From the NCBI GenBank assembly GCA_022457155.1, contig JAJGOT010000115.1, positions 1,548,501-1,612,500 of the forward strand: a stretch of DNA of 64,000 nt, given 5' to 3'. Within the stretch, counting starts at the first letter, position 1, and each line of letters begins with the position of its first letter. Position numbers and translations under genes: made by a program. This stretch comes from Cladopsammia gracilis (Eukaryota; Cnidaria; Anthozoa; Scleractinia; Dendrophylliidae). The notes beneath the pieces were generated by a model. That model was not told the origin of the DNA. It was given only the letters and a program-made list of their open reading frames with translations, and ran no database searches. This document shows positions 1 through 64,000 of the stretch, in pieces.

Positions 1-2375
1 ACATGAAGTCGTCGATTATCGTATCGCTTCCTGATATTCCTTTTAAAATCTTTAAAGTGCTAGTTCGATCTTTAAAGTACAAGTTCATGCAAATTTAATA
101 GCGGCCGTGCAAATGCGAAAAGTACGGCCGAAAAAAAAAAACATTTTTACCTTGATCGGATTGAAAACAGTTTAGACGGGTTACTAAATGATACACTATT
201 TCCTTCCGAAAAATGCAAAAAATAAAATTTAAAAATTTGATCGAACTGGCACTTTTATAACATGGATTTATTTACGAAATATAATAAGTTATATAATTGA
301 CGTACTTGTTGTGTCGAAGAGGAGATTAAATATTCATTAACATTGAACGATTGCGCTCAGCCATTTTCAACTCTAGCTACTACACGAGAAATAAATTAAA
401 ACTATTTCGCTAGTATCAATTTGAAGCAAAAGGAAAGCGAATGATCTTCTTAATCTTGTGAAATAGTCCTATTGAATAAGAAATATCCTATTAACAAAGT
501 TTTATCTAAGTCCTAAATATCGTTTCATATGCAAATTATAGCTATTGGCCGGGGGAGAGTTTTTTTAGGGCATTAAAGCACTTACAACAAGATCCCCCGT
601 CAGCAATCGAAATAGACGATGTCACTGAAATTTCTTATTCATGTTTTATTTCACTGACAAGGACAACAGTTACGAACTTGGTGGAGCCTCAAAAGTTTAG
701 TAGAAACAAGGGATCACTTCTAAAAAAGTGAGAATGTTTGTGTTGAAAAAGTAAGGGATACAATGATTTGGTGAGGGTGCCGATCCTAATCAACGTGTGT
801 TTTTCTGGAAGACGAAGTCTTGCAGTTTGTTTTTCAATATAAACACGTTTGGGCTACTATTACTCCAAATATAACGTTTAACTATCTTACCAAAATACGG
901 GTTGACGGCTTTCTCTTGTTGTGTAAGTCCATCATTCCTCATTATAAGATGTTTGATGAAACGCTGAAAGTGCATAATAGAGCTCTTAAATTTTAAAATA
1001 TTGACCAGTTGGTGAAAATCGGTATGACCACTACTGAAAAGGAGTACCTTAGATATATTCTGGAAATGGTCTTTTTTGAGATTAATATCTCGTAGAATAA
1101 CGAAGAAATTATAGATGGGAAAAGTTGGAAAAGTTAACAAACGTTTGCATGCTGTAGCTAGGCAAATTCCTGACCTCTGGCAACCTGAGAACACGGATTT
1201 CTAAACTTCCTTGACTTTTCCCAACTATATTTTATACGGGAGAAATAATAACTATTCCGGCAGTAGGAAAATGAACCAAGCAATAACCTTCTTCATCTGC
1301 TTGACGAGGCCTCAAGAATACGAAATTACTTGTTAAGAAATTGTTATTCTTATTTTTTATAAACAAAATACTAATTAAAAGAAACGGCTTGACATGGACA
1401 GATGCATGTCAGCTAAACAAAAATAACAGAGAAAGCCGGTGACGTTGGGATAAGGGTTATCACGAATATTTTCCGATACCTGGCTAACGTACTATAAGTA
1501 TAGAATAGAAGTATTAATGATGTTTTTAATGCGGAGAAAGTTTCACTACGAAGCAAGGTATGACCCGGATATGTGTTTAGTGTAACAATACTGCTTATTT
1601 GAAATAAATCTAAGCGCTATTTCCACAATTTTGATTTTAGGCTCCAATTAATCTACTCCTGCTTAAAAATATAACGTCGAAAACAATAATTTTCAATAAA
1701 TAGTTTCGCTTTGAAATTTCGACTTTTGAAAACCTTGGAAAACAGAAAAAGCGGACTGTTTAGACACTCGTTGATGTTTTTCCTAATTATTTTATTTAGA
1801 TTTTTTTTTGTTACCAGTCTCAACACAAATTTATATCCCAATTTCTTTCAGATTGACGCGAATTTCAATGTACAACAAAGCAAATAAAGGAAAAAAAAAA
1901 GAAACAACCATACCCAAGTCGAAAACAAATCATTCGAATTGAGAAAATTAGACGCAAAGATCACATCATTTAGAAAGATCCATCTTTAGGATGTAAAAAT
2001 GAATTTTTAATAATGCTTTTTCTACGCGTTTGTCGTTACTATGGATGGAGCTATATTTCTGTTTACCCCTTTTGACTGGTCGCTCAATCGCTACCAGTAC
2101 GAAGCATTTAGAAAAACCTTTTATAGGTTTGCTCTAACGAGTATATCTCGTTGAAATGCTAATTTTGCAACGGTTTCGACTAGTCAAATATCTCACGAGT
2201 GACTCAGTGATTTTTCTCAGTGTAAACCGTTACTCGTTCGAGCAAAAATATAAAAGGTTTTTACATGTTTCACACTGGTAGAGATTTTGCGACTTGCATG
2301 TCAACCCTCGCTATTTCGTACATGGAGCTTTTAAAAAGGCTCGATCTATAGCAACGATAAACGCTTGGGGCAATT
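1..2375. other. Gene-free AT-rich stretch
   Basis: I find no supported gene here. The longest open frame (minus strand, 790-1194, 134 codons) has no recognisable domain, no signal peptide and no convincing splice context, so it is not called. No tandem array or terminal inverted repeat stands out. Confidence 0.5.
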
Positions 2376-2510
2376 AAAAGGGACATTGTCTTGGTTGATA
2401 TGTTGTGTTTTCATGATTATGGCCAGGAGCTTGCTAAAGCTTGCTTTATTATGTTGAAATAGGAAGAACAAAGCTCCAAAAGCAATGAAAGGAAAGAACT
2501 ATAAACTAAA
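2376..2510 (+). repeat. Dispersed repeat, copy 1 (mate at 16446-16600)
   Basis: This segment matches 16446-16600 in order: an AAAGGGACA(T/C)TGTC start, then TTCATGATTAT(G/C)GCCAGGAGCTTG, then a stretch ending in TTGAAATAGGAAGAA. It is diverged and contains no coding frame. The class of element is unknown. Confidence 0.6.
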
Positions 2511-3167
2511 GAATGACAATTTTGATTTCAGTTCTTGGCCGCCTGTCACGAGATCGAATTTGATGAACTGTAATCCACTTCCATTTTACTTGCAATCCTG
2601 CACTTAATTTTCAAACTACTGCTTAGTTCTGTTTAGGTATATAGAATCTTTTTATCTAATTATGTTGTATATTTGGTGGCATTTGGCGATATAAACATGT
2701 ATATAACTTGGAAATAAGAGAACTAAAATTTTCATTATTTTGGTGGGACAGTGTTCCTGAAGAAGTGAGCAAATAACAAAATTATTATTGCATTGTATTC
2801 ACTGATCCTTCAATTATTTGTTGTTCAGTCGGCGATTGGTGTTACTTTTTAATGCAAATAAAGTTTACTAGTTCATTATTTATCTAGCCTTTGAACTACG
2901 GATGTCTTTGAGTTTTCGGCGTCATTTGAACAAAGATAAATGAAACTGAATTTGCATTAGAATTTTCATGTTTTTAAATATTGATTGCCTTGGCGGAATT
3001 CAGTCTGCCAACGAGGCAGGAGGTACCGGTAGTTTTTAGTTTAATGGTAGGACAATGTTTAGGTTGGCTGTTATACTGGTTGTCTCCATTAAATAATGGC
3101 ACTGAAATATTGGCAAAAGAAACAGAGCCATACGTGAGTATTGCTGCATGAGTGTCCTTTATTTCCA

Positions 3168-3410
3168 TGATCACAACTAAGGATTTCATCGACAGAATTA
3201 AAAGTTAGAACCACCTTGCACAGCATAATAAACAGCACCAAAGGAAAGTACTGCTCAGTAGCTTTCATTTGAATGGTCACACTTTAGGATTTCATCCACA
3301 CACTCAAAAGTTAGAACCATCTTGCGCAGCATAATAAACAGCACCACAGGAAAGTACTACTCTATAGCTATTATTTAAATGATCACAATTTAAGATTTCA
3401 TTTGAGCGAG
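3168..3410 (-). repeat. About 110-bp dispersed repeat, two and a half units
   Basis: Read on the minus strand, the unit runs from an ATGAAAGCTA-like start through GAGCAGTACTTTCC, TTATTATGCTG, GGTTCTAACTTTT and GATGAAATCCT to a GTGACCATTCAAATGAAAG junction. Related units lie at 17340-17410, 28367-28430, 35400-35480, 35925-36085, 42955-43015 and 54970-55030. The unit can be read as a hydrophobic leader-like peptide (minus 3089-3280), but recurrence at unrelated sites points to a repeat family rather than a gene. Confidence 0.7.
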
Positions 3411-4258
3411 TCTCTACGTCTCGAAGCCTTGATTTCTTGGCAAAGCCGTCTTAGAACTCTGTCATCTCTAATCTCTCTCTCTCTCTCTCGGGCTCGAAGA
3501 GACAAATGCTAACCATTCGCCACCCATAAATTAGTTGAGATAAACATTTCAAGGCTTGAAATACGCGCTAAATTGTGCATGGTTATATTTTCGTCCAGAT
3601 CGCCATAAAATATAAGTTCCTTCGCCACGGGTACCAGTATTGTTAAGACCACATAAATTACTGTAAAAGATGAGGAAGTTCTTCTATTCATTTTTTTAAG
3701 GGGAAATGTCAAGGGGATTTTTTTTTGCGTTTTCATCAAAATTTGCCAACACGGGGGAGAAAACCTCGGGTGATTGCTCAAAGGAAGTGCGAAACATCAT
3801 TTCTTATTGCGAATTTTTAGTCACACGGGGAGAATGTTTTTAAGTAGCAATCCATTTCGTCCTGACCATCCGCAACCAAAGACAGCTAACACTGTTTCTT
3901 TGCGCTTGAAGAGCAATTGTTAACAAACCAGGACCATTGTTTTACGGTTACTAGTGATACAAATATGTTTTTTGGCTTTTCGAAGTGACTCTGTTGCCCC
4001 TTTAAGTTGTACTGATTTCGGAGAGAAATTCTTTTTTAGGTATAACGCAATTTATATGTTACATGTTTAGTGTCATCTTTGAAAGATTGGTATCATTGTT
4101 GATCTTAAAATTTTCTAGCTCACCTGTAAATATGGTTTTCAGAAGTAATTTTGCATCGTTTAGAACTGAGCGTCCAGATGTTTAATTATGTGCAATGTCA
4201 GTAATTTTTTGACACTTCGTAAGGGTTTTTGGCTGGCATGCAAATGATATATAATAGA

Positions 4259-4635
4259 GACCTTTAGATTGGACTACGAGTACGAGATTGAGTACGAGTA
4301 CGAGTTTTCAAACCAAATTCTTGTGCCTCATATAGATGGTTTTCACTCACGTGACCTTTAGTCCTGTGGGAATCAAATGACAAAGGCCATGGCGGCCATG
4401 TTGGTGTACATAACAAAAGAAGTTCATTAAAATTCTTTTGTAGTTGTACACCAATATGGCCGCCATGACGTAACGTGAAAACCATCTATACTTATCACAC
4501 CAATCTTATCCCTAACGTTTATTTATGTGTTAGTCAGCAACAGCCGGGGAGTTATAGTTCGGGGGATACAATTATCTCGAAATTCTAAAGTCGTACTCGT
4601 ACTCGATTTCGTACTCGTAGTCAAATCTAAAGGTC
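4259..4635. mobile_element. Miniature inverted-repeat transposon (outer)
   Basis: The ends are inverted copies of about 50 bp that begin GACCTTTAGATT and continue with iterated TACGAGTACGA blocks at 4259-4312; the reverse complement is at 4585-4635. There is no transposase, so it is non-autonomous. A second foldback element is nested inside at 4331-4490. The target duplication is not clear. Confidence 0.75.
4331..4490. mobile_element. Nested 160-bp foldback MITE
   Basis: The left end reads TATAGATGGTTTTCAC and the right end is its reverse complement. Pairing continues inward with interruptions through a GGCGGCCAT(G/A)TTGGTGTACA block. It interrupts the 4259-4635 element and must have inserted later. 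Confidence 0.75.
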
Positions 4636-4904
4636 GCTAATTAACAACTATTCACCTCAGTGTAGGTGGGTAGTGGTGGATATTTATCGAGCCGCGAAGT
4701 TTTAGTATATACTGAAACAGTGAGATAATATAACGAAAATGATGCTTTTTAACTCATTTATTCCTGTCAACGATTACAATTTTCGCGCGCAAATTGCTGG
4801 GAGGTGAATAGCACTTGCTATTCCGAGTTTCAGTAGCCAATCAGAGCGCGCCAACAATGCTATCCACTGTTTCGGTATATACTAATATTGACTATCTATC
4901 CATA

Positions 4905-5285
4905 TGGCTGCTTGTTAGCTCAGTGGATAGAGCATTGTATCGGCATCGCAGGGTTAAAATCCCGTTCAAGCCTGAATTTTTCTTCAGGTTGCTTGTTCAG
5001 CTGCTTAAGTTGATAGCACACTGCGAGGATTAGGCTTTTACACAAGTTGCTCGGCACCTTTTTGGCAACTTTTGGCCTTTCGAGCAACTTTTGAGCAACT
5101 TATGGTTTCGAGCATTTTTTCGGCAACTTATGGTCTTTCGACGAAAGACCATAAGTTGCCGAAAAAATGCTCGAAACCATAAGTTGCTCAAAAGTTGCTC
5201 GAAAGGCCAAAAGTTGCCAAAAAGTTGCCAAGCAACTTGTGTAAAAGCCTAGCGAGGATCACAAATTTCGCTCAAATAATATTGT
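4905..5285 (+). mobile_element. tRNA-derived SINE, interrupted
   Basis: The 5' part has a tRNA-like head. A-box-like TTAGCTCAGTGGATAGAGC is at 4915-4933 and a B-box-like GGGTTAAAATCCC at 4951-4963. The putative acceptor stem pairs poorly and the B box is decayed, so this is not a functional tRNA gene. The body continues to about 5030 and resumes at 5260 after a 221-bp foldback insertion. The 3' limit is approximate. Confidence 0.65.
5031..5251. mobile_element. 221-bp near-perfect foldback MITE, hAT-like
   Basis: The element is almost entirely one inverted repeat, with two arms of about 109 bp around a 3-nt centre near 5140 and only a couple of mismatches. The ends read TAGGCTTTTACACAAGTTGC and its reverse complement. 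It is flanked by an 8-bp duplication, GCGAGGAT (5023-5030 and 5252-5259), the size made by hAT transposases. Each arm carries repeated GCAACTT motifs. There is no coding capacity. Confidence 0.9.
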
Positions 5286-5289
5286 GATA

Positions 5290-8200
5290 AAGAAGCGCTG
5301 TGGTGTGCTTATATATATTTGAGAGGTTACAACCGGAACAAGAACTCTTCGAGTAGTGAAGTCGGGCTTTAATGGTCTTGTAAGTGCCCCTAAGGTACGA
5401 GAATTAATTCAGTTGTTATGATTTGTTTTACAGTCGCTTTTCCGGTTACGCAAGGTGATCCGTCACGCACGTTACTACGTTATTTGAAACTTTAATCAGT
5501 CTTAAGCAATCACTCGGTCAACTTTAACTTCAACTTCAATTTTATTACTTTCATTTATCTGTTGCTCGAAGAGAAAGAAAAGCAAATCGTTATGGAATGC
5601 AATTCTCGCCAAATCCGGCAATAATGCAAGTTCCTTTCACTTGATATGTTTCGTTTTGAGTTATGTTGTAAATAAATCCAATTCATCTATGAGCTTGAAG
5701 TTGCTATGTCAACTGATATGGCATCACTAACACTTCGCCGCAGGCTACAAACCACTTGAAAAGAACGAGAAGCACCCAACCCAATTTATAAGTCGGGCAG
5801 TCCGACTAATAATGTTTTGTTACCAAACTGATGGGCATATAAGCGGGGGGAGGGACTTATCACCTGCATTTTACGGTATCTTGCATTGAAGACAGGAAAC
5901 GTTTCATTCTTTTAAGCCAAAACACCCAAACGTTCAAGAATTTTATACTTTCGTGATATTATCGATTTCTTGGGAGACGGAGCTAAACATGTAGATTGAA
6001 AGCTATGGCAGTATTGGTCCAGTCAGGACGCATTTCTTTCAAATGCAAACTTAAGGTCCTCTTTTTCTTTTTCCTTAATGCATGGATCAAAGGACGCGCA
6101 TCCCAAATCTAAAATTTTCCCGTCCCTTTTAACCTCTTCTCCATTGCCGCCAAATAACTCACTAAATGAAATTTAAATGAAACGTTTCTTCAAGAAATGC
6201 ACCACTGCATTAGGCATCTGGGATGAATCAGTTGTCGGTTCCGCTTTCATTGTTTTTGTTTTTCTGGTTTGTTTATGAAAATTCCTATCCGTTTTCAAAG
6301 AAGTTGTCATGCTGTTTTTTTTTTTTAAACTGGTCTTACATGTACATTACCTATTGAGCTTTCTTAATTATCAGTACAGCATTTCACTTTTCGCAAATTT
6401 ACGTCCTGTTCTAATAGCGTGTGGATTGGAAATATGAAAGCCTTCATTACTTAATAGCAATGACAGGCTAAACAAAAAACAGCTCTTTTAATTATTCATA
6501 CAAATTGATCTTCCGGGAAGCATCTAAAATTGTTCCGCTGTTTGTTCTCTTCTTTACTTAAATGGTAGCTAAGAATATATACCGACAGATGTTCGAGAGT
6601 AAACTTAGTACCAGATAACTTTATTTCAAATTTGCTCTTAAAAGTAAGAGAAATAATTAATGGTGTAGATACCATTAACATTAAATGTTTTTGGAGTACT
6701 CTCCTTTTGATCTAAGCCGTATGTACATTTATAGAGATTATTCCTTTCATTTTCTTCTTCTATTCTTCTTCTTCTTCTTGATTAAAAGAATATTAAAGCG
6801 GTATACATTCGTCGCTGCACGGATCTTGGAAGGTCATTTTTGAAGAGCCTCGTGAGTTCATACGGACAAGCAGCGCACGAAGGTGAAATCTTTGTTGAAC
6901 ATAAGCGCAGAAGGAGCTCCAGGTAAAAGCTTTTTTTCTTCTTCAGTGGGTTACAAAGAATAACTTATTTTGTAGGAAGATCGAGTGTCTTTAAAGATGT
7001 TTATTTCTTGAGTTTTACACATACTTCTCCGGCAACTGACCAAGGTACTTCTAATAACTTAGTGGCCGTCTTAAGTTAAAATCAGGATAAATTACACAAT
7101 AAATTACACAAGCTAACTTAAGGAGCAACAAAATTCACCAAGAGGGAAAAAGGTAAAGGGTGTTGCCGTGAATTGAAATTTGTCTTGTTGTTGATGTGAA
7201 ATATGAAGCTGACCTGCTAGATAGTCACCATTCCAAATTGTTCACCGATTTCTCCACTGCGCGATTTCTCCACTGCACTGTTTTGAATCAAAACACCTTT
7301 TGAACGGTTTGTATTATTTTATATATTGTGTACTGTCTATGCTAAAGAGAAAAAGTACAGATACCATATCTCCTACTATATACAAAACAAATCATTAAAC
7401 TAGACGTTCAATTTCACACTTATACATATAATCTTTAAATCCATCAAAGTTTAGTTCCTTAGAATTTCAATTTTTGACAATGCAAGTAATATTTGGCTGA
7501 CAGTAAAGCCGTGGCAACAAAATCTCAAGTAATCTCAATCTAATGCTATGGATCAGCGAAAAGGCTGGCAAAAGTTAGTTTAAAGAATCCAAGCGCGCTG
7601 GAACAGATGATGATAATGATTCAACAACATGGCGAGAAAATATAACTAAGTACTTAGGAAATGAAAAATGAAAATCAATACCGGCTCCTGTGGGCCAACT
7701 AGTGAATACGAAACGCTTTATTGAAATAAAAGATTCTTCACGAAAAAATTCATAGAGGCATTTAGCCACATATATAAGCTTGTTACATTTATATTAAGCT
7801 TATCATGGCTTATTTTATTTGCGGCTGGGAGGTCCGTGTCGAGAACATCTGTGTCAGAGGTTTTGGATTCGACCTGAGGGCATTACTTATAGGTATGTAT
7901 TTTGTGTATAGAAATAAAGTCAGGAAAGGAATAATAACAGATTTTGGGTTTCCCAAGTGCAAATTAAATGGAACGCTTTGGTAAGACTAATATTAAACTT
8001 TGTGGCGAACGTTAAAGATAAAAAACAAATTCGGTACTTAACTTTGGGATCAAAAGTGTATAGAATTTACATATAAACTCCGGCATGCAAGTGCTTTGTA
8101 ACTGGGACACCGTGGTGAACAACTTTCGTCGTGTAAAATTAATGACAAAAATCCCTACTGGTTTTCTTCAGAGTCGAATGTTTGGAACTCAATTTGGGAG

Positions 8201-8870
8201 CTTGTGCCTTGAAAATCGAAGGACTCCAAACACGAAAAATCACTGAGTACATCGCTTTCAAAATGTCCTCCTTTTCAGCGGCCATGCAAGCATTCTGTGT
8301 ATATTCTTTGCATCTGGAACGGATAAATGGCCGCCAAATATATACCCAAGCTTTTGTGCACTTGTCGGCATATTTACCAATAAAACGTTTCAGCCCATCA
8401 ACTGATCGATGACTTGTACAACGCTTTCACGTATGAAAATCGCTAGCTAGAAGCCGGAAAAAACACAAACTTGGGATTCTAAATATAAAAGACCACTTTC
8501 ACAAGCCCAGGCCAAAAGGCAAACGTTTCAAGTGCTTTTCTCGCAAAACAAGTTTTACGAAAAGTTTCCCATAATTTGAATAAATGCTATTACAATGAAT
8601 ATATATTTTAAAAGTACATATTAAATAAAATCATATAATTATCAACTGCCGACCCTGTCCAAAATAAACTCAAATACTTGATAAATGCGTGTCCAAAACA
8701 AATGACATCGTAATTCCCGAAGAAGTATTCAGCAAACGTTATCAAACCAAATTTTACACAAGTTAATTTCGCGATTACTAAAGGCCAATTTTGAAGAGTC
8801 AAGGTTTCCCTTCGTAAAAAAGTGACCAAATTTAAAATTCACTAACGTTTCGCGTTGTTGGACCGCCAGA
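5290..8870. other. Gene-free stretch
   Basis: No coding region could be supported on either strand. Open frames here are short and lack motifs. A short CTT-rich run lies at 6745-6780. No tRNA-like promoter or terminal inverted repeat was recognised. Confidence 0.4.
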
Positions 8871-8879
8871 TCACAATAA

Positions 8880-9122
8880 ATGATTGATGCATGGGTGCAT
8901 TTATGTGGCATACTTCATTTTTTGGTGGTAGGAGGGCTAAGTTATGTTTTTCTTTTTCGAAAAGGAAAAAGTCCTGTTGCGAAATTTATCAAAATAAAAT
9001 ATTGCGATTTCCCTGTATGTAAAAGACAACGCCATGGTATTAGATGTTCCGACAAAGGAGGCGCTCACGGTGAATGCAAATGTATTCATTATTGTATGTT
9101 TTTTAAAAAAATTCACATGTAG
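8880..9122 (+). CDS. Doubtful small cysteine-rich frame
   Basis: This is an 80-codon frame with a hydrophobic stretch (about residues 6-26) and a C-terminal half holding six cysteines spaced C-x4-C-x8-C-x9-C-x1-C-x3-C, ending in a short basic tail and a stop at 9120-9122. The late C-x-C pair recalls disulfide-knot peptides, but I recognise no family. The hydrophobic part could be a signal anchor. Alternatively, the polypyrimidine tract before 8962 could be a splice acceptor, making only the cysteine-rich part an exon. It may equally be chance. Confidence 0.25.
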   Translation: MIDAWVHLCGILHFLVVGGLSYVFLFRKGKSPVAKFIKIKYCDFPVCKRQRHGIRCSDKGGAHGECKCIHYCMFFKKIHM

Positions 9123-9272
9123 AACTTTGAATTATCACCGATATATTATGTTGTTTTGTCTTTCGAATCCGTAAACGCCAAACAACACTCTGTATGGGAC
9201 GAAATAACGCAAACGACTTTTAACCAATAATTTTATAACTTTTGTAATGTTTTGAAAGCAACTTTTACCAAT

Positions 9273-9938
9273 ATTCTCCGCGTTTATAGATCACATTCAG
9301 ATTCATAATCCGTTTTGTGCCCGTCTGTACACTTGACGAACTACAAGACGCATAGCTAAACAGTGACTAAATTAAACAAGTAATAATACTTGCCTAAGTT
9401 CGCACCATAATTATAGCTCTAATGCATTGGATAATGCGTCTCTAGTGGAAAAACGCCCATTTAATTTGTTTAATGGTCAATTCTATTTGGCTTGATTGAA
9501 AGCCACTGTAGTCCGCACCAAGTATAAAAAAACAAGCAGCTGTACACAGCTTGAACTCGTGGCGTGCAGTATTGATTCCCGGGTGTTTTGAGTGCTTTTA
9601 CGGAAAAACACAAAATTGTCTAAAAAGTAAGACAACATTGCATTTACTATATTCAGTAGCCAGCACTTGAAACCCCGATCGCTAAGCAAATGGCAAGTTA
9701 TATAAACCACAAAACTTGCCAATAAGCGGCGAACACAACATCAAACGGTCAAACTATAAGCAATTAATGTTCTCCGAGTTAGATCATATACAGATTCATA
9801 GTCCGTTTTGCTTCCATCTTTAGCTTAACGAACTAAAAGACGAACTACAAAACAAGACGCATAACTAAATTAAACAAGTAACAATACTTGTCAAAGTTCG
9901 CACCATAATAGCTTTAATGCATTGGATAATGTGCCTCT
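9273..9938 (+). repeat. Diverged direct repeat, about 175 bp, two copies
   Basis: Copies at about 9273-9447 and 9770-9938 share, in order, TTCTCCG, an AGATTCATA.TCCGTTTTG block, GACGAACTA.AA, TAAATTAAACAAGTAA.AATACTTG and GCACCATAA...CTAATGCATTGGATAATG-like blocks. The intervening 320 bp is unrelated. There is no coding content. Confidence 0.7.
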
Positions 9939-10317
9939 TATCCATCCATGAACGCCTTGCATTGTCTTGAAAAATTGTATGCTGTAATTTTTCCTTCTGC
10001 TTCTCAAGTCAGTAGACGGAGAGATTTTGCCACCATCTAAAAACCAAAAGCGAGATCACGAGGTCGCCTGTCAACCAATCAGACCAGTGAAACTAAAATG
10101 TGCGCGCATAAATTTGTATGAGCTAATGTGACACACACAAAAAACGAGATCACGAGGTCGCTTGTCAACCAATCAGACCAGTGAAACTAAAATATGCGTG
10201 CATAAATTTGTATGAGCTTATGTGACACACACAGAAAACGAGATCACGAGGTCGCCTGTCAACCAATCAGACCAGTGAAACTAAAATATGCGTGCATAAA
10301 TTTGTATGAGCTAATGT

Positions 10318-10858
10318 CGCACTCGGGCCACGATGGCCCACACGGCCGGAGCTTAACCCGGTTTCCGTAGCATTTAGCAACTAGGAATATTGCTACTCCC
10401 CCCTGGATGGGATGCTAGTCCATCGCAGGGTTACCCCCAGCATTTTGTCGCCGGTACCCATTTATACGGTACCCGTATGGCTACTGATGTAAATACTTTT
10501 AAACTTAAGGTTATGAATTTTTTATTTAACAGTGATTAATCGATTTTTAATATTAGCGAATTGTATTTTTAGTAATTATGATAATTTTTACAACTTTGTA
10601 TACAGGAGGTGACTTGTTTTTACATGGGGTTCAGACTCCTTTACAAGTTATCCTTATGGCAGTTGTTATTATTATTGTTGTATATTTATATTATTTGCCA
10701 TCAAATTGTAATAAATAAATACACCTGGGTGGAGAGAGACAGTGTGGAGTAAAGTTTCTTGTCTAAGGAAACAACACGACGGCAGAGACCAGGCTCGAAC
10801 CACCGACCTTCAGGTTGAATGTCCGACGCGCTAACCACTAGACCACCGTGCCGCCCAC
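10318..10858 (-). mobile_element. tRNA-derived SINE, minus strand, with nested insertion
   Basis: On the minus strand the head carries A-box-like TCTAGTGGTTAGCGC and B-box-like GGTTCGAGCC (about 10784-10845). The body runs to a terminus ending GGCCCGAGTGCG at 10318. An 8-bp duplication, GCTAATGT, flanks it (10310-10317, 10859-10866). The same body family recurs at 32544-32700. Its middle is interrupted at 10468-10721. Confidence 0.85.
10468..10721 (+). mobile_element. Probable retrotransposon 3' end nested in the SINE
   Basis: SINE sequence stops after a CCATTTATAC motif and resumes at ACACCTGGG. The 250 bp between is AT-rich and ends in TAATAAATAAAT, resembling the 3' tail of a non-LTR retrotransposon. 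No coding sequence remains. Confidence 0.5.
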
Positions 10859-11181
10859 GCTAATGTGACACACACAAAAAACGAGATCACGAGGTCGCCT
10901 GTCAACCAATCAGACCAGTGAAACTAAAATATGCGTGCATAAATTTGTATGCGCTAATGTGACAGACAAAAAAAGAAAATTCGGAGGCGAAAACATAACT
11001 CGTCGACTACGTCACGAGTAACAAGTTAGTCAGTTTAGAACGTCATACTAATAACGGCCGTTTTATTTATTTTCCACTTAGAGTCAAAGATCAAGTTAAG
11101 AGGCTTAAAAGCAAGTGACTTAACTTTACTTTGTGATCTTGAAGCCTACACATAGGAACCATTTTCATTAATCCAGCCAAA

Positions 11182-12216
11182 ATGGAGGAAGATTCTCACG
11201 TCCTTAGCCCAACAGTTCACTACATCATCGCTTTCATCTACTTTTTCCTATCCTTCGCTTCATGTACGCTCAACTCAATTGTCATCCTGACCATCATAAT
11301 GGACCGCTCACTGTTGTTTCCCGCCAATATGTTGGTTCTCAGCATAGCTGTTTCTGATTGGCTTGTGGGCGTGGTGTCGGAGCCAATGGGTGGCGCTGCA
11401 AATGTGTCGACAGATTTTGCGTTCGGTGAAAAAACCTGCGCTTTTTACGCTTTCATCACTACTTTTCTGGGCCTGGGCACTATGTTACATCACGCTGCGT
11501 TTGCACTGGATCGATACTTGGTGATCACTCGACCAATGAAAGCCGAGCATTCTATGTCACGTGTGTTAACAGTGATTGCGTTCCTGTGGACTTTTGCCTT
11601 GCTATGGAGTCTCTTCCCTCTGTTGGGTTGGTCTGGTTATGCTCCCGAAGCTGGCAACATTGCCTGTTCCATCCGATGGCAATCAGGCCGCTCAACCGAT
11701 ACATCTTACATAATTTGTTTGTTCATCTTTTTCTACTTTGTGCCTCTAAGCATAATCGTGGCTTGTTACATCATGATGTTCAGAAATGTGCGTTACATGA
11801 CGAAGAATGCTCAAAGGATTTGGGGCGCAAACGCCGCTGCCACATTGGAAACCGTGCAAGCTTCATGGAAGATGGCAAAAACTGGGCTGGCAATGGTTCT
11901 CGGATTCTTCCTTGCGTGGACCCCGTATGCCACCGTATCATTCTACGCAGCCTTTGTTTCCGCCGAAGCCGTCCCCATTCTTGTGGCTGCTATCCCGGCG
12001 TTACTAGCCAAGACTTCCACTACATATAACCCGGTCATCTATTTCTTCACATACAAATCATTTCGCGAGAGCTTGATGAAAACATGGCGTCGATATCGGA
12101 ACCGGAACATGGTACAGCCAATACTCCACGCCAGCGGATCAGCCTTTGTTGTTAGCTCGAGAACCAGTAGGGTCAATGATTTTGGTTCCAGTTCAGTTGA
12201 AGAAGTAACTTTATAA
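11182..12216 (+). CDS. Cnidarian opsin (intronless)
   Basis: This is a 344-residue seven-transmembrane receptor and a probable light sensor of the plasma membrane. It shows the opsin hallmark lysine K277 (bovine K296 position) in AKTSTTYNPVIY. It also has N31 and D59 of helices 1 and 2, C86 and C162 for the conserved disulfide, a DRY triad (110-112), WTP in helix 6 (246-248) and NPVIY (283-287). The bovine E113 position is Y89, while E156 aligns with E181, so the ancestral Glu181 counterion is likely. The bovine NKQ tripeptide is YKS (291-293). N74 in NVS is a possible glycosylation site. The single exon is typical of many cnidarian opsins. Its subgroup (cnidopsin or anthozoan-specific) and G-protein partner cannot be decided by eye. 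The start is the first Met, about ten residues before helix 1. Confidence 0.96.
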   Translation: MEEDSHVLSPTVHYIIAFIYFFLSFASCTLNSIVILTIIMDRSLLFPANMLVLSIAVSDWLVGVVSEPMGGAANVSTDFAFGEKTCAFYAFITTFLGLGTMLHHAAFALDRYLVITRPMKAEHSMSRVLTVIAFLWTFALLWSLFPLLGWSGYAPEAGNIACSIRWQSGRSTDTSYIICLFIFFYFVPLSIIVACYIMMFRNVRYMTKNAQRIWGANAAATLETVQASWKMAKTGLAMVLGFFLAWTPYATVSFYAAFVSAEAVPILVAAIPALLAKTSTTYNPVIYFFTYKSFRESLMKTWRRYRNRNMVQPILHASGSAFVVSSRTSRVNDFGSSSVEEVTL

Positions 12217-14007
12217 GTAAGTGACAATTTAAGAGCCTTTTTAGCTGAGATGAATCCCATGTTTTCAGCACCTTCTCGACCTGATTTGTTTCGTCTCCGG
12301 AGGACAACTAAGAACTTAAACATCCACGAAAACGGCAACGAAGAAAAATGCCGCTTGTAAAAAAGAATTCGCACTCTTTTAAACTACTTTGCAATTGTTT
12401 CGACAATTTGTTTAATTTTCCTGATGGAACCTAATTGTCCGGGAGCTGAATTCGTAGTGGTGGATTTCAAGTTCAAATAGAGAAAGTAAAATTAATTGTC
12501 TTGTTCACGTTTTACACAAAACCGGCTATAATTAGATCATATGACGTCCGGTTTTGCAGAAAAGCACCCGTTTAGTTTTCTTAGGGGTTTAGAGCTAAGC
12601 TTGAGTCGACTGAGCGTATGTCAACTGATAAGGGTCTCATTTATGTGGTTTCTCGCACTCGGTTATTCTACTATAGGCTTGTCGTATGCATATATTGTTG
12701 ATAGGGTGTTGATGTTTTGCTACTGAGTTGGATCGTTGATATAAAGATTGAAGAGAATCGGTCCTAGGATGAAGAACAGTCAATATCACTTTAGCTCTCT
12801 TAGAGAACCTGTCGTCAATCTCAACAAAGTGGGCGTGTCACGTTAAGTACCTGGTAAATGAGCACTTGCCTGAAGTATGGCTTTGAGAAGCCTGGTTTGT
12901 GGAGTTTCTTCAAAACATAGTCGTGGGCTACAGACGCTCATCAGAAAAATTCGCCTTAAGATGCAATGGACTAAAAAAAATATTTGTATATAGACAACTA
13001 ATACTGTTACTGATACTGATAATAACTGTGGAGATTTTAGAAAATGTTGGGAACAGAAATGTCTTTGAAAGGTTTAAGATTGAACGCAGAGGGGGTAAAC
13101 ATTACTCCCGGAATGGAAGTTTTAACCATCGTCCTAACTTGTTTTGTATATAGTTGTAAATACGGAAACTTTATTTCAACAATATTAGTAAACACCTTGA
13201 CTCGATTGTTTAAAGAGCGGATAGGACTATCCACCGGATATATCACTCTCACTGCACGAAAAATGAATTTACTCAAGTTTGCACATTGAGTAAAGACGTA
13301 GCAAATTTAGGCCTCTAAATTTGAACCAAATTTGGACTGGGTGTGAAGTGAATGTAAACATACATATTTGCTCACGTGCAAATTGTGCGCAAATTTTGTG
13401 TAAATATACATCTGCGCAAAATTTACTATATCTTTGCCACCCCAAGCAAATCTCATATTTGCTTATCTTTGCCATGCCGAGCAAAAGTAAAGAAAATGCG
13501 GTATTTTCCATCTTTGCTTTCTTTGCAAATAAAGTGCAAACATCAAGTTTGATTTGAATATGGGCAAAGTTGTGCAAATGTTGTGCAAAGTTGTGCAAAT
13601 GTGGTCTTTACTACATGTTTACTACTGTTTTGTCACCCATTTAAATCCATTTTTTCGACCAGTGTCTCCAGTGTATAAGTATTTAACAAAACCAATAGCA
13701 GGCTATCCATTGTATAGAGATTTACCCAGTGGATAGCACTATCCATCTTTTGAATAACTGCAGAGGCCTGTATATATGAAAACGCAGGTAGTTAAAATTA
13801 CACTATAAACGAGGGTTGTAGATATGTATGATAGATATGACTGAAAACATCGTTAAATTAATACAAGCCAAATGTTGCAATCTACGTAATAAACGATCAG
13901 ACTTCTAGGAGATATAAAGTCTGATAGACTGCTTATAACTAATCCTTTTGTTCTTGATGTTCATTACTCCATAACTTGGACTCTTAAACGTATCCCTATT
14001 AAGAAAA
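12217..14007. other. Opsin 3' flank and repeat-like spacer
   Basis: No gene is supported. 13320-13600 is unusually dense in GCAAA/TTTGC words (GTGCAAA, TGCGCAAA, TTTGCAAATAAA) on both strands, suggesting a decayed foldback or tandem element. Several 60-109 codon frames overlap on both strands and none has a recognisable motif. Confidence 0.4.
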
Positions 14008-14292
14008 AAAGACTTATATAGCGCACATATCACATGTCTCATGGCGCTTTACATACACTTATGAGAATGAGATCGGACGTCAGCTTATGAAGGCGTCTCA
14101 GGCAGCTGCTGTCGGTGAATTGTTGATCTCATTTTCCCCACCCCATCCATGAACAATGTGTGGCACTGAAGGTGGTCACAAACCAGGGTTTTGTTACGTC
14201 CTCAGTGGTTCTTTTACGTCCCCGTCGTGGTCATTTGAACCTAATTGAAGGTCTAACCATTTGCATATGTCATAGCAAAGGCAGCACCTTCG

Positions 14293-14328
<36 letters not shown>

Positions 14329-14396
14329 CCGGGATTCGAACCCGTGACCTCCCGCTCTGCAGACTGGCGCTCTATCAACTGTGCTAACCAGGCGGC
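14008..14396 (-). mobile_element. tRNA-derived SINE, minus strand
   Basis: The minus-strand head has A-box-like GTTAGCACAGTTGATAGAG (14370-14388) and B-box GGGTTCGAATCCC (14331-14343). A body of about 300 bp ends near 14010 in a GTAAAGCGCCATGAGAC ... GCGCTATATAAGTC tail, a tail type shared by many metazoan SINEs and their partner LINEs. The B box is intact, but the body makes this a SINE rather than a tRNA gene. Confidence 0.8.
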
Positions 14397-14448
14397 GGTA
14401 TTCAGTCCTTTTAAAGATACTAACAGGGGAGGGGCCTATGGCAATGAA

Positions 14449-14580
14449 ACCAATAAGATAAGATAAGAACTTTATTAATGTGTCAAAATCACTAGCATAC
14501 AATGTACACTAATTGGGGACACCTAACTACACTATAACTACAATAATAATCTAATAATTTATGAGAAATGCTATATTTAC
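14449..14580 (-). mobile_element. Non-LTR retrotransposon 3' end, TTATC tail
   Basis: Read on the minus strand, an AT-rich 3' region ends in AATAAAG followed by repeats of TTATC (14449-14475). The same AATAAAG-plus-simple-repeat ending occurs at 22395, 24360 and 38880. No reverse-transcriptase sequence is left. Confidence 0.45.
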
Positions 14581-14599
14581 GTCGTACAATGGAAAATGA

Positions 14600-16440
14600 C
14601 GTCACGAGTTCTGAACTGTTGCCATGTTGGATCCGCCATCTTGGATTTGAAGAATTTTCCGTGAAATGTCTCTTTCACTAATTCAAAATAATTAAAATAA
14701 TGAATTTTAAACTGAAATTCATTTCTCAAGCCAATAAAAAACGAAAAAAACAAAAAACAAAACAAAAACAAAAACAACAAAACACAAACCTTTAGAAAAC
14801 ATACCTTTTTAAACATTGTTCCCACTCGTCTTCCACTGGTTTATTTTTTAATTTTCGCATGAGTTTGAACTTATTACTGCAGTCATCAATGTAGAAGCCA
14901 CTACACAACGGCTTTACAAGGAAATTCCGCTTGGGGTTATCCATTACTGTGTAATACACCTGAATATCGGACGGACTTGTAAGTAATCGCCATAAAATTC
15001 AATCTTAAAGGAAATTGCTGGTGTGTTCTCAACCCCACGTACATGTACATGAAACCCCTGGGAGGATCTCCTATATAAAAATGACGAGGGCGCTCGTCGA
15101 AAATTTTCGAAAAACATCCTTAAATGTACCAAATCTAAAACAACGCAAATTCGGTCATATTTTTCTGTTGAATACCCTAAAGGTACACCGAGATAATTCT
15201 AACGATGGCTATTTTAAACTTTAGCACTCTACGCGTTACTAATCTACAAGTTTTAACCCCTAAAATGTACGACATGCACCCCATCATTTCTATATAGAAA
15301 TCCCCCTGGGCACAATAACCCTCATAACTACCCAATGTACGTAAACGCCGAGGCGTTTAATCGGGTCGATGAGTCGACGAGGGGTTTAATCGGATAAACG
15401 AGGTAAATTTTAAAATAAACACCTCTGGTGTTTATTCGAGGTACCAGCGTTCATTTGAGGTCCAGCGTTTATTTAAACTCGGTATTTCGTAACTGATTGC
15501 TATAGAAATAGTGTACTTGCGTTGAAACGTTCAGTATACTTTGCTTCAATCAAAAATTGGTTATTCCAATTGTAAATTACACTATAGTGTACATAAACAT
15601 GCACTCAGTTGCTATTTTAATAGTTGAGAAAAACGAAACACTAATTAGAAAAAGCGACAACAATAGTTGCCATGCAGTGCCTATTTTGCTAGATGTTTCG
15701 TCAAGCGGGCCTTTCCTTATCGAGTTCAGTATAAAGTTATTATCCCAGTGTTTCACCACCGTTTCGTTTCCAATTTTTCCTCTGTCGCGTTGGTGGTTTA
15801 TCAATGGAATGGTAAGAGTCTCAAGTTCATGGGATATATTTCTGGTTAAAAATTCGTAACTTTCAGTTTATCGACTATCACGGTCTCTTTGATACCAAGC
15901 TGGTGACGTTTTCTTCGAGTGTTCAGGAATATTTTGATCAATTAAGCATTCGATTCAGGAATTTCAGAAAATCGACATAAAATGTAGTCATAAAAAAGAT
16001 AAAAGATTACCCCTGTTTAATAAGCGGCGAGCCTCGCGATCGAATGAACGCGGGGTCCGCGAGGCTGAGTTTTAATTAAACGCTTCAGGCGTTCAATCGA
16101 GAAAATACGGTACATTTTAGAAGTGCCTGTATAAAATAGATTGAAACAATTAGGAGAATAAGCCCTAACGACTTTTGGAAATTTTTTTGACAGTTATACA
16201 CGACGACATACGTTCTTAATTCGGCTGTAGGATTTAAATACAATCGCACCGTTAGTAACAGCATTTGCTATGTGCTTTCGTGATTGAGAAGGTTTGTTTT
16301 GTTTTTGATTGACCATACGCCGGATAGCGACTACTAAAGTAAACGGAATAGCCTTCAGATATCGCTTTCTAATACGTGACAACTCTTGCCGGCACACGAA
16401 TCGAACGCCCCCTTTTCGAATAGTTTGTTTTATAATCATT
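14600..16440. other. Gene-free stretch with GC-richer patches
   Basis: No supported gene. Two patches, 15340-15480 and 16015-16120, carry related motifs (GTTTAATCGG, GCGTTCAAT/GCGTTCATT, ACGGTACATTTTA) and look like remnants of one element family. Both strands hold overlapping frames at 15557-15859 without recognisable features. Confidence 0.35.
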
Positions 16441-16445
16441 TTTAA

Positions 16446-16600
16446 AGGGACACTGTCCCGACACTGTCCCGACACTGTCCCAGCTGATATATCGTGTTCA
16501 TGATTATCGCCAGGAGCTTGCGGCTTTAAGATTGTTTTATTATCTTGAAATAGGAAGAAAAAGTCGCCAAAAATTATGAAAGCAAAGAAATATTAACCAA
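16446..16600 (+). repeat. Dispersed repeat, copy 2, with 11-bp triplication
   Basis: This is homologous to 2376-2510. Unlike that copy, the start contains CGACACTGTCC iterated in tandem (16450-16484), a local triplication of an 11-bp unit. Confidence 0.6.
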
Positions 16601-16639
16601 AGAGACAAAATACAACTAAAAAAGTCAACATTCTGCGCG

Positions 16640-17010
16640 TCCTCGAGCGTTTACATAATCACTGGCTTTGCACTATCCTCAACATCCACTTATGTGACTT
16701 CATTTCTAATATTGAAGTCCTCCAAACGTACTGCAAACTTAGGTAACCAGCATCGAAGCAATGCTCCTTAAAGTACACATGCGTTGGGCAGGGCACATTT
16801 CCAGGATAAAGGACCATCGCCTGCCTAAGATCCCTCTGCACGGCGAACTTTTCTCCGGTCTCCTTGAAAAGAAGAAAGAAAGACTCCCTTAATAAGACCC
16901 TACTTGCCTCCTGTAAAATTGACCACCGCCAGTGGACAATGCAAGCTGTGGCATTTAAATCAGTAGCTATCGAGCAATACTTTCCTATCGTCTTTTTAAT
17001 GTCACAAGAG
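16640..17010 (+). pseudogene. Non-LTR retrotransposon ORF2 C-terminal remnant
   Basis: Plus-strand translation gives a mosaic, with stops and frame changes, of residues typical of the region after the reverse transcriptase in many LINE ORF2 proteins. Readable pieces include an ILNIH...NIEVLQ segment, RWAGHISRIKDHRLPK, LHGEL and IDHRQW in that order. Frame breaks near 16740 and 16880 make it non-functional. It is truncated on both sides. Confidence 0.7.
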
Positions 17011-17904
17011 GTGGTTTAAAATATGGATTCTAGCAATAAAATGCTCAAATACTACTTGCTTAAATATTACCTGGGATCTTAATTAGAAGACATCCTAAAA
17101 TATTACTGTTAATTCCTGTAATGCTGTGCAATTTTTTCGTATACGGGAGGTGACATTTCTTGGAAGTTTTGAGTTTGAGGAGATAAAATTCTAAGTTATT
17201 GAGCAGTAGTTATATCTGGTGTTATACGTTTATTAACTCTTCAATTCCCAATAGTTTCAAAAATCAAACTTCAAGAAAAATTCCAAATTACATTTTGTAA
17301 AATATAAAAAAAGAAATAGTATTATGCAAAAGTTCTACTCAAGATGTTTCATTTGCATAGTTGCATCTTATAGGATTTCGTCTACAGACTCAAAAGTTAG
17401 ACGTACACGACATGTCTCCATAATTGACTCTGGGAGTGAAAGGATAAATGCTTACAGATAACAGTTAACTCTTGCAATAATGGGACAAGTCCGGGACAAC
17501 GATTTGGTGTCCTTAACAACGGGAGTTCTTTTCAATAGAGATGAACTCGTATCCGTAATGATAGGATGTCCGTTATAGCGATCGAGGTGTCTCTATATGG
17601 GAAGCTAGATGTTCCAGTATGTAACAATGTAAACGGTAAATTAAAAGAGTATGAGTTATTTTCAGTTAATATTACTCGCTGGGACTTGAACTGCTATCCG
17701 CATACGTTATTGGGAACCTTTTGTCGGTCGTCAGTTTTGAAGCAAACAACCCCATTAAGCTGTTTCAAATTAACCGTGTTAGACAATTAATAATGTGATA
17801 ACTAATTAAAAGAAATATGCTAAATTTTAAGGTCGGTAACCACTAGTGCGAAAGATGTAAATGTTCATCGTATGATGAGCGTGAGATCAAGGAAAAAATG
17901 TGAG

Positions 17905-17976
17905 TCCAACTGGGAACCGAACCTATGACCTTCCGTACATCAGTCGGCTGCTCTAACACTGAGCTACGTGCGAGAG
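17905..17976 (-). mobile_element. tRNA-like SINE head
   Basis: The minus strand shows A-box-like GTAGCTCAGTGTTAGAG (17952-17968) and B-box-like GGTTCGGTTCCCA (17911-17923). Without a convincing 7-bp acceptor stem, it is called the promoter head of a SINE. The body probably extends to lower coordinates but its end is not visible. Confidence 0.55.
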
Positions 17977-19500
17977 AATCGTAGCGATTTAGGTCATTTA
18001 CTAGCTGTAGGTTGCATATATGAACAAGTGTTCTGCGTTCTGCGTTCTGCTAGAGTCGGAGAGCGTCATGTGTGGTGATAACGTAAAGAAAGATGGTAAA
18101 TTTTAAGCTATGTTATGAAATGAGAAAGGTATAATGTTCATGGTTTCGTGTCACGAGCGTGATCTGGCCACATTTTCTTATTATTTTTACATTACGCGTA
18201 CATGTACCTCTTAAATTGCGTATGTCAAGTTCTATTTTTGATTGTTTATTTAGCTTTCTCCCGTGGTTATCGTAGTTGCCTACTGTTTTTATCGTCATCT
18301 TGACTGTGTATTTTGATTTAGTTAAAATTCACATCAATTTGTCAGTCTAAGTACTATGAACATAATTAATTACTCATAATTATAATAGAACACCCAAGCA
18401 ATGAAATTTTCATCTTTTTTATTAATGGGTTGTATGCGTCTTTTTCTATCCTTTTTTTGTTTCCAACGATTCTTCGTGCTTAGTCTAGTAGCGTTAACTA
18501 ACTGTAAGAAATTAACAATGATCAGTTTCTAGATGTTTGAAACTGAACCATTAACACTTATTTGCCATCGGCAAAGTAAATCCATTACCCCTACTTGAAA
18601 TGTAGTAGATACTGGTGATTTAATCGAAAAGCTGGGTTGAATATTCAACAATATACTTAACGTTGCCTGTAATCTTCTGACAAAAGGAAATTATAGGTAC
18701 GTAAAGTCACACGTCTTGTCCAATAAAAAAGACAGGATCCTCATATTCCCTCTCACAAAATTACACAAAAATGCGAATATTACCGCCTTCAACCTACGTA
18801 AAAATAGTAGCTCATTTAGTCATCTGGAATCATGACGTTAGGCTGGCGACAGTGTATCTACGTATTCTAATTACGTTGCAAATTTCGTTATCTTATTTTC
18901 TTTGGCATTTTACGGAGTACGGAAACATTAGATAGTGCTTTAGTATTATTAAATAGCTTGAAATTGAAAAGCTAGAGAACTGATTTAAAACAAAAAATTT
19001 TCTTAGGTAAGCTCGTTCAAAAGGGCCGAGTTTAGGGATGACGTTGCGATGTCATTTATCAGAAATGGCGCACTGTGTGCACGTGGAAAGAAAATTGTCC
19101 ATTCCCTCGAAAAAAGAGTTCATTAAGCATTAATCTTTTACAACTCAGAGTACATGAAAAAAAGGTCTTTGAGAAAGGATCAAAAATGACGTAATGTTTT
19201 GGAAATCGCCATAGTTTCCTCCAAAAACAAACTTTACGAATCTAATTCAAACAAAAGAGGTTTTTATAGTAAGCAAAATGTAACGTCGTTTATCTGGATT
19301 AAATGACGCATTGTCGGTACACTATTAGCAGTTGCATTTCATTAGGAAACCCCCACAGTTTGGAAAATGACCACGACTTTTCGAACAAAACACGTACTCA
19401 CATTTATCTTCATCAGAGAAGAAAACACCTGCGAAGAGCATTTGAAATGAAATAAAAGAGGGGCAAATAATAAGTGCAGTACTCTTCGATTGGAAGTCTC
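17977..19500. other. Gene-free stretch
   Basis: No coding region, tandem array or inverted-repeat element could be supported here. Confidence 0.4.
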
Positions 19501-19525
19501 CCATCCTTCAACGTACAGTTCAAAG

Positions 19526-19532
19526 TATAAAA
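19526..19532 (+). promoter_or_regulatory. TATA box
   Basis: TATAAAA lies about 40 nt before the ATG at 19572. That spacing fits a transcription start near 19555-19560 and a very short 5' leader for the secreted-peptide exon. Confidence 0.6.
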
Positions 19533-19571
19533 CGATTCATTTAAACCAGCTTTATTTGGAAGAAAATTGGA

Positions 19572-19775
19572 ATGTTTCGAAGGCATATTTTTCTCTTTAC
19601 CATTTTTCTTCTTTTTTTAACGCCTTCGCTAGCTTTTGAAGAAGCCAGCAAGGCAAAAAATGGAAATCAAGTTCGTGAATTTGTAAATCATCAGCCTCCA
19701 TCTAAGACAATTTCTCAATGCATTTGCGGATTCACATCATTTAAATGTTGTCCTGCTAAGAGAACGCTTACAAAG
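19572..19775 (+). CDS. First exon, secreted cysteine-ring peptide precursor
   Basis: This exon encodes 68 residues. Residues 1-21 form a clear signal peptide (basic MFRRH, hydrophobic core, PSLA cleavage site). A polar propeptide (22-49) follows, then QCICGFTSFKCC (49-60) and PAKRTLTK with a possible dibasic site at K63-R64. The exon ends AAG|GTAAGT in phase 0. Later exons are unresolved: an acceptor at 19936 would add a 23-residue tail with one more cysteine, while one at 19995 would add 21 residues ending GKK. A diverged relative lies at 23384-23532. The ring start, ICG-hydrophobic-T, and the phase-0 lysine end resemble the peptide genes at 37 and 50 kb. Likely exported; function unknown. 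Confidence 0.6.
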
Positions 19776-19970
19776 GTAAGTTTCCTTGATAACTTTTATG
19801 TGATATTTAGTTTATACTTACAATCAAATAATTATTCAGAAGCTTTTAAAACGTTTTTTTAAACTGTTTAAAACAACTTTTAAAAACATCCAGTGACTAT
19901 ATATAGTCTAGATGAAAATTTCGTCCACATTCGTAGGTTTTGAAATGTAACTTCGACAAAAAGAAAATGC

Positions 19971-20261
19971 TTGTTGCTGAATTTTTGTTGCTCAGAAACC
20001 GAGAATAAGAAAAATAGTGTTAACGAAACCATTTCTAACTTACAACTCTGGGAAGAAATAATTAATAGAGTTTATTGTCTTAAATCTTTCTGCCTTTTAA
20101 ATATTGCAATATCTGAGAATCTGTTCAGATCAAATTGTGATGAATTTTATTACCAAAGAGCCACATCATTTTCAAAAGGCAGCATAGAAAAAGAACTTTT
20201 AAGAAATTGTTTCAAGTTCGCTCTCTCAGCATGTTTTCAATCATTTCACAAAGTAAAATGA
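19971..20261 (+). other. Open frame after the peptide exon, possible exon
   Basis: A 96-codon frame lacking a usable ATG start has protein-like composition, with helical segments and six cysteines. It ends in CFQSFHK just before a GTAAAA that could be a donor. It is out of phase with the 19572 exon through the best acceptors, so a direct join is not supported. The frame at 23924-24106 ends similarly (CFQSYKRLMSK before GTATTT), hinting at paralogous exons. Confidence 0.25.
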
Positions 20262-20576
20262 TGGTGACAATGCTCGCAAATAACTCAGTTGGCATCCAAA
20301 TCCTATCTGCGGTTTACCGTGATTTCTTGTCTTCCTAAAAAAGTTAATACGAGGAACTGAAAAGAAGCATTCAGTCGTCTACGCGCAGAAAACAAACCAG
20401 AGGATAATCATAATACGTCGACACGTAATAAGAACGCTTGTCTTTTTCTCAGATGATATTGTGAAAAATGTGCTTTTGGAAATTCTACATTATATTCTAG
20501 ATGCATTAATCTTTTCCTTTACGAAACTAGTATTGTAAGTTTGTGCGTATAGTTTTTTGAAGATTTTTTTTATTAC

Positions 20577-20725
20577 AAAAACTTACACCACTTACAATAC
20601 AATACTTACACTACTTACATTACGATACTTACACTACTAACAAAAACAATACAATACTTACAGAACGATACTTGCACTACTTACAATACGATACTTACAC
20701 GACTTGCAATATAATACTTTCACTG
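20577..20725 (+). repeat. Degenerate tandem repeat, ACTTACA/ACTAC words
   Basis: About 150 bp of iterated ACTTACACTACTTACAATACGATA-type sequence follows a T-rich stretch (TTTTTTTATTACAAAAACTTACA). The same arrangement begins at 63900 and runs off the window, suggesting one repeat family. Confidence 0.6.
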
Positions 20726-22189
20726 TTGTGCGTACATGTAATAAGGTCATTTGCAACGGCATCCAGCAAATTGTTTCGATAAACTAAGTGTTCCTTGGTC
20801 TTCGGTGATCAAACTGTCACTTACTGAGTTTTTATTGTAAATAGAAATTGTCATGGAGAATAATACCTTGCGTTTTTGGAAGAATCACAAATCTTGTCAT
20901 GTTTTAAATCGGCAATGTGACCTATTTTTAGTGTCACATTGGAAAGGCCAAAAAACATATTTGTATGACTAGAAACCTGAAAATAATGATCCAGTTTTGT
21001 TAACTTACTAAGTGCACAAGAATGTACAAAAAGTAATATTTGTTGTCTAATGGATCTTAAACGTGCCTGAAAATAACATATAAGTTCCATTTAATGAAAG
21101 TTAAACGCATATGAAACTCGTTTTTAACTGCTCAATTGAAGTAAACGTGACTTAAATATTTTGTATCAAAGAAACATTAAATTTTCATTAAATGGAACTT
21201 AAGGTGGCTCCAAATAGTTATTGGCCAGTCTTCCAAATATAATATACATGATCTTATTGCTATCTTTCGAGAGTTTTGTTTCGCGATACTAAGCATAATA
21301 TACACATACACGTAGCTTAGGCTTTCTCGTTTATGGAGAAGTCTAATTTGGCAGTCTTGTCTCGTTACTATGGCAACCAATGATTGAGTTGTTGGGCTTG
21401 TTGCTCAAGGTAAGCAAACCTTTCGACGGCTTTTCTCGGCTTTTACAAGGTAAACATTCACGATTTTTGGTGAAACAGTATAAACATTCAGTAAGTCTAT
21501 GACAAAGCCATAAAACAATCGGTACATAATTTTCGGAAATTTACCCACTTTTCGTTTTTTACGTTTATTGGGTTTGTGTATGTACAAAAATTGTTGTCTT
21601 TTCTTTGTTTTCGCGAACCAAGAATATCCTACCAATTTGCCAATTTTTGTAAATATTTACCGTGTGGAACGCGCAACCACCCACCCCCCATCTACGTCCG
21701 AGGTTTAAGTCAAGTTTAATATTTACCGCAGTTTTGATGGAAAGACAACAAAATCCCTATGACAATTCTCCAGACTATAGCTCCCTGAACGTTTCAATGT
21801 AATTCCGGAAATGAGACGGAAGCGTTTATTGTACTCAGAATGGCACTGAATAGTGAACCGCAATCTGATTCTTTTCAAAAATTGGAAAATAGATGAACTT
21901 TTTCAGAATATTGGAATTTACCATAATTGTGTAGTACGACTGGGCTAATAGGCCTTTTCTGCTTGGTTTCTTTACCCATTTCAGATCATGTGATTTTCTC
22001 TAGAGAATTATTCCTTAATCGTTTCTAAAAATTATACATTAATTGCATATACATGTGAATATGATAACATTTGTAAGATCCATTTCTCTAGAGTAACATC
22101 ACGCTACCTGTAATAAGTAAACAAACAAGGTAACGTAAAAAGCTCTGTTACATTCAGCCTTTAAAAGAAGAAACTGTAAAAATATACAA

Positions 22190-22884
22190 TGTACAGTAGG
22201 GTCTTACAAAATAATTCACGGTCTGTGTTTGTATATATGGGATTAGTTGTAGATATAAGGATTAGTTGTAATTTAGTAATTGTCTCAGATATTTAATTTT
22301 AGATGTTTTTATTTAATTTTTAATTTTTTTTCTAGTCGAGCGTTTTTTACATGAGCCTCTGGCTCCGGAGACTTGGGCAACCATTCTCCACGTTTATGAC
22401 GTTATAATAAAGTTACTATTACTATTACTATTACTATTACTATTACTATTACTATTACTATTACTATTACTATTACTATTACTATTACTATTACTATTAC
22501 TATTACTATTACCATTACCATTACCATTACCATTACCATTACCATTACCATTACCATTACCATTACCATTACCATTACCATTACCATTACCATTACCATT
22601 ACCATTACCATTACCATTACCATTACTATTACTATTACTATTACTATTACTATTACCATTACCATTACCATTACCATTACCATTACCATTACCATTACCA
22701 TTACCATTACCATTACCATTACCATTACCATTACCATTACCATTACCATTACCATTACCATTACCATTACCATTACTATTACTATTACTATTACTATTAC
22801 TATTACTATTACTATTACTATTACTATTACTATTACTATTACTATTACTATTACTATTACTATTACTATTACTATTACTATTAC
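22190..22884 (+). repeat. Hexanucleotide satellite on a probable LINE tail
   Basis: 22411-22884 is an uninterrupted array of six-base units alternating between ACTATT and ACCATT variants in blocks: ACTATT to about 22510, ACCATT to about 22625, ACTATT to about 22655, ACCATT to about 22775, then ACTATT to the end. It directly follows AATAAAG at the end of a T-rich 200-bp stretch, as though it grew from a retrotransposon's simple-repeat tail. The long Met-Val minus frame is an artefact of the repeat. Confidence 0.85.
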
Positions 22885-35106: not shown

Positions 35107-35399
35107 GACCACTAGTCGTTTTGTAAAATGGTGGGTCCTGTCCGAATACAATAGTTTTGACCATTTTCCTTAAGCGTTAGTGGAAATCCACCATTAGTTG
35201 GTTTTAGTGCGAACGTAAACAGTTGGTTAAACATTTACGTTGACGCCAGCCGTCTATAGCTCGCTTCTTATTTTATTACATACGTAAATGAAACCAAATT
35301 CGCGTCCGGACTAGCGTGAAAATTACACGACAGTGGAAATACATCTTTTCTCTTCTAGAGGCAGACCGTGTGTGTAGTGTAATGTGCTTCTAACTTGTG

Positions 35400-36085
35400 A
35401 ATCTGGATATAATGCTGAAGCTCGACCATTCCAATGAAAGCCAGCTTTTGAGCAGTGCTTTCCTGTGCTGCTATAGGGAAATCTTTGCTGACGTCATTGT
35501 TTACATTTTGCTTCATTAGCATACGAATCTGCATAGAGAAAGCATCATGCTAAATAAGAAACGACTTCAAAAGTTGAAAGAGCTTGTTAAACTAAGTAAT
35601 CTATGCAATTTTCAGCTTTTTTCATGCAATATATACGGAAATATCTGCTATCAAAAACTGCAAAATTGTTGGGTGGCAAAAGCGCTAATGAGCCATCATT
35701 CTTTGTAAAATTTTGAGTTTTAAAACAGCATTGCATGGAGTGTATCTAGGATATCGGGCTCAAATTTTCAGAGAAAGCTAATTGTGCTATGCCCTTTCAA
35801 TATTCAGAGTTGATTTTTTTGTAGGGCATATGCTAATGAGGCAAAAATGGTTAACAAAGATTCCCCTATTTATTATGCGATACAAGAAAATTCAAACTTT
35901 TGAGTCGGTGGAGGAAATCCTAAAGTGTGACCATTCAAATGAAAGTTATTGAGCAGTACTTTTCAGTGGTACTGTTTATTATGCTGTACAAGGTGGTTTA
36001 AACTTTTAAGTCTGTGGATGAAATCCTAAAGTGTGACCATTCAAATGAAAGCTATTGAGCAGTACTTTCGAGCTTTGCGCAGTTG
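35400..36085 (+). repeat. Units of the 110-bp dispersed repeat
   Basis: One diverged unit at 35400-35480 and two better units at 35885-36085 carry GACCATTCAAATGAAAG, TTGAGCAGTACTTT and GATGAAATCCTAAAGTGTG. They match the family at 3168-3410 in opposite orientation. The last unit ends about 80 bp before the large duplication begins. Confidence 0.65.
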
Positions 36086-36449
36086 AAGATAAAATTCACT
36101 CCGGAAATTGGTGGGTCAAATGGATGTTAACATTCAGCCCACGGTAATTTAATGGTCACCTGCCTTACTCATGGAGACGGCGTTGGAGGGAGGAGAGGGT
36201 GGGGAGTTGGATGCGGTGGTGGGGGGAGGGGGGGGGGGGGGGGGGAGTCGCCGAGGAGAGGGAAAGGTTCGATCGTTTCGTATGCGCGACTTGGCTCTAA
36301 GGAGCCTTTGATTATAGTTCCTGCTTATTCAACTTGTCAATAATTCTTACTTTTTATTGGGGCGTCTATATATATAGTGATATCTGTTAACAGCTCTAAA
36401 ACTGAGACTGATTCATCTTGATTAGATAAAATATATGTATAGTGTTGTG

Positions 36450-36455
36450 TTTATT
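36450..36455 (-). promoter_or_regulatory. Polyadenylation signal, peptide gene copy 1
   Basis: AATAAA on the minus strand, about 38 nt beyond the stop codon of the preprohormone-like gene. It supports a compact 3' end. Confidence 0.75.
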
Positions 36456-36492
36456 TCTTGTTAGTAACAGATTTATCTCCTGGTTAATAATC

Positions 36493-37478
36493 TTAGTTGT
36501 TTTCTTGTCTGTAAGGAGGAACTATAACATCAGTGCGTTTATCGGAGAATGGTCTCCATGGTGTTCCTAGTCTTCTTTTCTGAAAAATAGAAAAAAAGCG
36601 AATTGACAGAATTGAATTAAAAACTTTGTGATCTTACGTGCATACAAATCAGGCATAATTTTAGAAAGATAAAGTAACAATTCTCCAGAGAACGTAACAT
36701 CAACTGAAACTGAAACAACAAACAAAACCAAGATAAAAAGTTCTATTTTTTAGTTTTTCGTTTATTTTTGATACTACCTGTGCCTCCTAACCTACCTACC
36801 TACCTACCTACCTACCTACCTACCTACCTACCTACCTACCTACCTCCCTACCTACCTACCTACCTCCCTACCTACCTACCTACCTACCTACCTACCTACC
36901 TACCTACCTACCTACCAACCTACTTACCTACCTCCCTACCTACCTACCTACCTACATACCTACCTACCTACCTACCTACCTACCTACCTACCTACCTACC
37001 TACCTACCTACCTACCTACCTACCTACCTACCTCCCTACCTACCTACCTACCTACCTACCTACCTACCTACCTACCTACCTACCTACCTACCTACCTACC
37101 TACCTACCTACCTACCTACCTACCTACCTACCTACCTACCCAACCTTGTAACAACATGAAAATATCGCAGTTGACCTTGAAGCTTTGCTCTCGGCCAAAT
37201 GTTCGTATTTCGGACCATCTTGGCTAAACACGGACAAGCTTGTTCAACGATCTATGTTTGTGTTATATAGTTTATACCTTTCCACCGCTGTATGGACGAC
37301 ACACAAGGGTTAATCCACAGATCCTCTTGAACTTATTCTGCCGTTCGCTCGCTAACGCTTTACGCTCTTCCGTGGAGAATTCGTCGTTAACATTACGTAA
37401 AATCGGGGACGCTTTAACATCACTAGACATCAACGAAATGGCAGCGATTGTAAGTAATACTGCAGTTAAAAGATGCAT
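36493..37478 (-). CDS. Secreted peptide preprohormone-like gene, copy 1
   Basis: Two exons, 37478-37278 and 36579-36493, encode 95 residues. The 698-nt intron has donor AAG|GTATAA and a strong acceptor (TTTTTTTCTATTTTTCAG). Residues 1-23 are a signal peptide ending DVKA. A propeptide (24-50) ends at K51-R52. The ring peptide [13 protein letters not shown] (53-65) has a C-x5-C loop and is followed by G66 and KKRR (67-70), the classic amidation and prohormone-convertase site. [11 protein letters not shown]81-R82 and [13 protein letters not shown] complete the chain. Predicted product: a cyclic, C-terminally amidated secreted peptide. I recognise no named family. The basic cleavage site spans the exon junction. 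The intron carries a 350-bp tetranucleotide array. Confidence 0.85.
36788..37140 (+). repeat. CCTA tetranucleotide microsatellite
   Basis: About 88 near-perfect CCTA units with scattered variants (CCTC, CCAA, CATA) lie inside the intron of the copy-1 peptide gene. The long Leu-Pro-Thr-Tyr plus-strand frame is an artefact. Confidence 0.97.
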
Positions 37479-37799
37479 TGTGAAATTCTTTTTTGAAGTT
37501 CTAGTGGCTGCAAGGGATAAAATACATAAAAGTGTTATAACACGTACATCATGCCTGCATTGAGCTAATATTTGTCATGCCTATATTGGGCTAATATTTG
37601 TCTTGCCCATATTGGACAAATATTGGTCAAATCCTTCTTTGTGACTGTGTTGAATACAAAAGACAAGACCTAAGTGATATGGTTTGAAAACCAGACCCGA
37701 TAATGCACATTTTTGCTGTTAATGTGTCTTTCTTGGAAGTTGGCCAATAACAATAGCCTATCCATTCTCGGCGAGCACGCGACCAAATGTAAATACAAA

Positions 37800-38300
37800 C
37801 AACCGTTTAATCCCGGGGGGGAGGTACTCTGTATATTTTTGGGTGGTGATGTGCCACTGGGACTCTGAAACCCTTACCCTATATCAGACCATGTTAAGCT
37901 GATTTTGCGACCCTATACTAGACTCTACGGGGGGGAGGGAGGAGGGGGGTACTCTGTATATTTTTGGCTGCTGGGACTCTGAAACCCTTACCCTATACCA
38001 GACCATGTTCAGCTGATTTTGCAACCCTATTATTCTAGACTAGACACCGAAAATCCCTACTTTATACCAGACTTGCTATTTTTACAACTATCTCACTGGT
38101 AGTGTTTTTAATGGAAACCATCTGTCGACAGTGTTTCCGCGATGATCTTCTTTCTGTTTCGTTTAGGGAAGGCTCTTTGTTTTCCGAGTTTCAATTCCTA
38201 TTCTAGACTTAATTCTCAAATCACTCAGATCAGTTTCCCGTCAAATAATACCCTATTCTAGACCGAAACTCTCTGATTTCTATACCCTATTCCAGACTAA
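37800..38300 (+). repeat. About 115-bp tandem units upstream of peptide gene copy 1
   Basis: Two units carry GGGACTCTGAAACCCTTACC, CAGACCATGTT(A/C)AGCTGATTTTG, CCCTATACTAGACTCTACGG and a G-run with TACTCTGTATATTTTTGG. A third stretch is degraded. Related units are at 50040-50400 in copy 2. Confidence 0.7.
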
Positions 38301-38308
38301 ACTGCTTC

Positions 38309-38889
38309 TATATATATCCTATATTGGCGACATACCATTCAACACTCTAAGAAACTCGAATTTTATAATATCTTTAAGAACGAATATATGCCTTCTCATT
38401 ACTTAGACCTTACAAGGAAATCAAATGACAGAAAACAATTAGTAAAATTTCGTATAAGTAATCATAAATTAATGATTGAAATTGGTAGATATGAACAAAT
38501 CACAAGAGATGATAGATTGTGCCCTACTTGTGGAGGTAATGAAATTGAAGATGGAATTCACTTCCTTTTTCATTGTCCTAAATACTCAATTCTTAGGGAC
38601 GGATTTTATAGGAAAATAGGGTATCACCTACCAAATATAAAACAGTTATCTCCTTCAGAAGTAACCAATGAATTAATGAACTCTCGTAATTATTTTGTAA
38701 TTATTCAATTATTGAAATTCATTCTTTCATGCTTAGATTTCCACAATAATCAAATTATCAATCCAGACTGATGTATCTTAATTATACTTTCCCTTTCTTT
38801 GTTATACTATTGTAATTTTATTTTGTTATGTTGTAATGCTTTGCAATACTGTATGGATTTATAGTTATGCAAATAAAGCTACTTGTTGT
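38309..38889 (+). mobile_element. 5'-truncated non-LTR retrotransposon, copy 1 only
   Basis: The frame from before 38388 to 38771 encodes the C-terminal end of a LINE ORF2: HSKKLEFYNIFKNEY, a region with RKQLVKFRISNHKLMIEIGRY, and a zinc-knuckle-like CPTCGGNEIEDGIHFLFHC. A 3' region follows, ending GCAAATAAAG and a short TTG-like tail. TGCTTC flanks both sides (38303-38308, 38890-38895). The equivalent place in copy 2 (near 51488) has an unbroken CTAAACTGCTTC, so this insertion came after the duplication. The ORF2 fragment is open but lacks the endonuclease and reverse transcriptase. Confidence 0.85.
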
Positions 38890-39161
38890 TGCTTCAAAAC
38901 CATACCCTTTACAGCGGCACATACTTATATATAGCTTATGAGAGTACCTCCCCCGCGCGTTTAATACAGCAAACACCATAGTTGTAGGTAAATTAAACGG
39001 CAAAAGAAGTTTCTAAATGTTGTTGACACGATTTGTTTTCATTTGCACATTTTCTTCAAACACTAGTTTTGTCGTCAGCCTTAAATCAAGTGCATTATCT
39101 GCCAAAACACCGAAAACGTGTTTTATTATTCCAGTACACGTGTAAAGCCTGTTTTTCATGT

Positions 39162-39500
39162 GTCGGGGAAATCCCAGACGATCGGAGATTTTACTGTTTC
39201 CCGGCCGTCTCAGATTTTGCTGACAGGAAAATACGAAATCGTAGACATCCTCGATCATCTGGGATGAATCAGAAGAAACGGGAATGTTTCTCTTTCCCGA
39301 GGCATCCCAGATTTCTGCAATGATTTGGTACGTCAGCGATACGTTAAGCTCACTACCAAGACTCTATTTGGCAAAAACGTGCTCAGAAATTAAAATGGTG
39401 GACTTTGACCACATCATCTCCGATTTTACCGACACTTCTGTCCAATATAGGAAACGGTCGAGAAACAGCTAAAATCCCTGATCATCTGGCATTTTTCCCG
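39162..39500. repeat. Imperfect inverted-repeat element, shared by both copies
   Basis: TCGGGGAAATCCCAGACGATC at the left pairs imperfectly with GATCATCTGGCATTTTTCCCG at the right, and more GATCATCTGGGAT motifs lie inside. The same element is at 51763-52124 in copy 2, so it predates the duplication. Confidence 0.5.
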
Positions 39501-41960
39501 TCCAAAAACGCAACTTTGTGACTTGATATGTTTTGTTAATCTCCTAACCTGCGATCAGGAGTAGTTTGGACGAAGACAATGAAATCCGCAAAAACATTTC
39601 CACTTCTGCTGTCCACAGAACAGCGATAAATGTGCTTTTTCAGAAACATTTCCACTCAATTGAAACGAGTGTAGGTGGACTAAAACGTATGTTCTTTGTG
39701 TAGAGATGAAATCGTATATCATGCAGTCAATTGTTATGCGACTGCAAATATGTACAAGTTAATTAATAAGATCCGTTTCTTTATTTTGTCTATATTGGGT
39801 ACTAAAATTGATTCACGAGAAAGACTATTTTTGACGCAATATTACTCGAATGACAAAAAGGAACGCTGATTCAAAATCTATCAGTTCAAGGCAACACAGT
39901 TGAAACGGCAGATAACGGTTTTGAAATGTTTTGATCATTTTAGAATTGCGATTGACGCCTTAAGAGATCTTAAGAGAGCGGTGGCATGAGGATTTCTGTT
40001 CCTTTTATGACATTTGCTTGGAGTCATCAAACCTATATTTATTTGTTATTGCAGTTTTCTTTTTATTGCTGGTAGACAGAACACTACGTAAAATCTTTCT
40101 TTCGCGGCTGCAGTGTCATGTAGAGGCTAACGTAACGAGTTATTAACAACCTCGACAATTCTTAATTTCTCCGTCTGAAATTTTCTTTTCAGTAAGATGC
40201 ACTGAATAGACGATTTAACTTTATAATTGAAATGTTATCTCAAACATTTATTAACCTTGTTTCTTAGTGTTACCAATCCGATGAATTGTACACGCTCACT
40301 ACTAAATATATCTGATAACAAATGGAGCCAAATGAAAACCGAAAATTCAACTAAATGTAAAATAAATATAAATTCGTTCCCTTAAAAATTTCAAATGATT
40401 TTAATTTCATCGTTTGCTTATGATAAAGATTAAGCTGGAAAAATCGTTTTGGCTATTTCTTAGGCTTTTTTGTGTTTCCTTAAAGCGATAATATAGTGCC
40501 ATACATACCCTCGAATGGTTTTCTAGTCTTGACGGTTTCGTCGCCCAATCTGTGTTCTACCTTCCAGCACAGTTGTGGACTCTCCAGTGTACATAGATGT
40601 CACTTCAATCTTCAATATATAAAAGCAGCCAAAATGAAATTCCTCCCCTTCAATTTCCGCCGGTAACTCTAATTTACAACGTTGGAAAGAGCTTTTGTTG
40701 TAGCATTTCCTTTAGGTGTCGTTGTGTTTAAATTTTGTGACACATCTGTTGGCCGATAACGTATTTATTGTCCAAGCTGGTAATTAAAGATGAAAAGCTC
40801 GTAGGCCGTAAGGGTTTTGAACTATTATTGCCCGATTCTTAATTGAGTTGGCAGTTGAACGACGTACTACACGACAACTTCTCCATTTTATATTCAAACA
40901 CCTCCAAATAATATTTCCTCTTGTCATCTCCTGGTTGTTTCCCAAGATTGACTAAGTCTTAAGCTGCGGAATGTACTCATATTCTCGGTGTATTAAAGAT
41001 GGCCACCAACAAGAACATATTATCTGACTTAGTTTATTTCTACTCGTAAATATGTTTATACCAATTATTATCAGTTCATTTTTTGCGTGGGAGATTTGAA
41101 ATAGCTCGTTGAACTGAATGAGTCTACGAACACGTAATTATTTTCTCATTATGTTTTAACTAGAAACACAAATACATCCGAAAAGCCAAGACCCTTCTAG
41201 GGTTAAAAGTTCTGTTGAAAGCTAAAAAACCTTAACCAGTAACCACATTTTGTTTCGAGTCACAAATGCACTTATCCGAAGAATAAGATTTACAAAGGAT
41301 GAAAGTTGTTATAGGCGCATATATCGTACATTGCGAACTACCAACAACAGTCCAGTTTTCATTTCCAAATCCACCTGCTATTTCTTAAACACAAATGCTC
41401 ATCTAAAAACGGATTGTTCAATTCTTAATTTTCATCTTTTTTACGAATCACATATTTCAACATGTTGTAACACAAGACAAAAAGGTCGAACTGTATTTTG
41501 GACATATTTACAAAGAACACCATCTACAGTTAGATTTTTAACAATCATAATTTACTTCTTCGAAAAAAAGAAAAACTAGCCGTGTACTGTTGCATCTATT
41601 GCAAGTTATTCATACTCCAATCCGGCCTTTGAAATACCAATACCAACGACAATTTCTGTTCAATCATTTTAAATTTACTCCAAATATTTTAAAAGACAAA
41701 ACTTGGGACTCGAGGATTAAACTGGTGCTAGAGGATAACCAATAACCACGTTTTATCATCGGATTCATAGTTCTATAATCACCAATTCTTTAATATGAGA
41801 GAATCCTAAAAAATCAATTTGACTGTTCCGTCAAGAAAATTAGATTTCACGTAGAAAAAGTTGAAAAGTTCTATTTAAATTAAACTTGATGATTTGTGTG
41901 TTGTCGCAAGCTACTCAACAACGTTAGGTTTAAATTTCGTTCCAGGACTGAAATTGGGTA
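39501..41960. other. Duplicated but gene-free sequence
   Basis: This is collinear with about 52125-54390 in copy 2. Open frames (for example 41250-41579) are not kept in the other copy, which argues against coding function. Confidence 0.5.
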
Positions 41961-41961
41961 A

Positions 41962-42372
41962 AGGCCCTGTCACACTATTGCGTATTAAAGAAACGTATGA
42001 GTTGCGTATGAAAATTCATAAAATAATTTTCATACGCACAAAATTCCCTTGAAAATACAGCGTATGACCAGCGTACTTGACCTATGAGTAACGTAGCTTC
42101 AGCGCAACTCTCGCGTATTCAGCGTATGCCTAGCGTATGCTTAGCGAATAAACTATACGTCCGAATACGCACAAAATTTTTAAGCATGCTTAAAAATTTT
42201 GTGCGTATTCGGACGTATGCCAGCGTATGCCACCGTATGCGACCATGCTTGAAACGTATACAACCTATGCCTAACGTACCCCTAGCGTATGTCAGCGTAT
42301 ACCAACGTATGAGTGATATTTTTTCATACGCTGGCATACGCTAGTACGATACGCAATAGTGTGACAGGGCCA
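41962..42372. mobile_element. Harbinger-like MITE with 64-bp palindrome, copy 1 only
   Basis: The ends read GGCCCTGTCACACTATTGCG and its reverse complement, with TAA on both sides (41959-41961, 42373-42375). Copy 2 keeps GGGTAACGAG without the element (about 54383). TAA duplication suits PIF/Harbinger elements. The interior is packed with CGTATG/CATACG words, and a perfect 64-bp palindrome spans 42155-42218. There is no transposase. Confidence 0.88.
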
Positions 42373-43589
42373 TAAACGAGTCAACTAAAAGTACGTACAG
42401 TTCATGGCACGTATTGTTACTTAACGGTCACTATATATTTTTTTGAAGCATCTAAAGTTCTGGCACCTTTAAAAGTGATCACAAATGACTTGAAGCATTT
42501 GGGAAATTCGTCGCATACTAATAGAAAACTTAAACTTAATTTGACATACAGTTTCTTAACCTGTGTCTTACTGCGTAACTTATATATCTTTTTGGTTCTT
42601 GAAGACTATTTCCCGATCAAAATTCACACAAACAAACAAACAGACAGACAAAAATGTTTGTTCTAGCAAAAGAAGATGATGCTTTGACAACTAAACTGAA
42701 AAGCAATGAAACGTGCAAAAAAAAAAAACAATGAAAATGGAGGCAGGTTTATTTTAATTAAATTTTTGTCTGAAAGTAATGGCATATGTCCTTTAATGTT
42801 TTTTATAAGAACTCGGTGGTAAATTATGGCAAAATTCCCAAGCTTATTTCTTGTTTTAACTTTATTTTGTTTTTATAATCTTAATAACTTAAAAGTAATA
42901 CATGTAGTAACTTAATTTAGTTGTAAAATTGACTTTTAAGTTTAAGGAATACATGCAAAGATGTAACCGTTCAAATGAAAGCGTCTTTGAAGTATTTTCA
43001 TGTGGTACTGAAATTTTCTGGAAACTGGATGACTTAAAATCACTTTTAACTTGGCGCTATGAAGTGAAATTTAATATTAAAAGAAGCAATTAGAGAAAGA
43101 TCACCTTTTGAAAGTAGTAATAGTCTTGGGAGCTATGTTCAGTTTACAATTAAATATGTCAGCTGCCTTTCGCATGGAGTCATCAAAAGCTTTTGAAGTT
43201 GTGTTCTTATAAAAGCACCGTTACCTTGTATTTTCAATTTAACGGCTAACAAGCCTTGAGCCATGGGATCCAAGGACTTTAAAATGTCTTTCTTTCAGTG
43301 TAAAGTGAACGAAAACGCCTTCGGAGCAATAACGGACGAGAGCAACCAACATCCGTGCATATAAATGTTTATTTCACTGATAATTTGTTTAAATTAAATC
43401 CTCACCTGCAATCGCTGAAAGATACAAACGTGAAATTTCCAATTGTCGCAACAACAACAACAACAACAAAAAAATATATATATATATGAATTTTTTTAAT
43501 GCATTATATTTTATACACAAAACTAGTGATATCCTTCAGATTTTCCTATAGGGTATTAAGTTCAGGTCTACATCGCCATCTTAATTAAT

Positions 43590-44890
43590 TAACTTCCTCT
43601 TTTCATAGTGAAGTAACTATTAGAGAACAATAACAACAACTTGTTTTGTGGGTGCCAATGGGGAAGTGGGTAATGAAATGTTCAGAAATAATACTTTTTC
43701 CGCAGTACTGCTAGGTAAACATGTATCGGATAAAGCTTGCAGCCCATGGAGATGCAGACCGTGGATGGGTGAGGTAGTAGGGCCTCAGGTTGCACCCACA
43801 CGAAAGCACTCCTGCGTAGAGAGGAGGGAGTTAGGCCTCCTCTCTGATTGGAGAGAGTAGGGCCTCCTCTAACCTAGACCCGAGCAGTACAGAAAAACTG
43901 GAGGGAGTTGGGCCTCGAGAAACGAGTCTATGGGGGCAAAAGTGTGACGAGAGGAGCACTTCATCTCCATTCCCTTGTTCTTTATTGAGCGATCAAGTAA
44001 TATCAACTAATTATAAGGTATACGTAATTATCTAGACAAAGCCAGTTACGACTTCATTAATTTCGAAAAATTGGACTCCATTAAATCACCTACAGCCCAT
44101 GGAGATACAGACCGTGGATGGGTGAGGTAGTTGGGCCTCAGGTTGCACCCACACGAAAGCACTCCTGGGTAGAGAGGAGGGAGTTGGGCCTCCTCTCTGA
44201 TTGGAGGGAGTAGGGCCTCCTCTAACCTAGATGCGAGCAGTACACAATAACCATCCTATATGGAGGAGGTGTACACAAGAATAGCTAATAATATATAATA
44301 ACAATATATTCATTTCCTATTGTCTGGATATAACATTGTGGACGTCTTTTTTTATTATTATTATCTAATAATAGGGTACACTGAATAAAGTGAAGGGAAG
44401 CCTGAGCAGCGCGGTGGGTTGGGGAGGGGCACGATTTAGGAACTTGTGGCTCCGAGCACGAGGAATACAAGAATGAACGAGCATGCTCCGATCATGCCAT
44501 GAGATGACAGCACAAGAATTTCATTGGATGACACCACGTGGGGTGTGACTGGCTGTGTCACGCAAACCGGAAGGCACGTACGCCCCAGGCTTAACTACGC
44601 AATACAAGAGTTGTTAATTAACTATAATTTATTGCAGTGCTCCAATAAAATTAGGATATAAAGGGGCAGTATCACGAGGTCGAAACTTGAAAACGTCGGC
44701 CTACGTTTTCAAGTTTGATTCCGCAAATTCAAAAAGGCCGTCGAGAAGTGTAGGTATTTGTTGAATCAAAAAATCCGTTTTGATAGCCGGAAGAAAGAAA
44801 AAAATCACTTTTAACAGTGATATGTCCAAAATTCCGGTGCAAGAGTAGTGAACAGTGCCGCGCGTGGAATCTCGTGATACTGCCCCTTTA
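43590..44890. mobile_element. Composite insertion, copy 1 only
   Basis: Copy 2 reads straight through this point (CTTAATTAATAACCGCC near 55335). The insert holds two 151-bp direct repeats (43740-43890 and 44093-44243, starting CAGCCCATGGAGAT/CAGCCCATGGAGATGC and ending CGAGCAGTAC) and a terminal MITE at 44659-44890. Low-copy flanks of unknown origin fill the rest. Confidence 0.75.
44659..44890. mobile_element. MITE with AAAGGGGCAGTATCACGAG ends
   Basis: The terminal repeats are AAAGGGGCAGTATCACGAG and its exact reverse complement. AT-rich flanks allow a TA or TTA target duplication. An inner foldback (AACTTGAAAACGT/ACGTTTTCAAGTT) follows the left end at 44685-44717. Confidence 0.8.
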
Positions 44891-45565
44891 ATAACCGCCT
44901 TCTTAAAAGTCAAATACTGCTGTGCTGCATTTCTCAGTGAAGAATGAATTTACCTCGGCTCTTTTCTTTTTTATTTAGCTGCGTTTTGAATTCGTACTAA
45001 TTAAAACCGGTAAAACGGAAATTCATTGACAACCGCCTGGAACGAAAGTTTATTTAGAATATGTATTTGAAAAAATAAGTTTAAAACCCCTAAAACAAGG
45101 GTGGTACCATTCCTTTTGCGCTGTTTATTATTTATAGTTTTTAAGTGGTACGTCTCTTTGTTTTACGTTTTTTGAATGAGGAATGCAGCAGTTATTTCCA
45201 TTTCACGCCGTTTAGATAAATTTGTAGATATGTCTTTGCATTTTGTTTAATATTTAGTAGTTTCTAATTGCAATCGACTTTAAAAGTGCACTAACGATAT
45301 GCGACCTGTTTAAACTAAAATATATATTTATAAAGGGGTTAGTTTCTAAAGCAACTGAGGTGCCGCGTCGGCGGGAGAGTGAAGGACGAAAATTTGGTTG
45401 TCAAAAGCTGATGTTTCGAGCGCTAGCCCTTTGTCAGAGAGAAGGGCCAGCACTCGAAACATCAGCCTTTTAATGTCTTTACAGTGGCCAGTTTACCTTA
45501 TTAACTCAGTAACAGTTGATAAAACAAAATTTTCGTGTTAAAAATAAATTTAGTTTGTGTATGTT

Positions 45566-45860
45566 CACAGTATTTTTCAAAGAGTTAAAATAACTCCTAA
45601 AGTGAAGTTACATTAACTCCTTGCACTGGAGTTAATTTTTTCGGAGTTATTTCAACTCCAAAAAAGAGTTATTTTCCCCCAAAAAGCAGTTACCTTGCTG
45701 TATAGTAGAGTTAAATTAACTCCATTAGTGGTTGGAGTTATTTTAACCCCCAGATTCGGAGTAAATTTGGAGTTAAAATGACCCCAAAAAGGGTATTATC
45801 CTGAACCTAAAATTTTTACTCCACTTTTGGAGTTAAAATAACTCTTTGAAAATTGCAGTG
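45566..45860. mobile_element. MITE built of GGAGTTAAAATAACTCC motifs, copy 1 only
   Basis: The ends pair (CACAGTATTTTTCAAAGAG with the reverse complement of CTCTTTGAAAATTGCAGTG). The interior contains several forms of the small palindrome GAGTTA(N)TAACTC. Copy 2 lacks it near 56042. Confidence 0.8.
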
Positions 45861-45879
45861 TTTAATTTAATGTCCAAGA

Positions 45880-45985
45880 GGCCGATTACACGAGCTCGGG
45901 CTGGCTGGGTTAGCCGGGATGACTTTCAGCACGGTATTACATGAGACGAGCCAGCCACGGACTAGAGCTAAATTTAGCGTCAATT
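45880..45985. repeat. GGCTGGCTGGGTTAGCCGGGAT repeat, shared by both copies
   Basis: CGATTACACGAGC, a GGGCTGGCTGGGTTAGCCG block, GATGACTTTCAGC, CGGTATTACATG and GAGCCAGCC recur at 56058-56165 and, rearranged, in the element at 61011-61392. It is a dispersed transposon end family that was present before the duplication. Confidence 0.6.
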
Positions 45986-46599
45986 ATTGGCTGGATTGCT
46001 GATGTGTAAATAAAGGCAAAGCGTAGAATGTTGAAACAAAGATTTTTCCCAACGTTTTGGTTCATTTTTATCATACTTAAAGAACTGTCATAGTCTTGGT
46101 TTAGATAGTAAAATGACAACTTATACAAGCGAGCAGGTTTGCTCTAAAACAAAATACTTTTTTCGTTATCTGAAGTTTGTTTACAGTTTTTTTGAGTACA
46201 TTTAAATATAAGGTGATTCACGCTAAACGTTAAAACATGGAGTGAAACCATTTCATGTTTTCATAATGATTTATATTCCTTAATAAAAAAGGATTTATAT
46301 TCCTGTAAATACGACTCTTTGATACAACGTTTCATGCGGTTTTATAGGGCGAGAAACGGGTCTCATGAGGCCATATGGTTAACGCATGATTACGCATGAC
46401 AGGTCGCTAACCTGAGTCTGCACCTTCTGTAATAAATATGGCAGAAGCTCTTATATTTAACTTCAATGTTTGGAACACTAAAATCCCGAACATCATTAGG
46501 ACAGACCAGTTTACGAGAGTTTTAACTCTCAAAAGCGATAAAGATAAAAATCGACGAGAAATTGAACCCTCTTTTCTTTTTACAGAACGGATGATTCAT

Positions 46600-48600
46600 T
46601 CGGACCTTTTCTCTCTTGCATGCTGGTTTTTATGCTTGGTTTTATATGGTTGCCTTATCGTTCAGTTATTTGTGGAGCTGGTTGGCGTGTAGGCCGCGCC
46701 CTGTTTTCACGTATGCTGTTTTTGCTGCCCCTCTGTTCGTTTTTTCCAGTTTGCATTGTTAATTGGGCTGTTCATATCTTTTACCCACAATTACGTGGGC
46801 GTGGTCAAAATTTTATTTTTCAAAAACAAAAATATTTTTACCCCATTAGTTCAAAATTTCTTGCAAATTAAGGGTTGCAACAGGTGTTAAAACTTTTAGA
46901 GTCAATCTATACTGTTTTAATATAAATGTTAACATTAGCCACATTTTAAGGGCTCTCTCTTCGCTACAATTCTTTTTCTTCTAGCACAAAAGTTTCGTTC
47001 AGTCCTTCTCTTTGTTGCTGGCGGGTTTTTGCGTTCGGGTGGCGGCCGTCTTGGTGTTCGGGAATTCATTGTTTCAGCTGTCCTTTCAGTTGTGCTCTGT
47101 TTTTCGGTGCAACATTTTGGGTGCTTTTCCGTTCGTTCATTCCCAGTTTGTGATTTTTAGTTGGATTGTTCGTGTCTTTTGCTTTTTATACAAAAGACTA
47201 TTATTTACGGATAGCTCGGCGTCTTTTGGTCTTCGGCCGATATTGTGAGCATCTATTAAGCGAAAACATGGCTTGTAGATTCTGTTTGATCATTAGGGTC
47301 TGCATTTTTTTGCCCACGGAATCACGGAATCAGTCAAAGGAGAAAGCTCAAATCATCTTCGATGCCAAGTTACTTTAAGGTAAAAGACTTGTTTTACCAT
47401 ATAAATAAACTACATAGATTGATATCAATCAGCTCAGACACGTAGGGCCAGCTGTGGTACCACTGTTTGAAACGTGTGGTAGGGAGTTTACCGAATTTAT
47501 TTAGTAAAGAAATCCTCAATTTCATCTTAAAGCTTACCTGTCTCTCGTCTCGTGTTTGTATTTGATACTTCGGGAGTGTTTTAGCTATAAATTGATCTCT
47601 CTACCGGGTCTGTTCACTGTGCCCCTGACGAGAATGACAGACCTTCTGAGCAGATAAAAATTTTCCATATGATCAATCTTTGTTGTCTGTTAATAAGTTT
47701 TTAGTGAGTTCACTAAAGTGGATATTTATGAATTTTAATGTTAAATTTTAACTGATTATTTCAAAATTCAAAATTTATCACCAAACTATTCCGTTTTCGT
47801 TCAACTTTTTGCCGTCTTTCTGTTCGTCCATTTTAGTTCTAAGTTTTCAATTTTAAGTTTGACGGTGTTTTGTACGGTTACGTTCAGTTACATTAAAATT
47901 ACATTACGTTCGGTTACATTAAAACATTTCGGGTCAAAATCCTATGATTTACTGTTTTAATATAAATGATTAAGCACATGCCACATATTAAGGTTTCTTT
48001 CTATACTGGCTAAATTATTTTTTGTTTAACATAAAGGATTCGTTCAGGCCTTCTCTCTTTCGCTTGCTGGTTTTTGCGTTGGGTTGTCTGTCATCTTGTC
48101 GTTCGGTGATTCAAGGGTTCAGTTGAATTGTCAAATGTTCCCTGATGTTCTGTGCGTCATTTTGGCTGTCATTCCGTTCGTTGATTCACGGTTTTCGATT
48201 TTGAGTTGAGCTGTTCTTATCTGTTATTTTTTACAAAAACAAAGTTGGACCTTTTGTTGTATGTTACGGTTTGGCACAAACAAATTATTTCGGCCATTAG
48301 TCGAAAGATTTCAAATTAAAGGTTTGCAACAGGTATTAAAACATTTAGGGTGAAACTCTAATGTTTTAATGTAAATGTTTACATAAGCCACAAGGGTTTC
48401 GTTCAGTCCTTCTCTTTGTTGCTGACGGGTTTTTACGTTCGGATGGCGACCGCCTTGTCGTTCGGAGATTCATAGTTTCAGCTGTCCTTTCAGTTGTGCT
48501 CTGTTTCTCGGTGCGTCATTTTGGTTGCTCTTCCGTTCGTTCATTCTCGGTTTGTGATTTTAGGTTGGGCTGTTCGTGTCTTTTGCTTTATATACAAAAA
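46600..48600 (+). repeat. Degenerate repeats between the two large copies
   Basis: Four diverged units beginning CGTTCAG(T/G)CCTTCTCT with TTGCTGG, TCGGT and TTCCGTTCGTT motifs start near 46597, 46997, 48040 and 48395, alternating with GGTTTGCAACAGGTGTTAAAACATTT-type blocks (46874, 48322). The spacer is not collinear with the sequence beyond copy 2. No coding function is supported. Confidence 0.65.
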
Positions 48601-48903
48601 ATCCTTACTCATGGAGACGGCGTTGGAGGGAGGAGAGGGTGGGGAGTTGGATGCAGTGGTGCATGGGAGAGGGGGGGGGGAGGTGGAGTCGGTAGGGCAA
48701 AACACCTAGGAGAGGGGAAGGTTCGATCGTTTCGTATGCGCTACTTGGCTCTAAGGAGCCTTTGATTATAGTTCCTGCTTATTCAACTTGTCAATAATTC
48801 TTACTTTTTATTGGGGCGTTTCTGTATATAGTGATATCTGTTAACAGCTCTAAAACTGAGACTGATTCGTCTTGATTAGATAAAATATATGTATAGTGTT
48901 GTG

Positions 48904-48909
48904 TTTATT
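48904..48909 (-). promoter_or_regulatory. Polyadenylation signal, peptide gene copy 2
   Basis: AATAAA on the minus strand about 38 nt past the stop, in the same place as in copy 1. Confidence 0.75.
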
Positions 48910-48946
48910 TCTTGTTAGTAACAGATTTATCTCCTGGTTAATAATC

Positions 48947-49958
48947 TTAGTTGTTTTCTTGTCTGTAAGGAGGAACTATAACATCAGTGCGTTTATCGGA
49001 GAATGGTCTCCATGGTGTTCCTAGTCTTCTTTTCTGAAAAATAGAAAAAAAAAAGCGAATTGACAGAATTGAATTAAAAACTTTGTGATCTTACGTGCAT
49101 ACAAATCAGGCATAATTTTAGAAAGATAAAGTAACAATTCTCCAGAGAACGTAACATCAACTGAAACTTAGTAAACAACAAACAAAACCAAGATAAAAAG
49201 TTATATTGTTTCGTTTGCCCCACACTTGTTTATTTTTTATACTACCTGTACCTCCTAACCTACCTACCTACCTACCTACCTACCTACCTACCTACCTACC
49301 TACCTACCTACCTACCTACCTACCTACCCAACTACCTACCTACCTACCTACCTACCTACCTACCTACCTACCTACCTACCAACCCAACTACCTACCTACC
49401 TACCTACCTACCTACCTACCCAACTACCTACCTACAACCCACCCATCTATCCGCCTTTATTCTACCTACCTGCCTATCCAACAACCCACTTACCAACCAC
49501 CCACTTACCTTGCTACCTACCCACACCCATCCACACACACACCCACAAACCTGACAACCTGCCTACCTACCTACCTACCTACCTACCTACCTACCTACCT
49601 ACCTACCTACCTACCTATCTAACCTTGTAACAACATGAAAATTTCGTAGTTGACCTTGAAGCTTTGCTCCTCGGCCAAATGTTCATATTTCGGACCATCT
49701 TGGCTAAATACGGACAAGCTTGTTCAACGACCTATGTTTGTGTTATATAGTTTATACCTTTCCACCGCTGTGTGGGTGACACACAAGGGCTAATCCACAG
49801 ATCCTCTTGAACTTATTCTGCCGCTCGCTCGCTAACGCTTTACGTTCTTCCATGGAGAATTCGTCGTTAACATTACGTAAAATCGGGGACGCTTTAACAT
49901 CACTAGACATCAACGAAATGGCAGCGATTGTAAGTAATACTGCAGTTAAAAGCTGCAT
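48947..49958 (-). CDS. Secreted peptide preprohormone-like gene, copy 2
   Basis: Two exons, 49958-49758 and 49033-48947, encode 95 residues collinear with copy 1. Exon 2 is identical. Exon 1 differs at H2Q, T36M, T57A, R61H and Y63H. The signal peptide, the K51-R52 cleavage site, both ring cysteines (C54, C60), the Gly-Lys-Lys-Arg-Arg site and the donor and acceptor are all intact, so the predicted ring peptide is [18 protein letters not shown]. An in-frame upstream Met extends the open frame to 50087, but the Met at 49958 begins the signal peptide and matches copy 1. The intron carries a broken CCTA array. Likely a second active gene. Confidence 0.85.
49257..49619 (+). repeat. Interrupted CCTA microsatellite, copy 2
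   Basis: CCTA arrays at 49257-49436 and 49560-49619 are separated by about 120 bp of degenerate ACCCA/CCAAC-rich sequence. They lie inside the intron of the copy-2 peptide gene and correspond to 36788-37140. Confidence 0.95.
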
Positions 49959-50039
49959 TGTGAAATTCTTTTTTGAAGTTCTAGTGGCTGCAAGGGATAA
50001 AATACATAGAAGTGTTATAACACGTACATCATGCCTATA

Positions 50040-50400
50040 CTGTGAAATCCTTATCCTATACCAGACCGTGTTCAGCTGATTTTGCAACCCTATACTAGAC
50101 TCTACGGGGGTTGGGGGGAGGGGGGGGGGTACTCTGTATATTTTTGGGTGAGGGTGTGCCGCTGGGACTGTGAAATCCTTATCCCATACCAGACCATGTT
50201 CAGCTGATTTTGCAACCCTATACTAGACTCTACGGGGGGGAGGGGGGTGGGCACTCTGTATATTTTTGGGTGAGGGTGTGCCGCTGGGACTACCGAACCC
50301 TTAACCTACATGTATACACTGTACACGTACCAGACCATGTTCAGCTGATTTTGCAGCCCTATACTAGACTTGACACCGAAAATCACTACCCTATCCCAGA
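50040..50400 (+). repeat. Three 115-bp tandem units upstream of peptide gene copy 2
   Basis: The units match 37800-38050 (CAGACC(A/G)TGTTCAGCTGATTTTGC, CCCTATACTAGACT, G-run, TACTCTGTATATTTTTGGG). They start about 75 nt upstream of the ATG, much closer than in copy 1, because about 300 bp present there is missing here. Confidence 0.75.
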
Positions 50401-50647
50401 CTTGCTATTTTTACAACTGTATCACTGGTAGTGTTTTTACAGTCAAAATACTCAGCGCGTTCCGCGTATTATTTGGGAATGACTTTCATTAATCGGGAAC
50501 GGATGGCATTATTGAAATCAAAATTCAGATTTTAAATTGATTATTGGAATCCTCCAACGGTAGCCTCATTCGAAATAACGAATGTTGATGTTCAATTCAC
50601 TGATCAGTTTCCCGTCAAATAATACCCTATCTGATTTCTATACCCTA

Positions 50648-51482
50648 GTATGACGGCGCGAGCAATATGCTTGGTCATAAGAGCGCGTAGCTAAGAGAAT
50701 TCAGGACCTTCAACCGAAGGCTCATCTTACTCACTGTCATGTGCACTCATTAAGTTTAAGTGTGAAGGACACAGCAAAAAACTGTAAGTTGCTCTTAGAT
50801 ACAAGAAAAAGAAGATACAAGATAAGATACAAGCAAAAGATACAAAGATACAAGCAAAAGAAATCGTAACCCTCATAAAATTTTCTCCAAAACGGGAACA
50901 TCTACTTGGGGAAATAAAGGAAAACCTTCACGACGGATCTGCAGCTCGTAGCATTATAACCCTTTGTCCTACAAGATGGACGGTGCGGGCAAGGTTTGAA
51001 ATTGGAACGGGGGCCTCATCGCATCCTTCAACACCACGGGAACGTACGGGAACGTTACAGGCGCATATACTTTGAAGCGATTGACTTAATGGTCAACGCA
51101 ATTGACCGTCGTTTTAACCAAGCAAGTTTCAATGTGTATGCAAAGATGGAGTCTCTTTTAGTTAAGTGTCTAAACTCCCAGGACTTTTCAACCGAGTTAA
51201 AGTTTCTTGAAAGAAATTATCGAGATGATGTTCGGAATGAAATTCGCCATGTAATCGCATCAGACTTTCAGCCCTGGCTGAAAAGTGAATTTGGGCATGC
51301 GCAGTCGAATCTTCGACGCCATTTTGATTCTCGTTATCAATCTTCCCGCGCAATTTCAAACATGGCCCCCGGCTGAAATCTCAGCCCGAGCTGAAATTTG
51401 TCATGTAATCACAACGAAATTTCAGCCTGGTTGACCGGGCTGAAATCTCAACCCGGGCTGAAATTCGCCATGTAATCGGCCC
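50648..51482 (+). mobile_element. hAT-related insertion, copy 2 only
   Basis: Copy 1 reads TATACCCTATTCCAGACTAAACTGC where copy 2 has 830 extra bases. The insert includes a 126-codon frame (50996-51376) resembling part of a hAT-type transposase, and a right end made of GGCTGAAAT(C/T)TCA repeats with CCATGTAATC(G/A) motifs. Confidence 0.7.
50996..51376 (+). pseudogene. hAT-type transposase fragment
   Basis: The frame contains RYRRIYFEAIDLMVNAIDRR, FNQASFNVYAKMESLLVK and a SQDFSTELKFLERNY segment, a pattern I associate with ZMYM1-like or THAP/TTF-type hAT transposase-derived proteins. It covers only a small middle part. Catalytic and dimerisation regions are missing and the frame runs into terminal repeat sequence. 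Confidence 0.6.
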
Positions 51483-54400
51483 CTAAACTGCTTCAAAACC
51501 ATACCCTTTACAGCGGCACATACTTATATAGCTTATATATGAGAGTACCTCCCCCGCGCGTTTAATACAGCAAACACCATAGTTGTAGGTAAATTAAACG
51601 GCAAAAGAAATTTCTAAATGTTGTTGAAACGATTTGTTTCCATTTGCACATTTTCTTCAAACACTAGTTTTGTCGTCAGCCTTAAATCTAGTGCATTATC
51701 TGCCAAAACACTGAAAACATGATTTATTATTCCAGTGCACGTGTAAAGCCTGTTTTTCATGTGTCGGTGAAATCCCAGACGATCGGAGATTTTGCTGTTT
51801 CCCGGCCGTCTCAGATTTTGCTGGCGTGAAAATACGAAATCGTAGACATCCTCGATCATCTGGGATGGTCGGGGATGAATCAGAAGAAACGGGAATGTTT
51901 CTATTTTCCGAGGCATCCCAGATTTCTGCAATGATTTGGGACGTCGGCGATATGTTAAGCTCACTACCTACACTCTATTTGGCAAAAAAATGTGCTCAGA
52001 AATTAAAATGGAGGACTTTGACCACGTCTTCATCTTATCATCTCCGATTTTACCGACACTTCTGTCCAATATCGGGAACGGTCGAGAAACAGCTAAAATC
52101 CTTGATCATCTGGCATTTTTCCCGACCAAAAACGCAACTTTGTTGTGACTTGATCTGTTTTGTTAATCTCCTAACCTGCGATCAGGAGTAGTTTGGACGA
52201 AGACAATGAAATCCGAAATGAAAATGAAAACATTTCCATTTCAATCTGCTGTCCACAGAACAGCGATAAATGTGCTTTTTCAGAAACATTTCCACTCAAT
52301 TGAAACGTGTAGGTGGACTAAAACGTATGTTCTTTGTGTAGAGATGAAATCGTATATCACGCAGTCAATTGTTATGCGACGGCAAATATGTACAAGTTAA
52401 TTAATGAGATCCATTTCTTTATTTTATCTATATTGGCTACTAAAATTGATCCACGAGAAAGACTAGTTTTGACGCAATATTACTCGAATGAAGAAAAGGA
52501 ACGCTGATTCAAAATCTATCAGTTCAAGACAACACAGTTGAAACGGCAGATAATGGTTTTGAAATGTTTTGATCATTTTAGAATTGCGATTGCAATTGAC
52601 GCCTTATGAGAGCGGTGGCATGAGGATTTCTGTTTCTCTTTTGACATTTGCTTGGAGTCATCAAACCTATATCTTTTATTGCTCGTAGAGAGAACAGTAC
52701 GTAAAATCTTTGTTTGGCGGCTGCAGTGTCATGTAGAGGCTTACGTAACGAGTTATTAACAACCTCGACAATTCTTAATTCTCTGTCTGAAATTTTCTTT
52801 TCAGTAAGATGCACTGAATATACGATTTAACATTATAAGTGAAATGTTATCTCAAACATTTATTAACCTGAACGACATCTTGTTTCTTAGTGTTACCAAT
52901 CCGATGAATTGTACAAGCTCACTACTAAATATATCTGATAACAAATGGAGCCAAATGAAAAGTGAAAAATCTACTGAATGTAAAATAAATACAAATTCGT
53001 TCTCTTAAAAAAATGAAATGATTTTAATTTCATCGTTTGCTTATGATAAATATTAAGCCGGAGAAAAACGTTTTGGCTATTTCTTAGACTTTTTTGTGTT
53101 TCCTTAAAGCGATAATGTCGTGCCATACATACCCTCGAAAGGTTTTCTATTCTTGACAGTTTCGTCGCCCAATCTGTGTTCTACCTTCCAGCACAATTGT
53201 GTACTCTCCAGTGTACTTAGATGTCACTTCAATCTTCAATATATAAAAGCAGCCAAAATGAAATTCCTCCCCTTCAATTTCCGCCGGTAACGCTAATTTA
53301 CAACGCTGGAAAGAGCTTTTGTTCTAGCATTTCCTTTTGGTGTCGTTGTGTTTAAATTTTGTGACACATCTGTTGGCTGATAACGTAGTTATTGTCCAAG
53401 CTGGCAATTAAAGATGAAAAGCTCGTAGGCCGTAAGGTTTTAAGCCCGCTTCTTAATTGAGTTGGCAGTTGAATGACATACTACACGACAACTTTTTTTC
53501 CATTTTATATTCAAACACTTCCAAATAATATTTCCTCTTGTTATCTCCTGGTTGTTTCCCAAGATTGACTAAGTCTTAAGCTGCGGAATGTTCTCATATT
53601 CTCGGTGTATTAAAGATAGCAAACAACAAGAACATATTATCTGACTCAGTTTATTTCTTCTCGTACATATGTTTATACCAATTATAATTTCATTGCGTGG
53701 GAGATATGAAAAGGTTGGTGGCTCGTTGAACTGAATGAGTCTACGAATATGGCATTATTTTTGCATTCATGTTTTAACTTAGAAACACAAATACATTCGA
53801 AAAGCCAAGAACTTTCTAGGGTCGAATGTTGGTTAAATGTTCTGTTGAAAGCTAACAAAGCTTAGAACGTTGCAGTAACCACATTTTGTTTCGAACAAAA
53901 AATGCAGAAATATCCGAAGAATGGAATTTACAAAGGATGAAAGTTGTTATAGGCGCATATATCGTACATTGCGAACTACCAACAGCAGACCAATTTTCAC
54001 TTCCAAATCCACTTGCTCATTTAGAAATGGATCAGTGTTCAATTCTTAATTTTTATCTGTCTTACGAATCGCATATTTCAAAATGTTGTAACACAAGACA
54101 GAAAGGTCGAACTGTATCTTGGACGTAATTACAAAGAACACCATCTACAGTTATATTTTTTAGCATCCAGCACTTTTAACAATCATAAAACTTGAGACTT
54201 TAGGATTAAACTAGTACTCATCGGATTCATAATTCTAATCACCAATTCTTTAATGTGAGAGACGTGAAAAAAGTTGAAAAGTTATATTTAAAGAGATTTC
54301 AATTAATTAAACTTGATGATTTGTGTGTTGTCGCAAGCTACTCAACAACGTTATGTTTAAATTTCGTTCAAGAATTGAAATTGGGTAACGAGTCAACTAA

Positions 54401-56962
54401 AAGTGCGTGTTCATGGCACGTATTGTTACTAAACGGTCACCATATATTTTCTTGCAGCAGTCAAAGTTCCGGCACCTTTAAAAGTGATCACAAATGACTT
54501 GAAGCATTTGGGAAATTCGTCGCATACTAATAGAAAACTTAAACTTAATTTGGCATACAGTTTCCTAACCTGCGTCTTACTGCGTAACCTACATATCTTT
54601 TTGGTTCTTGAAGACTATTTCCCGATCACAATTCACACAAACAAACAGACAAAAATGTTTGTTCTAGCAAAAGAAGTACGTAGAAGTGATGCTTTGACAA
54701 CTAAAGAACTCCCCCCCCCCCCCCAAAAAAAAAAAAAAAAAAAAACAATGAAAATGAAGGCAGGTTTATTTAAATTTTTGTCTGAAAGTAATGGCATATG
54801 TCCTTAATGTTTTTTTTTTATAAGAACTCGGTAGTAAATTATGGCAAAATTCCCAAGCTTATTTCTTGTTTTAACTTTATTTTGTTTTTATAATCTTAAT
54901 AACTTAAAAGCAATACATGTAGTAACTTAATTTAGTTGTAAAATTGACTATTAAGTCTAAGGAATACATACAGAGATGTAACCGTTCAAATGAAAGCTTC
55001 TTTGAAGTATTTTCATGTGGTACTGATATTTTCTGGAAACTGGATGACTTAAAATAACTTTTAACTTGGCGCTATTGAAGTGAAATTTCTTTTGGTGAAG
55101 TGAACGAAAACTTCTTCGGAGCATGCAGTAACGGACGAGAGCAACCAACATCCATGCACATAAATGTTTATTTCACTGATAATTTGTTTAAATTAAATCC
55201 TCACCTGCAATCGCTGAAAGATACAAACGCGTAATTTCCAATTTTTAATGCATTATTTTTTATACACGAAACTAGTGATATCCTTCAGATTTTCCTGTGG
55301 GAAATTAAGTTTAAGTCTGCATCGCCATCTTAATTAATAACCGCCTTCTTAAAAGTCAAATACTGCTGTGCTGCACTTCTCAGCGCTGAAAAATGAAGTT
55401 ACTTCAGGCTCTTTTCTTTTTTTATTGAGCTGCTGACATACGTTTTGAATTCGTACTAATTAAAACCGGTAAAACGGAAATTCATTGACAACCGCCTGGA
55501 ACGAAAGTTCATTTAGAATATAATGTATTTGATGGAAAAAAAAAGTTTAAACCCCCTAAAACAAGGGTGGCACCATTCTTTATGCGAAGTTTATTATTTA
55601 TAATTTTTAAGTGGTACGTCTCTTTCTTTTACGTTCTCTGAATGAGGAATGCAGCGGTTATTTCCATTTCACGCCGTTTAGATAAATTTGTAGATATGTT
55701 TTTGCATTTTGTTTAAAATTTAATAGTTTCTAATTGCACTCGACTTTAAAAGTGCACTAACGATATGCCACCTGTTTAAACTAAAATCTATATTTATAAA
55801 GGGGTTAGTTTCTAAAGCAACTGTGGGCGGGAGAGTGAAGGACGAAATTGAAGTTGACCACCTTAAAAATATTCAAAACTGACGTTTCGAGCGCTAGCCC
55901 TTTGTCAGAGAGAAGGGCTATCGCTCGAAGCGTCAGCTTCTTTTAAATGTCTTTGCAGTCCCCAATTTACCATATCAACCCAGTAACACAGTTGATGAAA
56001 CCAAATTTCCGTGTTAAAAATATATTTAGTTTGTGTATGTTTATTAATGTACTGTCCAAGAGGCCGATTACACGAGCTCGGGCTGGCTGGGTTAGCCGGG
56101 ATGACTTTCAGCACGGTATTACATGGGACGAGCCAGCCACGGACTAGAGCTAAATTTAGCATCAATTAACGTTATTGGCTGGATTGCTCATGTGAAAATG
56201 AAGGCAAAGCGTAGAATGTTTAAACAAAGATTTTCCAACGTTTTGGTTCATTTTTATCATACTTAAAGAACTGTATAGTCTTGGTTGAGAAAGTAAAATG
56301 ATAACTTACATGCGAGCAGGTTTGCTCTAAAACAAAATACATTTTTCGTTGTCTGAAGTTTGTTTACAGTTTTTGAGTACATTTAAATATAATGTGATTC
56401 ACGCTAAACGTTAAAACATGGCGTGAAACCATTTCATGTTTTCATAGTGACTTTTCTTTTCTCCTCAATTCAAATGCAAATGCACTTGTTTAAACAAAAA
56501 TTCTTTGATAAAATCCAACTTCGCGGCAATACTTTTTTTGTGGTGCAATTCGTTTTTAAAGCATGCACGATGTTAATTTTACATTTTATTTCTTCATTTC
56601 TTGAAAGTAAAAAGGTTTATTCGAAAATATTGCGTGCCTATTTGTAAATAAACGCGTCTCTCGACAGATGATAATTGTTCAGGATTTATATTCCTGTAAA
56701 TACGACTCTTTGCTAGAACTTTTCATGCGGTTTTATAGGGCGAGAAACGGATCTCATGAGGCCATATGGTTAACTTATGATTACGCATGACAGGTCGCTA
56801 ACCTGAGTCTGCAACTTCTGTAATAAATATGGCAGAAGCTCTTATATTTAACTTCAATGTTTGGAACACTAAAATCCCGAACATCATTAGGACAGACCAG
56901 TTTACGAGAGTTTTAACTCTCAAAAGCGATAAAGATAAAAATCGATGAGAATTTGAACCCTC

Positions 56963-58350
56963 AAAAACAATTGAGCAATTCAGATTGTGTGAGAGAGTTT
57001 GTGAGAGCACATGAAAGTTGGGAGTAAAACTCGTTCTCTCGTTTTTGTTTATCCTGTGGTTAAGTAAATAAAACAGCAAAAGGGAAAGGAACAGAGTTTG
57101 TTGCTGTATAGAATTGAAAGATGTCTGATTCATTCCTTGTTTGGTCGACAATATGTCGTTTTTTGGCTGTCGTTTCTTTTTGTTTTTTTTTTTCAGAGAA
57201 GGCTTAAGATTTTGAAATGAGAATAAGACAAAAGTTATTCAAGATAATTAATGTCAAGTTAGAATGATCTCCCAGAGAAACTCACCCCAAGTAAAACTTT
57301 AAGAACTTTAAGTCGCAAGTTTCTTGATATCATCTGACTGCTTCACTGGAATAGGAAAATCATCGCCGTTATTTAATCTTATATCGACCTCTAAAAGCCG
57401 GTATTCTTTCTTTCAAAGAGATCACCAGATGCAAGCATAACGCTTTCTTAAGCTTTTATGGTAGTAAATTATTAGACAGTTATTCGCGGTAGTGGAAGTC
57501 AATACTGCATTATATCTACCGTTTACGTAGCCAATCGGTACGCGACAAAAAAAATGTTCCCCACTTTGTTATACATTGACTAGAGCTTCGTTCTAAAAAA
57601 AAGCACGTTAATTAGACCAAACAGCAGTGACTTATTACTTATTAATATTGTTGCTTTATTTTAGCGTTATACTACTTTACCTGTCTCATCTAAACTTTCT
57701 TTGCTGACAGCTCTCAAGGGAAAAAAAAGAGCTTTATAATTGTAATTGTTTATAATAAAACGCAGAAAATTTCAAATTATTTAGTTTAGAAAAAATCCTT
57801 ACTAAATTTCCTGACACTCTTTCCCGTCGTTCAATAAATCGCAAATACATTTGAAGAGCCAAGAGGTCACGTATACATTATTTTTAGTTTATATTGGAAT
57901 ACAATTAGGCTGTCGCGTTGAAATACTTGTACTGTAATCATTTCACAGCGTGAGGAAGGAAACAGCACTTTTCCGATGACCGATTCTTTCATTTCGTCTT
58001 TCAGAGTTGGCTTTAATAAAACTGATTGACAGTTGATTGGCATGACATTTCATTAAGTTGGCTTCTCGCTGTATTTGTCGCAGCTTTTCTTCGTGTTTTC
58101 TTTTACAACGTACCATGCTCAATTGAATGATAGATTCAAGCATAGTGGATATGCAAGTGGTATTTGCATGTGTAGTTTTAAAATTTTTGCCAAACGTCTC
58201 AAAGTTGTAATCAATCATTTACGGATTTATGGCAAAAACGGACAAAATTTCAAAGCAATGACGTAAAATAGTCGTATCTAGTTGTAGTCCACCACATCAC
58301 GAATTTGTTGGGTAGTTTTTGTTAACCTTCCGGGGTATTTAATCAAATAA
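56963..58350. other. Gene-free stretch
   Basis: No convincing gene. A 91-codon minus frame at 57943-58218 has a lysine/arginine-rich helical middle (KRKHEEKLRQIQREANL) but no splice or homology support. Confidence 0.35.
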
Positions 58351-58359
58351 AATCGAACG

Positions 58360-60761
58360 AAAATCCAATCGAACTGAGTCGATTAATAATCGTTCGATTG
58401 GGTTCGCCAATCGAACAAAATCGAACACCAATCTATTCATTTATGTATTTCAATTTAATGGCAATTAATAGCGGAGCTCTGCGGGCCGAAGGCCCGCGCG
58501 GAGCCCTATACTCATAGCGGAGCATGCGCAGCCCCATAGTCATAGAACCCATGCTCGTCATTTTTCATGGTCATGGCCAGCGGAATGTTTCGCGGGCGGC
58601 GTCTTTACATGTGTATCCGAGCGTTGGGCAGGGCTAATTCGCGGGCGCGTATGACGTTGCAAAACATGCGCGTATGACGCCACACAACATCCGGGATCTT
58701 AGCAATTTTGTTTTACGCGCGGCTACACAGCCGAATGTCACGTCAGTTGTACTCTCAACACTCTCGTTGAGTTTATTAGCCGAGAAAACTATTTGCAAAG
58801 TCGTTTTCCCGGCATTTATTTGAGATTTGCTACTCAAGACAGGTTTCACATTTCTCAAACAGTGGTCAAGACCGCATTTGAGGTTGCGTACCTCTGCAAG
58901 TCAAGCATTTTTGGAGGAATATAGAGCTAAGTGCTTATTTTTAAACCTGATTTCGTCTTAAATTGAAGCTAGTAGATCGTCGAAGCATTTGTTTACAGCT
59001 AAACTCTTTTGAGTGTAATTCTTTTGCTTCCGACCTTTTCACCTTAGTTAAGCTTAATATTATTACTTAACTGTTCTATATTGTGCAATTTTGGCTTGCA
59101 TTTAAAAAGGGTTTCAATTTTGAATAATTAGGTTTTATAAAACGTGCTTAAATTCAGTCGTTTCATGATTTCTTTCATCGAAGACAATCAGCTCGGCCTC
59201 GATGCGTTATAGATGGTTCGCATTTTGCGTTTAAACAGAAACTTATGGAGATTTGAATAAAATTTTTCGAAAGAAGATTGTGTTGTCCATTGTGTTGTCT
59301 TTGTTCACTCATTACATAGCTTGAAAAGCGATTTTATGTAAACAAAACAAGACTTGAATTTCATGTAAGTCTTAGTTGTAACTTCACTCGCGTGGCCTTA
59401 TGCAAATATGTTTGTGTATTTTTTGAAATTTTAATTTCCAAATCAGTTTCTCGGGCAATTTTTGACAAACAACAACTGTATTTTATTTGGAAAGTAGTCG
59501 TACTAGTTATTCCAGACGGAGAAAAAGTTGTTTTTGTGAACTTTTGTACGGTCTAAATGTACTGTGCAGACGGTCGGGTAATACTGTTTTTGAGAATTGC
59601 TAAAATTAAAAAAATAGCCCGGTCGTCAATCTTCCGACCTCTCACCTTAGTTACGTTTGACCTTAGTTATTAAGCTTGTTCAGAGAGCGACGCTGTTAGG
59701 CTCAGGCTATCTATATATATTAGAACTAAACCTATCCCCGTCATTTTTCATGGTCATGGCTAGCGGAATGCTTCGCGGGCGCGTCGGTCCTGTGCGTCCG
59801 TCGCGCAGGGCTAGATCGCGCGGCTACACAGCCGTCAGCTCGGTAAACACTTTAAAAGTTGTATCTTTCGCAGTTTTTAGCGGAGCAGTAAAGTCGTTAT
59901 TTCCCTGCATTTTTTCGTGGTTTGCTACTCAAGACAGGGATACTAATTAAGGGATACTCAGAAGCCGCTTTAGTGGAAAAAGAAGAGCTTTCAGGGATAA
60001 AATCTTGCTTCAAGGAACTCCATACGTTTTTATCAATGCAGGAGCAATGCGAGAGATGTTTGTTTTTATTACGGATTTCTGAACCGAAGAAGCGGAGTTT
60101 TAACGAATTTCCATTCAAGCAGTCCAGTGACTTAAAGGTAAAATAAATCACATTTCTCGATAGGAATTTATGTTGATATCAATTTTTAATTGACTTTTCC
60201 TTTGTGTTCTCTTTAGTTTTGGAGACATGTTTATGAAACGTGCTCAAATTAAGTCGTGTTGTTATCTTGAATTTCATCGAAGACAGCTCTGCCTTGATGC
60301 GCTATAAATGGTACGTGTTTTGCTTTTAAACATAAACTAATAGATATGTGAATACAATTTTATGTGTTTGTTTTTATGTAAACAAAACAAGACTTGGATT
60401 TTATAGTTCTAAACTCACTCGCGTCGCCTTATGCAAATATGTTTGTGTATTTTTTGCAATTTTGGTTTCCAAGTCAGTTTCTCAGACAATTTTTGATACG
60501 CAACAGGTGTATTTTATTTGGAAATTAGTCGTACTAGTTCTTCCAGACCGGTAAAAAGCTGTTTTGTGAACTTTTGTACGATCTAAATGTACTGTGCAGA
60601 CGGTCACGTACTCAGTACTGTTTTTGAGAATTGCTAAAAGTGAAAAATAGCCCAGTCGTCAATCTTAATTCTTGTGCTTCCGACCTTTCACCTCAGTTAA
60701 GCTAAGCTAAGCTTATCATCAGCTTTAATTTCTTTTCAGAGAGCGACGCTGTTAGGCTCGG

Positions 60762-60821
<60 letters not shown>

Positions 60822-60900
60822 ATCGTTCGATTGGATTCGTTAAACGAACATAATCGATCATTTCAATTTCGTCCTTGAGTTTGACTATCGAACCAATCGA
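58360..60900 (+). repeat. About 1.1-kb tandem duplication flanked by ATCGAAC-rich ends
   Basis: Units from about 58545 and 59738 share GTCATTTTTCATGGTCATGGC, AGCGGAATG, TTTGCTACTCAAGACAGG, TATGCAAATATGTTTGTG, AACTTTTGTACG.TCTAAATG and GAGAGCGACGCTGTTAGGCTC in order. Clusters of ATCGAAC/GTTCGAT words lie at 58360-58430, 60822-60925 and 61400-61460. A GC-rich hairpin (GCGGGCC-GAA-GGCCCGC) sits at 58481-58497 and a CT run at 60762-60820. Confidence 0.7.
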
Positions 60901-61010
60901 ACTAATCGAACCGAATGCAGTTCGATTTTGTTCGAATTTCATCTCTTGACGCGTTCAGTAATTGAACTTTCGATTGTAATGAGTGTTTTTTTGTGAGTTT
61001 GAGAGTACAT

Positions 61011-61392
61011 AGGGCCCGAGCCGGGCTGGTCCGGTTAGCCGAGATGGCCCATTTTGCCGAGATGACTTTCAGCCCGGTATTACATGAAGCGAGCCAGCCC
61101 ATGCAACAACTAAATTTAGCATCAACGGTTTTGGCTGAAAGTTGTTTTGAAAATGGCGCAAAGCTATGCTGTCCCGATTAGCCGGGCTGGCCCGGTAAAC
61201 GCGATTACATGGAAAATTTTCATCCCGATTAACCGGGATCTCGGCATCGCGATACCGGGATCCCGGCTAACTGGGCTGGCCCGGTTGTCATATAATTGCA
61301 AAGTTGATTTTTGTTGCTTCAGGCGTGCCGAGATCTCAGCAAACGGGCCAGCTCGGCTAACCGGGCCAGCCCGGCTCATATAATCGGGCCCT
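61011..61392. mobile_element. MITE with GGGCCCGA ends
   Basis: AGGGCCCGA at the left is the reverse complement of TCGGGCCCT at the right, and GCCGGGCTGG(T/C)CCGGTTAGCCGAG follows on both arms. Internal GGGCTGGCCCGGT repeats and GATTACATG words link it to 45880-45985 and 56058-56165. No clear target duplication. Confidence 0.75.
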
Positions 61393-61539
61393 CTGTCTGA
61401 TTGCCGAACTCAATCGAATGACTGATTTTTCGATTGAGTTCGATTACCGAATATTCGAATAGATACCGTAGTGTTCCAAAAGTAACGAGCTACCCGAAAG
61501 TAACGTCCCCCCGAAAATAACGGTCCAATCTAAAATACC

Positions 61540-61924
61540 ATAGACCGAATGCAAATATGGCCGCCAGGCAATTTTTTGTTTGGCTACGTTTTCAGAGAAA
61601 TTAATGATATCACGTTAACAAGTGCTGCTAAGTGCATTATCTTGCAAGGTTTGAGTGTTTTTGGTTTAACGGTTGCAAAGTTATGGCTCACTGAAATTGT
61701 AAGAATTTGTATGAGAAAAGACAGTCTATCCTGACTAGCCTCGCTTTCATGTTTTTCCCAAAATTTGGTTGTCTATAACTTCTCCTAAAATAAGAATATG
61801 GCGTTGAAAATGCACGTAATGACTTATATTGACCTGATCTTTGTCATCATTCAATTGCTTTTCTTTTCTTGAGAACCTGTCCAAACAAAAAATTGTTGGA
61901 CGGCCATATTTGCATTCGGTCTAT
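61540..61924. mobile_element. MITE with ATAGACCGAATGCAAATATGG ends
   Basis: ATAGACCGAATGCAAATATGG at the left is exactly repeated in reverse complement at the right (61904-61924), and pairing extends into AATTTTTTGTTTGG. Length 385 bp, no coding sequence. Confidence 0.85.
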
Positions 61925-61964
61925 AGTGACATCTCTATGCAGATGGAATAGCTTCACTGTACAA

Positions 61965-62235
61965 GAATGCCGAAGAATGCCGAAGAATATCGAAGAATAC
62001 CGAAGAATGCTGAAGAATACCGAAGAATGCCAAAGAATACCGAATACCGAAGAATACCGAAGAATGCTGAAGAATACCGAAGAATACCGACGAATACCGA
62101 AGAATACCGAAGAATACCAAAGAATGCTGAAGAATGCTGAAGAATGCCGAAGAATACCAAAGAATACCGAAGAATACCGAAGAAGACCGAAGAATACCGA
62201 ATAATGCTGAAGAATACCGAAGAATGTCGAAGAAT
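61965..62235 (+). repeat. 10-bp minisatellite, CGAAGAATRC
   Basis: About 27 units of CGAAGAATAC/CGAAGAATGC with TGAAGAATGC variants. Because 10 is not a multiple of 3, each frame cycles through 10 codons, giving long repetitive frames on both strands that are not genes. Confidence 0.95.
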
Positions 62236-62523
62236 CAATGGAAAAGAGAGAATTAAAGTGACAATGCTTATTCTGCGGTTGTGTTTACCATCACCCGAAT
62301 GCTGCGGCCCCTAAGGCCTTCTAATTCCGAGAGTAGCCGGAACTCTACGGTACCCCGGGTAACCTCCGCATATGACTGTTTTGCCGTCCTCGCAAACTGA
62401 CGATAAATGTTCGTTTTGAGAAAATTTTCTAATGGCGACTTCATCGACCATAATGGTCAGTTACTCCCCTTTGCCACTGAATCTTTCAATGTTTATCGTT
62501 ACCATCGATATCAGCCATTTGCG

Positions 62524-62654
62524 GTGGACTCTTATTTACCACGATTTACGTCATCACATGGTCAAAATGTTGTGGACTCACAAGTCACAGCGGAGTGAGT
62601 CAGCAACAAATTTTGACCATGTGATGACGTAAATCGTGGTAAATAAGAGTCCAC
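62524..62654. repeat. Perfect 45-bp inverted repeat
   Basis: GTGGACTCTTATTTACCACG at 62524 begins an arm whose exact reverse complement ends at 62654; the loop is about 41 nt. It is probably a foldback MITE or a transposon terminal hairpin. Confidence 0.9.
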
Positions 62655-62659
62655 ATCAC

Positions 62660-64000
62660 GGAAAATCGGTGGAAATCTGTTTTTTTACCACAATATTTAG
62701 AAAAAAAACAAGGAAAAATCGAAGTTTCGTTACAAAACGTGACAGCTAAGAAAGAGCAAGCGTTGTCTATAACTTGCATTGCGTGATGTAAGCGTCAGCA
62801 CCGTTGTCTGCACTCTCATTTACCACCCGCATCGACCAATCAGACTGCGAGATTACCGGCAATTGTGGTAAAATATGTGATAGACTGCTACCTCAAAACC
62901 GTAAATCACACACCTTCAATTGAAAATGAACCGAGTACACGCAAAAGTGAAATGGCAAACTGGATTATCATTCGCACAATTTTATTAATGTTGAAAGAAA
63001 TGCTAACGTGAAATTAACCACATACAATACTTTTTTATCATTTCCTGTCCTTGCTATATGTAGGGAGTGGGGCTAGACTGTGACGTAGCTCTGTCGTATT
63101 TTTTGTAGCAGCTGCCACTGACCGCAGCCCACGAACACATCGGAATTCGTCTATCGTCTATCTTCTATCTCCTTCTCTTGTCCCCCGAAACCCACCTCAA
63201 AGTAAGCATAAAGTCATTAAAACAAGCAGGCTTTACAAAGAGCGATTAGTTAATATTTTAAGCTTTCAAACAATCTTGATTAATCTCTGCAACGGGAAAG
63301 TGGCTCAAAAAAATTATACGATGATAAAATATAACGTAAAAATCAAGGGAAAAAGGTCTCGTGGTCAATGGTTTAATCTCATCATTCATTAATTTTGGAA
63401 AAGTGTAACATTTACATATTCAGCTGAACACAGTAATGTAGAATCAGCCCGAGGCGATTTGGAGCAGGTAGTTTCAACAGAAGAATAATAGTCCATCGCT
63501 GCCGGAAGGTGGGTGGGGCGAAGCTGAACGAAATCCGTTTCGTCAAAAAGACTAATTGTGAGTTATGACCTGGGGTATGACCTTATATATTTAACACTGG
63601 TCATATGGCCATGAACAGGTCCCTATGGACTACATTCTGCATGCTGGAGTTATCTTATCAAGGATAGAAGGGAACCATTTGCGCGTTTCCCAGAGTGAAC
63701 AGTACATAGAGTGCAATACCTTCTCAAAAGGTTTCATTCATTTTGAAATCCAGACCGAGTAATACGAAGAGAAGATGACGCAGTTTGATGTTTATGAAGA
63801 CAAACGTATTGCTTCCTTTCTTCTGCTTGTTTTCCTTTAGCTCCTTTTTTTTTCTTTTTTTTTAAAGAATCACTTTATTCCTTTTTTTTGCACATAAAAC
63901 AATACTAAATAACAACATATTACTTACAAAAACACTTACACTACTACACTACTTACAATACTAATATTATACTTACATTTACATTGCATTACACTACACT
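62660..64000. other. Gene-free end of window with repeat start
   Basis: No gene is supported. From about 63840, T-rich sequence is followed by ACTTACA/ACTAC iterations, the same arrangement as 20550-20725, and it runs off the window edge. Confidence 0.5.

Follow-up and report, generated by a model that had tools for sequence, protein, structure and literature searches.

Amidated hormones with a cysteine ring are known from bilaterians in the form of oxytocin/vasopressin, CCAP, and calcitonin-type peptides. The rings of CCAP and of the calcitonin-type peptides are of the C-x5-C kind; oxytocin/vasopressin has a C-x4-C ring together with a neurophysin, and a helix-Pro-amide and an amide on a Cys are further features of this group of hormones. 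The Hym-301 peptide of Hydra also combines a C-x5-C ring with an amide.

The Hym301 family consists of short secreted precursors (87-106 aa) with a signal peptide and a role in tentacle formation; three members have a putative GKK amidation signal, and the C-terminal part has diverged (PMC2586386). Its genes have four exons, two of them lie within 70 kb, and the family is lineage-restricted, with homologs reported lacking outside Hydra and absent from Nematostella (PMC2586386). Scyphozoa and Cubozoa encode cyclic FRamides (CXXXMCWFRamide), predicted Cys-ring amides whose precursors contain basic sites, and these were reported absent from Octocorallia and Staurozoa (PMC6909153). Ring amides are few in the cnidarian literature consulted (PMC6909153, PMC8638164, PMC7523074). 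The families treated in the hexacoral survey are linear, and the words “cyclic,” “cysteine,” and “disulfide” are absent from its main text (PMC7523074). Dibasic cutting and the conversion of Gly to an amide have been reported from mass spectrometry of Nematostella, for which 15 new precursors were presented (PMC11087051). Larvae of corals have abundant, taxon-restricted, Cys-bearing short secreted proteins, for which an antimicrobial or adhesive role has been suggested (PMC12225738).

Here we describe a locus in a stretch of 64,000 nucleotides of the coral Cladopsammia gracilis (the window) and in the contig around it, which contains a gene for a predicted cyclic, amidated peptide (gene A), its tandem copy (gene B), and several divergent relatives (Table 1).

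Organization of Gene A

Gene A very likely encodes a secreted, processed precursor, judging from its sequence. The frame starts with an ATG at 37478, stays open until the codons GGT GGA AAG at 37278 and is followed by the GT donor (37277-37276). The acceptor AG (36581-36580) is preceded by a T-rich tract, the 84-nt second exon covers 36579-36496, and a TAA follows at 36495-36493; the intron has a length of 698 nt and lies in phase 0. Exon 1 ends at Gly-Gly-Lys codons, with the dibasic/amidation site being completed by exon 2. The joined product has 95 aa, and its peptides are bounded by K-R and KKRR sites. The ring peptide has dibasic sites on both flanks and a Gly available for amidation, all of this read from the sequence alone. 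Hydropathy and the -3/-1 rule served to recognize the signal peptides of the precursors. The computed [M+H]+ of the amidated ring peptide with a single disulfide is 1378.697 for A and 1303.640 for B; that of the predicted second peptide, from exon 2, is 1175.584. An AlphaFold2 model of the exon 1 protein, based on an alignment of two sequences, had a mean pLDDT of 61.6, too low for interpretation. Upstream, an AG at 37509-37508 is a likely further 3' splice site, which would leave 29 nt of UTR ahead of the ATG; the 5' UTR is thus probably also split by an intron.

The sequence-only reading had described a signal-peptide exon joined through a phase-0 GT-AG intron to a 28-codon exon with a stop and an AATAAA, which proved exact when the sequence was re-read. 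The Gly-Lys-Lys-Arg-Arg site that it saw being completed by the join, after a C-x5-C ring preceded by Lys-Arg, is likewise present. Its proposal that a gene with two coding exons encodes a precursor for the secretory pathway, in which sites for a convertase and for amidation surround this ring, is supported.

We compared the window with 120 order-2 Markov resamplings, using patterns defined after the gene had been seen. Signal-like ORFs with a dibasic site and a Cys pair occur twice (A and B) versus a mean of 0.05 per resampled window. The same two also have a G-[KR] beside a GT donor, a combination found in none of the 120 resamplings. Plain signal-like ORFs number 21 in the window, against a mean of 6.9 after resampling.

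Table 1. Positions of the features of the locus. Coordinates are those of the window, except for gene C, which is given in its flank piece.
Feature	Position	Strand	Remarks
Exon 1 of gene A (signal peptide and pro-region, then KR and ring)	37278..37478	-	open frame, GT donor at 37277
Gene A intron, phase-0 GT-AG	36580..37277	-	mostly TAGG tandem repeat; dispersed repeat in 3' part
Gene A exon 2 and stop	36493..36579	-	0/84 coding differences vs. copy B
Gene A AATAAA polyadenylation signal	36450..36455	-	kept in copy B
Likely 3' splice site CAG, gene A 5' UTR	37508..37510	-	kept in copy B
Gene B exon 1 (tandem copy, ring)	49758..49958	-	near-identical to A
Gene B exon 2 with stop	48947..49033	-	protein identical to exon 2 of gene A
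Exon 1 of gene K1 (signal peptide; four-Cys ring ...CICGFTSFKCCPAKRTLTK; GTAAGT donor)	19572..19775	+	
Candidate exon 2 of gene K1 (SSVFYMSLWLRRLGQPFSTFMTL-stop with an overlapping AATAAA)	22336..22407	+	one of nine phase-0 candidates
K2, decayed K1-related piece: CICGVTSWTCCEKQPKLLK then GTAAGT	23443..23532	+	stop upstream, signal peptide absent in frame
Gene C, 5 kb outside the window	L036:5146-5370 and 6507-6596	+	exon 2 acceptor chosen

Long TAGG/CCTA tetranucleotide arrays occupy part of the introns of A (36771-37150) and B (about 49250-49620), and similar arrays occur at many other places in the genome. Next to exon 2, the intron of gene A contains a dispersed repeat (36609-36753) with at least 13 other genomic copies that are 75-84% identical; inspection of 5 of the 13 places revealed no precursor beside the repeat.

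The window contains other ORFs on the forward strand. An intronless opsin-like GPCR of 344 aa is encoded at 11182-12216, in keeping with an animal source; it matches Pfam 7tm_1 at E 3.6e-45, and its top sequence hit in PDB is 4ww3 (Rhodopsin). Two adjoining ORFs (31301-31750 and 32684-33103) are 38% alike and share a WNPWSxxIPY core, with no Pfam model above cut-off. The ORF at 26580-26855 resembles a first coding exon and has no Pfam match. The ORF at 38301-38768 has a CPTCG...H...C pattern, which we take to resemble the tail of the reverse transcriptases of non-LTR retrotransposons; Pfam gave nothing significant for it.

A Tandem Copy With Changes Concentrated in the Ring

Gene A had been presented as an undescribed gene for an amidated ring peptide, and as a gene it stands; however, it is not alone, since a near-identical copy (B) and six divergent ring modules lie on the same contig. 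Genes A and B belong to a direct segmental duplication of ~10 kb (36163-46571 vs. 48603-56962), the pieces of which are 73-97% identical. Both copies have an uninterrupted frame and have retained the donor and acceptor of the intron, the acceptor in the 5' UTR, and the AATAAA.

Of the 95 residues, 5 differ between the two proteins, three of them within the 13-residue ring peptide (P = 0.017 by residue). At the DNA level, 4 of the 39 ring bases differ, compared with 4 of the 249 bases in the remaining coding sequence (P 0.014). Outside the gene, 322 of 5467 aligned block bases differ (counted outside 36300-37556, gaps excluded), a figure that is rough because the alignment of a few short repeats at 37.8-38.1 kb is ambiguous. 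Against this background, the coding sequence has changed less (8/288; Fisher P 0.026), also when the ring codons are left out (4/249; P 0.0019); the rate of change in the ring does not significantly exceed that of the block (4/39; P 0.29). The NG86 estimates are dN 0.023 and dS 0.049. Exon 1 (8/201) has diverged to the same degree as the intron flanks (5/128 and 8/203). Exon 1 is thus no better kept than its flanks, and it is the unchanged exon 2, together with the lower divergence relative to the block as a whole, that argues for constraint. Together, these substitution counts suggest that the precursor outside the ring is under constraint.

Divergent Relatives on the Same Contig

Further ring modules were found both inside and outside the window. 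K1 has the four-Cys ring CICGFTSFKCC, followed by a phase-0 GTAAGT donor. Its candidate exon 2 reads ...WLRRLGQPFSTFMTL-stop and, among nine candidates, shares the top rank for its pyrimidine tract with one other. An alternative acceptor before 19996 (...NSGKK-stop) was dropped in favor of the one at 22336, a choice based on its top pyrimidine score and the RRLGQPFS core. The first exon of gene C encodes a signal peptide, KR-GGGSRSACGFSWRC-KRRR..., and SFW-GKR at the donor, with a very basic stretch downstream of the ring; by the sites chosen, exon 2 reads TGIPYQSAAFSLGSDDFDK...stop. As in gene A, a pyrimidine tract and an AG immediately precede the ATG of gene C.

A genome tblastn with exon 1 of K1 yielded E at 1740536 (E 3.7e-9, 44%) and a weak match with a stop at 1744665 (E 0.009). 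D, at 1724381, matches K1 with an E-value of only 4.2 but encodes the ring ...NCCGFTWTCCLGKKR... and a donor. A ring piece, G, reads CICEVTSWLCC-stop at about 1742.6 kb. D, E, and G stand about 112-130 kb beyond the window, and the cluster extends from 1568072 to about 1742.7 kb of the contig. We read directly the 60-kb flanks on each side of the window and the stretches around D, E, and G; the parts before 1488501, at 1672501-1719699 and 1725995-1739035, and beyond 1745800 were covered by genome searches only.

The members have in common a cysteine ring on C-x-[FLVI]-[TSA], to which the readable next exons (A, B, K1, and C) add [LT]GxP...FS. The K-type members (K1, K2, D, E, and G) have four-cysteine rings, and K1, E, and D align through REF...C[x]C[GE][FI]T...CC...K. 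A CG[FLV][TS] ring, a phase-0 intron after the ring, and an exon-2 [LT]GxP...FS occur together in A, K1, and C, where exon 2 of K1 and C depends on the chosen acceptors. B departs from the ring motif with an Ala for [ST], and E and G have a Glu for the Gly. The exon-2 core is LGxP...FS in A, recurs as such in K1, and reads TGIP...FS in C; the position of the intron relative to [LT]GxP shifts by up to about 12 residues among A, C, and K1.

The family motifs and the K-type profile were defined after the relatives had been seen. In shuffling tests, P was 0.001-0.002 for C with K1, 0.022-0.033 for A with C, and 0.019-0.036 for A with K1. On the K-type profile, built from five ring pieces, the score of A was reached by 8 of 1000 shuffles and that of C by 1 of 1000; B scored 1.0 bit, which 91 of 1000 shuffles reached. 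A signal-peptide ORF with CG[hydrophobic][ST]x1-4C and a phase-0 donor occurs three times in 144 kb (A, K1, and C) versus never in 60 simulations, B being missed because of its Ala. The bare ring motif is present at six places in 184 kb, two of which (40574 and 64645) lack a donor and seem to be chance occurrences. In all six frames of 184 kb, dibasic-[LTIVM]GxP-x0-5-F[ST] is found at three places, namely exon 2 of A, B, and K1; TGIPYQSAAFS of C falls outside this count, as its dibasic site lies across the intron. The looser motif dibasic-xGxP[WFY] also hits one unrelated place in 144 kb (71244).

Common descent of K1, E, D, K2, and G is nearly sure from their sequences, and that of A/B with K1 and C is likely on the same grounds. 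The members differ in their processing sites. A, B, C, and D show a G-basic site in the ring region, either directly at the ring or close to it, as an amidated ring product would require; K1, E, G, and K2 show none at the ring.

Searches for Relatives and Earlier Descriptions

In the 878-Mb assembly (1469 contigs), tblastn with A and with K1 revealed no convincing relative outside this contig. The precursor of A retrieved A, B, and one locus at E 4.7 on contig C1100, which was rejected for its collagen-like frames. Exon 1 of K1 gave seven matches (K1 itself, three more on the same contig, and three on others), and the off-contig ones (E 0.68, 2.8, and 9.1) were taken as chance. A DNA search of the assembly (at least 60 matches; best 40 of 63 candidates scored) returned, among the matches listed, A, B, TAGG repeats, and the dispersed repeat of the intron. 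A pattern search of the genome yielded background only (54 matches vs. 56 with the reversed pattern), and both exon-1 proteins had no confirmed counterpart in other genome and viral contigs (83 and 39 pattern matches). A search for the COX1 family, aimed at the mitochondrial genome, had no match.

Pfam gave no family above cut-off for A, B, K1, C, D, and E, the weak hits for E and C (E 0.07-0.45) being under the cut-off and taken as chance. The PDB sequence search with A and K1 had no match, nor did a full-text literature search with twelve ring/core strings, which reaches printed letters only. The initial impression that gene A fits no named family was thus borne out in Pfam, PDB, and full text. 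On the basis of these two databases and of sequences printed in papers, we provisionally consider the family previously undescribed.

Possible Function of the Ring Peptides

We favor, at a little above even confidence, the view that gene A belongs to a clustered, diverging family of secreted precursors whose rings serve as extracellular signals. The signaling role is favored because of the similar outline of the Hydra Hym301 family. The gene anatomy, the duplication, and the relatives are seen in the DNA, and from these we infer splicing, secretion, processing, ring closure, and signaling as follows. The signal peptide would route the 95-residue product into the secretory pathway, where the two cysteines of the A or B ring would close a disulfide. 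A prohormone convertase may then cut at KR and KKRR, a carboxypeptidase may trim the basic residues, and PAM would convert the terminal Gly to an amide, giving a cyclic amidated ring peptide in A and in B. A second peptide, carrying the LGxP...FS core, might be excised from exon 2. Similar to Hym301, the rings would be epithelial or neurosecretory peptides that are restricted to their lineage and act on membrane receptors, and duplication together with ring changes could create variant ligands.

Host-defense (antimicrobial) or venom peptides, which are also small, disulfide-ringed, and tandemly duplicated with changing mature parts, offer a possible though less probable explanation. It is a live rival because of the ring substitutions (four of the eight between A and B), the very basic stretch behind the ring of C, and the lack of an amidation site at the rings of K1, E, G, and K2. 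The variation from two to four cysteines and the clustering on one contig fit it as well, as do the Cys-bearing short secreted proteins of coral larvae, where an antimicrobial role was among those suggested (PMC12225738). The peptides of A and B, however, are short and hardly charged, and their rings are flanked on both sides by convertase and amidation sites. A shared second peptide in exon 2 would be unexpected for a toxin, the ring has not changed significantly faster than the surrounding block (P 0.29), and Pfam offers no model above cut-off.

A structural or adhesive product (matrix, mucus, or larval attachment) in which the dibasic sites are incidental seems improbable: larval adhesion was suggested for taxon-restricted short secreted proteins of this kind (PMC12225738), but the precursor is very small and devoid of repeats, and A, B, C, and D have G-basic sites adjoining the ring or in its vicinity. 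That gene A and its relatives are chance frames or pseudogenes is very improbable, since the equal divergence of exon 1 and the intron flanks and the decay of K2 are outweighed by the far fewer such ORFs in simulations, the same anatomy in divergent relatives, and the intactness of both A and B.

A wider reading, which we hold at less than even confidence, takes in the whole locus. The ~175 kb may hold a single undescribed family of cyclic secreted peptides from one ancestor, with amidated two-Cys members (A, B, and C), a four-Cys member with an amidation site (D), and four-Cys members without a site at the ring (K1, E, and G). With its changing ring residues, it could be a ligand family in the course of diversification, possibly switching between hormone-like and defense- or venom-like use. 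If expressed, these genes would supply ready synthetic ligands for orphan receptors, and the locus would be a test case for how one duplicated locus yields diverged ligands or moves between signaling and defense.

Comparison With Known Ring and Amidated Peptides

Gene A differs from the bilaterian ring hormones. Its ring is C-x5-C instead of the C-x4-C of oxytocin/vasopressin, and a neurophysin is lacking (no Pfam match); it also has no helix-Pro-amide, and its predicted amide is not on a Cys. The cyclic FRamides have a C-x4-C ring and end in WFR-amide, whereas gene A has C-x5-C and a predicted SG-amide, leaving only the cysteines in common (PMC6909153). The cyclic GPPCRWGCamide of Clytia is also a Cys-ring amide, but with C-x3-C and in an RWGamide precursor with several peptides (PMC8638164). 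The hexacoral Antho-RWamide and phenyllactyl precursors likewise contain one amidated peptide each, with several related precursors per species; these peptides differ in being linear, in following directly behind the signal sequence, and in having other C-termini (PMC7523074). The Hym301 genes have four exons (PMC2586386); in gene A, two coding exons and a likely splice site in the 5' UTR are seen. As in the Hym301 family, the locus combines small secreted precursors, putative amidation signals, and clustering, a likeness of outline (PMC2586386).
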